64,000 nucleotides of DNA from Firmicutes bacterium HGW-Firmicutes-14. GTDB lineage: Bacteria > Bacillota > Thermincolia > Thermincolales > UBA2595. Below, piece by piece: positions 1 through 64,000 of this stretch; positions within the stretch are counted from its first letter, which is position 1; the number at the start of each line of letters is the position of its first letter. The position numbers and the translations under genes are program-made. The stretch covers positions 62,001 to 126,000 of the forward strand of contig PHAB01000002.1 of the NCBI GenBank assembly GCA_002840275.1, read 5' to 3'. Under the pieces are notes generated by a model, which did not search any database, was not told where the DNA came from, and was given only the letters and a program-made list of their open reading frames with translations.

Positions 1-441
1 GTTACATCTGGAGTGTTAACAATTCCTAATACCATTAAGAACATGGGAGCCCAATCGGATTACATTTCTTTTGGCCTGTTTAACATTGATAAACCGATTA
101 CTGATCTTACAGTACCTTTCTGGGAAAAGTTCCAAGAAAAGTATGGGTACCGTGGAACCGGGTTTAATGAAGTAAAAACGTACGATTCAATAAGGATCTT
201 GGCTGAGGCAATCAATAAGGCTGGATCTTTTGACAAGGATGCCCTTGCTAAGACATTGGAAACCGAACAATTCAAAGGCTTAGCTGGAACGTACAAATTT
301 GACGAGACGGACCACCAGGCTAAATGGGGCGAAGGCTACGTAAATGGCGTTTTGGCCGAATGGAAAGACGGCAAGGCTCAGGTTATCTGGCCTGAAAATG
401 TTAGGGATTCTGCATTAATCAGGGCGCCATGGTGGAAATAG
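1..441 (+). CDS. livJ: Branched-chain-amino-acid-type ABC substrate-binding protein, C-terminal part
   Basis: This is the last 146 codons of an extracellular ligand-binding protein; its start lies before the window. The reading frame is open from base 1 and stops at TAG 439-441. The fragment carries the typical end of the Peripla_BP_6 family: a YDSIRILAEAI helix, then a GLAGTYKFDE strand-turn and a tryptophan-rich tail. The five-gene context (permeases and ATPases follow) makes it the receptor of a LivJHMGF/HAAT importer. Family membership does not fix the ligand. The neighbouring catabolic genes suggest an amino-acid-like or amide compound rather than leucine itself. That last point is inference. 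Confidence 0.88.
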   Translation, partial: VTSGVLTIPNTIKNMGAQSDYISFGLFNIDKPITDLTVPFWEKFQEKYGYRGTGFNEVKTYDSIRILAEAINKAGSFDKDALAKTLETEQFKGLAGTYKFDETDHQAKWGEGYVNGVLAEWKDGKAQVIWPENVRDSALIRAPWWK

Positions 442-497
442 GTTGCATTTGCTGCTGCCGTTAAGAAAAGGCAAGAAATAATTTACCCCTAAATTTA

Positions 498-580
498 AGA
501 GTATCCCGAAATGGATTCCCGATAACTAAATGATCGCATGTTCAATTAATGTACGGGTGAAGTTTCGGGCTACTCTTTTT
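498..580 (+). terminator. Stem-loop between receptor and permease genes, probable attenuator
   Basis: Bases 498-511 pair with 563-576 over 13 of 14 positions, with one internal mismatch, and a T run follows (576-580). The loop is about 50 bases and can form a short inner CCCG/CGGG stem. It lies between the receptor and livH. This position is common for partial terminators or 3'-stabilising hairpins that keep receptor mRNA above permease mRNA. The structure is seen; the role is inferred. Confidence 0.6.
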
Positions 581-610
581 CTATGACAGGCTTGTTGGAG
601 GTGAGTTGCC

Positions 611-1471
611 ATGGCATTTATCCAGCTGGTTATCAGCGGAGTATTACAAGGCGGATTATATGCGCTGATCGCACTCGGTTTGACCCTGACGCTCGGCGTG
701 ATGCGGATTACGGATTTATCGTATGGGGTGTACTACACTTTAGGTGCTTATTTTTCCTTTTTCTTTATTATAAAGCTAGGGTTTAATTTTGTCCTTGCCG
801 GCATCTTATCCGTAGTTCTTGCATTTCTGATAGGTTTGCTAGTTGAGCGGTTATTGCTCAGACGGATTATCTCTGATGAACTATCAGTTATGATTCTAAC
901 GTTTGCCTTTGCTTACGCCCTAGAGGAGATAATTGTGTTTGTGTGGGGATCGCCGTTCCGCACGCTCCCTCCATATGCTATCGGAACGTTAAATATAGGG
1001 GGCATTTTACTGGAAAAGCAAAGGCTGGTAAGTTTTGCGGTTGCAGTAGTACTAATCGTTTTGGTACTTCTTTTCCTGAAGAAAACCAGATTTGGAAAAG
1101 CTCTCAGGATGGTTTCCCAGCAGCAGCATGGGGCATATTTGGTTGGCATTGATGTTCAACTGATTCAACGATTAACCTTCGCGGTTGGAAGCTTCCTTGC
1201 TGCCAGTGCTGCTGTTTTGCTCAGCCCGATTTACCTGGTCTATCCGGCTATGGGCTGGTCACCGCTGTTAAAGGCCTTTGGCATTGTGATTTTAGGTGGC
1301 ATGGGAAGTGTAAAGGGCACTATCATTGCCGCGTTTGCTTTGGCCCTAATCGAAGTACTTTCAAGCTATTATATAAATCAGTCTTTGTCGCAAGTAAGTT
1401 TCTTTGTAGTCTTAATTCTGGTGATCTTAATTAGACCGTCCGGACTTTTTGGGAACAGAGAAGGAGTGTAG
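611..1471 (+). CDS. livH: Branched-chain amino acid-type ABC permease LivH
   Basis: A 286-residue polytopic inner-membrane protein of the LivH family. The N-terminal helix GGLYALIALGLTLTLGVMRI is followed by YYTLGAYFSFFF, which matches the family pattern where a small polar turn precedes LGAY. Near the C-terminus GIVILGGMGSVKGT is the conserved EAA-like loop that contacts the ATPase. GGAGGTGA at 596-603 is well placed for ATG 611. It ends in TAG two bases before livM. It should form the translocation pore with LivM. Confidence 0.93.
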   Translation: MAFIQLVISGVLQGGLYALIALGLTLTLGVMRITDLSYGVYYTLGAYFSFFFIIKLGFNFVLAGILSVVLAFLIGLLVERLLLRRIISDELSVMILTFAFAYALEEIIVFVWGSPFRTLPPYAIGTLNIGGILLEKQRLVSFAVAVVLIVLVLLFLKKTRFGKALRMVSQQQHGAYLVGIDVQLIQRLTFAVGSFLAASAAVLLSPIYLVYPAMGWSPLLKAFGIVILGGMGSVKGTIIAAFALALIEVLSSYYINQSLSQVSFFVVLILVILIRPSGLFGNREGV

Positions 1472-1473
1472 CA

Positions 1474-2430
1474 ATGAAAGAAAAGAAATTGAATTTAATC
1501 TTCATACTTTTTTGGCTTATCGCCCTTCTCCTAGTACCTCCTCTGTTTCCAAGGTATTTGTTGCATGTGTTCATCATTGCCCATATTTATGCGGCATTTG
1601 CTCTTAGTTGGGACCTGCTGGCTGGTTACGTCGGAGAGTTGTCCTTGGGCCATTCGTTGTTTTTTGGGCTGGGGGCGTATTCAATAGGGTATTTAAGCGG
1701 CAAATTCGGAGTTGATCCCTGGCTTTCCATAGGCATATCCTGCATTGTTACGGTAGTTTGGGGACTGCTGATAGGTTTGCCGTGTTTAAGATTGAGGGGA
1801 CCATATCTGGCAATTGTTACCTTGGCTTTTCAAATGCTTTTCTTTTTATTGGCAAATTCTTTATACAACCTTACAGGGGGAGAAGAGGGAATAAGAAATA
1901 TTGAACGGGTATTTAACAGCACAGAATCTTATTATTACTTATCAGTGTTTCTGGTAATAATTGCTTTCATAATCTGCTATCTGTTAGTTAGTTCAAAGTA
2001 CGGCCTTATTTTCAGAACCATCCGGGAAAATCCGGAGGCGGCAGAAGCTGCAGGAGTCAACATTGTAAATTACAAAATGCTGGGATACATGGTATCCGCT
2101 CTAATTGCAGGTCTGGCGGGAAGTTACCAGGCTCTGTACCTAAAAATTGCTACCCCGGACACTTTAAGTATGGCACTGACCTTTTCAGCGATAACTATTG
2201 TGGCCATCGGAGGAAAGGGCACTCTGGTAGGAGCAGTATTAGGATCATATGTCACTACTTTTATTTTCGACAGGTTTGCTTTTTTAAAAGACTATAAAAT
2301 GCTCATGTACAGTATAGTTCTTGTACTATGCGTTCTCTTCTTCCGAAATGGACTTGCAGGAGCTGTCAAACGGGTTCTCCTTTGGAGAAAAATGGGGGTA
2401 GACAACATGCCCGGAGGGGGAAAAGCATAA
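1474..2430 (+). CDS. livM: Branched-chain amino acid-type ABC permease LivM
   Basis: A 318-residue membrane protein, the second permease half. It has about eight hydrophobic segments. The family motif after the second helix reads GYVGELSLGHSLFFGLGAY, and the cytoplasmic coupling loop reads FRTIRENPEAAEAAGVN, both characteristic of LivM. The start ATG 1474 lies two bases after the livH stop and follows GAAGGAGTG. The stop TAA shares its last base with the livG start (ATG at 2430), which implies translational coupling. Confidence 0.93.
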   Translation: MKEKKLNLIFILFWLIALLLVPPLFPRYLLHVFIIAHIYAAFALSWDLLAGYVGELSLGHSLFFGLGAYSIGYLSGKFGVDPWLSIGISCIVTVVWGLLIGLPCLRLRGPYLAIVTLAFQMLFFLLANSLYNLTGGEEGIRNIERVFNSTESYYYLSVFLVIIAFIICYLLVSSKYGLIFRTIRENPEAAEAAGVNIVNYKMLGYMVSALIAGLAGSYQALYLKIATPDTLSMALTFSAITIVAIGGKGTLVGAVLGSYVTTFIFDRFAFLKDYKMLMYSIVLVLCVLFFRNGLAGAVKRVLLWRKMGVDNMPGGGKA

Positions 2431-3170
2431 TGGTATTGGAAGCACGGGGACTGACCAAACGTTTCGGAGGACTTGTTGCGGTAAGCGACGTCAGTTTAAC
2501 CATTAATCAAGGAGAATTTGTCGGATTAATCGGGCCTAACGGAGCCGGAAAAACCACTTTGTTTAACCTCCTGACCGGCTTCCACAGGCCATCGGCTGGG
2601 ACTGTAGTTTTCAAAGGAGAGGATATTACCGGTCTTAAAACCAGCGGCAGAGTGCATCTAGGCCTGGCACGGACCTTTCAGATCGTGCAGCCCTTTCCTG
2701 AGCTTACTGTGAGTGAACATGTTCAGGTGGGCCTATTAACGAACAAACGTAAAAAACAAATAAATGTGCAGCAGGAAATTGAAGAAATCTTAAATGCGGT
2801 AGGCTTGGTTGAAAAGTCCAATGACTTGGCCAAACACTTATCCCTTGGTCAGTTGAAGCGCCTGGAAATTGCACGGGCAATGGCCACAGGCCCTTCGATG
2901 ATCTTACTCGATGAACCTTTCGGCGGGTTAGGGCAGCACGAAATCGCGGCAATTCAAGAGCTAATCACCGATTTGCAGCATAAGGGCGTAACTATCTTGA
3001 TAATTGAGCATGTCCTCAAGGCAATAATGAATTTGTGTCAAAGAGTAATTGTGTTGAATGAAGGACGCATACTTGCACAAGGTACACCGGAAGAAATAAT
3101 CAATAATCCTGAGGTTGTTGGCGCTTATTTGGGTAAAACTGATTCAGGACAGTTAAAAAAGGTTCTGTGA
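2430..3170 (+). CDS. livG: Branched-chain amino acid-type ABC ATPase LivG
   Basis: A 246-residue cytoplasmic ATPase. It has Walker A GPNGAGKTT, the Q-loop in ARTFQIVQPFPELTV, the signature LSLGQLKRLEIARAMA, Walker B MILLDEPFGGL and the switch histidine in IIEHVL. The frame is open further upstream into livM, but ATG 2430 overlapping the livM stop gives the usual LivG N-terminus (VLEARGLTKRFGG). The signature has LSLGQ where most homologues have LSYGQ or LSGGQ, a conservative variant. It pairs with LivF to drive import. Confidence 0.93.
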   Translation: MVLEARGLTKRFGGLVAVSDVSLTINQGEFVGLIGPNGAGKTTLFNLLTGFHRPSAGTVVFKGEDITGLKTSGRVHLGLARTFQIVQPFPELTVSEHVQVGLLTNKRKKQINVQQEIEEILNAVGLVEKSNDLAKHLSLGQLKRLEIARAMATGPSMILLDEPFGGLGQHEIAAIQELITDLQHKGVTILIIEHVLKAIMNLCQRVIVLNEGRILAQGTPEEIINNPEVVGAYLGKTDSGQLKKVL

Positions 3171-3186
3171 GGAGTGGCGGACTACG

Positions 3187-3891
3187 ATGTTAGAAGTTAA
3201 GGATCTGGTTGTTTATTATGGTAAGGCCCTTGCCCTTGAAAAAGTATCTTTGCTCGTCAAAGAGAATGAATTTGTCGCGTTGGTTGGACCAAATGGGGCT
3301 GGAAAAACTACCTTGCTTAATACGATTTCCGGCCTCCTTACCCCGGCTGCGGGAGAAATACTTTGGAATAACTCCAAAATAAACGGTATCAAGCCAAGTG
3401 AGATAGTTCGCCTGGGGATTTCACAGTGTCCGGAGGGGAGAAAGCTCGCACCGGAGATGACGGTTAGAGAAAATCTTGAAATGGGGGCATTTGTCCGTAA
3501 AGATAAAAAGAAAATCGCTGAGGATTTGGAGAAAACGTTTCAGTTATTCCCACGTTTAAAAGAACGGCATTTACAGCTGGCCGGGACCCTAAGCGGCGGG
3601 GAGAGGCAAATGGTGGCGATTGCCAGGTCCTTAATGTCCCGTCCCCGGCTCCTTATGCTCGATGAACCATCCCTTGGCCTGGCTCCCATTATCAAAGAAA
3701 AAATATTTGAGGTTATTAGAGAAATCAACAGCACAGGTACAACTGTCTTATTGGTCGAACAAGATACCCAAATGGCCTTTCAATTTGCGGATAGGGCCTA
3801 CGTCTTGGAAACTGGAAATATTGTTATGCATGATAAACCTGAACATCTGCTGGGCCAGAGTGAATTCCGGAAGGCCTATTTGGGATTGTAA
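3187..3891 (+). CDS. livF: Branched-chain amino acid-type ABC ATPase LivF
   Basis: A 234-residue ATPase, the normal length for LivF. Walker A is GPNGAGKTTLLN, the signature is LSGGERQMVAIARSLM and Walker B is LLMLDEPSLGLAP. The family-typical CPEGRKLAPEMTVRENL segment follows the Q-loop. A GAGGAGTGG site sits about ten bases before ATG 3187. It is the last transporter gene; the deacylase begins 35 bases later with its own ribosome site, so the importer and hydrolase are probably cotranscribed. Confidence 0.93.
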   Translation: MLEVKDLVVYYGKALALEKVSLLVKENEFVALVGPNGAGKTTLLNTISGLLTPAAGEILWNNSKINGIKPSEIVRLGISQCPEGRKLAPEMTVRENLEMGAFVRKDKKKIAEDLEKTFQLFPRLKERHLQLAGTLSGGERQMVAIARSLMSRPRLLMLDEPSLGLAPIIKEKIFEVIREINSTGTTVLLVEQDTQMAFQFADRAYVLETGNIVMHDKPEHLLGQSEFRKAYLGL

Positions 3892-3925
3892 TAAGGGTTA
3901 ATCCTGAGAGTGGGAGGAATAGGCG

Positions 3926-5518
3926 ATGGATTTAATTATTAGAAAAGGCAGAGTTATCGACGGGACCGGCAGCAGTTGGTTTAAAGCAGATTTAGGAGTC
4001 AAGGATGGAAAAGTTCAAGCGATAGGCAATCTTGAAGGCAAGCAAGCTGCTTTAGAAATCGATGCTGCTGGAAAGTACGTTGCTCCCGGTTTTCTGGATA
4101 TTCATCAACATTCAGACATTACCCTGCTTGCGGGGCCGTCTGCGGACAGTGCTTTGAAACAAGGAATCACAACCATAGTCGTAGGCAACTGCGGTCATTC
4201 TGCGAGTCCGGTCAGGGACAAACAGCTCCTGAAATCTAATATTTACGGGTATCAGCCTGAGTGGGGTATAGACCTGGAATGGACAACAGTCGCGGGATAT
4301 ATAGAAAGGTTGAGGCGGGAAAAACCGGCAGTAAACGTGGGCACGTTGATTGGGCATGGGGCTATCCGGCTGGCGGCTATGGGTTTTGAAAACAGGGTGT
4401 GCACCCCGGAAGAATTGGCTCGAATGAAAGCCTTGCTTATAGAGTCTTTAGAACAGGGTGCATTGGGCTTATCAACGGGCTTGGAGTACTCTCCGGGGAA
4501 AAGTGCCGGCCTGGAAGAAATAGTTGAGTTGGTAAAGGTAGCCTCGAACTACCAGGGCATTTATGCAACCCATATCCGCAACCGGGAATACAAGTTTAAA
4601 GAAGCCCTGGAAGAGGCCATATCAACCGCCAAGACTGCTGGAACAAGGCTGCAGATCTGCCACGTTACCCCGCGGTTCTGGACTCCGGGGAATGCTACAG
4701 AAATGATTATCGACCTGTTGGAGGACGCCAGGAGTGAGGGGCTGGACGCAGCCTGTGATATTTACCCCTATTCTTTTGCTGCTTTCACGCTAGGGCTGTT
4801 TGTTCCGCCGTGGGCGTTTGAAGATGGCAACAATTCCGTTTTACAATATCTCAAGGACCGTACCGCAAGGGAAAAAATGAAGGAGTACACTAATCAACCT
4901 TTAGCTTATATGGCAGGCAAAGGTTATTGGGAAAAGATTATTCTCTGTACGTCAAATGCAAATCCCAACCTGGTGGGCTGTAGTTTTGCGGAAATTGCCG
5001 GAACCAGGGGGGTGGAACCCTTCGATGCCCTGCTCGATGTCTTATTGGAGGAAGGCGACAACTTTTATAATACTTTGGCGTACTGCATTACGATTGATGA
5101 AAAGGATATCGAAGGGATGATAAAATATCCCAATACCGTTATGATGTCGGACAGTTACTCTCTGGCAACCCGGGGCGTTCTTAAAAATACCGTAATGGGC
5201 CCGGCAGCTTACTCCTGGACAGTACACTATTTAACTCATTATATTAGGAACCGGAAACTCTTATCCCTTGAAGAGGGCATTCGCAGGATGACCTCCCTGG
5301 CTGCCCAAAGGTTGGGGATTATGGATCGCGGGCTGATTCGGCCTGGAATGTGGGCGGATTTGGTGGTATTTGATTACGATGCACTGGCCGACAATGCCAC
5401 ACTGGCAAATCCGAATCAACATCCCTCGGGAATTGAACACGTTTTTGTTAATGGGGGACACGTTATCAATAACGGAGAACACACAGGCAACAGATATGGC
5501 TCCGTTATTCTGGGCTAA
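3926..5518 (+). CDS. N-acyl-D-amino-acid deacylase / D-aminoacylase family amidohydrolase
   Basis: A 530-residue member of the metal-dependent amidohydrolase superfamily, closest to D-aminoacylase and N-acyl-D-glutamate/aspartate deacylases. The N-terminal strand IRKGRVIDGTG is typical. Metal-site motifs follow: FLDIHQHSD (His-x-His), the bridging cysteine in VVGNCGHS, LSTGLEYSPG, then YATHIRN and ICHVTP, with a late acidic MMSDS. These enzymes hydrolyse an N-acyl amide to release a free amino acid. Co-location with a Liv-type importer suggests it acts on the imported compound. Motifs differ slightly from classic D-aminoacylases (HQH for HTH, ICHVT for ISHHK), so substrate and stereospecificity are open. 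Its stop overlaps the convergent regulator by four bases. Confidence 0.82.
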   Translation: MDLIIRKGRVIDGTGSSWFKADLGVKDGKVQAIGNLEGKQAALEIDAAGKYVAPGFLDIHQHSDITLLAGPSADSALKQGITTIVVGNCGHSASPVRDKQLLKSNIYGYQPEWGIDLEWTTVAGYIERLRREKPAVNVGTLIGHGAIRLAAMGFENRVCTPEELARMKALLIESLEQGALGLSTGLEYSPGKSAGLEEIVELVKVASNYQGIYATHIRNREYKFKEALEEAISTAKTAGTRLQICHVTPRFWTPGNATEMIIDLLEDARSEGLDAACDIYPYSFAAFTLGLFVPPWAFEDGNNSVLQYLKDRTAREKMKEYTNQPLAYMAGKGYWEKIILCTSNANPNLVGCSFAEIAGTRGVEPFDALLDVLLEEGDNFYNTLAYCITIDEKDIEGMIKYPNTVMMSDSYSLATRGVLKNTVMGPAAYSWTVHYLTHYIRNRKLLSLEEGIRRMTSLAAQRLGIMDRGLIRPGMWADLVVFDYDALADNATLANPNQHPSGIEHVFVNGGHVINNGEHTGNRYGSVILG

Positions 5519-7155
5519 GACCGGCCTTGTGACAAAAACTCATAGGCGCAAAGGGCAAATTCAATAGCCATTCGCTTCTCCGTAGTCAAAAAATCGGTGC
5601 CCAACAACTCCTCTAACTTCTGAATTCGAACATATAAGGTTTGGCGAACGATATACAATTTCGCCGAGGTTTCTTGTTTTGACCCGTTGCATTCAAAATA
5701 TACGCGTAAAGTGCGGAGTAGGTCGGTATTATTGATTCGGTCATACTCGATTACAGGATCTAGATAATCATGGATAAATTGTTCTAAACTTCCTAACCTG
5801 TCCGTCATGGAGATAATGCGGTAGATGTGCAGATTATCATATATTGGATTTGAAACTTTTAATTTCTTTTGAATAGTTATGGCTTCCTGGGCTGTTTGCA
5901 AACTTTGTTTCAATTTACTAATGTTATCAATGTTTTTCCCAACACCAACGGTTACCCGGAACTTGTGGGGGTTATTATTGTTCTTAAATATAACTGACTC
6001 GAGATGTTCAGTAACTATGTTAAGTCTTTGTTGCCAGTTTTTATGAGGCTTCTTATCTAGCAGAATAAAGCTAATTTGATCGTTTAGAAAGCTGCAGCAG
6101 GAATAAAAACCCTGTTGTTCAAATACTGATCTGGCTACAAAGGAGGTTTGGATCAGCAATTCAGAAAGAAATTTATAATCATCGGATTGGTTTACATCAA
6201 ATTTTATCAAACATATCACAAATCCAGTTGGGTTAACAGGTGAATCCAAAAGCTTTAGGTTTTGATGAAGCGCTTCGTCTGCTAGTTTTCCTTTTATCCA
6301 ATCATTAATCCACTGAGTTTCTTCTAGATATGTTTTTTGTTTGGTGTATAATCCCCGAGCCAGGCTTTGAGCAACTGCGATGGCGCACTTGTTGAGAACC
6401 GAATGTTCAAATTCTACTATATTGCTGCCCAATGAAAAAATGCAAAGATCCGCCCACTTCTCATTGAAAGCTATAACTGATTTATAGGCGAAACTAGGGT
6501 CTTGGGGATGTCTAAGAGGTTCAGTCAGGGCTTCTGCATGATCTATAGACTCCTTAAACAATTGCAAAACCATGTTTTTCTTTTTAGGTGAAACAGATGG
6601 GACAAAGATAGGGTCCCCGTGAGCGGGAACATAAACCACGTTTACGTTTAAAAATCGGTGCAGAAAAAATAACAGGTCGTAAAGATTATGGGCAGATAAC
6701 AGTATGGAATTAAGTTGTTGGGAGAAGGCTTCCAAAACTGAGGTCATTTTATTGGTTTTGGTAATCATCATGGTTTGCAGCTCCCGGGTGATGTCAATAA
6801 ACCGCACGAACTCATTAAATACAATCAGAGGGAATTGGTTGTCATTTGCAATTTTTATCATTTCATCAGGGATTTTTGTGAAGTATGTGACTAATTCAAT
6901 GCAAAGGCAGGAAACATTTCGTTCAATTAGTTGTTCGAGGAAATTAATGGCCAATTTTTTGTTGCTAAAGCCTACACCTGTAGAAAGAATTAATTCCTGA
7001 CCATTAATAGATTCTTTTACTTGGTGGATTTTTTCCAATATGTGAACCCAGGTAATAACACGATCAACACCGTTGGCTCCTGCTACTAACTTCGCGTTAC
7101 GAAAAAGAGGAGAAGCTAGAATGTCTTTAACCGTAATTACAGTGGATGCAATCAT
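5515..7155 (-). CDS. PucR-family transcriptional regulator
   Basis: A 546-residue regulator. Residues about 8-125 form the PucR ligand-sensing domain (TVKDILASPLF, then LILSTGVGF). The middle resembles the CdaR/GGDEF-like spacer. The C-terminal 60 residues carry the PucR helix-turn-helix (LLRTLRVYFECNGSKQETS, then QTLYVRIQKLEELLG). Family members control catabolism of purines, allantoin, sugar acids or amino acids in response to the pathway substrate. It is convergent with the deacylase gene and divergent from the methyltransferase cluster, so both are plausible targets. A GGGGGG site precedes the ATG at 7155. It ends in TAG. Confidence 0.87.
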   Translation of the reverse strand: MIASTVITVKDILASPLFRNAKLVAGANGVDRVITWVHILEKIHQVKESINGQELILSTGVGFSNKKLAINFLEQLIERNVSCLCIELVTYFTKIPDEMIKIANDNQFPLIVFNEFVRFIDITRELQTMMITKTNKMTSVLEAFSQQLNSILLSAHNLYDLLFFLHRFLNVNVVYVPAHGDPIFVPSVSPKKKNMVLQLFKESIDHAEALTEPLRHPQDPSFAYKSVIAFNEKWADLCIFSLGSNIVEFEHSVLNKCAIAVAQSLARGLYTKQKTYLEETQWINDWIKGKLADEALHQNLKLLDSPVNPTGFVICLIKFDVNQSDDYKFLSELLIQTSFVARSVFEQQGFYSCCSFLNDQISFILLDKKPHKNWQQRLNIVTEHLESVIFKNNNNPHKFRVTVGVGKNIDNISKLKQSLQTAQEAITIQKKLKVSNPIYDNLHIYRIISMTDRLGSLEQFIHDYLDPVIEYDRINNTDLLRTLRVYFECNGSKQETSAKLYIVRQTLYVRIQKLEELLGTDFLTTEKRMAIEFALCAYEFLSQGRS

Positions 7156-7233
7156 AATGTTAACCCCCCTGATTTGTATATAATGGTTGCTGACAATCCG
7201 TGCCCACTTTATTAAAATAATTCAAAAGATACT

Positions 7234-7277
7234 ACATCTTTTCGGATATAATAACACATCTTTTCGGATATAGTAAC
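7234..7277. promoter_or_regulatory. Two tandem 22-bp direct repeats in the divergent control region
   Basis: ACATCTTTTCGGATATAATAAC (7234-7255) is followed immediately by a second copy (7256-7277) differing at one base. A 22-bp period is two helical turns, which places both copies on the same DNA face, as expected for cooperative protein binding. The repeats lie about 80 bp upstream of the regulator gene start and 410 bp upstream of the methyltransferase start. The first copy also contains TATAAT (7247-7252) on the + strand. Binding by the PucR-type protein is a guess. Confidence 0.5.
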
Positions 7278-7326
7278 ACTTTTTTTGTAACAAGACAAAT
7301 AAGGAGGTGGGCTGCTCACAACCTGC

Positions 7327-7452
7327 ATGGATTTAAAAATAACCACACCGCCAGTAGGCTCACCAGAACTAGGGATAATCAGTACCACCGTGGCAATATG
7401 GCCCAATTCTATTTATTACCAAGCAAAGTCAAAGGAAAAATCCAACGGGTAA
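7327..7452 (+). CDS. Possible 41-codon open frame of unknown meaning
   Basis: ATG at 7327 opens a 41-codon frame beginning MDLKITTPPVGSPELG and ending TAA. A good AAGGAGGTGG sequence exists at 7301-7310 but is 16 bases from the ATG, too far for normal use, and no start codon sits nearer. No family is recognised. It lies between the tandem repeats and a terminator hairpin, so the interval could instead be a leader or a small RNA. The rest of the 533-bp gap (7156-7688) holds no other gene I can support. Confidence 0.2.
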   Translation: MDLKITTPPVGSPELGIISTTVAIWPNSIYYQAKSKEKSNG

Positions 7453-7464
7453 CAGTACGATACG

Positions 7465-7488
7465 GCCTTAATAAAGGCTTTCTTTTTT
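7465..7488 (+). terminator. Terminator hairpin upstream of the methyltransferase gene
   Basis: GCCTT (7465-7469) pairs with AAGGC (7474-7478) around an AATA loop, and a T-rich tract follows (7479-7488). The stem is short. It sits 200 bp before the methyltransferase start and after the 7234-7277 repeats, so it could end a short leader transcript or act as an attenuator. Confidence 0.45.
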
Positions 7489-7688
7489 GAATAACGAAAA
7501 CCGCCAGCTTCGCGGGTGGTCATGATTTAAAATTATGGAATGACACTTTGTATAAAAAGGTAATTAAAATCACTGACAATTTGAAAGATGCCACCCTGAA
7601 GGCAATGGTATAAACTTAAATTACCGTTAATTAAACCTGTAAAAATCTTGACATTACCATAAAAACAAAAATTCATAAGGGAGAGTGG

Positions 7689-9086
7689 ATGATGGGACAG
7701 ATTACAACTCGTATGGGGGATGGCTCGTTTATATCCCTGAGCCCGGACGACATTAAAAAAGAGATCGAGCTGGGGGTCCAGGAGGCGGTAATAAAGGCCA
7801 AAATAGCGTCTCTGACCAAAGAGGAAATGGATCAGCTTTATGAAATCATTGCCCAACCAAGGAAGTTCGTGAGCGTGGAAAGAGGCAATGAGTTAGTCCT
7901 GTCTTATGACTCGGCACCGATGAAGTTCACTCGCCTGGGGATTCCCATTGATCGATCTGCTATTTTGCTTATTTATGAAAGGGCCCTGGCTGCCGATACC
8001 TTGGAAATGGCCTATGTTCATTACAGCATGAAGAACATTAAGATTAATCTGAGCGAGGAGGTAGCGCCTCTGGCAATGGCCCTTTTAAATACTACTGCAC
8101 CTTTGATGTACGGCGCAATGCCTAACATGGGGCTTTATTACAAACCGGATGGTCCCTGTGATAATGCCGCGGAACTTTTTCCTCTAGGAAAAATAGGAGA
8201 AGCTCAAGCTGCTCAGGAAGAAGCTGCTAACTATCTGGAACAAGATATCATGCTTGTGGCCAGTGCCATGTATGAGGCCGGGGCCGATGGATTTGACTTT
8301 GATACAACGGCCTCGGCCGGAGATGCAGAATTCTATGCGGTCCTAAATGCGGTTACAAAGCTTAGGGAAAAGTATCCCGACATCGGTATCGAAATCGGCA
8401 TGTCCGGGGAATTCGTCCTGGGTTTTCACGGTGAGTTAAAGTATGACGGTAAACGTCTGGCAGGGATGTATCCCCATGACCAGGTGAAAGTAGCGGAAAA
8501 AGCGGGGGCAACCATATTTGGACCGGTGGTAAACACGAAAAGCAACAAAACTTTCCCGTGGAACCTGGCAAGGGCAGTGACTATGTGCAAGGCCTGCGGC
8601 GAGGTGGCCAACATTCCGGTTCATGCCAATGTTGGCATGGGTGTCGGGGGTGTTCCTATGGTTATCACTACTCCCGCCGATTGCGTATCCAGAGTGTCCA
8701 CCGCTATGGCTCAAATAGCCAAAATGGACGGGTTGTAGGTAGGCTATGGTGATCCTTCAGGTATGGCCATCGTTCATAGCCAGGCATCTGGAATGGGCGG
8801 CGTCCGAACTAGCGGAGATCTGGTAGGAAGGATGCAGCTAAATAAAAAGATGCGTTTAAATGAGGCTAAGCAATATGTGGCCGATAAACTGCGGGTTTCA
8901 GTCTCCGACCTGACCGACGAGGTGGCCATGAGAGGGTTGAGGGAGGACCTCAATATCTCCACGGTCTATATGGGCTATGATGCTCCGGCCAGAGGGATTG
9001 AAGCAAAATATAGAATAGCAGATATACTGGGTATCGATATCAATTCGGTCCAGCGATTCAAGAATATCGTTAGCAGTAAGAAGTAA
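7689..9086 (+). CDS. mtbB: Pyrrolysine-containing dimethylamine methyltransferase (MtbB) homologue, TAG read through at 8736-8738
   Basis: A corrinoid methyltransferase of the MtbB / Dimeth_PyL family, which moves a methyl group from a methylated amine to a cognate corrinoid protein. The frame from ATG 7689 (GGGAGAG before it) meets TAG at 8736-8738 and continues open in the same frame to TAA 9084-9086. It gives 465 residues, the family's usual length. The flanks read KMDGL-TAG-VGYGDPSGM; archaeal MtbB reads VDGI-Pyl-VGVGDPLGM from memory. Other conserved pieces are YGAMPNMGLYY, the FDTTASAGDAEFY segment, GEFVLGFHGEL, FGPVVNT and NVGMGVGG. Downstream ASGMGGVRTSGDLVGRMQL also matches MtbB. Pyrrolysine would be residue 350. 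No pyl genes, tRNA-Pyl or corrinoid protein gene are in the window, so decoding is inferred. It heads an aminotransferase/dehydrogenase cluster, so the substrate may not be dimethylamine. Confidence 0.86.
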
Positions 9087-9146
9087 ATCAAAGGTGGTAT
9101 TCTTTTTAAATGACTTCAGAGAAATCAGAAACGGGGGTAAGGCCAA

Positions 9147-10535
9147 ATGTCCAAAACAGAGAATGAACTCAGGCGGGAAGCTGACGCTCTGGTGGAGAAA
9201 GACCGCCAACATCTATGGCACCACCTAACGCAGCACAAAATCTTTCAGGCACAGGAACCGATGATAGTTGTCGAAGGTAAAGGCTGTATGATTACAGATC
9301 AACGGGGAAATCAATACCTGGACGGTCTTTCCGGAGGTGTTTGGTGCGTGAATGTTGGATACGGCCGAAATTCCATAGCGGATGTGGTAAGTGAACAACT
9401 ATCAAAGATGCCATATTACGCGTTGAGTATTGGTAATCCTCCGGCCATTGAATTAACACAAAAATTAGCCCAATTACTCCCTGACCTGCAGAAAGTGTAT
9501 TTTTCCAGCAGTGGTTCAGAAGCCAACGAAAAAGCCTTTAAAATATCCCGCCAGTACTTTCGCCTTAAGTACCCTGATAAAGAAAAGAACAAAATAATTT
9601 ATCGCCATAGGGATTATCACGGGGCAACCTATGGTGCGATGAGTGCCGGCGGCCAAACTGAGAGAACGCTTGGATACGGCCCTCTGGTACCGGGCTTTGT
9701 GGAAATGCCTCACTGCTGCTGTTACAGGTGTGAATTCGGCAAAACTTATCCCGGATGTGAGATTGAATGCGCTGCCGCCCTAGAAGAAATAATTCAGCAA
9801 GAAAATCCCGAGACCGTGGCAGCGGTGATTTTGGAAACAGTTGTGGCAGGCGGCGGGATAATAGTTCCCGTTGATGAATATTTGGGCATTATTGAAAAGA
9901 TCTGTCGCAAATATGAAGTATTTCTAATCTTGGACGAAGTAGTAAACGGTTTTGGCAGGACCGGTAAAATGTTCGGTTTCCAGCATTGGGATGTCAGCCC
10001 GGACATGATAACCACCGCCAAGGGAATGGCCAGCGGGTATTTGCCAATTTCGGCTACTATGGCTAAGCAGGAGATTTTTGCCCAGTTCGTCAATGAACCC
10101 GGTGAGACCCTCGCTTATTTCAGAGATATAAGTACTTTCGGCGGATGTGCGGCTTCTTGTTCCGCTACTTTGGAAAATATCAGAATTATAGAAGAGGAGA
10201 ACTTATGCCAAAACAGCGAAAAAATGGGTCGTCTGTTATTAGAAGGCTTAAAAGAACTGGAGAGCCATCCGATGGTGGGTGAAGTCAGGGGTATAGGACT
10301 TTTTGCCGGAATTGAGATAGTGGAGGATAAGCAAACCAAAGCCCCTGCTAATGAAAGCCTGATGGCTAAAATTGTTGGGGATGTCAAGGCTCAGGGGGTA
10401 ATTATCGGCAGAATGAACAGGAGTGTTCCCGGTTTGAACAACGTGGTCACCATGGCTCCTCCCCTGATTATTACTGCGGCAGAGGTAGAGAGAATAGTAA
10501 AATCAATCGGCTCCGCCCTGGCAAATATTAAATAA
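9147..10535 (+). CDS. Class III aminotransferase, taurine/omega-amino acid:pyruvate type
   Basis: A 462-residue PLP enzyme of class III. The PLP lysine is K292 in TTAKGMASGY; the phosphate-site SSSGSEANEKA and the aspartate of ILDEVVNGFGRTG are present. Blocks such as HLWHHLTQHK, EPMIVVEGKGC, YFRDISTFGGCAA and GVIIGRMNRS strongly resemble taurine:pyruvate aminotransferase (Tpa) as I remember it. The likely reaction is omega-amino acid + pyruvate to an aldehyde + alanine. The neighbouring alanine dehydrogenase would recycle alanine, the same pairing as in taurine degraders. The neighbouring dehydrogenase favours beta-alanine or 3-aminoisobutyrate over taurine. The choice of substrate is not settled by sequence. 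Confidence 0.85.
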   Translation: MSKTENELRREADALVEKDRQHLWHHLTQHKIFQAQEPMIVVEGKGCMITDQRGNQYLDGLSGGVWCVNVGYGRNSIADVVSEQLSKMPYYALSIGNPPAIELTQKLAQLLPDLQKVYFSSSGSEANEKAFKISRQYFRLKYPDKEKNKIIYRHRDYHGATYGAMSAGGQTERTLGYGPLVPGFVEMPHCCCYRCEFGKTYPGCEIECAAALEEIIQQENPETVAAVILETVVAGGGIIVPVDEYLGIIEKICRKYEVFLILDEVVNGFGRTGKMFGFQHWDVSPDMITTAKGMASGYLPISATMAKQEIFAQFVNEPGETLAYFRDISTFGGCAASCSATLENIRIIEEENLCQNSEKMGRLLLEGLKELESHPMVGEVRGIGLFAGIEIVEDKQTKAPANESLMAKIVGDVKAQGVIIGRMNRSVPGLNNVVTMAPPLIITAAEVERIVKSIGSALANIK

Positions 10536-10562
10536 GAGTTAAAAATTGGAACAGGAAGGGAT

Positions 10563-12089
10563 ATGCACATGACAAAGGTAAGAAAACTACAGTTTTGTGT
10601 TGACGGGGAATGGCAGAACTCAACAGCCAAAGAGTTTATCCAGATAACCAATTCAAGCACCGGTGAGGTTTTGGCTGAGGCCCCCTGTTGCACTATTGAT
10701 GAAGTCGATAAAGCCGTCAGATCGGCAAAAACAGCTTATCCGGGGTGGGCGAATACTCCAGTTCAAAAAAGGGTCCAGATATTATTCCGTTACAAGAGGA
10801 TTTTGGATGTTCACTTAGATGAATTAACTCTGTTGGTCGCCACGGAATTGGGTAAAAACATTGATGAATCCAAGGGCGATATTCTTAAGGCTATTGAAGC
10901 TGTAGAAGTAGCTTGTTCCGCGCCATTTCTATTGCAGGGCGATTCACTAATGAATGTGTCGGATGGTTTTGACACCGTAATGTACCGAGAGCCATTAGGA
11001 ACTTTTGCGGGTATCGTTCCTTACAATTTTCCGGCTATGATTCCCTTTGGATGGATGATTCCTTTATGTATTGCCACCGGAAATACTTTCGTATTGAAAT
11101 TAGCCAATCAAGTACCGCAAACCGGCATCAGAATGCTCGAGCTGTTATACGAAGCGGGTCTCCCTAAGGGTGTTGTCAATTTAGTAATGAGTGATAATGA
11201 GGTTGCTGAATATTTAATCAAACACCCTGATATCAAAGGTGTTTGTTACGTGGGTTCTACGAGAGTGGGAAGGCATGTTTATAAAACTGCCGCCTCCCAC
11301 GGTAAAAGGGTACAAGCTTTATGTCAGGCAAAGAACCATGGACTTGTATTAAAAGATGCTGACCTGGAATTGACAGCTCGCAGGGTTATCAACTCTTCCT
11401 TTGGTTGTGCCGGTCAGCGATGTATGGCTCTTCCTGTGGTTGTGGTAGAAGATGAAGTGGCTGATTACTTTGCATCAATCTTAGTAGGGCTGGCCAAAGA
11501 AATAAAAGTAGGATGCGCATATGATACCACTACTCAATTAGGACCTGTTGTTACAGAGCAGCATAAAAAATCGATCCTGGCCTGGATTCAAAAAGGTATT
11601 GAAGAAGGCGCTCAATTAATCCTCAATGGCCGGGATATAGTGGTCGAAGGATATGAGAATGGTTATTTTATAGGGCCAACCATTTTTGATTACGTTAAAC
11701 CCGGTATGACTGTTGGGGAACAGGAAATCTTCGGACCTGTAGTTTGTATCAAGCGGGTCAAAGACTTCGAAGAAGGTATTACTTTGATGAACTCCAGCGA
11801 ATTTGCCAATGGGTCCTGTATTTTTACCAACAACGGATATTACGCTCGGGAGTTTGCCAGGCGGACTCATGCGGGGATGGTCGGTATAAATGTAGGTATT
11901 CCTGTACCGGTATCTTACTTCCCCTTCACAGGGCACAAGAATTCGTTTTTTGGGGATTTGCATGTTTTGGGCAAGGATGGAGTGGCCTTTTTCACTGAAG
12001 CAAAATGCGTTACTACTACATGGTTTGACCCTTCGCAAAAAGAAAATTTAATGAACATTGGTACTTGGGAAGGCGCTAAGAAAGAATAA
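10563..12089 (+). CDS. mmsA: CoA-acylating (methyl)malonate-semialdehyde dehydrogenase-type aldehyde dehydrogenase
   Basis: A 508-residue aldehyde dehydrogenase. The catalytic cysteine is C287 in FGCAGQRCMALP, a signature of the MmsA/IolA clade. At the usual general-base site (ELGGKN) it reads CQAKNHG. Loss of that glutamate is characteristic of the CoA-dependent members. The C-terminal VGINVGIPVPVSYFPFTG also fits MmsA. The expected reaction is malonate or methylmalonate semialdehyde + CoA + NAD to acetyl- or propionyl-CoA + CO2 + NADH. It lies 27 bp after the aminotransferase, which would supply the aldehyde. Use on another short omega-aldehyde remains possible. Confidence 0.86.
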   Translation: MHMTKVRKLQFCVDGEWQNSTAKEFIQITNSSTGEVLAEAPCCTIDEVDKAVRSAKTAYPGWANTPVQKRVQILFRYKRILDVHLDELTLLVATELGKNIDESKGDILKAIEAVEVACSAPFLLQGDSLMNVSDGFDTVMYREPLGTFAGIVPYNFPAMIPFGWMIPLCIATGNTFVLKLANQVPQTGIRMLELLYEAGLPKGVVNLVMSDNEVAEYLIKHPDIKGVCYVGSTRVGRHVYKTAASHGKRVQALCQAKNHGLVLKDADLELTARRVINSSFGCAGQRCMALPVVVVEDEVADYFASILVGLAKEIKVGCAYDTTTQLGPVVTEQHKKSILAWIQKGIEEGAQLILNGRDIVVEGYENGYFIGPTIFDYVKPGMTVGEQEIFGPVVCIKRVKDFEEGITLMNSSEFANGSCIFTNNGYYAREFARRTHAGMVGINVGIPVPVSYFPFTGHKNSFFGDLHVLGKDGVAFFTEAKCVTTTWFDPSQKENLMNIGTWEGAKKE

Positions 12090-12141
12090 TGCAATATACG
12101 AAAAAAAATAATAGTTTTGCTGGGAGAAAGGGGAGTTAAAA

Positions 12142-13287
12142 ATGATTGTTGGTGTGCCTAAAGAGATTAAGAATAATGAAAACAGGGTCGCCCTCACGCC
12201 AGCCGGTGTTAAGGCAATGGTTCAGGCTGGGCACAAGGTTGTTGTCGAAGACAAGGCCGGTGTTGGGAGTGGGATTAGCAACGAACAGTATATTGCTGCC
12301 GGTGCTGCTATTCTCAACACAGCTGGAGAAGTCTTTATTGCCGCGGATATGATTATAAAGGTTAAAGAACCCCAGCCCCAGGAATGGGACCTTTTTAAAG
12401 AGGGACAAATCCTTTTTACCTACCTGCATCTGGCTCCTGAGCCTGAGCTTACCAGGGCTCTTTTAGACAGAAAAATTGTGGGGATTGCTTATGAAACCAT
12501 TCAGTTGGATAACGGTTCTTTGCCCCTCTTAACTCCAATGAGCGAAGTGGCAGGACGGATGGCGGTTCAGATTGGTGCAAGGTTCCTAGAGGAACCCCAA
12601 GGAGGAAAGGGTGTTCTTCTCAGTGGTGTCCCTGGGGTTCTGCCTGCTGAAGTTGTAATTATCGGTGGCGGTGTTGTTGGCACTAACGCCGCCAAAGTGG
12701 CCATCGGTATGGGCGCTAATGTAACCATAATTGATAAGAGCGCCGAAAGGCTTAGGTATCTGGACGATATCTTTGGCTCCAAAATAAAAACCTGTATTTC
12801 CAACAGTTACAACATCGAGGAAGCCGTTAGAAAAGCCGACCTGCTCATTGGCGCTGTCCTGGTTCCCGGCGCCAAGGCTCCCCACCTGGTTACTGAAGAA
12901 ATGGTCAAGTCCATGGGACCTCATAGTGTTATCGTTGATGTTGCCATTGATCAGGGTGGATCTATTGCCACAATTGATCGGGTTACTACCCACAGCAACC
13001 CGGTTTATGAAGTTCACGGGGTTGTTCATTATTCTGTGGCAAACATGCCCGGCGCTGTTGCAAGGACCTCAACCTTTGCTCTTACAAACGTAACCCTTCC
13101 TTACGCCCTGGAAATTGCCAACAAAGGTTATTATGCGGCGATCAGAGATAATAAGGCTCTAGCCCTTGGAGTAAACGTAATAAATGGTAAACTTACTTGT
13201 GAAGCCGTAGCAAAGGATTTAGGCATTAAATATACTCCTCTTGAAGAAGTATTGAACACCTATTCCAATATAGCTGCTACCCCTTAA
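12142..13287 (+). CDS. ald: Alanine dehydrogenase
   Basis: A 381-residue NAD-dependent alanine dehydrogenase (normal length about 370). It begins [19 protein letters not shown], with the substrate-binding Arg and the Lys of KVKEPQ. His is in YLHLAPEP, the Rossmann glycine motif is [11 protein letters not shown], and the catalytic Asp is in [22 protein letters not shown] lies before ATG 12142. In this cluster its likely task is to oxidise alanine from the aminotransferase back to pyruvate and ammonium, which keeps the transamination running and makes NADH. Confidence 0.95.
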
Positions 13288-13319
13288 ATTGTCCATAAAT
13301 TTCAGAAAACAGAGGACTG

Positions 13320-13787
13320 ATGATGTTTAAAGAAATTAGAAGAAGCGACAAAAAGCTAACCAACGAGGAAATGCTTGATATTATGAGCAATGCGGAATAT
13401 GGGGTCCTGTCGACATTTGGTGAAAATGGATTCCCTTATGGAGTACCCGTCAATTTTATTTACCAGGACGGAAATATCTATTTTCACTCCGCTTTATCAG
13501 GGCATAAATTAGATAATATAGCATTTAACAGTAAAGTGTCTTTTTGTGTTATCAAAGATGTTGCATTGATTCCCGATGATTTTAACACAAAGTTCAAGAG
13601 TGTCATTTCTTTTGGCGAGATAAAGGAAGTGCCGGAGGATGAAAAGAGCGAGATTTATATGCTTTTTCTTCAAAAATTCGCCAAAGACTTCATGGAGGCA
13701 GGATTGGAATATATTAAAAAGGCGGGCGGAAAAGCTAAGGTTTGTCGGATTGAGATCATGCATATGACTGCCAAAGGTAAAAAATAG
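13320..13787 (+). CDS. Pyridoxamine-phosphate-oxidase-like flavin-binding protein (NimA-like)
   Basis: A 155-residue split-barrel FMN-binding protein. The opening RRSDKKLTNEEMLDIM, then YGVLSTFGENGFPYGVPVN and IYFHSALSGHKLDNI are typical of the NimA / 5-nitroimidazole-reductase-like subfamily, whose natural roles are poorly known. Two ATG codons lie in tandem at 13320; either may be used. It follows ald by 32 bp and is the last gene before the 13885 terminator, so it is probably part of the catabolic transcript. Confidence 0.8.
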   Translation: MMFKEIRRSDKKLTNEEMLDIMSNAEYGVLSTFGENGFPYGVPVNFIYQDGNIYFHSALSGHKLDNIAFNSKVSFCVIKDVALIPDDFNTKFKSVISFGEIKEVPEDEKSEIYMLFLQKFAKDFMEAGLEYIKKAGGKAKVCRIEIMHMTAKGKK

Positions 13788-13884
13788 CTGGCGCTTGCCG
13801 ATGACATGAAGCCGAAATGCAAAGGATTATCACATTTTACTGAGAACAGATAGCCAAAAGGATAATATGGACAAAAAAAATCAG

Positions 13885-13911
13885 CAGCGATTCATGGAAA
13901 TCGCTGTTTTT
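13885..13911. terminator. Terminator after the catabolic cluster
   Basis: CAGCGATT (13885-13892) pairs perfectly with AATCGCTG (13899-13906) around CATGGA, followed by TTTTTG. It lies between the FMN-binding protein gene and the 3' end of the opposite-strand regulator. An A run on its left side allows it to work for both strands. Confidence 0.75.
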
Positions 13912-13944
13912 GCTTGTTGGGGTCTAAAAGGGTGACATTTATCT

Positions 13945-16900
13945 TTAACTGCAGCGGATTTTTTCATAAAGAGCGATAGTCTCTGCGGAAGGTGTGGTAT
14001 CAAATTCCCTGGCCAGAAAAGCGGCCAAATCATTATACAGAGATAAAGCCTGATGCTTTTGCCCGCTCTGCCATAGCAGTTCCATAGCCATTCTGTTCAA
14101 CAGCTCATCGGCCGGTTCCAGTTCAAGGCAGCGGCGGCCGGCTTTTATGGCGGCATCCAGCTTGCCTCTGCGGCGGCAGGCATCAGCCTGTTTTACCAGT
14201 ACCTGAAGATAGAGACGGTATAACTGTTTGCGCAGATTGGCAGTCCAGTCATCATACAGGTTATCCGGAAGAAAATCTCCCCTGTATAGTTTGACAGCCT
14301 GTTCTATAAGATTCAGTGTTTCTTGGCCGCTGTCATCTTTTTCAGAAATCCCCTGGGCAATTTCGGTAAATAATTCGTAGTCACCGTATAATTCGATTTG
14401 CGGGTTAAAATATATCATGCCGCGCTTAAGAATTAAACTGTCATCAGGGTGCTGATTTAGATTAAGGGCTTTGCGCACATGGGTCAGAGCCATTCGCAGG
14501 CTGGCATTTCCCAGCTGCGGCTCTGATTCAGGCCATATTGCTTCAATCACTCTTTCTTTGGGATGCTGGCCCCTGTTTATGATCAGAAACTTAAACAGGT
14601 TTTCCGCTTTTTTGGTCTTCCATTGGGATGGGGAAATTTCAGTCCCGTTAACAAAAACGCGAAAAACGCCAAAGCAGCTCACATGGATGACCGGTGTTCC
14701 CGTTTTCTCCACCACTTCCCGGACCAGCCCGGTAATATGGCTTCGGACGCTCTGGTCCGAGTGTACCAATAAGCTGACGGCTTCTTTACACGTGCGTTGG
14801 GAAAACCACCGCCGCATAAGGTGAGCCGCCCAGACCGGGTGGATATTTTTTAGTAATGCATGCCGGCACAGGCTGAAAACGGTTTCAGGATGCCAATCCC
14901 AAAACACGTCTAATTGTGCTGTTTCCATAATCCCAAAGGCCTTGTGCAGGCAGTCATCAGCCAATTTTTCTTCATCCTTAAGCAGGTGAAGCCTGGCCAG
15001 ATGGACCAAAGTTCCTGCCAGCATTTGCTTAGCGCCTTTATTGGCGCTGTTATTTACTGATTCTTCTAACCACTGCTGAGCCTGGGCCAGGTCTCCGGCC
15101 TCCCTTGCTATCACTCCGGCCAGGGACAGGGCATAATCCCGGTATCCCTGGCCGGCCGGGTTATCGAGTATGATGTTGAGGGGGTTACTGACTTCTTTCA
15201 GGAGGTCAATGGGGTTTTCGCCGGCGATGGCCCGGGCGAAGATAATTTCGAGGTCAGTGATATACGTCATCAGGACATTACCGGCTTTAAACCACCAATG
15301 GCGCGAAGATTCATACTCCCGGCGGGCTTCCGCTATGCTGCCCTGCCTCAAATATATGCGGGCCAGGCGGCGATGACCGTAGGCTGTTTGATGGGGTATG
15401 TTGTATTTATGGCCCAAACGAAGTAATTCCTGACTTATTTCAATTGTTTTTTGGCTGTTCCCTGTATCACAATAGATGCCTGAAATAACCTCGTAGGCAG
15501 TCCCGGTCCAACGGTCACTGTCCCGTACAAAAGGCAGGGCCAGCGCTTTTTCAACAAACTGCATGGCCTGGACCATATCACCAAGCCTGTATTGAATGAT
15601 ACCGGAAAGCAGCAGGTAGTACATCTGCCATTCCGGATCAAGCTTGAACCTGCTTAACAGCCGGCCCAGCCAGACTCCGCGTTTTAGCCGGTCTTCTGAG
15701 ACTGCGCGCCCAAGGGCAGCCACAAGTAAAACACCTCTGGACCAGGAATCTCTTAAGAGGGAGGCAGCAACCGGAATTCGCCCGGCTGTCTCCCTTAGTT
15801 TTTTGGCATCGTTGGCCAGAGTATGGACAGCAAGAATGGCCATCAGTGAGCGGATTTGTTCCCTTGTATCATCATTTCTCTTGGCCAGGTCAACTGCCTC
15901 AGACAGAATTGCCAAAGCTTTTTCCGGATCAATATGCAGGCTGCAGATCCCCTTAAAGTGTAAAAGGCGGTGGTCCTGTGAGACATAATTATCAGGCAGG
16001 CGCCCAATCCATGAGTTAAGTGCATCTAAACGGCCTTTCCGTACGAAGTACTGGTCACCATAAGTACGAATCAGACTCGCTGCTGCAGACCAATCCTCAA
16101 AGGCTGTCACCTGTTCGAGGGCTCTGTTGATATCCCCCTGCTGTTCAAGAAAGGCTGCAGCGCGGTGCCTGATGGAAACAACATGTTCCGGCCGGCGCAG
16201 CCGGCTTATTTCATGGGCAAGGAATTCACCCGTGAGATGGTGTAATCGCCAGACAGTGGTTTCAGCCTCTATCCTGCTTAACATGCCTAGAGAATGAAGC
16301 CTCTTAATTTTGATGTCACTGTCATTGTGCTGTAAAGCTGCATTGCACAATCCGGGTTCCAGGTATGGCAAAAGAGAGGAATCAAGCAAAAAGTCCCGCA
16401 GTTCACCGGTCAGATGGTCAAGCAACTCGTGGCCGAGGTATGAATAAAGATGGGCATCCTGCCGCTTAAGATTAGGCAGGGTTTTCTTTAAATCACCGCC
16501 TGATTGTTTAAGATACATTGCTAACAGGCGAATTCCAACAGGCCATCCCTCGGTGAACTGAGAGATTGAGACAATATCTGTTACAGCCAAGTCCAAACCC
16601 AGGAGCGATAAAAGTTCACCTGTTTCCTCAGCCGAAAAGAGCAGATGTTCACTGCCGATTTCCAGGAGTTCTCCACTGAGATGCTCCCGGTGAAGGTTAA
16701 GAGGTAGGCTGTTCCGGCTTATTAATACCAAATGTATATTGGCCGGCAGCCAATGAATAAGGTATGCCAAAATATCACAGATCGCCGGGTTACCGGTGAT
16801 CAGGTAAATATCGTCCAGGACCAGGACGATTTCATCTTCTTTGGGAATTTCCCCGACCAGGGAGGATACAGCAATTAACCAGTCCCGGGCGACATCTTCC

Positions 16901-17214
16901 AGGCTGTTCATTGTACGCAGGGACTCGCTGCCAAATCGGGGCTGAACCTTCTTAATGGCATGGATTAAATTGTAAAGGAGAAATGAGGGTTCGGTATCAT
17001 GACGGTCAAGAATGAGCCAGGCTGTAAGAGGCCAACCCGCATCATCCGACAGGGAAGACACCCAAACGCTTTTTCCATAGCCTGCCGGAGCAATAATTGT
17101 AGTGAGACGATGGGACAGGATGGCCTGGCCGAGACTATGCAGGCGGGTACGATTTAAAAGGGTTTTCACGCGAGGTGGAACAAGCTGAGTGTGGACCAGG
17201 GGAAAATCCGCCAT
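13945..17214 (-). CDS. Large STAND-type regulator: MalT-like ATPase with TPR region and C-terminal SARP/BTAD output
   Basis: A 1089-residue regulator. The N-terminus matches MalT/LuxR-large proteins: LVPPRV start, Walker A APAGYGKSVW (residues 42-51), Walker B VLVLDDIYLI, and a long alpha-helical TPR-like middle. MalT-like proteins end in a LuxR helix-turn-helix. Here residues about 845-1089 read VSCFGVFRVFVNG, AIWPESEP and ALTHVRKALN, a SARP-type winged helix followed by a bacterial transcriptional activation (BTAD) domain. AAGGTGA lies nine bases before the ATG. It is divergent from the giant SLH gene, 224 bp away, and is its obvious candidate regulator. The inducing ligand is unknown. Confidence 0.85.
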   Translation of the reverse strand: MADFPLVHTQLVPPRVKTLLNRTRLHSLGQAILSHRLTTIIAPAGYGKSVWVSSLSDDAGWPLTAWLILDRHDTEPSFLLYNLIHAIKKVQPRFGSESLRTMNSLEDVARDWLIAVSSLVGEIPKEDEIVLVLDDIYLITGNPAICDILAYLIHWLPANIHLVLISRNSLPLNLHREHLSGELLEIGSEHLLFSAEETGELLSLLGLDLAVTDIVSISQFTEGWPVGIRLLAMYLKQSGGDLKKTLPNLKRQDAHLYSYLGHELLDHLTGELRDFLLDSSLLPYLEPGLCNAALQHNDSDIKIKRLHSLGMLSRIEAETTVWRLHHLTGEFLAHEISRLRRPEHVVSIRHRAAAFLEQQGDINRALEQVTAFEDWSAAASLIRTYGDQYFVRKGRLDALNSWIGRLPDNYVSQDHRLLHFKGICSLHIDPEKALAILSEAVDLAKRNDDTREQIRSLMAILAVHTLANDAKKLRETAGRIPVAASLLRDSWSRGVLLVAALGRAVSEDRLKRGVWLGRLLSRFKLDPEWQMYYLLLSGIIQYRLGDMVQAMQFVEKALALPFVRDSDRWTGTAYEVISGIYCDTGNSQKTIEISQELLRLGHKYNIPHQTAYGHRRLARIYLRQGSIAEARREYESSRHWWFKAGNVLMTYITDLEIIFARAIAGENPIDLLKEVSNPLNIILDNPAGQGYRDYALSLAGVIAREAGDLAQAQQWLEESVNNSANKGAKQMLAGTLVHLARLHLLKDEEKLADDCLHKAFGIMETAQLDVFWDWHPETVFSLCRHALLKNIHPVWAAHLMRRWFSQRTCKEAVSLLVHSDQSVRSHITGLVREVVEKTGTPVIHVSCFGVFRVFVNGTEISPSQWKTKKAENLFKFLIINRGQHPKERVIEAIWPESEPQLGNASLRMALTHVRKALNLNQHPDDSLILKRGMIYFNPQIELYGDYELFTEIAQGISEKDDSGQETLNLIEQAVKLYRGDFLPDNLYDDWTANLRKQLYRLYLQVLVKQADACRRRGKLDAAIKAGRRCLELEPADELLNRMAMELLWQSGQKHQALSLYNDLAAFLAREFDTTPSAETIALYEKIRCS

Positions 17215-17349
17215 GCAGGGTCACCTTCTCCCAACTTTTACTTATTTGAGAACAATATTCAATATTTTTCCTGAGTTTCCTGTTATGTAAATATGTTATT
17301 TTGCAAAAATTTTGCATATCTTTTTTAGAATTATAGTTAAACAGGTTTG

Positions 17350-17417
17350 GTCCTCTATAAGGACAGCAAGGTCCTGATTCTCCGGACGGGGTAAACAGGG
17401 ACCAGCCGTGCTTAGTC
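17350..17417 (+). other. Structured leader with competing hairpins before the SLH protein gene
   Basis: GTCCT (17350-17354) pairs with AGGAC (17360-17364). The same AGGAC can instead pair with GTCCT at 17371-17375. GGTCCTG (17370-17376) can pair with CAGGGACC (17396-17403, one bulge), and GGAC can reach AGTCC at 17413-17417. These exclusive pairings lie just before the ribosome site GGAGGG (17427-17432). I could not match it to a known riboswitch class. The AT-rich 17230-17340 part presumably holds the divergent promoters. Confidence 0.35.
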
Positions 17418-17438
17418 CATAAAAACGGAGGGTAAGAA

Positions 17439-20400
17439 ATGAAGAATTCTATACTTTCAAGGAAAACATCTGGTTACCCATATTGGGTGAAAGCAGTTGC
17501 CATGCTGTTGACCATATTTCTGGCATTGCCAATAATACCGGTCCAGCCTGCCTGGGCAGTCGACCCGGGATATCTGGTTATCCAGGGTAATGTTCAGGAC
17601 GACCTGGGAGACCCGTTACTGGGCTGTACCATCAGGTACCATTTTGAAAGCTCTGATGGCTCACAATTTAGCGAGAGCCAGACAACATCTTCTGATGTCA
17701 ACGGTGTATGGAGTTTTCCGGACGTATATGTTGGAACTTACTACAACAATAACTGGAAGCTGATAATTGAGGCATATAAGCTCGGCTGTGCCAGCTATGT
17801 TTCGGGAGAGTACTTCTATACCCCGGGGACAACTCTTAACCTGGGCTTCACTGTTGTCACCCACGGTACCCTTAATGTACATATAACAGACCTGGCGGGG
17901 AATCCCGTTCCTGCGGGTGTGCCGTATTGGTTTTCGTATTGCCTGCCTGACCAGGGCGGTTGGGAGTGGCCGTGGAATGCCCCCTTTGATGGAGTTACCC
18001 CTGAGCATTTTACGGATAACAGCGGCATAATTACCTTTGTCGCATATTATACAAGTTTTAATAATGGCATGGCTTTTCCTGCAGGTACCCAACGATATGG
18101 AGGCCTTAGCCAAACCGGCAGCCTGCGTTACGAGGTATCTAACAGTCCTGTCGGGCTGCCGTTTGAGCTCGGCCAGACCACAGACCTGACTATTGCAGTC
18201 AGGCCGCTGGGTAAAATCACTGCCCTGGCAAAAGATTCTGATACCGGCCAACCGGTTGCGTCAGCCCATTTTAATTACTCTTCCGTCTCACCCGGGATGA
18301 ATAAATATGCCTCGGTCAATGATGGGACCCTCAGTATTTATGCTGATGGAGACCTGGACGTGACCGCAACAAGTGATAGCAACCCGGCCATTGGGCTCTT
18401 CGGCTATGAAAGTGTGTCAGAGACAGTGACCGCGGTACCATGGGGTGAGGTCACGGTTGACCTTGATATGGTGCGCGATCAGCCCGGAACAATCCTCGGA
18501 ATGGTAACAGACGGGGAAGGCAGCCCTTTTCCCGGCGCCACAGTTGAATTGATCTGGCCCGAGTATTCTGAAGACGGAGAACAGTTAACCACTGTAATGC
18601 AGACAACCAGCGCTTCAGACGGTTCTTACAGCTTTTCCGGCGTAATCCCGTCAAGGAGCGGCGCATACATTGTCAGGGCTTCTAGGCCGGACTTTATTCC
18701 TGACCTGGACGGCGAAGTAATTGTTTGCAGTGACGAAACCACCTTTGTACCCGACCTGGCGCTGACACAGGATACAGAGCCTCCGTTCTGGTACGAATGG
18801 GCGGAACTGTATGCTTTTCCGGGGCGTACGAGTATCCTGCTTCAGTGGCACGAACCGGAGGACAATGTGGCAGTAACGGAATACAGGGTGTATCAGGGGG
18901 ATACCCTTCTGGACACCGTTTCGGGGGGGAATTTGTCCTATCTGGCTGCAGGCCTAGCACCAGCAACACAGTATTCCTTCAAAGTTGAGGCAGGTGACGC
19001 TGCCGGCAATTGGAGTACTACCGGACCCTCAATAACCAAAGCTACCCTGTCTTCTTACCAACCGGATCAGACAATTCAAAGGATAAGTATTTCCAGTGAC
19101 GGTATGCCGGCTAATGCTGACTGTGATACCCCTGATGTCAGCGCTGATGGGCGGTACATAGCATTCTCTTCTTATGCGGATAACCTGGTGCCCAATGATA
19201 ATAACGGGAGATCAGATATATTTATCTTTGACCGGGGGACGGGTGAAACCAAACGGGTCAGTGTTTCCACAGAGGGTACAGAAGGCAGCGGCAGCAGCAG
19301 AAACCCGGCTATAAGCGCAGACGGTCGTTATGTGGCCTTTGAATCCCTTGCTGATAATCTCGTGGCCGGTGATAATAACGGGGTTAGTGATATTTTCCTG
19401 CACGACCTGCAGACAGGCATTATCAGCCGGGTCAGTATTTCTGCCGACGGTGACGAAGGCGACAGCGGCAGCTATAATCCCTCTCTCAGCGCCGACGGGC
19501 GTTATATTGCCTTTGCTTCTTATTCGGTAAACCTGGTGGCCGGAGACTTAAACGGGAATGAAGACATATTTGTTTATGACCGTATAACCGGGGAAGTTGA
19601 AATAGTCAGCATTTCCAGTGACGGGGTCCAGGGTGACAGCTACAGCGAAGAACCGGCTATTAGCGCTGATGGTGTTTATGTGGCTTTTCAATCCCATGCC
19701 GGCAACCTGGCCAATAATGATTCCAATTACAGCGAGGATATTTTTGTGCACAACCGGGTCACCCATACCACGGAGTTGATCAGCGTATCAGTGGACGGGT
19801 CAGCAGCCACCGGGCAAAGCTATGCTCCGGCTATCAGCGCTGACGGCCGGTATGTTTCGTTTGAATCCAGGGCAAGTGACCTGGTAAGCGGTGATACTAA
19901 CGGGTATTATGATATTTTTGTGCGGGATCGCACAACTGGGACCACAGAACGCGTAAGTGTTTCTACAGCGGGCACTCAGGCCGGTTCCGGCAGTTATTAC
20001 CCCTCTATCAGTTCGGACGGCCGCTATGTGGCTTTTGAATCAGGGGCTGACAACCTGGTTACAGGCGATACAAATTATAGTTATGATACTTTTGTCTGTG
20101 ACAGGGAAACAGGTGAGCTTATCAGGGTAAGTGTAAACGCTTCAGGCGATGAAGCTGACGAGGGCGGCTGGTCGCCTGCAATCAGCGGAAACGGCAGGTA
20201 CATCACTTACGTTTCAGATGCTGAAAACCTTGTGGATGGGGATACCTATTATTATAGTGACAGTATCTTCCTTTATAACTGGCTGACCACAGCTGTTGCG
20301 GATACTGCAGCTCCTGACTGGCCGGGCGGAGGGACATTATCTGCAAATAATGTTGAAGAGGAAAGCCTGACCCTGACCTGGTCCGGGGCAATCGATAATG

Positions 20401-23400
20401 TGGGTGTGACCGGCTACAGGATTTACCTGGATGACAGCCTCCTGGATACAGTCAGCGGCGGTACTGCCATATACGATGTCACCGGACTGGATTCGGGCAC
20501 AACCTGCGAATTCAGGGTTGAGGCGGGAGATGAGGCGGGCAACTGGAGCACTGGCGGGCCGAGTACTATAGTAACAACTGCCTGGCCGCCATCGACAATT
20601 ACCACCGTGGCAGGCAACCAAGCTTTGGGCAGAGGCTATTCAGGCGACGGCGGCCCGGCCACCGGCGCCCAGATGAACAGGCCTTATGCTGTGGCGGTGG
20701 AAGAAAATGGCAGGTATTACATTGCAGATGACTGGAACAACTGTATTCGCATGGTGGATACTGATGGCACTATCACCACCGTGGCCGGTCTTGGTGGGGA
20801 ACAGAATGACGGGTTTTTCGGTGACGGCGGTCCAGCCACCAGCGCTAAGCTGTACTATCCCCATGGTGTGGCGGTGGACAGCGGCGGCAATATTTACATT
20901 GCTGACATGCAGAACAGCCGCATCCGTATGGTGGCCGGCTCTGACATGTCCCGGTACGGAATCCCGATGACTGCCGGAAACATATATACCGTGGCCGGCA
21001 CCGGGACCTCGGGCTATTCTGGTGATGGCTCCGCGGCAGTCAGTGCCGACCTCAACAAGCCCTATGGTATTGCTTTGGACAGCTCCGGAAATCTTTATAT
21101 CGCTGATACCTATAACAATTGCGTTCGCAAGGTGGATACCGGCGGGACCATCACCACTGCAGCCGGAAATGGGATGCAGGGCTACTCCGGCGATGGGGGC
21201 CCGGCAACTTCAGCCTGGCTGCAAAGGCCTTACGCGGTGGCGGTGGATGACGACGGTAACCTCTTTATTGCCGATGCCTCAAACAACCGTATCCGCATGG
21301 TGGCTGCTTCTGATCATACCCGGTACGGGATTGCGATGACTGAAGGGTATATCTATACTGTGGCCGGCAACGGGACTAATGGTTATTCCGGTGACGGGGG
21401 TCCGGCCATCGCTGCAAAACTAAGTTACCCCGATGGCCTGGCGGTGGACAGTGATGGCAGCCTGTACATCGCTGAGAGCTATAATAACGGCATCCGTAAG
21501 GTGGATACTGATGGAATCATCACCACTATAGCCGGTCAGGGGCCATTTTTCCCCGGTTATACCGGTGACGGGAACCTGGCCGGAGATGCAAAACTAAACG
21601 GCCCTCGCGGGGTGACCGTGGACAGTGATGGAAATCTCTTCATTGCAGACTCCGGCAACAATGTCATCCGCAAAATCTGCGCCGGGGAGCCGGTCGCAGA
21701 ACCGGCAGTTCCTATCAGCGATTTTGCCTGCACCGGAACAACTGATACGACAGCAGCCTTTAGCTTTACCGCACCGGCAGGGGCAGCGGCAGTTAAAATT
21801 CAGCAATCCACAGACGGCGGGGAAACCTGGTCGGATTCCACCACATCTGCGGCCCTGACGGCTGCTTCCACGACCGCCACAGTAACAGATTTAACAGACA
21901 ATACAGCCTATAAGTTCAAAATGGTGGTGACCGGTGGCAGCCATGCCGGTGATTCCAATACAGTTGATGTGACAACTGATACTGCGTCAGATACCACGCC
22001 ACCTTCCTGGAACGATTCAGCCAATATCAGCTTTTCTCCCGGCCGTACTGTTCCTGTTCAAAATGGAAGTATCGCGACAGGAGGTTCACACACCATAGCT
22101 ATCGGCTCGGACGGGTCGCTCTGGGCGTGGGGAGAGAATTATTATGGGACACTCGGCGATGGAACAAGTACCACCAGAAACACACCGGTTAAAATAGGCG
22201 CTGACACCGACTGGGCCTCTGTGGCGGCAGGATCAAACCACACAATGGCCATTAAATCAGACGGAACGCTCTGGGCCTGGGGATTCAACAACTGGGGCCA
22301 GAGGGGGGATGGGTCATATAGCACTAAGTACACACCGGTCAGGGTGGGTACAGACAGTGACTGGGCCTCTGTGGCAGCCGGGGGTGACCATACGGCAGCC
22401 ATCAAAGCAGACGGCACGCTTTGGACATGGGGATATAATACCTATGGCACACTGGGCGATGGCACCAATACCTACCGAACCACCCCTGTCATGGTAGGCA
22501 CAGACAGCAACTGGGTCTCTGTGGCGGCGGGCAGATACCACACAGCGGCCGTAAAATCAGATGGGACACTCTGGGCGTGGGGAAGTAATGCATACGGTTC
22601 ACTCGGAGATGGAACGACTACCGACAGAAACATACCGGTCAGGGTGGGTACAGACAGCGACTGGGTCTCTGTGTCGGCAGGAGAGACCCACACGGCAGCC
22701 ATCAAATCAGACGGGACCCTCTGGGCATGGGGAGGCAATAGCAGCGGTCAGCTGGGTAACGGAGGGTATACCGATATTAACGCACCGGCTAAAATAGGCG
22801 CTGACAGTGACTGGGCTGCAGTGTCTGCAGGAATGAATCATACGGCGGCCGTCAAATCGGATGGGACGCTCTGGACGTGGGGAGGCAATAACTGGGGTCA
22901 GAGAGGGGATGGAACCAATATTGTCAGTTACATTCCCGGTCAAATAGGCTCAGACAGTGATTGGGCTTCTGTATTCGCAGGGAATGGCAGTACAGCAGGC
23001 ATTAAATCAGACGGAGCGCTCTGGGCCTGGGGAAATAATTTGGATGGTCAGCTGGGAGATGGAACGTTTACCAGCCGGCTAAGTCCGGCTGCCATTGATT
23101 TATCCTTGCTTGACGGCAGCCTGACCCTGATGTGGTCCGGGGCAACCGATAATGTAGGTGTGACCGGATATCGGATATATCAGGATGACAGCCTTCTGGC
23201 AACTGTAAGCGGCACAGTATATAACGCCACCGGACTTGAAGCAGGTATTGAATATACCTTCAGTGTTCAGGCGGGAGACGCGGCGGGTAACTGGAGCACA
23301 GACGGGCCGGAAGTGAGCGCAGCTGCTCCCGCACCGCCGGATACTACACGACCAACCTGGGTTGACGGCATTTTAACATCTTCAGATTTAATGCCAACCG

Positions 23401-26400
23401 GCCTGACCCTGACGTGGTCCGGGGCAGATGATGATGTGGATGTGACCGGCTATAGGATATATCAGGGGGGCAGCCTTCTGGCAACTGTAAGCGGAACTGT
23501 ATATAATGTCACAGGACTGACTGCGGGCACAGCCTATACCTTCATTGTTGAGGCGGGAGACGCAGCCGGCAACTGGTCAATCGACGGACCGGACATCACT
23601 GTAACCACACCCACCCCGCCGGATGCCACGCCTCCGTTTTGGCCGGATTCCAGCAATATCAGTTTATCTCCCGGTCATACCATACTTGTGCAAAACCGGG
23701 GTATCGCGACAGGGGATTACCATACAGTGGCTATTGGATCGGACGGGTCGCTCTGGGCGTGGGGAAAAAATTATTACGGGACACTTGGGGATGGAACATC
23801 CATTGACAAGAACACACCGGTTAAAATAGGCGCTGACACCAACTGGGCCTCTGTAGCGGCAGGATCAAACCACACAATGGCCATTAAATCAGATGGAACG
23901 CTCTGGGCCTGGGGATTCAACAACTGGGGCCAGAGGGGGGATGGGTCATTTAGCACTAAGTACACACCGGTCAGGGTGGGTACAGACAGTGACTGGGTTT
24001 CTGTGGCAGCCGGGGGTGACCATACGGCAGCCATCAAAGCAGACGGCACGCTTTGGACATGGGGATACAATACATATGGCTCACTGGGCGATGGCACCAA
24101 TACCTACAGAACCACACCGGTCAAGGTAGGCACAGACAGTAACTGGGTCTCTGTGGCGGCGGGTGAATACCACACTGTGGCCATCAAATCAGATGGGACC
24201 CTCTGGGCGTGGGGAAGTAATGCAAACGGTTCACTCGGAGATGGAACAACTACCGACAGAAACACACCGGTCAGGGTAGGCTCTGACAGCGACTGGGCCT
24301 CTGTGGCGGCAGGAGACACCCACACGGCAGCCATCAAAGCAGACGGGACTCTCTGGGCATGGGGAGGCAATAGCTTTGGCCAGCTGGGTGACGGAGGGTA
24401 TACAGACAGAAACACACCGGTCAGGATCGGGGATGACAGCGACTGGGCCTCTGTAACGGCAGGATGGACCCATACGGCAGCCGTCAAATCAGACGGAACG
24501 CTCTGGACATGGGGAGGCAATAACTGGGGTCAGAGGGGAGACGGAACCAATATAACCAGTTATATCCCCGAGAATATAGGATCAGACAGTGACTGGGCCT
24601 CTGTATCGGCAAAAAGCGGGTATACAGTGGGGATCAAATCTGACGGATTACTTTGGGCATGGGGACATAATGGTGAGGGTCAGCTGGGAGATGGAACGAC
24701 TACCAACAGGCTAAGTCCGGTTGCCATTGATTTTTCTGTAAACCAAACCCCTTCCAACCTGGTCATCAATATACCCGATACCCTCATATGGACTGCGGCC
24801 GCTGATGATGTGGGCGTTGTCAGCTATAGGGTGTATGAAGGCGGTAACCTCCTGGCCGCTGTGAGCAGTACATACTATAGTGTCACCGGACTTGAAGCAG
24901 GTATTGAATATACATTCAATGTTGAAGCCGGAGACGCGGCAGGGAACTGGAGTACTGACGGGCCAAGCATAAGCGTAGGCACAACAGTTGTAATCAATGA
25001 AACATTAACTGTCAGCGATCCCTCCGCAACCGGGTTTACAGTAACCCTGGACCCGCCGTTGGACGGTTTGACAGCGGGTGACTTTGTCCTGAAAGACAAT
25101 CAAGACGACCCTGTGACCATCTCAGAGGCGGTAACTTCAGATGAAGGGGCAACCTATGTTATTGCCGCGGAGCTGACTGCAGGTGAGACTTACACAGTAA
25201 CGGCAAAAAAGACAGGTTATGATTTTGGAGACACTGTGGATGTGGCGGTGCCGACAGCCTTGTCTATCATCACTACAGGCTTGCCGGACGGTACCGTTGG
25301 GGCGCCCTATAACCCTGCTTATACTTATCTGGCAGCTGCAGGCGGCACCGGACCCTATACCTGGAGTGCGACAGGTCTTCCTGTGGGGGTCTTCCTGGAT
25401 CCCGATTATGGTCTGCTCCATGGTGTGCCCATGGAAGCGGGGTTGGCGACATTGACCATTACTGTATACGACAGTGCAGGCCATGAGGCAAGCGCCGGTT
25501 TCAGCATAACTATCGGGCCGGTTCCTGAAGAGTTAACTATCACCACACCGGGTCTGCCTGTAAGTATCTTTTCCACTCCTTATTATGCTTCTTTGTCAGC
25601 AGGAGGCGGAACAGGGGGTTATACCTGGAGTGCAGCCGGCCTGCCTTTGGGCCTTTTCCTCAATCCCTCCACCGGAGAAATCACCGGAACAGATTTTAAT
25701 GGCATGAATGCCAATGTAACAGTCACGGTGGAAGACAGCAGCGGGCAAGAAGCAAGCAAGAGCTTTGTGTTGATTAGTAAATATCCAATGTATACCATAG
25801 TTCTCCCTACCGGCACCGTGGGTGACCCCTATCATGCCACCCCGGTTATAGACAACATAGCTGAACCCTATATGCTGTATCACAATCAATTTGCTTTACC
25901 GGAAGGCCTGGTCATGGACCTTTCAACAGGAGAGATTTACGGTACGCCCCTGGAATCCGGTGAATTCACTGTCGCCTTCAACGTTGTTGACAGTACCGGG
26001 ACCTTCTTTACCCAGCTGGTACCTCTTGCAATCAATAGCCTGCCGGTGATTATTTCAGAAGAACTTGCTCCGGCAGTTGTGGGAGTGGATTATCTTGCAA
26101 GTGTGCAGATATTAAGCGGGCAGGGAGTAGCTCCTTTTACCTTCCAGGCGGAGGGTTTACCAACCGGCCTCAATATTAACGCCTCAACAGGAACGATCAG
26201 CGGCATTGCGGCTGATCCCGGGGAGTTCGACGTGGATATTACCGTAATTGACAGCACAGGCCACAGCGTCAGCAAAACCCTCGGCCTGACGGTGGCCCCG
26301 GCAGCCTTATCCATAATTACAACTAATCTGCCGCCTGGCACTGCCGGGCTGCCATACAGTATTATACTGGAGGCCAGCGGTGGTGTTACGCCATACAATT

Positions 26401-28946
26401 GGTATGCCGGCGGGCTGCCTGCGGGTCTCAGCATAAATCAATCTTCCGGGGTGATCAGCGGCACACCTGCAGCCGGGGGCACATCTACGGTAACCGCTGT
26501 GGTATATGACAGCGCAGGCAGCAGTACCAGCGCTGTTTTCAGCCTGCGGGTGGCAGATAATTCTCTTGATGCCTGGTACGATAGAAGCCTGTTAGAGGAC
26601 AATGATTATTGGCTTAAAGGATTAACCTACGGGAATGGAGTGTTTGTGGCGGTAGGAGAAACTGGCGGTTTTGATGACCGCGGGGGCGAAATCCTGACAT
26701 CCCCGGACGGAATAGCTTGGACCAGCCGCAGGTCTGCCATGGATTATCCAAATATACCCCTGTCCGGAGTAACTTACGGGAACGGTATCTTTGTGGCCGT
26801 AGGACCCAGCGGGATAATTCAGACCTCGGCAGATGGCATGACCTGGACCGGCCAAACGGCGGGGGTAACAGAGGCATTCTATGAAGTTACCTATGGTAAC
26901 GGTACTTTTGTGGCGGTAGGGTATGGCGGTATCATAATGAGTTCCGGGGACGGCACTACATGGGGACATAAGGTATCGGGAGGCACCTCAGGCTTGCAGG
27001 GAGTGGCTTATGGAGGGGGCCACTTTGCAGCGGTGGGGGGAAATATCCGGACTTCCCCGGATGGTATCACCTGGACCTATTCCAACGCGGATATTACAGA
27101 TAATCTTTATTCTGTAACCTATGGCAACGGTAATTTTGTGGCTGTCGGAGAAAACGGCATGATTGTGACCTCCCCGGATGGCATCACATGGGTCGAGCAG
27201 ATATCAGGCACTACCAATAACCTCAATGGAATAACTTATGACGGCGGAAGTTTTGCGGCGGTCGGGGCACAAGGCACGATACTCACATCTCCGGATGGCG
27301 TCACCTGGACTGTCAGGACGTCGGACAGCACAGGGTTCCTGGAAGCAATAGCTTACGGCGGTGATACCTTCGTAGCGGTGGGGAATGAAACGATACTCCA
27401 ATCAGCGTCTTTCCCATTGGCTATTACCACCTCCATACTGCCGCCCGGCACCACCGGGTCATCCTACAGTACTGCCCTGACTGCTGCCGGTGGTACAGGA
27501 CCTTATACCTGGAGTGCCACCGGAGTACCCGCAGGGCTGAGTATCAACGAATCCACCGGGGAAATCAGCGGCACACCCACGGCAGCAGGCACCTCAACTG
27601 TAACAGTTACAGTGCGGGACAGCGCAGGTAACAGTGACAGCGTGGTTTTAAGCCTGACAGTCAGCCGGGGTTCAACCGGAAGCGGAGGTGGCGATAACAG
27701 CCCGCCAGATATTGTCAATAGCAGCCTTAACGATATATTCCAATCCCCAATTGTTAGCAACAAGGTTGAAAACGGGCAGGATGTAATCACTGCAACGATA
27801 GATGAGGCCAAAGCACTCAACAGCCTGAAACAAAACCCTGATGCCAATACCCTGGTGATTCCTGTCACTGAATCTGCAGATATAGTCAGGACCGAGATAA
27901 GCGGGACCTTGATAGAAGAGCTGGCTGACCGGGATGTGGTCATCAGTTTCCAGTCAGCCACAGGTTCATATAACCTGCCTGCTTCGGAAATTGATGTTGA
28001 CCGGCTGGCCGAAATGTTAGGGGTTGATCCTGATAAACTAAAAATCACCGTGGAAATTGCCAAGGTTGCGCCCGGCGCAGCCCGGACGATCCAGCAAACC
28101 ATTCAGGACAGCGGGTTAACCCAAATCAGCGCACCTGTGGAATTTAACGTCACGGTAACCGCTGGGGATAATCAGGCCGAGGTCAGCAGTTTCGGCACCT
28201 ATGTCAGCCGGACCATTAGGCTTACCGGGCCGGTTGACCCCGATTCCTCTGTGGGAGTGGTGGTAAACCCGGATGGTACCCTCTCACCGGTACCAACTTA
28301 TTTCACCACCGTCAACGGTCAGACCGAAGCGTTTATCCGCCGTAATACCAACAGTACCTATACAATAATCAGTTATGAGAAGAACTTCGCCGATACAAAC
28401 GGACACTGGGCAGAGAATGACATAAGCATCCTGGCGAACAAGCTGATTATCAGTGGTAAGACCCAGGACACCTTTGCTCCGGACGACAGGATAACTCGGG
28501 CCGAATTTACCGCAATTCTGGTGCGGGCAATGGGCCTCCAGGCCAATGCTGAAGGGGCAGGGTTCAGTGATGTACGGCCGGACGACTGGTATGCCGGGGC
28601 CATCGGCGCGGCAGTTGAAGCCGGTATAATCACAGGATACACCGACGGAACGTTCCGGCCCAATGCCAGGGTTACCCGGGAAGAAGCGGCAGCCATGCTG
28701 ATCCAGGCTCTGAAGGCCGCCGGGGTGAGCGCAGACATAACGGATGCCGATAGAGACCAATACCTGGCTCAGCTCAGGGATGGGGCTGAGATAGACGGGT
28801 GGGCCAGAACAGCGGTTGCTGCGGCAGTAAAATACGGGATTATCAAAGGTAATCCGGATGGCAGCTTTATTCCCACGGCAAACAGCACCCGGGCGGAGTC
28901 AGCGGTAATGATCAGGAAAATGCTTTTAGAGGCTGAATTTATCTAG
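17439..28946 (+). CDS. Giant secreted SLH-domain protein with five predicted beta-propellers
   Basis: A 3835-residue cell-surface protein. A signal peptide ends near PAWA-VDPG (residue about 40). In order there are carboxypeptidase-regulatory-like Ig folds; FN3; seven TolB/PD40-like repeats ([11 protein letters not shown], residues about 550-950); FN3; and six NHL repeats (YSGDGGPAT then [10 protein letters not shown], 1053-1415). After an FN3-like spacer come seven RCC1 repeats (DGTLWAWG then LGDGT, 1541-1890), two FN3, a second seven-repeat RCC1 set (2088-2434) and FN3. Five putative-Ig (He_PIG) domains follow (2607-3040), then seven YGNGxFVAVG repeats (3043-3325) and a sixth Ig domain. A low-homology region precedes three SLH domains (about 3648-3835) that bind cell-wall polymer. 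The function is unknown; adhesion or polymer binding is plausible. It ends in TAG. Confidence 0.93.
22054..24740 (+). repeat. Duplicated ~1.1-kb RCC1 propeller block inside the SLH gene
   Basis: Two blocks of seven RCC1 repeats, about 22054-23105 and 23686-24740, are near-identical along much of their length, with a constant offset of about 1632 bp (for example TTAAAATAGGCG at 22189 and 23821). Long stretches match at DNA level including synonymous sites, so the copying looks recent or is kept alike by gene conversion. Two FN3 domains separate the blocks. Confidence 0.85.
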
Positions 28947-28980
28947 ATAACGAAACAACCCCTTTTGATATGTGTAGTAA

Positions 28981-29034
28981 GGGATTCCTGTTATGAAAAA
29001 TCAGGGAATCCCTTTTTTGCCGCTGAAAAAAGGG
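28981..29034 (+). terminator. Terminator with two mutually exclusive hairpins after the SLH gene
   Basis: GGGATTCCTG (28981-28990) pairs with CAGGGAATCCC (29002-29012, one bulge), followed by six T. The CCCTTTTTT that closes this hairpin (29010-29018) can instead pair perfectly with AAAAAAGGG (29026-29034). A closely related module is at 34888-34940. Confidence 0.8.
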
Positions 29035-29094
29035 TATGCCTGACATGCCCGAACGAAAAAATTGGATTTTTATAAAGAACTTTCAAAAAAATTA

Positions 29095-29150
29095 TTGACA
29101 ACTTGGCCAAATATTGATATTTTATGATTGTACTAGTAAATTAATACAAT
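29095..29150 (+). promoter_or_regulatory. Promoter and dyad operator of the GntR/SPFH operon
   Basis: TTGACA (29095-29100) is followed after 17 bp by TATTTT (29118-29123). Immediately downstream lies an interrupted inverted repeat, ATTGTA at 29127-29132 and TACAAT at 29145-29150, with further symmetry between (9 of 12 half-site positions). Its place over the start-site region fits autorepression by the following YtrA-type GntR protein. The protein-site pairing is inferred. Confidence 0.6.
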
Positions 29151-29167
29151 GGAGGTGAGCAGATGAA

Positions 29168-29548
29168 TTGAAATTCGATATAAACTTCCACAGTGGTATC
29201 CCGATTTATATTCAACTAAAGGAGCAGATCAAATACGGTATTGCCCGGGGACATTTAGCACCCGGTACGCAGCTGCCTACAGTTCGGAAACTTGCGGTTG
29301 ATCTGAGGATCAATGCCAACACAGTGAGCAGGGTTTACTCAGAACTGGAACATGAAGGACTCCTCGCCACACGGAAGGGAAAAGGCACATTTGTGGTGGA
29401 AAATAATATCCCGCATGAAAAAAGTGATATTCAGGTCCTGAAGACAGAGATGGAGAATCTGGTAAACAAAGCCAGAGAGATTGGCTTTACCCCTGATGAA
29501 ATAAGCAGTTTGTTTTCGGAGTGGGCCAAACGAATAAAAGACCGTTAA
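29168..29548 (+). CDS. GntR-family (YtrA subfamily) transcriptional regulator
   Basis: A 126-residue regulator. Residues 8-75 are a winged helix: PIYIQLKEQIKYGIARG, LPTVRKLAVDLRINANTVSR, then GLLATRKGKGTFV. Only a short tail follows, as in YtrA-type members that often control ABC transporter or membrane-protein operons. The start is TTG 29168, served by GGAGGTG (29151-29157). The ATG at 29163 is out of frame and stops after two codons. The tail TPDEISSLFSEWAKRI resembles part of the next small protein. Confidence 0.88.
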   Translation: MKFDINFHSGIPIYIQLKEQIKYGIARGHLAPGTQLPTVRKLAVDLRINANTVSRVYSELEHEGLLATRKGKGTFVVENNIPHEKSDIQVLKTEMENLVNKAREIGFTPDEISSLFSEWAKRIKDR

Positions 29549-29565
29549 GGTAAAAGGGGGACAAC

Positions 29566-29733
29566 ATGAGTGAAGAGGAAATTTTAAATGAACTTATCTT
29601 AAAGGCCTTAGAGTTTAAGTATACTCCGGAAGATTTTAACCGGCTCATGCAAAAATGGGTAAACCGAATAAATGACAACTACTATTATGTTAGGGTCATC
29701 AAAAAGAGTGGGAGGTTAACAGTTTATGGGTAA
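29566..29733 (+). CDS. Small protein related to the tail of the preceding GntR regulator
   Basis: A 55-residue frame starting MSEEEILNELILKALEF. AGGGGG precedes ATG 29566. Residues 20-36 (TPEDFNRLMQKWVNRIN) align with the last residues of the GntR protein (TPDEISSLFSEWAKRIK), so it looks like a stand-alone copy of that helical tail. Its stop overlaps the start of the SPFH gene by eight bases, which supports real, coupled translation. It may act as a dimerisation or anti-regulator peptide; that is speculation. Confidence 0.6.
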   Translation: MSEEEILNELILKALEFKYTPEDFNRLMQKWVNRINDNYYYVRVIKKSGRLTVYG

Positions 29734-30637
29734 CACTTATGTGTTGGACAAAAACAGGCAAAGGAACTCACATCCTATAGCTATTGCCTTGTTCCTGCTG
29801 GTTATGGTTTTCGGTATCTTTTGGGCAGTTTACCTTAAGTTTTTTACATTAATCGGGATAACCCTGATTACAGCGCTAATGGCCATCTCCTCAATTCAAA
29901 TCGGTGCCCAATGGGAGAAAGCTGTAATTCTTCGCTTCGGCAAATTTCATCGCTTAGCCGGACCCGGTATATTTTTTGTCATACCGGTCGTTGAAACAAT
30001 TACCACATGGATTGACCAGAGGGTGCAGGTAATTCCGTTTAACGCTGAAGAAACCCTGACCAAGGATACAGTTCCTGTCAACGTAGATGCCGTAATGTTT
30101 TGGGTGGTCTGGGATGCGGAAAAAGCGGCCCTGGAAGTAAAGGATTACGAGGAGGCAGTGAGCTGGGCGGCCCAGACTACCCTGAGGGATGTCATTGGCC
30201 GGACCATGATGTCAGACCTGCTGTCTAACCGGGAACATATCGACCATGAACTGCGCCAGATAATTGACCAGAAGACTGAACCCTGGGGAATATCAGTCCA
30301 GTCAGTGGAAATCAGGGATGTGGTTATTCCCCCCGCCCTTCAGGAAGCCATGTCCAGGGAAGCCCAGGCCGAGCGGGAAAGCAAGGCCCGGATGATTCTG
30401 GGTAATGCTGAAAACCTGGTGGCCGGCAGTTTCGTTGAAGCCGCCAAGTCATACCAGAATAACCCGGTTGCCATGCAGCTCAGGGCAATGAATATTCTTT
30501 ATGAAGGCCTGAAAGAAAAAGGTGCTTTGGTGGTTGTCCCCAGCAGTGCAGTAGAGACAATGGGACTTGGTACGATTACCGGATTAACATCAGCAGCAAA
30601 AAATACAGACTGGGGAAAAGATTTTACAGATGTATAA
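29726..30637 (+). CDS. SPFH/Band 7 membrane protein, slipin (stomatin-like)
   Basis: A 303-residue membrane-associated protein. Two hydrophobic stretches at residues about 19-60 are followed by an SPFH domain: EKAVILRFGKFHRLAGPG, IPFNAEETLTKDTVPVNVDA, DVIGRTMMSDLLSNR, and VEIRDVVIPPALQEAMSREA. A coiled, charged helix comes next (AQAERESKARMILGNAEN). Slipins form oligomers in membrane microdomains and often pair with NfeD proteases; no nfeD is next door. AGTGGGAGG lies about a dozen bases before ATG 29726. It is expressed with the GntR gene. Confidence 0.92.
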   Translation: MGNTYVLDKNRQRNSHPIAIALFLLVMVFGIFWAVYLKFFTLIGITLITALMAISSIQIGAQWEKAVILRFGKFHRLAGPGIFFVIPVVETITTWIDQRVQVIPFNAEETLTKDTVPVNVDAVMFWVVWDAEKAALEVKDYEEAVSWAAQTTLRDVIGRTMMSDLLSNREHIDHELRQIIDQKTEPWGISVQSVEIRDVVIPPALQEAMSREAQAERESKARMILGNAENLVAGSFVEAAKSYQNNPVAMQLRAMNILYEGLKEKGALVVVPSSAVETMGLGTITGLTSAAKNTDWGKDFTDV

Positions 30638-30673
30638 ACGAAATACATATATGATAAATAACATATCGCTAGG

Positions 30674-30721
30674 AAGGCTGTCTGGAATACTTTTCGGGGA
30701 CAGCCTTTTTTTGTTGTCCCC
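30674..30721 (+). terminator. Terminator with competing hairpin after the SPFH gene
   Basis: AAGGCTGTC (30674-30682) pairs perfectly with GACAGCCTT (30699-30707), with a T run 30706-30712. GGGGACA (30696-30702), which overlaps that stem, can instead pair with TGTCCCC (30715-30721). The two-state layout resembles the modules at 28981 and 34888. Confidence 0.75.
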
Positions 30722-30891
30722 GGCACAGGCGACAGCTTCAGATAGCAGTGAAGACTCAAGTAATTGGAGAATCATTTTTGAAAATTATGGAACTTATAAA
30801 GGAGGAAATCAGTCAAAATAGAGGAAGTTTGTTATTAGCTAGACTATTTACTTTCATGAAGGATAAGTCAGTGCACACAGGATGTGAAACT

Positions 30892-31848
30892 ATGAAGGGT
30901 AAATTAATTATAAATATATGTTATGTTTTACCCCTTTTATTTATTTTAAACGGATGTGCGAAACCTCAAACCATTGGATTAGAAAATATAAAAATATCAG
31001 ACGTCAAATGGATTACCAAAACCGGAGGCTTGCCCCTTTTCAACAAAAAATTTAAGGTATTAGTTCCTGAGAGAGATGACGCGGCTATCGAAAAAATTGT
31101 CAGCCTTGTCAACTCTGCCACAAATAGAAGGAAGGCAACCAGAGAAGAAGAGGAGTCCCTCCTTTTTGGCCGGCCACGAGCGATAGAAATCGGACTTAAA
31201 GACGGAAGCATTATAAACTTATGGCCCGCGATGAAAATTATGAAAAAGGAAACCCCAACTGGGACGGGATACACCGGTTCAAGGTATAACGACAGGTTTA
31301 TCTTAAATATTCAAAAAGACGGTGATCAGTACTTTTACATGGTTTTCTCCCCAGATGTGACCGCTTACGTTATCGAAGGTTCAGAATCTGACATACCGCT
31401 TGAAATAATTGCATCGGACGAATTTATGAAAACAACAGCGTACATTTTAAATAATACAGCACTTTATGATAAACCCAATGGAAAAGAAATAAGAAACGAT
31501 ATATCCAAGGGAAGAATTGTGACAGTTGCAGATAAAGAGGGGTCTTGGATTAAAATCATAATATATACCTACGATACACCAATTGATAACATTGGGTGGG
31601 TAAAATCGAATACTGTCACTAATGTTTCGAAAGGGCTGATACTGATTGAAGGCAGGCTTAACAAAGAACATTTTCTTATGGATGGTCCGCCGCCAAATGG
31701 AAAGCAACTTCCGGACATGGTATATGCGAATCAGCAATTGTTCATAGAGGAACGTCGTGAGGGGTGGGTTCGGGCCCAGTTTGCCGGGGGGCTGAATGGA
31801 TGGGTTCCCGAAAAGGCTGTCCAATTTGTAGGGCCTGGTGTCAATTAA
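30892..31848 (+). CDS. Lipoprotein with two SH3-like domains
   Basis: A 318-residue secreted lipoprotein of unknown function. ATG 30892 gives a signal peptide MKGKLIINICYVLPLLFILN followed by G-C, a valid lipobox with the cysteine at residue 22. The frame is open upstream but would bury the signal, so that extension is not used. The N-terminal half (residues about 25-170) matches no family I recognise. Two bacterial SH3-like stretches follow: YILNNTALYDKPNG through NIGWVKSN (about 181-246) and a second ending RAQFAGGLNGWVPE (about 248-313). SH3b domains commonly bind cell-wall peptides. Confidence 0.7.
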   Translation: MKGKLIINICYVLPLLFILNGCAKPQTIGLENIKISDVKWITKTGGLPLFNKKFKVLVPERDDAAIEKIVSLVNSATNRRKATREEEESLLFGRPRAIEIGLKDGSIINLWPAMKIMKKETPTGTGYTGSRYNDRFILNIQKDGDQYFYMVFSPDVTAYVIEGSESDIPLEIIASDEFMKTTAYILNNTALYDKPNGKEIRNDISKGRIVTVADKEGSWIKIIIYTYDTPIDNIGWVKSNTVTNVSKGLILIEGRLNKEHFLMDGPPPNGKQLPDMVYANQQLFIEERREGWVRAQFAGGLNGWVPEKAVQFVGPGVN

Positions 31849-31878
31849 TCATAGGTTTTTGGGAAGGGGAGAATCCTG

Positions 31879-32691
31879 GTGAAAAAGCTTAGTATGGTTC
31901 TTTTGTTGCTGCTAATGGCGACGATGGTTGCGGGATGCGGCAAAAACCCGCAAAGAAACGAGATGATCAAGCAACAAAGCGTTAGACAAGAAGATAATCC
32001 GGCGGAAAACCTTATACTCATCAAGAAAGTAGAACATGATATCCTGGGATATGGTAAGATGCAGATTATTGCCTTATCCGTTTATCAGGATATATATGGG
32101 GCGCCGTTGTTCTGGATTATTACTGCCGATGGGCAAACAGTGCTCGGCCTGGATAGAGAGGACTATGATATGGCTGACTTTAAATTTGAGGACATTGACG
32201 GAGACGATCGCGATGAAATCTTAATAAACCGGGGGTCTGGCGGTAGTGCCGGTGCATTGGGATTAAGTGTTTATAAACCCGGCATCGGAAAGTGGAATGA
32301 ATTATTTGCTGCGAAGAATTCGTTTGATTTACCAAGCAAAAGGTTTAAGATAAAGTACACTGGCAACTACAGGGTAAGTTTTGAGGACCCGGAGACAGGG
32401 TTGAAAGCTGCAATCCTACTGGAAAAAGAACGTTATAAGGGGACAGAAGATTTATTACCAAAAATAATTTCCTGGGTTGATCCCATTGCTGATTACGAGA
32501 TAAAGGATACCGACGGGGACGGGGTGATGGAGATTACTACTGTTCAAAGGGTTATTGGGATTTCCCATCCGGATATTATTGCATTATTTAAAACTATGTA
32601 CATACTTCATGACGAAAAGTACCGGGCAGATAAAGTATCCCTCTATGATGACCAAGGGCACTTACTGGCACAGGTAAAATTATCAAATTAA
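31879..32691 (+). CDS. Lipoprotein with FG-GAP/VCBS-like calcium-type motifs
   Basis: A 270-residue lipoprotein. GTG 31879 follows GGGAAGGGGAG and starts a signal peptide with lipobox VAGC (cysteine at residue 20). Acidic loops DIDGDDRDEILIN and KDTDGDGVMEITTV resemble the DxDxDG repeats of integrin-like / VCBS proteins that bind calcium. It lies 30 bp after the SH3 lipoprotein and is probably cotranscribed. No enzymatic motif was seen. Confidence 0.7.
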   Translation: MKKLSMVLLLLLMATMVAGCGKNPQRNEMIKQQSVRQEDNPAENLILIKKVEHDILGYGKMQIIALSVYQDIYGAPLFWIITADGQTVLGLDREDYDMADFKFEDIDGDDRDEILINRGSGGSAGALGLSVYKPGIGKWNELFAAKNSFDLPSKRFKIKYTGNYRVSFEDPETGLKAAILLEKERYKGTEDLLPKIISWVDPIADYEIKDTDGDGVMEITTVQRVIGISHPDIIALFKTMYILHDEKYRADKVSLYDDQGHLLAQVKLSN

Positions 32692-32724
32692 CTTGCTGGG
32701 TGTGGTTACCACTTTCCAGGTGGA

Positions 32725-33438
32725 TTATTTCATTGATTCGGCCATTTTGATCAGTACTTCTTTTTTCTCAGGACCAAACATTCTAAAAAAGTATTGGCCA
32801 TCAGTCCAAAAGAGACGTGGTCTTCCATTTTCTCTCATGATAAGCACACCTTCATGACCGTTAATGAGCACTTTTTCAGAGGTGAATTTAAAGTCGGAAG
32901 GATAAGTTGACTCAAGTTCTTCTGCGGTGGTTTGCCGGACATCCAGGTGTACGATTTCACCATCACCATATTGAACCCTTTCTGAAACCTTAATGGCTAC
33001 TGTTTCAACCGAACCGATTCTGCCCACTATAGTGGGAGTGTAAGGTCCTATATCGATTCCCTCAGGGAGATAAGCCGGGACTTTTATATCTAGTCTGGCC
33101 ACTTCCCTCGCGTGGGATAATGTAGTCGGGAGAAATAAGGTGGGAGTTATTTCTGCCACTCTTTCGCCTAGATTATGGACAATAGTAAGGGTAAAAGATC
33201 CCAACCTGGTCTTAAATAACCAGGTTTCTTCTGCACTTGCTGCCATTTTCGTTATGGAACCCAGACTTGTACCTAAAATGAGGATAACCGATGCAGCGAG
33301 CCGGACAAGATTCTTAATTACGGTTCGGCTTTTCCTTTGCCGTTCTGCCTTTTGCTGGATCTTTGCCCAGATATCAGGCGGCAACTCAATATTCTCAACT
33401 GCCTGGTGGAGGGCTGACTTCAAAATTTCATCATACAT
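32725..33438 (-). CDS. Anti-sigma factor-like membrane protein with DUF4367-type domain
   Basis: About 237 residues from ATG at 33438. The N-terminal cytoplasmic part (MYDEILKSALHQAVENIEL) is followed by one membrane segment (residues about 46-65, LVRLAASVILILGTSLG). An extracellular domain follows with VPAYLPEGIDIGPYTP and a C-terminal VLINGHEGVLI...LFWTDGQYFF pattern, typical of DUF4367 proteins encoded after ECF sigma genes. Its start overlaps the sigma gene end by eight bases. It would hold the sigma factor at the membrane, but the sigma partner here is truncated. Confidence 0.72.
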   Translation of the reverse strand: MYDEILKSALHQAVENIELPPDIWAKIQQKAERQRKSRTVIKNLVRLAASVILILGTSLGSITKMAASAEETWLFKTRLGSFTLTIVHNLGERVAEITPTLFLPTTLSHAREVARLDIKVPAYLPEGIDIGPYTPTIVGRIGSVETVAIKVSERVQYGDGEIVHLDVRQTTAEELESTYPSDFKFTSEKVLINGHEGVLIMRENGRPRLFWTDGQYFFRMFGPEKKEVLIKMAESMK

Positions 33439-33886
33439 GGTCAAAACCTTCAGTCAGGTCGGCATAATAGCGAAGGACTAAAGGTACCCTTAACCTCATC
33501 GGAAGTTTATTTACTGCCTGCCGGATTTCACCTTTTTGTTCTTCGGTGATTAATATTCTTTCCGGTGCATTTGTGACAGAAGGGATATCAGGAACATGTT
33601 CAACCGGTTTTGGCCGGCGCATGATACGCCTTGTCAAACGCATTGATTCGTTTACCACGATTCGATAAAACCACGGCTTAAACTGACTTCCATCTTGAAA
33701 TTTATGAATGTTTAAGTACACCCTGACAAAAGCGTCCTGGCAGGCGTCTGCCGCAATTGAAGGATCTTTCAAAAGGAGAAGTGCGGTACTAAAAGCATAA
33801 CGAACATACCTTTCGTATAATTCAGCAAAGGCTTTATTATCACCGGCTTTGAATCTCAGAATGAGTTCATTATCCTGATCGGTCAT
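33431..33886 (-). CDS. ECF-type RNA polymerase sigma factor lacking region 4.2
   Basis: A 151-residue sigma-70 family protein. Region 2 is intact: ELILRFKAGDNKAFAELYER, then ACQDAFVRVYLNIHKF, and KPWFYRIVVNESMRL. Region 4 begins (QAVNKLPMRLRVPLVLRYYADLTE), but the chain ends four residues later (GFDHV) at TGA. The usual DNA-binding helix-turn-helix after DLTE (EIA...GTVKSR) is absent, so the protein is about 25-35 residues short. An internal deletion that fused the end to the anti-sigma start region is likely. It should bind core polymerase but may not recognise a -35 element. Confidence 0.8.
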   Translation of the reverse strand: MTDQDNELILRFKAGDNKAFAELYERYVRYAFSTALLLLKDPSIAADACQDAFVRVYLNIHKFQDGSQFKPWFYRIVVNESMRLTRRIMRRPKPVEHVPDIPSVTNAPERILITEEQKGEIRQAVNKLPMRLRVPLVLRYYADLTEGFDHV

Positions 33887-34008
33887 ACTGAATTATCCCC
33901 TCCTAAATGGAACGTCAATTCTTAAAACTGACGGGGACAGCGGTTGAGAATAAAGACTACCCCTCTTATACATATTATTTAAAACAATTAGTTAGGAGGG
34001 TACTGGAA

Positions 34009-34836
34009 ATGGGCAATAAAACAGTTGAAGGGTTATCTGCAATGACTACAGCATCCCAGGAAGTTACTTCAGATATATTGGTTATGAATTTTACGGTTGT
34101 AACCGCCTGCTTAGTTGGAGGTACCGGTAAGGCAGGTGAGTGGGTGCTTGTAGATACAGGGCTTGAAAATTCGGCAGATTTCATATTGCAGTCTGTTGAA
34201 AAACGGTTTGGCAAAAACAGCCGGCCACAAACTATTATCCTTACTCATGGACACTTTGACCATGTTGGGTCGGTTATTAAACTCTCCGAATTATGGGATG
34301 TTCCGGTATATATTCACCAATTAGAAATGCCTTATATAACAGGAAAAAAAGATTACCCCATGGCAGATCCTACTGTGGATGAGGGTATTGTGGCAAAGAT
34401 GTCGCCAACCTTTCCACATACAAGTATTGACATAAGTTTTCGTGCCGTACCTCTGCCTGCTGATGGCAGTGTGCCCGGCATGCCTGGTTGGAAATGGATA
34501 CACACACCCGGTCATACGGAAGGGCATATTTCGTTATTCCGTGAAAAAGACCGTGTGCTTATCGCTGGGGATGCTTTTTCCACCACAAAACAGGAATCTT
34601 TATCATCTGTAGTGATGCAACGCGAACAGATAAGCGGTCCGCCAAAATACTTAACCACAGACTGGAAGGCAGCAGAAAATTCAGTAAGACACCTTATGGA
34701 TTTAAAACCTTCATTGGCAATCCCAAGTCATGGAAAACCTATGAAAGGTGAGGAACTTACGCAACACTTGGAAATGCTGGTTAACCATTTTGATGAAATC
34801 GCCAAACCTGAACAAGGACGCTTTGTTACTGAATAA
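34009..34836 (+). CDS. Metallo-beta-lactamase-fold hydrolase
   Basis: A 275-residue MBL-fold enzyme. The metal motif is ILTHGHFDHVGS (HxHxDH), with later ligands in HTPGHTEGH and LIAGDAFST and a final IPSHGKP. AGGAGGG at 33994-34000 selects ATG 34009, although the frame is open upstream. Such enzymes are glyoxalase-II- or lactonase-like hydrolases; the substrate cannot be told. It is divergent from the sigma gene and stands alone. Confidence 0.85.
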   Translation: MGNKTVEGLSAMTTASQEVTSDILVMNFTVVTACLVGGTGKAGEWVLVDTGLENSADFILQSVEKRFGKNSRPQTIILTHGHFDHVGSVIKLSELWDVPVYIHQLEMPYITGKKDYPMADPTVDEGIVAKMSPTFPHTSIDISFRAVPLPADGSVPGMPGWKWIHTPGHTEGHISLFREKDRVLIAGDAFSTTKQESLSSVVMQREQISGPPKYLTTDWKAAENSVRHLMDLKPSLAIPSHGKPMKGEELTQHLEMLVNHFDEIAKPEQGRFVTE

Positions 34837-34887
34837 TAATTCATAAAACAAAGTAGCGCAACAGGCATTACAAATATTGATAATAAA

Positions 34888-34940
34888 GGATTCCTGGATT
34901 GAAAATCAGGGAATCCCTTTTTTCGTGCTCGAAAAAGGGG
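34888..34940 (+). terminator. Second copy of the two-state terminator module
   Basis: GGATTCCTG (34888-34896) pairs with CAGGGAATCC (34907-34916, one bulge), followed by six T (34918-34923). CCCTTTTT (34915-34922) can also pair with AAAAAGGG (34932-34939). The core ATCAGGGAATCCCTTTTTT is identical to the copy at 29000-29018. The rest of the 34837-35075 gap holds nothing else I can name. Confidence 0.75.
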
Positions 34941-35075
34941 TATTCCTGGGGGACAACACCAGATTTAAGACTGTTATATTGCAGGAAAATATTGACTTTA
35001 TCCCGAACCTACAAATAAACAAAAAATATATTAACCTTGTATTTAATTGAAGGGGAAGACAGGGGGTGGCCGGTT

Positions 35076-35642
35076 ATGCGCACTAGGAATATCACAGTTT
35101 CAGTAATTGTTATTGCAGTATTATTATTCTTTATTTACGATTATTTTTTTTCTCAAACCTCGATTGAACAAAGAATCATTGAACAGAAAGACTATCACTT
35201 AGAACTTCTTGCAGATGATGTAAGCATCAAATTTGCTTTTCAGCCGGAGTGGCTGAAATTGGAGCTTAATAAACCGAAAAAATTGATGCAGAGAATTTGC
35301 CAAACAGGTGATTCAGAAACATATATTGAAGAAGTGGTGCGGCAGGATGAGCGAATTTGTGTAGCATTGCTCATAAAATCACAATACAAATTCCGGCAGG
35401 GTGACTTTTTGTTTGTGGAAACAATTAATCCAAATGGGACGATTACTTCCTCAGAAAATGGGCAGTGGCATATCTTAAAAAACGGGAAAGAATTGGACCC
35501 TCTAAGATGCTCTTTTGGATATGGATCAGGACCGGGCAGCAGGATATCTATTTTTCTTGATATCGACCGTGCAAAGGATTTTGATGATTCTATTCAAATT
35601 ATGTACGAAGGTCTTCAGAAATACGAATATAAACGCATCTAA
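35076..35642 (+). CDS. Membrane-anchored protein of unknown function
   Basis: A 188-residue protein from ATG 35076, preceded by AGGGGGTGG. An N-terminal membrane anchor (residues about 6-24, TVSVIVIAVLLFFIYDYFF) is followed by a soluble extracellular domain with many charged residues. No family was recognised. It ends 34 bp before another exported protein gene. Confidence 0.6.
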   Translation: MRTRNITVSVIVIAVLLFFIYDYFFSQTSIEQRIIEQKDYHLELLADDVSIKFAFQPEWLKLELNKPKKLMQRICQTGDSETYIEEVVRQDERICVALLIKSQYKFRQGDFLFVETINPNGTITSSENGQWHILKNGKELDPLRCSFGYGSGPGSRISIFLDIDRAKDFDDSIQIMYEGLQKYEYKRI

Positions 35643-35676
35643 AACCATGCAGGTTTTAAAGGCGGTGTTTAAAATA

Positions 35677-35955
35677 ATGAAAAAGGTTCTTATTGCTTTA
35701 TGCTTATCGGTTTTGTTAATATCTTCCGGTGTGGTTTTTGCCGCTGATGCACTGTACAGAATGTTACATGCAGATGAGGTCGAATCATTCAAAAAAGACC
35801 AGGATGCCATAATAGTTGGCTGGCTCGTAGAAAAAAAGGACGATAAATTCACCGTAGAAGTGTTGAAAGTGGTAAGTGGAAAAGTGGAATCGAACTCCAT
35901 ATTGGTATCAGGTGCAGTTATGGATTCAGATACCGAAAACCTGCAGCCTTTATGA
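35677..35955 (+). CDS. Short exported protein, probably truncated
   Basis: A 92-residue frame from ATG 35677. The signal peptide KKVLIALCLSVLLISSGVVF ends AADA, and a segment FTVEVLKVVSGKVESNSIL follows, like an OB-fold or beta-rich exported domain. It ends abruptly (ENLQPL) at TGA. The next frame (VanZ-like) is already open through this end without a good start, so a deletion or frameshift may have joined two damaged genes here. Confidence 0.5.
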   Translation: MKKVLIALCLSVLLISSGVVFAADALYRMLHADEVESFKKDQDAIIVGWLVEKKDDKFTVEVLKVVSGKVESNSILVSGAVMDSDTENLQPL

Positions 35956-36023
35956 TGTCTGGAAAAGAAGCCGGCAGACTTTTTTAGGCCTGCTGGTACA
36001 ATCAAGCTTTTACGTTTACATTA

Positions 36024-36520
36024 TGTCAGTATTGTTTTTAACCATATTTTTTGTGCCTTTCAGGGACATGGGTTTTTCCAATTGGTTTGAAGGCATCCCG
36101 CCGAGGTTTTCTTACGCGACCGGAGTAAACCTTGTTCCATTTACTATCTTCAGTGATTATAAAATATGGGACCGCCAGATAACAGGAAATCTTGTGATGC
36201 TTACTCCATTGGGAATATATATCCCGTTACTTTACAATAACGCTTCTTCGCTGAAAAAGGTATTAACTCTTGGTTTCGTTGTTGCAGCATCTATAGAGTT
36301 GCTCCAGTTTGTTTTCACTTTTCTTGTAGATTACAATTCGGGCGGCTATGGTAGAAGTATCGATATTGATGATGTGTTATTAAACGTGCTGGGTATAGTT
36401 ATCGGTTTTTTGGGATATAAATTTTTAGATAATTCCTATAGATATACATCCCGGCGGAAGAAATACTGCCCGAACAGTAAAAGGAGAGGTTCCAGTGCAT
36501 ATAAAAAAAATACGAATTAA
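36024..36520 (+). CDS. VanZ-like membrane protein
   Basis: A 165-residue VanZ-family protein (teicoplanin-resistance-type fold, function mostly unknown). Motifs are NLVPFTIF, GNLVMLTPLGIYIPLL, ELLQFVFTF and RSIDIDDVLLNVLGIVIG, with four or five hydrophobic segments. ATG 36024 lies inside the first hydrophobic helix and has no ribosome site. The frame is open back to 35876, overlapping the preceding exported protein. The true start is therefore uncertain, and the N-terminus may be lost. Confidence 0.65.
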
Positions 36521-37208
36521 GTCCGGCAGCTTTCCCACAGCTGATTGTTACCCCTTTAACCTGGAAGTACTGCATAAAACAGGGGAAATCATTCTGGACA
36601 ATCCGGTTACATTCTTTATCGGGGAGAACGGCACCGGCAAATCTACTCTGCTCAAGGCCGTGGCCAAGAGATGTTCTATCCCTATATGGAAGGAAACGGA
36701 AAGGCAGCGTCTCCGTTATAATAAATACGAAGAAGAGCTTTACCGGTATATAGAGGTTGAATGGGAAAAGGGCCAGGTACCGGGGTCATTTTTCTCTTCA
36801 GACATATTCCGGGAATTTGCGTACATGCTGGATGAAAATGCGGCAGCAGACCCGGGAATGCTGGATTACTTCGGGGGGGAATCCCTTGTCACAAAATCTC
36901 ACGGGCAGTGCAACATGTCTTATTTCAGGAGCAGGTACAAGATCAGGGGGCTGTATTTTCTGGATGAGCCCGAAACGGCCCTGTCTCCCGGGAAACAAAT
37001 TGAGCTGCTGAAAGTATTAAGAGAGATGAGTCTGGCGGGACACGCCCAGTTTATTGTTGCCACCCATTCGCCGATTCTGCTGGCCTTGCCAGGGGCAGCC
37101 ATCTTCAGTTTCGATACCGCCCCTGTCAAAGAGGTTGAATACGAGGAGACTGATTATTACAGAATCTATAAAGAATTCCTGACAAACAGGGATGCCTTTC
37201 TGAAGTAA
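36495..37208 (+). CDS. AAA family ATPase (ABC-type fold, RecF/SMC-like)
   Basis: A 237-residue ATPase. Walker A is IGENGTGKSTLLKAVA, Walker B is LYFLDEPETALSP, and a switch histidine is in FIVATHSPILLALPGA. The ABC signature is weak, as in AAA_21/YbgI-type single-domain proteins. GTG 36495 follows AAGGAGAGG and overlaps the VanZ end by 26 bases. Its partner and role are unknown. Confidence 0.82.
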   Translation: MHIKKIRIKSGSFPTADCYPFNLEVLHKTGEIILDNPVTFFIGENGTGKSTLLKAVAKRCSIPIWKETERQRLRYNKYEEELYRYIEVEWEKGQVPGSFFSSDIFREFAYMLDENAAADPGMLDYFGGESLVTKSHGQCNMSYFRSRYKIRGLYFLDEPETALSPGKQIELLKVLREMSLAGHAQFIVATHSPILLALPGAAIFSFDTAPVKEVEYEETDYYRIYKEFLTNRDAFLK

Positions 37209-37320
37209 GGATGGCTTCCTGAATAAGAATGACTTCAAAGCAAGGGTGCATCTAGTGCCCTATCCAACAACGCTGACCTGTTTTTTCGTATTAATGTAGT
37301 TGCCAGTATATTCATGTATT

Positions 37321-37540
37321 TATGAAGGTTGATATATACAAAAGGAATTGCCTTTGTTTCCATTGTTGCGCCTCTTGGCGAAAATACTGGTGGAGCCTTC
37401 GGCGAAGGCACGGATGCCGGAGCCGTCCAGCGACAGGAGGTCGCTTGGACGGGTGAAACCGAAGGCGGAAGCAGTGTTTTCGCCTTAGAGGCGCAACAAT
37501 GGAAACAAGAGTAATTCCGTTGTATATATCAACCCTCATA
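37321..37540. mobile_element. 220-bp foldback element with ~68-bp inverted arms (MITE-like)
   Basis: The left arm (37321-37388) and right arm (37473-37540) are near-perfect inverted copies, both holding GTTTCCATTGTTGCGCCTCT or its complement. The 84-bp centre folds further: GCCTTCGGCGAAGGC, and CCGTCCAGCGAC with GTCGCTTGGACGG. The whole is thus a highly structured palindrome. Short frames exist on both strands but are explained by the symmetry. No transposase is present and no clear target duplication was found. It could be a non-autonomous transposon or a structured RNA. It fills much of the 490-bp gap 37209-37698. Confidence 0.65.
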
Positions 37541-37586
37541 AAACATTATTATATTTAAAAAAAATCAGGTCAACGTTGCTGGAAGA

Positions 37587-37675
37587 GACTAGTACAGGAA
37601 TGCCGCAAACCGGCCGGGTTTTCTAAAGAAAAACCCGCGATTGACGATAACTGTATAAGGGACGTACTAAAAGTC
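37587..37675 (+). other. Possible structured leader RNA
   Basis: TAGTAC (37590-37595) can pair with GTACTA (37664-37669), flanked by GAC/GTC. This stem encloses GCCG/CGGC (37602-37614) and CGGGTTTT/AAAACCCG (37615-37637). The fold ends about ten bases before the ribosome site GGGGAGGAG of the next gene. No known riboswitch consensus was recognised. Confidence 0.3.
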
Positions 37676-37698
37676 AGAAGCCCGGGGAGGAGCAAGGG

Positions 37699-39037
37699 AT
37701 GAAACGTTTTATCCTTATCGCGGTCTTACTAAGTGCGGTACTTGGTTGGGGACATGGTATCTCCAAGCCCGCTAACGGGGAGGCAAACATTGTATGGAGT
37801 GAAGACCGCACCGTTGTTCTGGGAAAAAAAGAGTTTAGAGTCAGGGTGGTATATGTAAATCTGAAAAGCTCCTGGACAAGGGTCACAACTGCCCTGGGGA
37901 GTGACCGTGTCGGTGGCACCGAAGAACTGTCTGCCCTGGCCAAGCGCCACGGCGCCGTTGCTGCCATAAACGGCACCTTTTTTAATTCATATTCCGATAT
38001 GCAGCCCCAGGGTAACATCCAGATAAATGGGGAGTTTGTCCACTTATCAACCACGGGAACCACCGTGGGCTTTACCGGCACAAAAGAGGTCCGGTTTGCC
38101 CCTCTCCGGCCGTCTGTGACCGGGACAACGGATAATAATGACGACTTCCTCCACAACTGGTATGCCTGGGGGATTAACCACGTTGTTGAAAACCCGGCGG
38201 CAATCGAAATCTTTACACCGGCCAAAGGCTCAAAAACCGGGACAGCTGCTGGCACTTCCGTAATTGTCAAAAACGGGGTGGTTGACTCTGTTGTTAGGGG
38301 GGAAGCTCTTATCCCCGGTAATGGGTTTGTGATTAATTTCGGTGACGGTCCGGATGCTGCCAAGTACACTGAACGTTTTACCAGGGGCACTTCGGTTGAA
38401 TACAGCCTTTCCTTTACTGATCCCGAAGGAAGCCGGGTTGACTGGGAAGATGTCAGGTATTCCATAGGGGCCGGTCCCAGGCTGCTAAAAGACGGGGAGG
38501 TCATAGTCGATTTCAAGTATGAGGGCTTCACTGACCCCAAAATTACCACCAACAGAGGAGCCCGCAGCGCCATAGGGAAGACAGGGGATAATATTCTCAT
38601 ATTGGCTGCTGTCAATAATGCGACTGTCCCGGAATTGGCCCTGATAATGAAGGCATTGGAAAGCCATTCTTATTTTCCAGGAGCAGCCCGAGCTCCGGAT
38701 AATTATAAACGGGGAACCCCAAACCTTTTCCGTCAAGCCTTACATTACCGGGGGGAGGACCATGGTGCCGCTGAGAGGGGTTTTTGAATCCCTGGGGGCA
38801 GAAGTTTCCTGGAACGGTGAAACAAGGTCGGTAATCGCAGTTAAAAACAATACTGTTGTTGAACTGCAGATAGGGAATCCCACCGCCACAGTAAACGGAG
38901 ACCCTGTAACTATTGATGTGCCTCCTGAATTAAGAGAAGGCCGCACTTTTGTGCCCCTCAGGTTTATCTCTGAATCCCTGGGGGCAGTTGTGGACTGGGA
39001 ACCTGAGACATATACTGTAATTATTTCAGGACAATGA
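37699..39037 (+). pseudogene. Broken phosphodiester-glycosidase (NAGPA-like) plus copper-amine-oxidase-N domain protein
   Basis: The first frame (37699-38787) has a signal peptide and a phosphodiester-glycosidase-like domain (GAVAAINGTFFNSYSDMQPQ, then YSIGAGPRLLKDGE and NRGARSAIGKT). It runs into nonsense after LIMKALE. From about 38655 the next frame reads AILIFQEQPELRIIING, then TGGRTMVPLRGVFESLGAEV and TFVPLRFISESLGAVVDWE to 39037, which is a copper-amine-oxidase N-terminal-type wall domain. The expected NLDGGxS active-site segment between MKAL and AILIF is absent. A deletion of roughly 100 bases with frame loss therefore explains both the missing motif and the shift. A sequencing error alone would not. 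Confidence 0.7.
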
Positions 39038-39135
39038 TAATTGGATAATAAGTTCCTGATATTTTGATACCGGGGAAGGTTTTGCCTGTAAAGCAGCGAA
39101 AAATATTATCAATATGACATTTGGGGGGAACAGGA

Positions 39136-39807
39136 GTGGATTTGTGTCACTTTCTCATAATAGATAAGGGAGAGCCGCACAGGAGAGGCGATATGGTCCA
39201 GCTTCACCCTGGTGATAATTTAATCGGGCGTTACTGGAAGATGGACAAGCCCGACATTGCTTTTGACAGCCTCTATGTGTCCAGAAAGCATGCCAGCATC
39301 AAATGGAACGGAGAAGGTTTCGTCCTGACCGACCTCAAGAGCAAGCACGGGACCCAGCTTGACGATGCCGAACTGGTGGCGGGGCGGGATTATGAGCTGA
39401 CCAGCGGTGCCAGGATCAGCCTGGCCAGGGGTATGGTTACCATGGTTTACAGGATAGGGGCTGATTTCGATCGTACCATTACCCTGCATAATGTATTTGG
39501 GGAGTATTCTGATACTGTTTCTGTAGACCCTGACAGGAGGGAAGTACGCCTGGACGGGGTGGTTCTCAATTTCTCCGGTAAAGAGATGGACCTGTTGCTG
39601 CTGCTTTACCGGAACAAGAACAAGGCAGTCAGTTATGACCAGATAAAGACGGAAATCTGGCCCGAACGGAGACTGGTTAACGATGCGGTCCCGGATGTGG
39701 GGAACGAGGAAATAAATGCCGTGGTTTACAGGCTCAGGAAAAGGCTCGGAAAACACGGGCACAAAGTTGTGACTGTGGCTCGCTACGGGGTCCTTCTGGA
39801 ACTTTAA
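39136..39807 (+). CDS. FHA-domain protein with C-terminal winged helix
   Basis: A 223-residue protein. Residues about 20-95 are a forkhead-associated domain (LIGRYWKMDKPDI, LYVSRKHASIKWNGEGF, LKSKHGTQLD) that binds phosphothreonine peptides. Residues about 130-223 form an OmpR-type winged helix (FSGKEMDLLLLLYRNKNKAV, then NAVVYRLRKRLGKHG, and VVTVARYGVLLEL). It is probably a Ser/Thr-kinase-linked DNA-binding regulator. GTG 39136 is chosen because GGGGGG (39123-39128) is spaced correctly. No kinase gene is in the window. Confidence 0.85.
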   Translation: MDLCHFLIIDKGEPHRRGDMVQLHPGDNLIGRYWKMDKPDIAFDSLYVSRKHASIKWNGEGFVLTDLKSKHGTQLDDAELVAGRDYELTSGARISLARGMVTMVYRIGADFDRTITLHNVFGEYSDTVSVDPDRREVRLDGVVLNFSGKEMDLLLLLYRNKNKAVSYDQIKTEIWPERRLVNDAVPDVGNEEINAVVYRLRKRLGKHGHKVVTVARYGVLLEL

Positions 39808-39826
39808 AATCATTGAACAGAAAACA

Positions 39827-39847
39827 GGCTGTGGATTTTCCACAGCC
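39827..39847. terminator. Bidirectional terminator between FHA regulator and citrate synthase genes
   Basis: GGCTGTGG (39827-39834) pairs perfectly with CCACAGCC (39840-39847) around ATTTT. On the minus strand the stem is followed by TGTTTTCTGTT; on the plus strand by a weaker CGCTTTATCTT. It sits exactly between two convergent genes. Confidence 0.65.
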
Positions 39848-39856
39848 CGCTTTATC

Positions 39857-41230
39857 TTAATCTGTATTCCCTGTTTCCCTCAGGGCTAAAGGAATATACT
39901 CCATCCGTTTAACAACGCTCTTGTATGCAGGGCGCATGATAGTCTTTACACTTACCAGTTCTTCTATCCTGTGGGCACACCAACCGGCTACACGGGCGAT
40001 GGCGAACAGGGGGGTACACAGTTCCAGCGGGATATTCAGCATATGGTATACGAAACCGGAATAAAAATCTACATTCACACACAGAGGGCGGTTGGTTTTT
40101 TTAATTCTGTTAAATACCTGGGGGGCCAGTTTTTCGATAGTTGTATAGAGATTGAATTCATTAACCAGGTCCTTTTCCCTGGCCAGTTCAAGGGCTTTTT
40201 CCTTCAGCAGGACAGCCCTGGGGTCAGACATGGTATAAATGGCATGTCCCAGTCCGTAGATGAGGCCTGAATGGTCAAAAGCCTCACGCATTAGGATTTT
40301 CCCCAGGTACCATTCAATTTCGCTTTCGTCATTCCAATCAGAAACATTCCTCTTAATATTCTCCATCATCTGCATGACCTTTATGTTTGCCCCCCCGTGT
40401 TTGGGCCCTTTAAGGGAGCCAATGGCCGAAGCAATGGCAGAATATGTGTCCGTTCCGGAAGAGGTTGCTACCCTGCAGACAAAGGCAGAGTTATTTCCCC
40501 CTCCATGTTCGGCATGCAGTACAAGAGAGAGGTCCAGCAGGTTGGCTTCTGTTTTGGTGTACTGGCAGTCCTGCCTGGTCATAATAAGGAAGTTTTCTGC
40601 CGCCCCCAGCTCCGGGTGGGGTTTATGAATAAACATGCTGGCATCATTATGGTACCGGCCATATGCCTGGTACGCATAAGCCACCAGGGTAGGGAACTTG
40701 GCGATAAGTTCTATAGACTGCCGCAGGACATTCCTGATCCGGGTATCATCCGGATTAGGGTCATATGAGTAGAAAGCAAGTATACTGCGGGCCAGTTTAT
40801 TCATGATATCCTTGCTGGGGGCTTTGAGGATCATGTCCCTTAAGAAACCTTCAGGCAGTGCCCTGTAATAACCGAGCATTTCGGTAAATCTTTTCAGGTT
40901 CTTGGCAGTGGGGAGTTCACTGAAAAGGAGAAGGTAGCATATTTCTTCGAATCCGTGCCGGCCTTCCTTCTGAAAGCCTTCCACAATATCGTAAACATTA
41001 ATACCCCTGTATGTGAGCCTTCCTTCATCAGGGATTTTCTCCTGGTCGTCCATTATATAACCGTGAACTTCACCCACTTCGGTCAGGCCCACCAGGACAC
41101 CTGTCCCGTTGCTGTTCCTGAGCCCCTTTTTGACATCATACTTGGCATAAAATTCACTGTTAATTTTGTTCCTGGTCCGGGCCAAAGCGGTGAGTTCACT
41201 GATGAAATCGGAATAGTCACGATTAGCCAT
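39857..41230 (-). CDS. gltA: Citrate synthase
   Basis: A 457-residue citrate synthase of the Si-type family. The oxaloacetate and catalytic residues are in LVLHAEHGGGNNSAF, YGLGHAIYTMSDPR and CVNVDFYSGFVY, which supply the two histidines and the aspartate, with further binding residues in AGWCAHRIEE. The N-terminus (about 60 residues) is longer than in many bacterial enzymes. The ribosome site on the minus strand reads GGAGG before the ATG at 41230. It condenses acetyl-CoA and oxaloacetate for biosynthetic 2-oxoglutarate or a TCA cycle. It stands alone, divergent from the nicotinate enzyme. Confidence 0.93.
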   Translation of the reverse strand: MANRDYSDFISELTALARTRNKINSEFYAKYDVKKGLRNSNGTGVLVGLTEVGEVHGYIMDDQEKIPDEGRLTYRGINVYDIVEGFQKEGRHGFEEICYLLLFSELPTAKNLKRFTEMLGYYRALPEGFLRDMILKAPSKDIMNKLARSILAFYSYDPNPDDTRIRNVLRQSIELIAKFPTLVAYAYQAYGRYHNDASMFIHKPHPELGAAENFLIMTRQDCQYTKTEANLLDLSLVLHAEHGGGNNSAFVCRVATSSGTDTYSAIASAIGSLKGPKHGGANIKVMQMMENIKRNVSDWNDESEIEWYLGKILMREAFDHSGLIYGLGHAIYTMSDPRAVLLKEKALELAREKDLVNEFNLYTTIEKLAPQVFNRIKKTNRPLCVNVDFYSGFVYHMLNIPLELCTPLFAIARVAGWCAHRIEELVSVKTIMRPAYKSVVKRMEYIPLALRETGNTD

Positions 41231-41432
41231 AGAAGTACCTCCATGATGATTGTTTTAGAAATCTGTGTGAAACCCCGTTATTTCCCCATCCCATTTTTTT
41301 TGCAGCGCCAAAGGATGATTAATTATAATTATATAGGTTATGGCAGATAATTTGAAGGAAATCATTGAAATTTAGTGTATTATTTAATAGTATTACTTAA
41401 AAGCCGGTAGATAGCAGGGAGGTTAATGGCAG

Positions 41433-42779
41433 ATGAGTATTTTTGACGGTAAAAGACTGGATAAAAAAATTTTTCGGGTCGATGTGGAGCGGATAAGGGA
41501 AGGATGGTATTCGGACGCTTATTTTTCAAATATCGTAGAGATACTTGAAATTTTATCCGGGGAAGGTTATACATTCAAAGGCAACAGCAGTATCGAAGGG
41601 GCCAAAGGCATACCGGTCCAAACGGGAGATATTGAAGTGGAAATGCAGTTTTTTACCCGCCGGAGACCGTTCAGCCTGGTGGCAGGGGTGGATGAGGCCC
41701 TGGCCATTCTTGAAGAGTGTACAGGGTATTTTGACGAAGAAGGAAACTTTGTCAACACTTATACCAACCTGGAAGTTGAGGCTGTACAGGATGGGTCATT
41801 TGCATACTATGCAGGGGACCCGGCCCAGGTCCAGCCCGTCCTGAAAATAAGGGGCCGGTACAGGGATTATGCCACTCTGGAGACCATTGTCCTGGGGGTA
41901 TTGAGCGAGACCACCAGGGTGGCAACAAATGTCTATAATGTCCTGGTAGCCTCAAGAGGCAAGGATGTCCTGTTTTTCCCGGCCAGGTTCTCCCACTATA
42001 AACTTCAGGCCTTGCACGGTTATGCCTATTCCCTTGCTGTCCAGGCATATAACTATAAGTTCAATAAAAATACAAGGGCCTTTGTCTCAACCAATGACCA
42101 GGGAGGGTGGTGCGGGGCCAAAGGCGGAGGGACGATAGCCCATTCATCAATCGCCTGCTTCCTGGGAGATACTGCTGAAACCATGATGCAGTTTTCCAGG
42201 GTAATGCCCCTGGAAATCCCGAGGATTGCCCTGGTTGATTTCCACAATGACTGTGCCGGAGAAACACTGAAGGTAATGAATAAGATGTTTTCCCATTACT
42301 GGAAGCTTTACAAATCCGGACAAGCCGAAGAAGCCAAGAAATACAGGTTATTTGCCGTGCGGCTTGACACAGCGGGAAACATGCGGGACGAAGCGGTCCC
42401 CCCCCTGGGGGATAAAAAGCTTGATTGCGGTGTGAATCCCAGACTCGTATGGGCAGTCAGAAATACAATAGATACGGCTTATGAGAGATGGGAGCTTCCG
42501 TATAATGCGGTTGAAGCAGCCAGGGAGTGGTGCGGCCAGGTAAAAATAGTTGTAACCGGAGGGTTCAATGCAGCTAAAATTAACCAATTTGAGGAACTGG
42601 GGGTGCCTGCCGACATTTATGGAGTGGGATCAGCCCTGCTGGAAAACTCCGGTGAAAATAACACCAAGAATGATTACACTGCGGATATAGTAAGGGTGAA
42701 AATGGGAGAGAAATGGCATCCTATGGCCAAGGTGGGCAGGCAGCCATGTGAAAACCCGAGCCTGGAGAAGATTCAATAG
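41433..42779 (+). CDS. pncB: Nicotinate phosphoribosyltransferase family protein
   Basis: A 448-residue enzyme of NAD salvage (nicotinate + PRPP to nicotinate mononucleotide). Recognised blocks are REGWYSDAYFSNIVEIL near the start, KYRLFAVRLDTAGNMRDEAV, and a phosphate-binding VTGGFNAAKINQFEELGVP followed by DIYGVGSALLEN. AGGGAGG lies before ATG 41433. It ends in TAG and is followed by a terminator, so it is a single-gene unit. The subfamily is one of the clostridial-type ones, and other nicotinamide-like substrates are conceivable. Confidence 0.85.
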   Translation: MSIFDGKRLDKKIFRVDVERIREGWYSDAYFSNIVEILEILSGEGYTFKGNSSIEGAKGIPVQTGDIEVEMQFFTRRRPFSLVAGVDEALAILEECTGYFDEEGNFVNTYTNLEVEAVQDGSFAYYAGDPAQVQPVLKIRGRYRDYATLETIVLGVLSETTRVATNVYNVLVASRGKDVLFFPARFSHYKLQALHGYAYSLAVQAYNYKFNKNTRAFVSTNDQGGWCGAKGGGTIAHSSIACFLGDTAETMMQFSRVMPLEIPRIALVDFHNDCAGETLKVMNKMFSHYWKLYKSGQAEEAKKYRLFAVRLDTAGNMRDEAVPPLGDKKLDCGVNPRLVWAVRNTIDTAYERWELPYNAVEAAREWCGQVKIVVTGGFNAAKINQFEELGVPADIYGVGSALLENSGENNTKNDYTADIVRVKMGEKWHPMAKVGRQPCENPSLEKIQ

Positions 42780-42842
42780 GGCTGCAGTATTCAAAAGTCC
42801 GCCTGTGTGAAGGTACTGACAAAATTAATTAATAAGAGGATG

Positions 42843-42869
42843 GCCGGTTATACAACCGGCTATTTTTTT
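42843..42869 (+). terminator. Terminator after the nicotinate phosphoribosyltransferase gene
   Basis: GCCGGTT (42843-42849) pairs with AACCGGC (42854-42860) around ATAC, followed by TATTTTTTTG. It is a textbook rho-independent terminator. The remaining gap to 43102 holds the Spo0A-type site described next and otherwise nothing recognised. Confidence 0.88.
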
Positions 42870-43006
42870 GTGCAAAAATTTGCAAATAGGGAGGGAAAAA
42901 GCCGTTATAGCGAGAAAATTGGAGTATCAAGCTACTATGAAAACTAATAGACGATAATTAATATCATTTATGTTTCTGTTATTTAACATTGTAGAAAAGG
43001 AAATAC

Positions 43007-43021
43007 CGACAATTTGTCGAA
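43007..43021. promoter_or_regulatory. Spo0A-box match within a perfect dyad upstream of the LuxE-like gene
   Basis: TTTGTCGAA (43013-43021) equals the Spo0A-box consensus TTTGTCRAA and is the right half of a perfect palindrome CGACAATTTGTCG (43007-43019). It lies 80 bp before the LuxE-like gene. Spo0A control is inferred from the match only. Confidence 0.5.
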
Positions 43022-43102
43022 AAATGGTGAATAGGACCTTGTACTAATTCTGAATCAACCATAAAACTTTGAAATAGAACTAGTTACTCTTTTAAGGAGA
43101 TA

Positions 43103-44266
43103 ATGATTATGACCAAAGCCCCAGTTACAAAAGAAGCACTGGACAGAGAAATACTTACCTTTGTGGGGAAAGGTATCAATCATTATGATGAGGAAAATTT
43201 TAACCGGCTGGCCCTTATGGAGTTTATATACCAATATCATGAAAACGATGTTTACCGTAACCTGTGCCTGTCCCTGGGGGCCGGACCGGAAAATATCAGC
43301 CACTGGTCTGAAATCCCGGCCCTTCCCACAGATGCCTTCAAAAAATATATTGTTACATCTTTTCCTTTGTCAGAAACCGAAATATCTCTTTTAACCAGCG
43401 GTACGACAAATCCTGACGCGCGCGGGAAAATTTACCGGGACAAAGAGAGCCTGTATATTATCAAGAAGTGTAACTATATGCTGACCAAGGAATTTGTTTT
43501 TCCGGATGTTGACCGTATGAGAATACTTCTCCTGGTGCCGTCACCCAAGGCTGCTCCGGGAATGCCTATGGCTTACGGCCTGGAGTTGGCAAGGATGGAG
43601 TTCGGTACAGAACAGAGCCGGTACTATATTACTCCCAGGGGTCTGGCTGTGGAAGAACTTATTACAGACCTGGATGACGCGGTGAAAAAAGGGGAACCGG
43701 TTTGTCTGATGGGAGCCACTTCCGGTTTTGTATATTTCTTTAACACGTGCCGTGAAAGAAAAATTAGGTTCGGGCTGCCCGAAGGAAGCCGGGTCTGTGA
43801 CGGGGGCGGGTATCAGGGGACTTTTGGAGAATGTTCCCGTGAGCAGTTATATGCCCTTATTGATGAATATCTCGGGATTCCCGGTTACTATTGTGTTAAC
43901 ACCCTCGGTATGGGTGAAAGCGGGACAAATTACTTTGATAATGTATTGAGAGACCATTTAAAGGGGTACCCGGTAAGGGAGCGGTATAAGGCTGACCTGC
44001 CTTGGACCAGGACCGTAGTTGCCGGTGTCAGGACAGGCCGGCAGATGCCAAAGGGAGAGTTGGGCCTTATCAGGCACTATGACCTAACCAACAGGGCAAC
44101 TGTGCTGGGGGTCCAGACTGATAACATTGGTTATGAGACTGAAAAGGGGTTTGAAATCATGGGCCGTTCCGTCAATGTACCCGGTTATCACCTCAACTCT
44201 CCCGGGGGAATGGTCAAAGATTGGATACTGGGCTTCGGTCGATATGAGAAGGCGGACAATCCATGA
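43103..44266 (+). CDS. LuxE-like acyl-protein synthetase family enzyme
   Basis: A 387-residue adenylate-forming enzyme related to the LuxE component of bacterial fatty-acid reductase, which activates a fatty acid and passes it to a cysteine. The P-loop-like phosphate motif is LLTSGTTNPDARGKI, and VFPDVDRMRILLLVPSP, VCDGGGYQGTFGECSREQ and NTLGMGESGTNYFDN fit the family. AAGGAG precedes ATG 43103. No luxC or luxD reductase genes are present. It overlaps the radical SAM gene by four bases (ATGA), so the two very likely work together. Confidence 0.78.
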   Translation: MIMTKAPVTKEALDREILTFVGKGINHYDEENFNRLALMEFIYQYHENDVYRNLCLSLGAGPENISHWSEIPALPTDAFKKYIVTSFPLSETEISLLTSGTTNPDARGKIYRDKESLYIIKKCNYMLTKEFVFPDVDRMRILLLVPSPKAAPGMPMAYGLELARMEFGTEQSRYYITPRGLAVEELITDLDDAVKKGEPVCLMGATSGFVYFFNTCRERKIRFGLPEGSRVCDGGGYQGTFGECSREQLYALIDEYLGIPGYYCVNTLGMGESGTNYFDNVLRDHLKGYPVRERYKADLPWTRTVVAGVRTGRQMPKGELGLIRHYDLTNRATVLGVQTDNIGYETEKGFEIMGRSVNVPGYHLNSPGGMVKDWILGFGRYEKADNP

Positions 44267-45579
44267 AAATTACAATAATCTTTGCCAAATTTCCGTTTTC
44301 TGAAAGAACTCCCGTAGTGCCGCCGATATTGGAATACCTTGGCGCTCTGACCCTCTGTGCCGACCCGGCTGTCGAAGTTGAGTTGATTGACGCAAACCAG
44401 ACATCTATAGATATTTCCATGTTAGATACAGACCTTGTTGCGATAAGCGCTATGACTGTTTCGGCTCCATGGGCTTACAGTTTTGCTGATATCTGCCGCC
44501 GGAGAGGCTTGCCTGTTGTCATAGGCGGTATCCATCCCACCGCACTGCCTGAAGAAGCATCAGGCCATGCTGATTCTGTTGTAATAGGTGAGGCTGAATC
44601 AGTGTGGGCAGAAGTCATTGCTGATGCCCGATCCAAGAGACTTAAACCTATTTATGTAGGCCGGCGGCTGCCGCTGGACGGGCTGCCGATGCCTATCGAT
44701 GGCGCGCTAAAGGGTGATTACAGGTTTCGTGCTTTTTTTACCATGAGGGGGTGCCCCCATACCTGTACCTTCTGCAGTGTCCGGCGGTATTACGGTGAAA
44801 CTGTCCGTTACAGGCCTGTCAGAGAGGTGGCTGCTGAGGTTGAGGCCAGGGCAGGCAGGATATGGTTCAATGGAGATGACAGTATATGGGCAGGGGAACC
44901 TGACAGGAACATTGAGTTATTCAATGAACTCTCCCTGGGATCCAAAAAACACTGGTTCGGATTCGGTGACTTAAAAAACGTACAGGGTCCCAAAGGAAAA
45001 GACGTGCTGGCTTCAGCCCGCAAGAGCGGCCTCTTTTCGGTAATGGTGGGTTGGGAGGCCGGTTCTTTCGACATACTACGAGGGTTTAATGCTTTTAATA
45101 AGCAGGGTGAAGACCGGGTCGAAGCTATAAAACGAATACAGGACCACGGAATATATGTTATCCTTTTTGTCATTCTCGGGACAAGGCAGGATTCCATTGA
45201 TACATTCAAGGAAACACTGGAACTTGCGGATAAACTGAACATTGGGGTTCATCCTTTTCTGCTGATGCCCCTTCCGGGGACAGAGCTTTTTGAAGAGTAC
45301 CGTCCGTACCTGCTTCCCCAACTGGGCTGGGACGATTTCACGGGTACACGGGCGCTGTTCAGCCACCCGGACCCCGGTATGACGCCGGATAAGCGGGAAG
45401 AAGAGTATCACAGGCTAAGGACTGAACTTTTTAGCACGAAAAGGATCCTTAAAAGGATTTCCGATATCCCGTTAAGCGGATTTCCATCCACCCATCTATT
45501 GTCATTTTTGAAAGACTTCCCAATGAGGAGGCAGATACGGAATGCTTACCGGGAGTGGAAGGCATATACTGGGCGTTGA
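44263..45579 (+). CDS. B12-binding-domain radical SAM protein
   Basis: A 438-residue enzyme. The N-terminal ~135 residues form a cobalamin-binding-like domain (VELIDANQTS, LVAISAMTVSAPWAYSF, VVIGGIHPTALPEEA). The radical SAM core begins at MRGCPHTCTFCSVRRYYG, where CxxxCxxC binds the 4Fe-4S cluster. FNGDDSIWAG and VILFVILGTRQDS follow. This class carries out methylations or other C-C chemistry on unknown substrates. The histidine of the classical DxHxxG cobalamin motif was not found, so B12 binding is uncertain. It is translationally coupled to the LuxE-like gene. Confidence 0.82.
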   Translation: MKITIIFAKFPFSERTPVVPPILEYLGALTLCADPAVEVELIDANQTSIDISMLDTDLVAISAMTVSAPWAYSFADICRRRGLPVVIGGIHPTALPEEASGHADSVVIGEAESVWAEVIADARSKRLKPIYVGRRLPLDGLPMPIDGALKGDYRFRAFFTMRGCPHTCTFCSVRRYYGETVRYRPVREVAAEVEARAGRIWFNGDDSIWAGEPDRNIELFNELSLGSKKHWFGFGDLKNVQGPKGKDVLASARKSGLFSVMVGWEAGSFDILRGFNAFNKQGEDRVEAIKRIQDHGIYVILFVILGTRQDSIDTFKETLELADKLNIGVHPFLLMPLPGTELFEEYRPYLLPQLGWDDFTGTRALFSHPDPGMTPDKREEEYHRLRTELFSTKRILKRISDIPLSGFPSTHLLSFLKDFPMRRQIRNAYREWKAYTGR

Positions 45580-45783
45580 GAATTACGGAATAAAATTATC
45601 AACCTTATTTGTATTAAAGTAAGGTCTCTTGAAACACGATAAATATACATGAAGGTGCTTATTATTTGTGTAATTGCGAAGAAAAAAGTTTCCTGAAGGC
45701 CCATAATTTATCGAATTATTGAAGGAAGCGAAGGCAGAAAGCAGAATAATAATTATTACTATTATAGTTTTGGTTGATGGGGA

Positions 45784-46866
45784 ATGATTATGCCTGGTAA
45801 AAGCGTGTTGACCGGGATTTGGAATACTGTCAAATCAATAAAGGCCGCAGTTACCCTAATCCTTCTAATAGCGGCAGCAGTCACGGTTGATGTCCTGCTT
45901 CTGGCCAAGAGGTGGGACCCGGATATTACAAGTACCGGCGGACTGCCTGCGGGAATTCACAGCAACCGGTGGTTTCAGGCCCTGGTTTTACTCCTTCTGG
46001 TAAACCTGTCTGCCTGTACCGCTGACAGCCTGGCCCGGCGGCTGAGGGCGCGGAAAATAAATATGCGCGGGTTGGGTTCCGCCGTATTTCATGCAGGGTT
46101 AATAATTATACTGGCAGGAACACTGTTAAGCGGTAACTTTCGTGTTTTAGGGACTATCAAACTGGTTCAGGGAGAAGCCAAACAGATTCCTTACAGGGAA
46201 ATTACCAGCAGGGATGCTGCCCGGCCCGGTGGGCCTCACTTTTCCCTGATACTCAAAGAACAAAGGGTTGAAAATGATGAATGGGGTGACATTAAAGAGA
46301 TTTATTCGGCTATAGTATTGTCGGACAGCAGCCTGGCCGGTTCTGAACAGGAGCTGGCTGAACAGGAAAAGGTGACTTACCGGGGACTATACATGTTCCC
46401 AAGTTCTTATGGGTATGCCGTCAGCCTTGATGTTGAGGGTCCCGGGGAGACACCGGCCGGCAGACTTTCTATACCTATGGAGACCACTGAATACGGGGAG
46501 GGTATAAAAGCCTATCACAGGGATTCTTTCAAGATGGATTTCCTGCCGTATAATTTTTCGTTCAAATTTTATCCTGACCTCGGTCAAGAAAGCGCTGACG
46601 GCGGGCGATTGATTAACCGATCGCAGGCACTGGGTAACCCCGGGCTTCTAATCTCTGTTCAGGACAAGGGGAATTACGTGACAGAAAAAATCATCAGACC
46701 GGGTGAGAGTATTGCTGCAGGGGATTACCGCGTTGTTTTCAGGGCAGCCAAACCGTGGACCCAGCTGTCGTCGGTGTATGACCCCGGAGTTAAACCGGTT
46801 TTTGCGGGGATATTGTTTTCGATGACAGGGATATCCGTTCTGGCATTATATAGTAAGCCAAATTAA
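45784..46866 (+). CDS. resB: Cytochrome c biogenesis protein ResB-like
   Basis: A 360-residue membrane protein of the System II (Ccs) cytochrome c maturation pathway. The ResB pattern begins VWNTVKSIKAAVTLILLIAA-like (here WNTVKSIKAAVTLILLI). Membrane helices near residues 22-40, 58-75, 95-115 and the C-terminal 340s flank a large extracytoplasmic domain. The hydrophobic AVFHAGLIIILAGTLLSG segment carries the family histidine. ResB with CcsA moves heme out and ligates it to CXXCH motifs. It lies 24 bp before ccsA/ccsB and 1 kb before the giant cytochrome that needs it. Confidence 0.85.
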   Translation: MIMPGKSVLTGIWNTVKSIKAAVTLILLIAAAVTVDVLLLAKRWDPDITSTGGLPAGIHSNRWFQALVLLLLVNLSACTADSLARRLRARKINMRGLGSAVFHAGLIIILAGTLLSGNFRVLGTIKLVQGEAKQIPYREITSRDAARPGGPHFSLILKEQRVENDEWGDIKEIYSAIVLSDSSLAGSEQELAEQEKVTYRGLYMFPSSYGYAVSLDVEGPGETPAGRLSIPMETTEYGEGIKAYHRDSFKMDFLPYNFSFKFYPDLGQESADGGRLINRSQALGNPGLLISVQDKGNYVTEKIIRPGESIAAGDYRVVFRAAKPWTQLSSVYDPGVKPVFAGILFSMTGISVLALYSKPN

Positions 46867-46890
46867 CAGTTGATTTAAGGAGTTTTTGTT

Positions 46891-47739
46891 ATGTTTGATG
46901 TCAGGATACAGTTAATCCTGTTCTGGGTCTCGGTGGGCTTTTGTTTTCTCGGTACAGTTTTTTTTATTGTGAGCCTCAGCTTTAAAAGGGAAGGCCTGGT
47001 AAAGTATGGGGTTCTCAGTTCGTTACTGGCATTTCCCCCCATGACGGCGGCCCTGATTTTCAGATGGGTCCAAACAGGACATGTCCCAAGTATTGGGATG
47101 TATGAAGTATTTACCATATACGCCTGTGGTGTTTTGTTATTTTTTCTGATTGCGCAGGCATTGAAGCCAAGTGTGAGGATCGCCGGAACGGTGGTTTTGC
47201 CGACAATTATGCTGATGACAGGGATAGGTATAATGAGCTCCACTGAGCTCACCGAACTGCCGAAAACTTACTTTACATACTGGCTGGGAATTCACATGTT
47301 ATTTGCTACCCTTGCCCTTGGCGGAATACTGATTTCAGCAGGGCTTGCAGTGATTTACCTGGTTAAAGGCGGACAGGAAGCCAGGGGTATGTTAAATCCC
47401 CTTCTGGCAAAACTCCCGCCCCTCAACAGGTTAGATTACCTGGGATACAGATTTTCACTTTTTGCTTTCATTATGATAGGGATAATGATAGCTTCAGGGG
47501 CCGTATGGGCTTATAAATCCTGGGGGCGTTACTGGGGCTGGGACCCCATAGAAACATGGTCCCTCATCAGTTGGCTGGCTTATGGTGCTTACCTCCATCT
47601 GCGTGTCATGGGTATAAAAGGTAAAACGGCAGCCTGGTTGCACATGGCGGTTATAGCCCTTGTAATCTTTTCTTTTTTCGGAGCCCCTTACCTGTACCCA
47701 ACTATACATGACAGGTTTGTTGACGGTACGGGTCTCTGA
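46891..47739 (+). CDS. ccsB: Cytochrome c biogenesis protein CcsA/CcsB (heme handling)
   Basis: A 282-residue polytopic protein with about eight helices. The tryptophan-rich WWD motif is present as WGRYWGWDPIETWSL, with conserved histidines in LGIHMLFAT, GAYLHLRV and WLHMAV. It binds heme in the membrane and, with ResB, attaches it to apocytochromes outside the cell. AAGGAG precedes ATG 46891. Confidence 0.92.
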   Translation: MFDVRIQLILFWVSVGFCFLGTVFFIVSLSFKREGLVKYGVLSSLLAFPPMTAALIFRWVQTGHVPSIGMYEVFTIYACGVLLFFLIAQALKPSVRIAGTVVLPTIMLMTGIGIMSSTELTELPKTYFTYWLGIHMLFATLALGGILISAGLAVIYLVKGGQEARGMLNPLLAKLPPLNRLDYLGYRFSLFAFIMIGIMIASGAVWAYKSWGRYWGWDPIETWSLISWLAYGAYLHLRVMGIKGKTAAWLHMAVIALVIFSFFGAPYLYPTIHDRFVDGTGL

Positions 47740-47748
47740 TTTGTCGAA
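47740..47748. promoter_or_regulatory. Spo0A-box match upstream of the giant cytochrome gene
   Basis: TTTGTCGAA (47740-47748) matches the Spo0A-box consensus exactly. A GGAAATACCG string lies close by (47756), and the same string with a box occurs upstream of the LuxE-like gene. It is about 95 bp before the cytochrome start. Confidence 0.4.
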
Positions 47749-47842
47749 AAAGAAGGAAATACCGGAAAGTAATAGAAAATAACTACTATTGCAAGTCGTA
47801 CGCACCAGCATAAGGTATTTCAGTTGATACGGGGTGTTATCT

Positions 47843-50800
47843 TTGAAGAAGCTATCACGTATTTATGTAAATATTGTGGCGGCTGCACTGCTCTTTGGAG
47901 TATCCTATTTTATCTATGCCGGCTTTAGCGGTGCGTCTGTATCTGAGCCATTCACCAATCCCCACGGAGATTATAATGTCAGTGAGAGTGTATACGGGAC
48001 GCCAAAATGCGCAAAATGCCACTCGGGGCACAGCGCTTATTCTATTAGCCTTTTAACTGGGACGACCCAGAGGGAGACTTGTTATAACTGCCACGATGCC
48101 GGTACGGGAGTCGTAAACATCAGGGGCCAGTTTGGCGAGGAAACGATTGGGAGTTCTGTTTATGCCGGGAGCGGTTCCTTCCACCCTGTACCTACAGGGG
48201 TTCAGTTTTGTACTGACTGCCATGATCCCCATTTAGCCACTGAAGATTCACCGGGAGGAACTGCCAGCCTGCTGGATGTGGGTAATCCCGCCCAGTCTTC
48301 AGGCAACGAGGTATGTGGATACTGTCATGGAACAGGCGGCTTGCTGCCCGGTGGGGATATGCTGGCAAGTTTTACCGGCACCGCCCACGATGTTGAAATG
48401 AATGCACCGGCATCAGGGACACAGATTAAATGTATACGCTGCCACGAACCCCACGGGTCACCCTATACGGATCTGATTAGGCGAGCTATTACAGACGAGG
48501 TCGGAACAGTCCGTAATGTCACGGGCAACAATAACACAGTTTGCTTTGGCTGCCATACCGGCGGTATGGGCACCTATTCAGGCAGTGTTATTTATAATGC
48601 GGTTTATCATGGTTCAAAGACTTCTTCTACTGTAGCCCTGACCACGTACTCTGGAACGACATATGCTGCCACCCTCTGTATGAACTGCCACGAGCCCCAC
48701 GGCAAAACGGGTGTTTCTTATTACAGGCGGGCGGAAGGAAATACCCTCTGCGTAACGTGCCATGATGACGAATCAGTGGCTGGCAGCCGTCCGGCTGATT
48801 ATTCGTACCGGGGTATTAATATTTATAATGACACACCCCATTCCTCAGCCGGTTCACCTCCAAGAACATATACTTATAACCTGGGAACTGATGGAAGCGC
48901 CGCCTGGGAGGAATATGGTCCTCTTGACCAGCAGCCTGTCCCGTCAAGTCCCGGGACACAAGCATCAGCAGATGACAAATCAAAAGCGGCTTCCACTGAC
49001 AGTATCTACTGGACTACCGGTTCAGCTTTGGACCAGGAGTATAATTTCCAGGTATATAAATTTCATGTAAACCAGGATTTGACCAACCTGAGGGAACTGA
49101 GCGGGAAATGGACCGGTTATGGTGAACCCACGGCAGGTTACCCCGTCGAATTATTTATCTGGAACAAAAACACACCAGGCTGGGAAGCCCTGGCCTCACA
49201 GCAGCTTGGTTCGCCCGGGACAATGACCTGGCTGAGGACATCGGACTTTGGCAGGTATCTTGATGAAAATAATGATTTATATATCCTGGCCCGGGCCAAA
49301 CATGACGGAACAGGCCCGGTGGTATCCAATTGGGGTCCTCAGTTCAATACCACGTCGAAATGGGCTGACATAGTCTGGACGACAGATGAGCAGGCTACTA
49401 CCAGAGTGGATTACGGCACAACGGCGGAATATGGGACAACCGTTACAGTTGACGGTTACAGGACATCCCATTCAGTGAGGCTGTCAAACCTGACAGCCGG
49501 GCAGACCTATTATTATAAGATTACTACTGTAGATCAGCTTGGGAATGAAACGGTCGTGACAAGTTCTTTTGTTGCCCGGTGCGGGTCTCCGGTACTTACA
49601 CCGGAAGAGGATATGGAACAGGACGAAGTCTTTGAATTCAATGTGACTCTCGAATGGAGCAGTGTACCTGACCTGGACAGTCAGACAGTAAGATATGATG
49701 TTCAAATCAGTAAGGTGGCAGATTTTAGTTCAATTTATTCGGAACTGACTGATACCACTGCCACGAGCTGGTCCACCACCATAACCCATTCCGGGGGGGT
49801 CAACACTTCCAATACCTGGTATTGGAGAGTGAGGGCCAAAGACAGCTATGGATCGGTATCGGACTGGTCGACCGACAGCTTCACGACTTATGTCAACTCC
49901 TGCCCGATTTTATATACATGGAACGGCGAGAAATTTGAATATAATACTGATCTAATGGCAGGGTCAATCGTCGGGCTTGAGATGTCACCCGGCCAATACA
50001 AGGCCCCTGTCCCGGATGAACAGGTGACCATTTCCGGTGACCTTCTTAAAGAAAAGGACGGATATTATGTCCTTAAAATAAAGAACGAACAACACGAAGT
50101 AGATTTTATCGATAGCCTGGTCCTGGAAGCGGTGGACCATCCGGTGGGCACCCGTATCGGCCTGAATGACTTTAACCGGAGTACAGAACCATATAAGCTT
50201 TATACATACAGTGAAAACCTCAGGCCGGTCAAAAAAGCCACTTATGTCAATAACCCTGCCTGGAGCGGTGGTGACGCCGGATCTCCCAAAGATGTAACAG
50301 ACCTTGTCAGCAGGATTGATAACAGGCACGCTGTGGGTAAGTTATTTGATGATAACCGGTTTACTCTTGAACTTGGAGACCTGAGTGATGCCAGGGAAAT
50401 CAAGCTTGTAATCGTAGGCTGGACTGAATTCGCCACAGCCGCCGACAGGGAACTGAGGGTTCAGACGGCTGCAACAGGCCGGCCTACTGCAAAGCATTAT
50501 GTGGAGGTGCTGCAGCCTGACGGCACATGGAGATCAGAAGAAATAAAACACATCCCCGGATATACTAAAACCGGTGTAATCGATCTTACCGGAAAGTTTG
50601 CGGAAGGTACGAAAGAATATGTGGTCAGGCTTAGGGGATTATACCGGCCCCATCTGGATTTCATCGGGGTTGACACCACTCCGCAGGCAGATATAACCGT
50701 AACGCCTCTGAGGCTGAGTAATGTGGAACTCAGTTATTCCACCCCGTCGTCTTACATCAAATATCCGTCTCCATATTTTGATTATTATGATGCCAGGACC

Positions 50801-53800
50801 TTCAACCTCTGGACTCACGAAGGCAGCTTTACCAGGTATGGTGACGTCCTTCCCCTGGTTAAGCAGGCAGACGATAAGCTGGTTGTTATGGATACGGGTG
50901 ACGAACTTACCGCATCTTTTGAGGCCTCTCCTCCTCCGGCCCCCGGTATGACCAGGTCCTTTGTCCTAAAACCCTTTGGATACTATAAGGAACTGTCGGA
51001 GGCTAAGGTTGAGCCTATGCCGTTCCGGAACATGGATATATCACAATACCCTGAATCTTTGGGGGAATATCCCCAGGAGCTGAAAGATTACGTCAAAGAG
51101 TGGAATACCAGGGTCCATAAAGCCGGAGATAATGCCGTTTATAATACCGGAGAAAAGCTGGCTTCAGCAACGGCAAAGCCAGGTTTCCTTCAAGGGATTA
51201 AGTTGTTTGTTGTAAGGATATTTGATTGGGTTGCAGCCTTACTGAATAACCTTGCGGGCATTTTTACCCCGGACAATCCGGCAGGTAAGAGTTCTGCCAT
51301 ATATTCCAATTCAGAAAGAATTGCTGATAATGGTACCGGCAGCACTGTCCGCCATTATTCCCTAAATACCGATTACGTGGAGTTGACAGTTAAGGCCGCT
51401 GACCCAGGTACCCCGGACGGATATTGCGGGAACTGCCATACCCCCCACGGCCGGGACGACGGTACGGGTTCGCCTATACATAAGCAGTTGTATGCAGCTG
51501 AGGATTCTGTCTGCTTTGGCGGAGGGTTAGGATGCCACAGTGATTCCACTAACAGCGCCAGGGGTATCAATATTTACGACAGGTTTACGGCAAGCTCAAA
51601 CCCAACAGCCCACCACAGCATCGATTCTGCTGAACAGGCTTCTCAGGGAACGAAAGTGGAATGTAAAAACTGTCATGACCCCCATTTGAATACTGCGGAA
51701 AATAAAGTTGTTGACCCGATGGACCGCTATACGACATATAATATTACCCGCGAATTCATTAACTATATTGATAATGACGGCTATGTTTATTTGATGGTCA
51801 AAGCAAAACATGACGGGGATCCCCCCGGTATTACGTCAGGGCCGACCCTTTCAAACCATACTGCAAGCGGGGCCAGGATATCCTGGGCCTCAGATGAAAT
51901 CACTACCGGTATACTCTACTGGGGACCTGATTCAGGTTATGGAAACGAGACCACAAGTCCTATGGGTACAAATACCAATCACTATGCCGATATGACTGAT
52001 TTGACGCTGTTCCAGAACTATCATTATAAAATCCGGATTCAGGATGCTTTGGGCAACTATTATGAAACAGGGGATTACAACCTGGACAGCACGAAACCCA
52101 GTATTACCTCCGGCCCGTCCGTAGCAAATGCTGCCGGGACCAGCCTCTCAATAGTATGGATGACTAATGAAAGTTCCACTTCATGGGTGGATTATGTTTC
52201 TACCGTCAGCCACACAGTATACGGCTATACATATGCAGTCTCTGCTGGGAATGATACACTGGTTACATCCCACTCAGTTGACATATCTGACCTGACCCCG
52301 GGAACGGAGTACACTTACAGGGTGCGCTCCATGGATATGCGGGGCAATGAAAGAATCAGTTCTGACGGGACTTTCCAGGCCACCAATGCACCCCCTCCGC
52401 CTGATCTGATAGAGGAACCGGACCATATTGACTATACGACCCCAATTACAGTGGACCTGGATTGGTATGAGTCTATAGACCCTGACGGGGATTCTGTGCA
52501 GTATTATGCAGAAATAAGTACAAGTAGTAGTTTTAGCCCTGTCTACAGTAATTCAGGCTGGATAGATGGGACGACCTGGCCGGCCACAATCGATAATGAG
52601 GGAAGTGTGACCTGGTACTGGCGTGTTAAGGCGAGAGACGAGTGGAATGCCGAATCAGTTTGGTCTTCTGTATATTCCTTTGTACATCAGGGACCTGACC
52701 CACCACCATCGTGCCCCAACCTTTACGTCTGGAACGGTAAAAAATATGAATTCGTGACAGACATGGGGAGCGCTCAGATTGGCGGAGTAGAAGCAAATAC
52801 AGGGAAAAGCAGGGAGCTGTTCCCCGGCCTGCCGATTGCTATCCCCTGGAACATGTTGCAGGAGAAAGACGGCAAGTATACGATTAAAATCAAATCTGAA
52901 AGGGATGAAGTTGATTTTATCGATTATGCTGACCTTTTAGCTGTGGACCATCCTGTTGGGACAAGGGTGGCGCTTAATGACCTGAATCGCGGCAATGAAC
53001 CCGGTAAAATTTATACATATAGTGAAGACCTAAAACCCATCAAAAAGGTTACATATGTTAATAATCCTGTTTATTCCGGGGGAAAACCGTCTAAACCTAT
53101 TGATGTAACAGATTTGGTTGCAAAGCTGGACAACCTGGAAACTCCCGGTTCTTATCAGGATGACAACCAGATTACCTTTGACCTGGGCGACTTGCACGGG
53201 GCAGAAAATATCAGACTGGTAATGACGGGACGGACCGAGTATGCAAACAAAGCTGAAAGGATTGAAAGGGCTGAGAAAAGGAAGAAGGGAGTCAAGGGTG
53301 CCAAGACTTTTCTTGAAATACTGCAGCCCGACGGGACATGGAAAAGAGAGGATATGAGAGGCTTTTCCGGGATGAATAAGACAGTTGTTCTTGATTTATC
53401 GGGCAAATTCCCCAAAGACACACAGAAATACATCGTGCGCCTGAGGGGAATGACAAGGCCTCATATAGATTTTGCGGGGATTGATACAACTCCGGAGGCA
53501 AAATATACCTCGAAGACACCTGAATTGCTTGATGCCGATTTGGGATATCGCGGGGTTTCTAAATCAACAAACAGGCCGTCACCGTATTTTGACTATGACA
53601 AACTTATGGAGCGCGTCAAGCTTCATGCAGGGAAATTTACCAGGTATGGTGATGTCATCCCGTTGTTAAAAGAGGTGGATGACAAGCCTGTGGTAATGGA
53701 CACCGGTGATGAAATTACCATGAACTTCAGGGCCCTGCCGCCGCCGGCGCCGGGGATGACCAGGTCATTTATCTTAAAACGCTGGGTTTACTATAAGGAG

Positions 53801-55090
53801 TCTAACCTGGCCCAGCCTGAGCCCATCCCCTTCCGTGATATGGATCAGTCCAAACTGCCCGATTCACTGGGTGAGTATCCTCCGGAGCTCAAAGCATACG
53901 CGGCTGAATGGAACACCCGGGTCCACAACGCCGGACAAAAAGCTGAGCCCGGGATATGGGACAGAATCGAAAAATTTTTTGCCGGGATAATCCAGTCAAT
54001 CCGAAATTTATGGAATTCAATCTTTGGTAAACCGGAACAAGTGACGGTATTGGATTATGAGCTTAATCCTTATCCGGATTCATGGACTCCTATGCCGCCG
54101 TGGGAAGAACACTTCTCACTTAATACCAATTATGTTCTCCTTCATGCCGATACCCCTGTGGGAGCCGTTGTTTATGACGTGAATTCGGCTGGGTTTGGAA
54201 TGTGGGAAAGTGATACGGAACCCTCGCCTTCTTCCCCCGGGACCGATATATCAGGTGACAAAGCCCTGGTCGCCTCTGATGACAGCTCACGAAAAGCTAC
54301 CGACTATTACCAGACCCCCAACCAGGATGACGGGGCATATAATTACCAGATGTACAGGTTTAAAATCGGTACGCCTGTTGAAGAGATGTTCGGACTCAGA
54401 ATTATGTGGAAGGGTTATGGGGAACCTTCTCCGGGCTATGATGTGACAGTCAGCCTGTGGAACTATGCCACCCCCGGATGGAATAACATTACAAGCAAGG
54501 ACATCGGGTTTGAGATAAGCGTGAATTCCCAGAAGAACACGGATTTCCAGTCTTACTGCTACAAATGCCATGCCGGTACTGTACCGCCGGGTGTCCAGCT
54601 TGGTCCTATAACCAGGAACATATCTAACACCTATACAGGGGATATCCACGGGGGCGGCAGCGGGCTGCAGGTGCTCAGTCCGGACGGCGGTGGAGACTGG
54701 ACCCCTACTTATTACAGTTCAGGTGCAAGTATTTCTCCGTCTTATGCCCGGGGCAATCAAGCCCTGCCATGTACCGACTGTCATGATATCCACGGCTCGG
54801 GAAATGCTTACCACCTGAGGGAGAACCTTAACGGAAGCACCGGGAAGTCGGTTCCTGAAATGTCAAATAATACCAATGTCCTTTCGTACTGCCAGAGCTG
54901 TCATGCCGGAACCCTTAACGAGTTTCATCTGGTCTGTGTTGACTGCCACAACTCCGGTACTGACCATCAGAATGCTCCGAGAGCGGCGGATTTCGGACGA
55001 TCATGCATCAGCTGCCACTATCACGGGGCGACGTACCCCGAACATGGCGAGTGCCACTGCTGGTTAAGAGGTACTACTAAGGCATTTTGA
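47843..55090 (+). CDS. Giant multiheme c-type cytochrome with FN3 and duplicated unknown domains
   Basis: A 2415-residue exported protein. TTG 47843 is chosen because GGGGTG (47831-47836) is spaced for it, and the membrane/signal segment (VNIVAAALLFGVSYFIYAGF) follows at once. It has 15 CXXCH heme sites in three clusters: eight at residues about 56-305 (CAKCH to CVTCH), two at about 1195-1275 (CGNCH, CKNCH), and five at about 2239-2390 (CYKCH to CISCH). An extra CFGGGLGCH sits in the middle cluster. Between clusters lie FN3-like domains and two copies of a ~430-residue domain starting LYTWNGEKFEYNTD and LYVWNGKKYEFVTD. It probably moves electrons across or along the envelope, perhaps to metals or partner cells. 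Maturation genes resB and ccsB are just upstream. Confidence 0.92.
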   Translation: MKKLSRIYVNIVAAALLFGVSYFIYAGFSGASVSEPFTNPHGDYNVSESVYGTPKCAKCHSGHSAYSISLLTGTTQRETCYNCHDAGTGVVNIRGQFGEETIGSSVYAGSGSFHPVPTGVQFCTDCHDPHLATEDSPGGTASLLDVGNPAQSSGNEVCGYCHGTGGLLPGGDMLASFTGTAHDVEMNAPASGTQIKCIRCHEPHGSPYTDLIRRAITDEVGTVRNVTGNNNTVCFGCHTGGMGTYSGSVIYNAVYHGSKTSSTVALTTYSGTTYAATLCMNCHEPHGKTGVSYYRRAEGNTLCVTCHDDESVAGSRPADYSYRGINIYNDTPHSSAGSPPRTYTYNLGTDGSAAWEEYGPLDQQPVPSSPGTQASADDKSKAASTDSIYWTTGSALDQEYNFQVYKFHVNQDLTNLRELSGKWTGYGEPTAGYPVELFIWNKNTPGWEALASQQLGSPGTMTWLRTSDFGRYLDENNDLYILARAKHDGTGPVVSNWGPQFNTTSKWADIVWTTDEQATTRVDYGTTAEYGTTVTVDGYRTSHSVRLSNLTAGQTYYYKITTVDQLGNETVVTSSFVARCGSPVLTPEEDMEQDEVFEFNVTLEWSSVPDLDSQTVRYDVQISKVADFSSIYSELTDTTATSWSTTITHSGGVNTSNTWYWRVRAKDSYGSVSDWSTDSFTTYVNSCPILYTWNGEKFEYNTDLMAGSIVGLEMSPGQYKAPVPDEQVTISGDLLKEKDGYYVLKIKNEQHEVDFIDSLVLEAVDHPVGTRIGLNDFNRSTEPYKLYTYSENLRPVKKATYVNNPAWSGGDAGSPKDVTDLVSRIDNRHAVGKLFDDNRFTLELGDLSDAREIKLVIVGWTEFATAADRELRVQTAATGRPTAKHYVEVLQPDGTWRSEEIKHIPGYTKTGVIDLTGKFAEGTKEYVVRLRGLYRPHLDFIGVDTTPQADITVTPLRLSNVELSYSTPSSYIKYPSPYFDYYDARTFNLWTHEGSFTRYGDVLPLVKQADDKLVVMDTGDELTASFEASPPPAPGMTRSFVLKPFGYYKELSEAKVEPMPFRNMDISQYPESLGEYPQELKDYVKEWNTRVHKAGDNAVYNTGEKLASATAKPGFLQGIKLFVVRIFDWVAALLNNLAGIFTPDNPAGKSSAIYSNSERIADNGTGSTVRHYSLNTDYVELTVKAADPGTPDGYCGNCHTPHGRDDGTGSPIHKQLYAAEDSVCFGGGLGCHSDSTNSARGINIYDRFTASSNPTAHHSIDSAEQASQGTKVECKNCHDPHLNTAENKVVDPMDRYTTYNITREFINYIDNDGYVYLMVKAKHDGDPPGITSGPTLSNHTASGARISWASDEITTGILYWGPDSGYGNETTSPMGTNTNHYADMTDLTLFQNYHYKIRIQDALGNYYETGDYNLDSTKPSITSGPSVANAAGTSLSIVWMTNESSTSWVDYVSTVSHTVYGYTYAVSAGNDTLVTSHSVDISDLTPGTEYTYRVRSMDMRGNERISSDGTFQATNAPPPPDLIEEPDHIDYTTPITVDLDWYESIDPDGDSVQYYAEISTSSSFSPVYSNSGWIDGTTWPATIDNEGSVTWYWRVKARDEWNAESVWSSVYSFVHQGPDPPPSCPNLYVWNGKKYEFVTDMGSAQIGGVEANTGKSRELFPGLPIAIPWNMLQEKDGKYTIKIKSERDEVDFIDYADLLAVDHPVGTRVALNDLNRGNEPGKIYTYSEDLKPIKKVTYVNNPVYSGGKPSKPIDVTDLVAKLDNLETPGSYQDDNQITFDLGDLHGAENIRLVMTGRTEYANKAERIERAEKRKKGVKGAKTFLEILQPDGTWKREDMRGFSGMNKTVVLDLSGKFPKDTQKYIVRLRGMTRPHIDFAGIDTTPEAKYTSKTPELLDADLGYRGVSKSTNRPSPYFDYDKLMERVKLHAGKFTRYGDVIPLLKEVDDKPVVMDTGDEITMNFRALPPPAPGMTRSFILKRWVYYKESNLAQPEPIPFRDMDQSKLPDSLGEYPPELKAYAAEWNTRVHNAGQKAEPGIWDRIEKFFAGIIQSIRNLWNSIFGKPEQVTVLDYELNPYPDSWTPMPPWEEHFSLNTNYVLLHADTPVGAVVYDVNSAGFGMWESDTEPSPSSPGTDISGDKALVASDDSSRKATDYYQTPNQDDGAYNYQMYRFKIGTPVEEMFGLRIMWKGYGEPSPGYDVTVSLWNYATPGWNNITSKDIGFEISVNSQKNTDFQSYCYKCHAGTVPPGVQLGPITRNISNTYTGDIHGGGSGLQVLSPDGGGDWTPTYYSSGASISPSYARGNQALPCTDCHDIHGSGNAYHLRENLNGSTGKSVPEMSNNTNVLSYCQSCHAGTLNEFHLVCVDCHNSGTDHQNAPRAADFGRSCISCHYHGATYPEHGECHCWLRGTTKAF
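49891..53950 (+). repeat. Internal duplication in the giant cytochrome gene
   Basis: The segment from about 49891 to 51130 and that from about 52702 to 53950 encode homologous domains, offset about 2.8 kb. Shared strings are EVDFIDY/S, DHPVGTR, VTDLV, EVLQPDGTW against EILQPDGTW, FTRYGDV, PPPAPGMTRSF and SLGEYP. Divergence is considerable, so the duplication is old, unlike the RCC1 one. Confidence 0.85.
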
Positions 55091-55124
55091 TATGATGAGG
55101 CCGTAAATAAAGAGGTGATATGAG

Positions 55125-56273
55125 ATGAAAAACAGAAATCGAATTTTAATATGGGCTTCTGTATTCATCGCACTTGTTTTAGGATTGGCCCTTTACGGGC
55201 TGCAGAAAGTGGGGCAGGCTTCACCTCCCGGTAAAGAAGCATTTAAAGTCGGCAGCAGAACCATTGTAACCAATGAAGCAGGCGACACATTTACCGGTGC
55301 TTACGATGATCCAATTCCCGACGGGCCCGGTGTTCAAACAATTGTTGTTTCTTATACATGTGTGTTAGACAGAGTACTTTTCAATGAGCTTATTCCCGGA
55401 TTCAAGAAATACTGGAAGGATACTGCCGGTGAAGATGTAAGGTTTGTAACAGGCTATGCCCTTCCGGATTTTGATACAATAGCCACCACAGTTTCCGGTG
55501 AGCCGGTCAGGGTGTTGATCATGACCACTGGCACCGAACCTGCCACCAGGGGGTTTTCTCCTACGAAGTGGCACAAAACCGCCAATAAAGGAATTATATA
55601 TAGTTCCGCCCAGGTGTTCGTGGTACGAAAGGGGAATCCCAAGGATATCAGAACATACGCAGACCTGAAAAGGCCAGGTATTTATACAATCCATACTAAC
55701 CCCTTTGAAGGCCTGGGTTTGGGCTTGTGGGCAGTTTACGGGATATATGGTTCTGCCCTTAAAGCCTCCGAAGTGGAAACAGGACAAAAAGACTATGAAG
55801 CGGCTTTGGAACAGCTTAGACAGGTCGAATTAAATGCATTTTACGGCCCGACATCGGGTGACCAGATTATCAAAATGTTTTCGGATGGGACCGGTGACGT
55901 GCTTGTTATTTCTGAGAGCCGGGCGCGAAAACTGGCCCGGGAAAATCCTTCTGTGGAAATAGTGGTTCCGCCTTATACTGTCTTATCTGACATGGTTGTT
56001 TATACAATGGACAAAAACATAAAAAAAGATGAAAGGGAAGTAGTTGAAGGATTTATTGACTACCTTTTCGGTGAAGAGGCCCAGGAGGCTTTGGCCAAGT
56101 TTGGTTTTCGGCCGTCCGACCCAGCGGTGTTCGCCAGGCACCCGGAATTCCCCCCCCTTGAACACCCCTTTCATCTTGACTATATCGGTTCAGCCACAAC
56201 CCTGAAGAAGGACATGATCCTGGATAAGTGGATGAAGATTAATAACTCGAAAAGAAACAATCAGAGGCCATAG
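55125..56273 (+). CDS. Membrane-tethered periplasmic-binding-like (type 2) protein
   Basis: A 382-residue exported protein with a hydrophobic N-terminus (residues about 7-26, no lipobox cysteine). The rest resembles sulfate/thiosulfate/molybdate-type substrate-binding proteins: DRVLFNELIPGFKKYW, VLIMTTGTEPATRGFSP, a hinge RKGNPKDIRTYADLKRPG, GPTSGDQIIKMFSDGTGDVL and the C-terminal YLFGEEAQEALAKFGFRP. No permease or ATPase gene is near. Location between the cytochrome and heme genes hints at a role in respiration or anion sensing, but the ligand is unknown. GAGGTG precedes ATG 55125. It ends in TAG. Confidence 0.72.
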   Translation: MKNRNRILIWASVFIALVLGLALYGLQKVGQASPPGKEAFKVGSRTIVTNEAGDTFTGAYDDPIPDGPGVQTIVVSYTCVLDRVLFNELIPGFKKYWKDTAGEDVRFVTGYALPDFDTIATTVSGEPVRVLIMTTGTEPATRGFSPTKWHKTANKGIIYSSAQVFVVRKGNPKDIRTYADLKRPGIYTIHTNPFEGLGLGLWAVYGIYGSALKASEVETGQKDYEAALEQLRQVELNAFYGPTSGDQIIKMFSDGTGDVLVISESRARKLARENPSVEIVVPPYTVLSDMVVYTMDKNIKKDEREVVEGFIDYLFGEEAQEALAKFGFRPSDPAVFARHPEFPPLEHPFHLDYIGSATTLKKDMILDKWMKINNSKRNNQRP

Positions 56274-56294
56274 TAATACTTCTGTTTAATCAAA

Positions 56295-56447
56295 GTGCTG
56301 TTATCTGAAAAAGTTTATGAGGAAATCAAGAATGGGTATATTCCACAGGGTGGTCTATCATCTGCCCGTGGGAATTGGTATGGAGATACTTCGTGCAGCG
56401 ACTGCCACGGCGGCCAGCCTGACCATAACTGGACGAAGACCTTCTAA
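56295..56447 (+). pseudogene. Remnant of a multiheme cytochrome C-terminus
   Basis: A 50-codon stretch reads GNWYGDTSCSDCHGGQPDHN and ends WTKTF. It carries one CXXCH heme motif and a family-typical tail but no signal peptide, ribosome site or further hemes. It is most simply the 3' end left by decay or deletion of another cytochrome gene. The other parts of the 56274-56663 gap are a hairpin, a promoter and operator repeats, listed separately. Confidence 0.55.
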
Positions 56448-56523
56448 GTGGATAATCAGTCTATAACAGTTTTAATTGACCACTACATAATTGACGATAG
56501 CTGTCGATAGCCGGCCTCAATGT

Positions 56524-56558
56524 CCTTGGCAAAGCCAAGGGCATTTCATATATTTTTT
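56524..56558 (+). terminator. Hairpin before the marR promoter, possible terminator
   Basis: CCTTGGC (56524-56530) pairs perfectly with GCCAAGG (56534-56540) around AAA. The T run (56553-56558) comes 12 bases later instead of directly, so termination may be weak. Confidence 0.4.
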
Positions 56559-56559
56559 A

Positions 56560-56588
56560 TTGTCAAAAGAAGTATTACCTGCTATAAT
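56560..56588 (+). promoter_or_regulatory. Strong sigma-A-type promoter of the marR-hem operon
   Basis: TTGTCA (56560-56565), a 17-bp spacer and TATAAT (56583-56588) form a near-consensus promoter. Transcription should start about 56595, inside the operator repeats. ATTGTCAAA overlapping the -35 also matches eight of nine Spo0A-box positions. Confidence 0.75.
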
Positions 56589-56590
56589 AA

Positions 56591-56641
56591 TTTACAGACG
56601 TAAATAATTTACACAGGTAACATATTTACATGGGTAACATA
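56591..56641. promoter_or_regulatory. Three tandem 17-bp operator repeats
   Basis: Three contiguous 17-bp units occupy 56591-56607, 56608-56624 and 56625-56641. Each is TTTACA-NNN/N-GTAA plus an AT-rich tail; TTAC and GTAA form a dyad within each unit. They cover the start site and initial transcribed region, ideal for repression. The next gene encodes a MarR protein, so autorepression is the simplest reading. Confidence 0.65.
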
Positions 56642-56663
56642 TTTGATTGGCAGGTGAAGCAGA

Positions 56664-57089
56664 ATGCAGCCTTACCGGGAATTCAGTGAACTTTTTCCCC
56701 AGGTCATGGTATTGATGGGGCCTAAAATCTACGGCGAATCGGATGTTACCGCCCAGCAGTTCAGGGTCCTCAGGATAATTGGACAGGGGCCGGTTACAGT
56801 CGGGGAAATATCCCACCATATAAACAGCAAGCTTTCTGCAGCGGCCAGGCTTCTCAGAAGACTCGAAACCAAGGGATGGATAATAAAAAAGCAGGATGAG
56901 AATGACCGGCGGGTATTTTGGCTGGAACTGACTGATGAGGGCTGCCAACTGATAAAGGTAATGGGAAACCACCGGGATGAGGTGATCAAAGAGATGTTTG
57001 ACAGGCTTATCCCCGAAGAACAGGAAGTGATTGTCAGGGGAATCAAACTGCTTTTGAAATCCCTGGCTGATGATACTGTCCCCGGTTAG
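56664..57089 (+). CDS. MarR-family transcriptional regulator
   Basis: A 141-residue dimeric winged-helix protein of MarR type. DVTAQQFRVLRIIGQGPVTV leads into the recognition helix SAAARLLRRLETKGWI, and the wing is KKQDENDRRVFWLELTDEG. AGGTGA precedes ATG 56664. It is the first gene of a unit with hemE, hemH and hemY, so it may sense heme, a porphyrin or redox state and adjust heme supply for the nearby cytochromes. The role is inferred from position and the operator repeats. Confidence 0.88.
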   Translation: MQPYREFSELFPQVMVLMGPKIYGESDVTAQQFRVLRIIGQGPVTVGEISHHINSKLSAAARLLRRLETKGWIIKKQDENDRRVFWLELTDEGCQLIKVMGNHRDEVIKEMFDRLIPEEQEVIVRGIKLLLKSLADDTVPG

Positions 57090-57158
57090 TGGTTGCATGC
57101 TGCCCGGCTGTGGGGGCAATATTAATGAACAGCTATAATAATCAAGGGAGGATTTGTG

Positions 57159-58190
57159 ATGCAGAGGGAACGTTTTTTAAAGGCCTGCAGGAGAGAAGAT
57201 GTTGACTGCACACCAGTCTGGCTGATGCGCCAGGCGGGAAGGTATATGGAGGAATACATGGAAATCAGGAGAAAATATGATTTCCTTACTATGTGTAAGA
57301 CCCCCGAACTGGCTGCTGAAGTAACCTTACAGCCGGTAAACAGGTTAGGTGTGGATGCGGCCATCCTTTTTGCCGATATCCTGCTGCCCCTGGAAGGGAT
57401 GGGGATTGACCTGGCTTTTGCCAAAAATGAAGGCCCGGTAATAGCCAACCCCGTCAGGACGGTAAAAGATGTGGAAAACATCCGTATTCTTGAAGCAGAA
57501 GAGGCCACACCATATGTCATGGAGGCCATTCGCCTGATCAGGAGAGAACTGGATGGGCGGGTCCCGCTTATAGGCTTTTCCGGAGCGCCTTTCACCATTG
57601 CCAGCTATATTATTGAGGGGGGCGGGTCCAGGGAATACAAGAACTGTAAGACTATGATGTGGCAGGCGCCGGGAACATGGGATGCCCTTATGGAGAAGAT
57701 ATCAGAGGTCCTGCTGAAATACCTGAAAGCCCAGGTAAAGGCCGGCGCTCAGGCGGTCCAGATGTTTGACTCCTGGGTAGGGGCCCTGTCACCGGATGAT
57801 TACGAGAGGTATGTCCTTCCATATTCAAAATATGTTTTGGAAGGACTTAGAGGTGAAGGGGTGCCGGTTATCCATTTTGCCAACAATGCATCCAGTATGC
57901 TGGAACTGGTGACTGAGGCCGGTGGAGATGTTATCGGTATAGACTGGAGAATAAACCTGGATGATGCATGGAAAAGGATTGGCGATACAAAAGCCATCCA
58001 GGGGAATCTCGATCCTTTTACACTATTTGCACCTCCTGATGTAATCAGGGAAAAAGTCAGAAAGATACTAGAAATGGCCGGAAACCGGCCAGGCCATATA
58101 TTTAACCTGGGCCATGGGATTAACAAGGAAACACCTGTAGAAAATGTTATTACTCTGGTTGAGGCAGTGCATGAGTACAGCCGTCGTTAG
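57159..58190 (+). CDS. hemE: Uroporphyrinogen decarboxylase
   Basis: A 343-residue cytosolic enzyme that converts uroporphyrinogen III to coproporphyrinogen III. The signature TPVWLMRQAGRYMEEY lies near residue 20; AAILFADILLPLEGMG supplies the catalytic aspartate, and LIGFSGAPFTIASYIIEGG and FNLGHGINKETPVENV are conserved. ATG 57159 is preferred over GTG 57156 because AGGGAGG (57145-57151) is then seven bases away. It ends in TAG, 12 bases before hemH. Confidence 0.95.
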   Translation: MQRERFLKACRREDVDCTPVWLMRQAGRYMEEYMEIRRKYDFLTMCKTPELAAEVTLQPVNRLGVDAAILFADILLPLEGMGIDLAFAKNEGPVIANPVRTVKDVENIRILEAEEATPYVMEAIRLIRRELDGRVPLIGFSGAPFTIASYIIEGGGSREYKNCKTMMWQAPGTWDALMEKISEVLLKYLKAQVKAGAQAVQMFDSWVGALSPDDYERYVLPYSKYVLEGLRGEGVPVIHFANNASSMLELVTEAGGDVIGIDWRINLDDAWKRIGDTKAIQGNLDPFTLFAPPDVIREKVRKILEMAGNRPGHIFNLGHGINKETPVENVITLVEAVHEYSRR

Positions 58191-58202
58191 GGGGGATGCC
58201 GG

Positions 58203-59159
58203 GTGGAAAACGGAACCAAGGGTGTAATACTGCTGGCTTTTGGAGGAGCAGATTCTCCGGAAGCCATAGAACCGTTTATGAGAAACCTGATGGGGGGCAG
58301 GACCCCTCCACCACCCCTGGTGGAAAAGATAAAAGCCAGGTATATGCTGATCGGAGGCAAATCACCTTTGCCAGGGATAACCGCCGACCAGGCACAAAAG
58401 CTTGAAAACTGTCTGAACTCCGGCCAGGAGCCCGGGGCAGACAGTGGAGGGTGTTTCAGGGTTACGGTGGGGATGCGCCACTGGCATCCCTTTGTGGAGG
58501 AAGGTGTGGACCGGCTTCTGGCGGAAGGAGCCGAAACAATCATTGCTGTCAGTATGGCGCCTTTTTATTCAAAGGTCAGTACAGGGGAATACAGGGAAGA
58601 ACTCGAGAGGGTGGTTTCATCCCGGAAGCCGGTGCCTGAGGTGCGTATGGCCCGCAACCTCTGTGAGAGCCCGGTGTTCATTGAGGCGGTCGCTGAAAAG
58701 GTTGCCGCAGGGCTGGGGAGATTTCCGGAAGAAAAGAGCGGACGCGCGGCCAAAGATATACCGGTGATTTTTTCCGCCCATTCTTTACCTGTGCAATATA
58801 TAGAGAATGGCGATCCATATGACCGGCAGTTCGCCCGGGCGGCTGCCCAGGTAGCCGGAAGGCTTGGGCTGACAAACTGGTCAAGGGCATACCAGAGCAA
58901 GGGCGGGGGTCAGGGTGAATGGCTGTGCCCGATGGTTGAAGACGTGATGGACCGGTTGAAACAGGAAGGCCAGCGTGATGTGCTGATAGTCCCCATAGGT
59001 TTTGTTTCCGATCATATAGAAACCCTTTATGATATTGATATCGCCCAGAAAGAGCATGCGGTTTCACTGGGCCTTAATTTCCGGAGGACAGATTCACTCA
59101 ATACTTCAAATTCTTTTATCAGGGCGCTTGCTGAACTGGTACGGGAAGCAATGAGTTAA
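58203..59159 (+). CDS. hemH: Ferrochelatase (probably coproporphyrin ferrochelatase CpfC)
   Basis: A 318-residue enzyme inserting iron into a porphyrin. VILLAFGGADSPEAIEPFMR starts the fold; the metal-site histidine is in FSAHSLPVQY and the glutamate in FVSDHIETLYDID. GTG 58203 follows GGGGGG. In Gram-positive bacteria HemH homologues usually act on coproporphyrin III. With HemE and HemY here, a coproporphyrin-dependent route is likely, but no coproheme decarboxylase gene is in view. Confidence 0.92.
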   Translation: MENGTKGVILLAFGGADSPEAIEPFMRNLMGGRTPPPPLVEKIKARYMLIGGKSPLPGITADQAQKLENCLNSGQEPGADSGGCFRVTVGMRHWHPFVEEGVDRLLAEGAETIIAVSMAPFYSKVSTGEYREELERVVSSRKPVPEVRMARNLCESPVFIEAVAEKVAAGLGRFPEEKSGRAAKDIPVIFSAHSLPVQYIENGDPYDRQFARAAAQVAGRLGLTNWSRAYQSKGGGQGEWLCPMVEDVMDRLKQEGQRDVLIVPIGFVSDHIETLYDIDIAQKEHAVSLGLNFRRTDSLNTSNSFIRALAELVREAMS

Positions 59160-59191
59160 CCAGGGAACGAATTATAAACGAGGTGGTTCTT

Positions 59192-60616
59192 ATGAAAAAG
59201 GTAGTCATTATCGGAGGCGGTATCACAGGGCTTTCAGCGGCATATGAGATGCAAAAGGCTATTGAGACAGGAAAGCTGGTTGATTACCTGCTGGTGGAAA
59301 AGGAAGACCGTCTTGGGGGTAAGATATTGACGGAAAAAATCGATGGTTTTATACTGGAGGGAGGCCCTGATTGTTTCCTTTCCGAAAAACCATGGGTTGG
59401 TCAAATGGCTGAAAAACTTGGTATAGGTAACCGTCTGATGGGAAGCAATGAAGCCAGTAAAAGGACTTATGTATTTTGTGACGGAAGGCTGAATATGCTT
59501 CCTGACGGACTTATGGGCCTGGTGCCGACTAAGATTGTGCCATTCGCCCTGAGCCCGCTGATTTCCTGGCCAGGCAAGATACGCATGGCCTTTGACTGGT
59601 TTATTCCCAGGAAAAAAACCGGTGAAGATGAAACTTTAGGAAGCTTTGTGACCAGGAGGCTGGGCAAGGAGGCCCTTGATAAAATCGCTGAACCCCTGAT
59701 CGGGGGCATACATGCGGGCGATCCTGACCAAATGAGTCTAAAGGCCAGCTTCCCCAGGTTCATACAGATGGAGGAGAAATATGGCAGCCTCCTGAAGGCC
59801 ATGCTGGCAGGCCGCAAAAACGCCCCCAAACCGAAACCTGCCGAACCTGGGAAACCTAAGAAAACCTTTTTCATGACCTTTGCTGACGGCATGGGGGAAC
59901 TGACGGACACAATAGCTTCCCAACTTGATAAATCCAAGATATTAACAGGTAAAACAGTTTCGAAAATAGAAAAGCGGCCTGACGGCAGTTACATGGTCCA
60001 CGTGGAGGGAATGGACCCTGTGGAAGCCGATGCTGTGATTGTCACTGCTCCGGCTCATGAAGCTGCGAAGATAGTGAAAGATGTTGACAAAACAATGGCT
60101 GATAACCTGGCCGGGATTCCCCAGGCTACTTCTGCCACGGTAAATCTTGCCTTTAAACGTTCTGATATTCACAAACATCTGGAATGCTTCGGTTTTATCA
60201 TACCGATTTCAGAGGGAAGAAAGATTAAAGCAGCCACATACAGTTCTACGAAGTGGAACAACAGGACCCCGGGTGAGGATTATATCCTGATCAGGGCCTT
60301 TGTTGGAGGCGCCAGGAACCAGGAACTGGTATACCAGGATGATGAGGCACTTCTTAAAATGGTCCTTGATGAGCTTAGGGATATCATAGGCCTTACCGCC
60401 AAACCTGTTGTACACAAAATATACCGCTGGGAAAAAGGGATGCCCCAGTATACCGTGGGTCACCTGGATCGGGTAGCCGCAATCGAAGCCAAGACCTCTG
60501 CCAACCCGGGTTTTTACGTGGTCGGGGGCTCATACCGCGGAGTAGGTGTAGGAGATTGTATAAATGTCGGCGCCCAGGCGGTCGAAAAGGCTCTGGCCCA
60601 TGTCGGGGCAGAGTGA
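59192..60616 (+). CDS. hemY: Coproporphyrinogen/protoporphyrinogen oxidase (HemY/CgoX type)
   Basis: A 474-residue FAD flavoprotein. The dinucleotide motif VVIIGGGITGLSAAYEMQ starts at residue 3, and GGKILTEKIDGFILEGGPDC and the C-terminal GLYVVGGSY-like segment (NPGFYVVGGSYRGVGVGDC) complete the FAD site. GAGGTGG (59180-59186) selects ATG 59192. It oxidises coproporphyrinogen III (or protoporphyrinogen IX) with oxygen or another acceptor. In an anaerobe the electron acceptor is an open question. It is the last hem gene here. Confidence 0.93.
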   Translation: MKKVVIIGGGITGLSAAYEMQKAIETGKLVDYLLVEKEDRLGGKILTEKIDGFILEGGPDCFLSEKPWVGQMAEKLGIGNRLMGSNEASKRTYVFCDGRLNMLPDGLMGLVPTKIVPFALSPLISWPGKIRMAFDWFIPRKKTGEDETLGSFVTRRLGKEALDKIAEPLIGGIHAGDPDQMSLKASFPRFIQMEEKYGSLLKAMLAGRKNAPKPKPAEPGKPKKTFFMTFADGMGELTDTIASQLDKSKILTGKTVSKIEKRPDGSYMVHVEGMDPVEADAVIVTAPAHEAAKIVKDVDKTMADNLAGIPQATSATVNLAFKRSDIHKHLECFGFIIPISEGRKIKAATYSSTKWNNRTPGEDYILIRAFVGGARNQELVYQDDEALLKMVLDELRDIIGLTAKPVVHKIYRWEKGMPQYTVGHLDRVAAIEAKTSANPGFYVVGGSYRGVGVGDCINVGAQAVEKALAHVGAE

Positions 60617-60674
60617 GCAAAATCACATACTTAAAGGCCGGCTTGTGGGATAATAGCCTGGAGAGGTGATACAA

Positions 60675-60971
60675 ATGGCATTTACCGTTGTACTCAAGGC
60701 ATTGTTGTCCCTTATTGCCGGCCTGGTTTTTTGGTTTTTGGCATTCCTCGTCTTTATGGTCTATTCATTTATGCCAATTTCCAAGGTCCCCAATTCCGTT
60801 TATTTTACAGTAATCGCCCCTGTTTTATACCTTGTCTTCAGCAATCTGCTGCTGAGAAGGCTTTTTAGGGAATCAGGCCGGAAAAACCTGGCTGTCAATC
60901 TGGCCGTGACCCTGGCAATGACCGGTATTTCCCTGGTTGTAGTAGACCTGGCGGCCAGGGTGGCAAGATAA
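60675..60971 (+). CDS. Small membrane protein
   Basis: A 98-residue protein with three hydrophobic helices (about 5-32, 42-58, 75-93). GAGAGGTG (60660-60667) selects ATG 60675. No family was recognised. It follows hemY by 58 bp and may belong to the same transcript. Confidence 0.65.
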   Translation: MAFTVVLKALLSLIAGLVFWFLAFLVFMVYSFMPISKVPNSVYFTVIAPVLYLVFSNLLLRRLFRESGRKNLAVNLAVTLAMTGISLVVVDLAARVAR

Positions 60972-61016
60972 AATCTTGTCATATGATTCCTCCGTTCTGG
61001 GCGATATCTCCATCAT

Positions 61017-62378
61017 CTACAATCTGCCGATCATCTGAAGCAATTCATCTTCATTGTCAACCAAAATATTTTCCAGTTCACCGATACATTCTTTGAAAAG
61101 GCTAATTTTTTCACCAAGTACAGAGAATATCTTTTCCTCAATCGTGTCTTGGACCACGAAGTTGTATATATAGACAGTTTCTGATTTCTGCCCGATACGG
61201 TCGATCCGCCCAATCCGCTGTTCGACTTTCATCGGGTTCCAGGGCAGGTCAAAGTTGACAATAACATCACAATACTGGAAGTTGAGGCCCTGGGAACCGG
61301 AATCCGTACAAATCATTACAGGAACATCCTGTTTCTCAAAAAGGCTCTTAATCCATTCTTTCTGATTTCTCCTCAGTTTGCCGTTGAATAGGAGGAACCT
61401 GATATTCTGTTGATGAAGGTACCTGGCTATATAAAACTGGGTTTGAATATATTCCGTAAAAACAAGCATTTTACCGTTGTGGGAACGTAGGATTGAATCA
61501 AGGTACCTCAGTTTTGGAGAGACATCACATTCTTCAATTTTGGCAAGGAGGGTGAAGTCTCCTTTTTTTTGCAGGGTATCATATAGGGCCGAATAACTGC
61601 TGCAGAATTCTTTACTCAGGGTAAGTCTCAAAAATGAGCCCTTATTTTCCTGGATTTTTTCGTATATTTCTCTTTCCAGGTCTGAAAGGCCAATTGGTAC
61701 CAGCCTGATTTTCCTTTTAATATTCTTAACTCCCAGTTCCCTTGTCATATTGCGTATCATCACATCCTGCAGCTTGTCCCTGAGTTCACTGATCAGGGTC
61801 TTGGGATTAAGCTGGTAATGGTCAAGGAAACTGTCATAATCCGGAAAAAGTTCGGGTCTAAGCAGGGAAACCAGGTTATACACCTCTTCAACCTTATTAT
61901 GCAGCGGTGTTGCTGTCAGGAGCACCAGGCCTTTTGTCCGGAGCTGGGAAGCCAAGGCCCAGTTGGCAGTTTTTCGGTTTTTTAATTTGTGGGCCTCATC
62001 AATAACCACCAGGTCATATTCGTTCTCAAGGATCAGGCTCCGGTTCTCATCCCGTTTTGCCTTATCAAGTGACCCCACCACATATTGCCCCGACCAGGCC
62101 CAGGGTCCTTTCCTGGTAACCCAGAAATTCATTCCGAATTTTTCGTTCAGTTCAGTCCACCACTGCTGGACAAGGGAAGCCGGGGTCAGGACCAGTATCC
62201 GGCCGGCCTGTCCTGTCATAATAAGCTCTTTTATGATAAGCCCTGCTTCGATAGTTTTTCCCAGGCCGACTTCATCTGCGATCAGTGCCCGGCACCCCAT
62301 ATCATACATGACTTTTTTCGCTGTCTGCACCTGGTAATCATGGGGTTTGAAGGGTAGTTCGGGAAGACAAGCTAACAA
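61017..62378 (-). CDS. SNF2-family DEAD/DEAH-box helicase
   Basis: A 453-residue SWI/SNF-type ATPase. Motifs are DEVGLGKTIEAGLI (I), VLTPASLVQQWW (Ia), DEAH in VIDEAHKLKN (II), LLTATPLHNK (III), CTDSGSQGLNFQ (V) and QRIGRIDRIGQ (VI). It is a compact helicase core without obvious accessory domains, near the RapA/HepA group. It begins at TTG 62378 behind GGAGGTGG, with no ATG available, and ends in TAG. No methylase, nuclease or phage-defence partner was seen beside it. Confidence 0.88.
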   Translation of the reverse strand: MLACLPELPFKPHDYQVQTAKKVMYDMGCRALIADEVGLGKTIEAGLIIKELIMTGQAGRILVLTPASLVQQWWTELNEKFGMNFWVTRKGPWAWSGQYVVGSLDKAKRDENRSLILENEYDLVVIDEAHKLKNRKTANWALASQLRTKGLVLLTATPLHNKVEEVYNLVSLLRPELFPDYDSFLDHYQLNPKTLISELRDKLQDVMIRNMTRELGVKNIKRKIRLVPIGLSDLEREIYEKIQENKGSFLRLTLSKEFCSSYSALYDTLQKKGDFTLLAKIEECDVSPKLRYLDSILRSHNGKMLVFTEYIQTQFYIARYLHQQNIRFLLFNGKLRRNQKEWIKSLFEKQDVPVMICTDSGSQGLNFQYCDVIVNFDLPWNPMKVEQRIGRIDRIGQKSETVYIYNFVVQDTIEEKIFSVLGEKISLFKECIGELENILVDNEDELLQMIGRL

Positions 62379-62604
62379 AAAACCACCTCCTTATCGTCCC
62401 ATTCAATAGTATGGCTGAATCGGTTCAGGACAATAGGAGGTAAGTTATGTATCATTCGGACCTTATTGGATAGCTTCAGCGATAAGCCGTAATTTGGCCA
62501 CATCAATAGCCGTTAAAGGAAAATATGTTTTAGCCGCGAATTTTAAATGTAGCCGTTTCCGGTAATATTATCGTAAAACGGTATAATGTCCGGAGGTTAA
62601 GTTT

Positions 62605-63588
62605 ATGGAACAAGGCAGGGCCAGGTATAACGAATATTCGTCATACCTGAAGAGGAAATACGGAGAAAAAGTATATAAACTGCCTGTAAACCTGCCCGGC
62701 ACGTGTCCTAACAGGGACGGAACGGTGAGTACCGGCGGGTGTATTTTCTGTGATGAAGAGGGCGCCGGGTTTGAATGTCTGCCCAGTTCCATGGAGGCAG
62801 CCAGGCAGGTAAAGGAAAACAAGGCATTTTTCATTAAACGGTTCAATGCCCGCAAGTTTTTTGTCTATTTTCAGGCATTCAGCAACACATATTGTGATCT
62901 GGAATTGTTCAGACAAAATGTTTTGTCGGCTGTAGAAGACAAAGATGTGATAGGGATTTCTATTTCCACCCGGCCTGACTGCATAAGCAGCTCATACCTG
63001 GATTTTCTCGCCGGAATCAAGGCGGAGAAGGGCCTTGACATCAATATAGAGCTGGGGCTTCAAACGGTGAACTACCATACCCTGAAAAAAATAAACCGCG
63101 GCCACACCCTGGCCGAATTTATTGATGCGGTTTTACGTATCAAAAAGTATTCCATGGAAGTTGTGACCCACCTGATTCTTAACCTCCCATGGGATGACGA
63201 AACAGATGTTGCCGAATCTGCCAGGATATGCTCTGCTCTTGGGGTAGATTTCATAAAGATTCATTCCCTCTATGTGGTCCAAAACACGGTGCTGGGGGAT
63301 ATGTACGAGAGAGGGGAATTCCAAATCATTTCCCTGGATGAATATATAGACAGGGTCATTCTCTTCCTGGAGCACCTAAACCCAGAGATTGTTATTCAAA
63401 GGCTGGTTGGGAAAGGGCCGCAGGGGAATCTGCTTTTCTGCAACTGGGGGACCAGCTGGTGGAAGATTAAACGTAAAATAGAAGAGACAATGGAAGAGAG
63501 AGATACATGGCAGGGGAAGAGGTTTGACTATATAGACGGAGCGGCCCTGAAAAAACGGGGCTTTGACCAAAGGCCTGTTCTTACCTAA
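62605..63588 (+). CDS. TIGR01212-family radical SAM protein (YtqA/YhcC-like)
   Basis: A 327-residue radical SAM protein. The cluster cysteines lie in CPNRDGTVSTGGCIFC, the characteristic spacing of this family, followed by ARKFFVYFQAFSNTY, ISISTRPDCI and ELGLQTVNYHTLKKINRGH. ACGGTATAATG (TATAAT 62582-62587) and CGGAGG (62591-62596) precede ATG 62605. Family members act in uncertain RNA or metabolic modification. The 226-bp gap before it also has an eight-codon frame (62447-62473) with a good GGAGG but no further support. Confidence 0.88.
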   Translation: MEQGRARYNEYSSYLKRKYGEKVYKLPVNLPGTCPNRDGTVSTGGCIFCDEEGAGFECLPSSMEAARQVKENKAFFIKRFNARKFFVYFQAFSNTYCDLELFRQNVLSAVEDKDVIGISISTRPDCISSSYLDFLAGIKAEKGLDINIELGLQTVNYHTLKKINRGHTLAEFIDAVLRIKKYSMEVVTHLILNLPWDDETDVAESARICSALGVDFIKIHSLYVVQNTVLGDMYERGEFQIISLDEYIDRVILFLEHLNPEIVIQRLVGKGPQGNLLFCNWGTSWWKIKRKIEETMEERDTWQGKRFDYIDGAALKKRGFDQRPVLT

Positions 63589-64000
63589 TATTCAATCAGG
63601 GTCAGGATGACTTCAAACACAATCAGGCCTACAATAGCCAGTTCCACAAGCAGGGACCGGTAGTTGACCACCTCATCGTTGAGCATTGAATATGTTCTCT
63701 GTATCAGCTGGATCTTATGCTGGATACTTTCCGTCCACTCCCTGGTGCGGAATATGGACAGAGCTGAACCATAGACCCGTGCATAGAAAACATCCTCGGT
63801 AACAGTTATCTGTTTCTGAATTCTTTCGGTTATGTCTGTAATATCGATTACTATTTCCATAAAGTTTTTCATGATCCGGCGGTACTGCCTGATCTTTGTC
63901 CACCAGCCCTGTTTGTCCGCCATTTCAATGGAATCATACATGCGGTCCAGTTCTCTGGTAAGTACGGTATCATAATATCTCAGCTCCAAAAGCTGGGTTG
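63585..64000 (-). CDS. RMD1/YagE-family (DUF155) protein, C-terminal part
   Basis: The frame is open to the window's right edge, so the N-terminus lies outside; about 138 codons are visible. Content includes RELDRMYDSIEMADKQGWW, a helical, charged middle and a C-terminal membrane helix (LLVELAIVGLIVFEVILTLI), matching the end of RMD1/DUF155 proteins. It overlaps the convergent radical SAM gene by four bases and ends in TAG. An internal TTG at 63989 is probably not the start. Confidence 0.72.
   Translation of the reverse strand, partial: TQLLELRYYDTVLTRELDRMYDSIEMADKQGWWTKIRQYRRIMKNFMEIVIDITDITERIQKQITVTEDVFYARVYGSALSIFRTREWTESIQHKIQLIQRTYSMLNDEVVNYRSLLVELAIVGLIVFEVILTLIEY

Follow-up and report, generated by a model that had tools for sequence, protein, structure and literature searches.

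The locus poses two questions: whether a reading frame interrupted by a TAG codon encodes one pyrrolysine (Pyl)-containing methyltransferase and, if so, which amine this enzyme would demethylate. Within the window, i.e. the whole stretch of 64,000 nucleotides that was analyzed, ordinary ORF calling yields a 349-residue protein ending at a TAG codon (positions 7689–8738) and a separate 107-residue protein (8763–9086). As the original prediction had stated, both belong to a single frame and are separated by just the TAG (8736–8738, forward strand) and eight sense codons.

A reading frame continuing through an in-frame TAG codon

Reading through the TAG yields a gene of 465 codons (7689–9086, forward strand), whose residue 350 corresponds to the TAG position. 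In a Pfam profile search the joined product matched PF09505 (Dimeth_Pyl) over residues 6–459 with 605.9 bits, and the match to TIGR02368 reached 478 bits (cut-off 369.1). Both matches span the TAG and exceed the respective cut-offs, which places the product in the MtbB/Dimeth_Pyl family by sequence and provides homology on either side of an in-frame UAG, as expected of a genetically encoded pyrrolysine protein. To look at conservation, we aligned 70 full-length MtbBs drawn from relatives and named genomes. The TAG column was identical in all 70 sequences, and we regard this homology as the decisive evidence for a read-through gene. Moreover, dN/dS between close orthologues amounted to 0.04–0.08 after the TAG as compared to 0.03–0.05 before it, indicating that the frame downstream of the conserved UAG is under purifying selection. 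G+C content by codon position is similar 5’ and 3’ of the TAG in the window gene, and the open frame of 115 codons 3’ of the TAG would be expected from composition alone with a probability of ~0.002.

A PYLIS_2-like stretch (RF02509, mtbB; 8736–8835, forward strand) was detected by Rfam cmscan with 58.8 bits (gathering score 36) and begins exactly on the TAG. The same family was matched in orthologues L080 and L126 and in one canonical mtbB copy. The fold z-score was −2.95 in the window gene and about 0 in two orthologues. As folding in these two orthologues did not exceed that of shuffled sequences, the element was not counted as independent proof; the match may stem from conservation of the coding sequence no less than from RNA structure.

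Decoding of UAG as pyrrolysine requires a dedicated machinery, and the absence of all its genes would have spoken for a nonsense-mutated gene. The assembly (3.65 Mb in 67 contigs, 99.96% complete) was therefore searched family by family. A tRNA-Pyl with CUA anticodon is present at C15:5989–6060, followed by pylSn, pylSc, pylB and pylD, each scoring above its NCBIfam cut-off, while pylC is located apart at C19:1454–2566. Hence, tRNA-Pyl(CUA), PylS and PylBCD occur together in one genome. This genome carries three MtbB genes with one TAG each and five relatives of MttB, four of which contain one TAG. In view of the conserved TAG column, the low dN/dS ratios and the complete pyl set, which bear out the decoding originally proposed from family membership, TAG 8736–8738 is almost certainly translated as pyrrolysine, as far as in vivo decoding can be deduced from sequence.

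The same 99-bp end is found on contig C23 and on contig C15, which carries the pyl operon; this operon is thus probably adjacent to a methylamine cluster on C23. Two pylB genes, which are 65% identical, were observed (L005 and L075; C15:3632–4747 and C19:331–1491), and pylC adjoins the second copy on C19, away from pylS and pylD. The contig ends C19:1–81 and C10:3473–3553 encode identical last 27 residues of MtmB, so there are probably two or more mtmB genes, the common body of which was lost in assembly. About 20 matches to corrinoid-binding proteins, distributed over many contigs, point to a broad methyl-group metabolism.

A divergent MtbB paralogue carrying histidine at position 111

The original prediction called the product an MtbB homologue. 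Membership in the Pyl-containing MtbB family holds, but this label misses what sets the protein apart, i.e. its status as third paralogue, its residue 111, its operon and probably its substrate. The other two MtbBs of the genome are encoded on contig C23, where they cluster with Pyl MttB and several corrinoid proteins. The window MtbB shares 53% and 50% identity with them and is a divergent extra paralogue outside the ordinary methylamine clusters of the genome. In a tree of the 70 sequences it falls into a clade of nine members with maximal support (100/100), which also comprises L080 and L051 (72% identity) and sequences from six genomes of family f12 (65–66%). No MtbB was found on plasmids.

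As side observations, five other genomes (G055, G093, G158, G411 and G349) possess three to five MtbB paralogues each, which belong to different clades of the tree, a radiation that hints at several substrates. Two MtbB relatives (G411:C101:40829–42205 and G420:C150:13026–14414) carry, beside the TAG, a further stop codon in frame (TGA or TAA) and represent pseudogenes or sequence errors.

The clade is distinguished by codon 111 (8019–8021, forward strand), which specifies His in 9/9 clade members and Asp in 61/61 MtbBs outside the clade, including those of archaea. A partial Methanohalobium sequence (L038) likewise has Asp at this position. Thus, the window protein lacks one of the residues invariant in other MtbBs, the retention of which might be expected of a dimethylamine-specific enzyme. 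Further clade-specific residues include A160, Y353, F246 and A129. In an AF2 model of the window MtbB (mean pLDDT 95.3, pTM 0.94), Pyl350 lies within strand 348–351 and residue 111 in the loop directly following strand 105–107. In TIM barrels, active sites are formed at the C-terminal ends of the strands, which makes an active-site role of residue 111 plausible; in the modeled fold, His111 may touch the substrate. A search for solved structures matching MtbB by sequence found none, and Foldseek returned only general TIM-barrel matches (MmuM, MetH, BHMT) with low TM-scores.

Gene neighborhood in the window and in orthologous loci

MtbB is the first gene of an operon that continues with a class III aminotransferase, a CoA-acylating aldehyde dehydrogenase and alanine dehydrogenase, all on the forward strand. 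The aminotransferase (9147–10535; PF00202) is Tpa-like, i.e. of the taurine/hypotaurine/beta-alanine:pyruvate type. Its best matches include plasmid-encoded proteins annotated as Tpa (48–50%), and it shares 65% identity with an enzyme of genome G093 that directly adjoins Xsc (sulfoacetaldehyde acetyltransferase). The dehydrogenase (10563–12089) is of the (methyl)malonate-semialdehyde type (TIGR01722, 567.5 bits; cut-off 448.5), and its best solved match is 1t90. It retains the Arg-Cys motif of the family, while Lys replaces one family arginine, which we take to be the carboxylate-binding residue. Judging from this exchange, malonate semialdehyde is a likely but not a sure substrate. Alanine dehydrogenase (12142–13287; TIGR00518, 559.6 bits; cut-off 391.85) shares 69% identity with its counterpart in the orthologous operon of L080.

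Upstream, a PucR-family regulator gene (5515–7155, reverse strand; PF07905, PF13556) is divergently oriented to the MtbB operon. It is preceded by an amidohydrolase gene (3926–5518, forward strand; PF07969), which possibly supplies the substrate of the pathway, although this link is uncertain, and by genes for a Liv-type ABC transporter (LivH, LivM, LivG and LivF by profile matches; 1–3891, forward strand), the binding protein gene of which begins before the window at C37:61194. Profile searches of the window revealed no MttB, MtbC or MtmB between 5515 and 13787; the MtbC and methylamine genes that would be expected near a dimethylamine-specific MtbB are lacking there. When the remaining genome was searched for a dedicated MtbC, only canonical copies turned up, and the closest relative of the clade’s MtbC is a C23 protein with 47% identity. 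The corrinoid partner, which must be inferred as it is not encoded in the operon, is the weakest link of our proposal. Farther downstream, the window encodes a protein of 3835 aa with RCC1, NHL, Ig-like and fn3 repeats and S-layer homology domains (17439–28946) and one of 2418 aa with doubled CXXCH (multihaem cytochrome-like) motifs (47834–55090).

In L080 (Clostridia bacterium CROMO_A_192), the clade MtbB is followed by MtbC, alanine dehydrogenase, a Tpa-like aminotransferase and Xsc, the latter being cut by the contig end. This aminotransferase is 88% identical to the Xsc-adjoining enzyme of G093. L051 has the order MtbB, MtbC and alanine dehydrogenase, with a non-Pyl MttB relative upstream. 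In the f12 genomes the clade MtbB occurs with MtbC, aldehyde:ferredoxin oxidoreductase (AOR) and another class III aminotransferase, and a Liv transporter or a PucR-family regulator is in places found nearby; Liv transporters adjoin MtbB in L077 and L128. At L126 the order is non-Pyl MttB, corrinoid protein, Pyl MttB, Pyl MtbB, corrinoid protein, AOR and aminotransferase. Altogether, a transaminase is encoded nearby in six of seven assessable clade members as compared to 2–3 of 19 other MtbB loci (Fisher P 0.0008–0.002), a count based on manual judgment of which loci could be assessed and on a small set of partly related loci. The link to a transaminase is kept across three families of genomes, whereas transaminase subfamilies and aldehyde enzymes vary among the orthologues.

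Proposed substrate and alternative readings

As a third paralogue outside the methylamine clusters, with Asp111 replaced by His and an operon for omega-amino acid breakdown, the window MtbB probably does not act on dimethylamine. We propose that it demethylates an N-methyl omega-amino acid such as N-methyl-beta-alanine or N-methyltaurine, a substrate assignment to which we give a probability of roughly 0.55. MttB, MtbB and MtmB handle trimethylamine (tertiary), dimethylamine (secondary) and methylamine (primary), respectively. If one methyl group is exchanged for a side chain R, MttB would accept R-N(CH3)2 and MtbB R-NH-CH3; in the clade, one methyl of dimethylamine (CH3-NH-CH3) would be swapped for an acidic side chain. 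The product R-NH2 would make MtmB dispensable, and no MtmB was recognized in the clade cassettes.

According to this proposal, the 465-residue product would be a corrinoid-dependent methyltransferase, whose Pyl ring, by analogy to MtmB and MttB, would bind the secondary amine and offer the N-methyl group to a Co(I) corrinoid protein. A single MtbB ahead of a transaminase would then serve to remove a lone methyl group. The resulting primary amine would be transaminated with pyruvate by the Tpa-like enzyme, and the malonate-semialdehyde-type dehydrogenase would oxidize the aldehyde thus formed, yielding an acyl-CoA, while alanine dehydrogenase would regenerate pyruvate and free ammonia. Where the cassettes are longer, non-Pyl MttB (quaternary), Pyl MttB (tertiary), Pyl MtbB (secondary) and transaminase could form a stepwise series. 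We consider it slightly more probable than the opposite that the His111 clade as a whole demethylates N-methyl omega-amino acids within such betaine-type stripping pathways.

The window enzyme resembles MtbB, the dimethylamine:corrinoid methyltransferase known e.g. from Methanosarcina (PF09505, TIGR02368), in its full-length family match, the TAG/Pyl position and the invariant core columns, but it differs by its separate clade, by His111 in place of an invariant Asp, by a location outside a methylamine cluster without adjoining MtbC and by its tie to omega-amino acid catabolism. A second precedent is provided by the non-Pyl MttB superfamily, which acts on larger quaternary amines: MtgB on glycine betaine, MtpB on proline betaine and MtcB on carnitine, with gamma-butyrobetaine as a further substrate (cited in PMC9768040). 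Here too, corrinoid methyltransferases were recruited for larger N-methylated compounds, and in L126 and L051 genes of this type are located ahead of the Pyl genes. However, these enzymes lack Pyl and demethylate quaternary amines, whereas the window enzyme is a Pyl-containing member of the MtbB family with a proposed secondary amine substrate. With taurine dissimilation operons (Tpa, alanine dehydrogenase, Xsc) the window shares the Tpa-like transaminase and alanine dehydrogenase, and all three enzymes are encoded beside the L080 orthologue. In contrast to these operons, the window operon lacks Xsc and has the MMSDH-type dehydrogenase instead, with the Pyl methyltransferase at the head. Since no match above the TIGR03457 cut-off for Xsc was obtained in the genome of the window, a taurine end-route is not supported there, and the amine is not necessarily taurine.

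Bacterial Pyl proteins are uncommon, as the original prediction had it, but they are well documented: Pyl methyltransferases including MtbB are already known from bacteria, with 23 such genes in one genome (PMC6778437). What is new here is the likely job of the window MtbB. Pyl methyltransferases have so far been linked only to tri-, di- and monomethylamine, and a new role has been raised for Pyl-MttB (PMC9768040). Our search of the openly licensed literature found no paper assigning another substrate to an MtbB and nothing relevant on methylated-taurine substrates. If our proposal is true, pyrrolysine serves substrates beyond the simple methylamines. The locus offers a concrete candidate, as it combines a marker residue with a pathway consuming the expected product, and a single enzyme could test it. 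As ordinary gene calling splits all such Pyl genes, the pathway would be hidden from routine annotation.

The main competitor, to which we assign a clearly lower though still substantial probability, is an ordinary Pyl-dependent methyltransferase for dimethylamine, with the additional MtbB copy lying beside an amino acid operon by chance. Indeed, the window protein passes the TIGR02368 equivalog cut-off for dimethylamine enzymes and matches PF09505 over its full length, and the genome has other genes for the use of tri-, di- and monomethylamine. The TIGR02368 score also counts against an N-methyl amino acid, as does the lack of a dedicated MtbC in the operon with a best genome match of just 47%. 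Against the ordinary enzyme speak the clade-wide replacement of an Asp invariant in 61 other MtbBs, a transaminase link conserved over three families of genomes and the missing MttB, MtbC and MtmB neighbors in the window.

Less probable still, and in our view unlikely, is a Pyl methyltransferase acting on a secondary or tertiary amine outside our proposal, for instance one freed by the adjoining amidohydrolase. The amidohydrolase and the Liv transporter upstream would fit such a role, as would the differing transaminase subfamilies and aldehyde enzymes of the orthologues, but a class III transaminase in all fully readable clade contexts except one argues for a primary amine product with an acidic or aldehyde-forming end. 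A nonsense-mutated gene or a true stop leaving only the 349-residue protein is hardly credible and was rejected: although TAG serves as terminator in about a fifth of the long ORFs (23 of 114) within the examined parts of this genome and UAG is thus ambiguous here, the invariant TAG column, purifying selection downstream and the complete pyl machinery contradict it.

Transaminase genes also accompany a second MtbB clade, represented by L052 (G055:C33) and L138 (G077), together with AOR, a BCCT transporter and both Pyl and non-Pyl MttB; the transaminase is again of class III, and this context suggests other betaine-type substrates. A fragment of 73 aa adjoining the L052 MtbB is 67% identical to alanine dehydrogenase.
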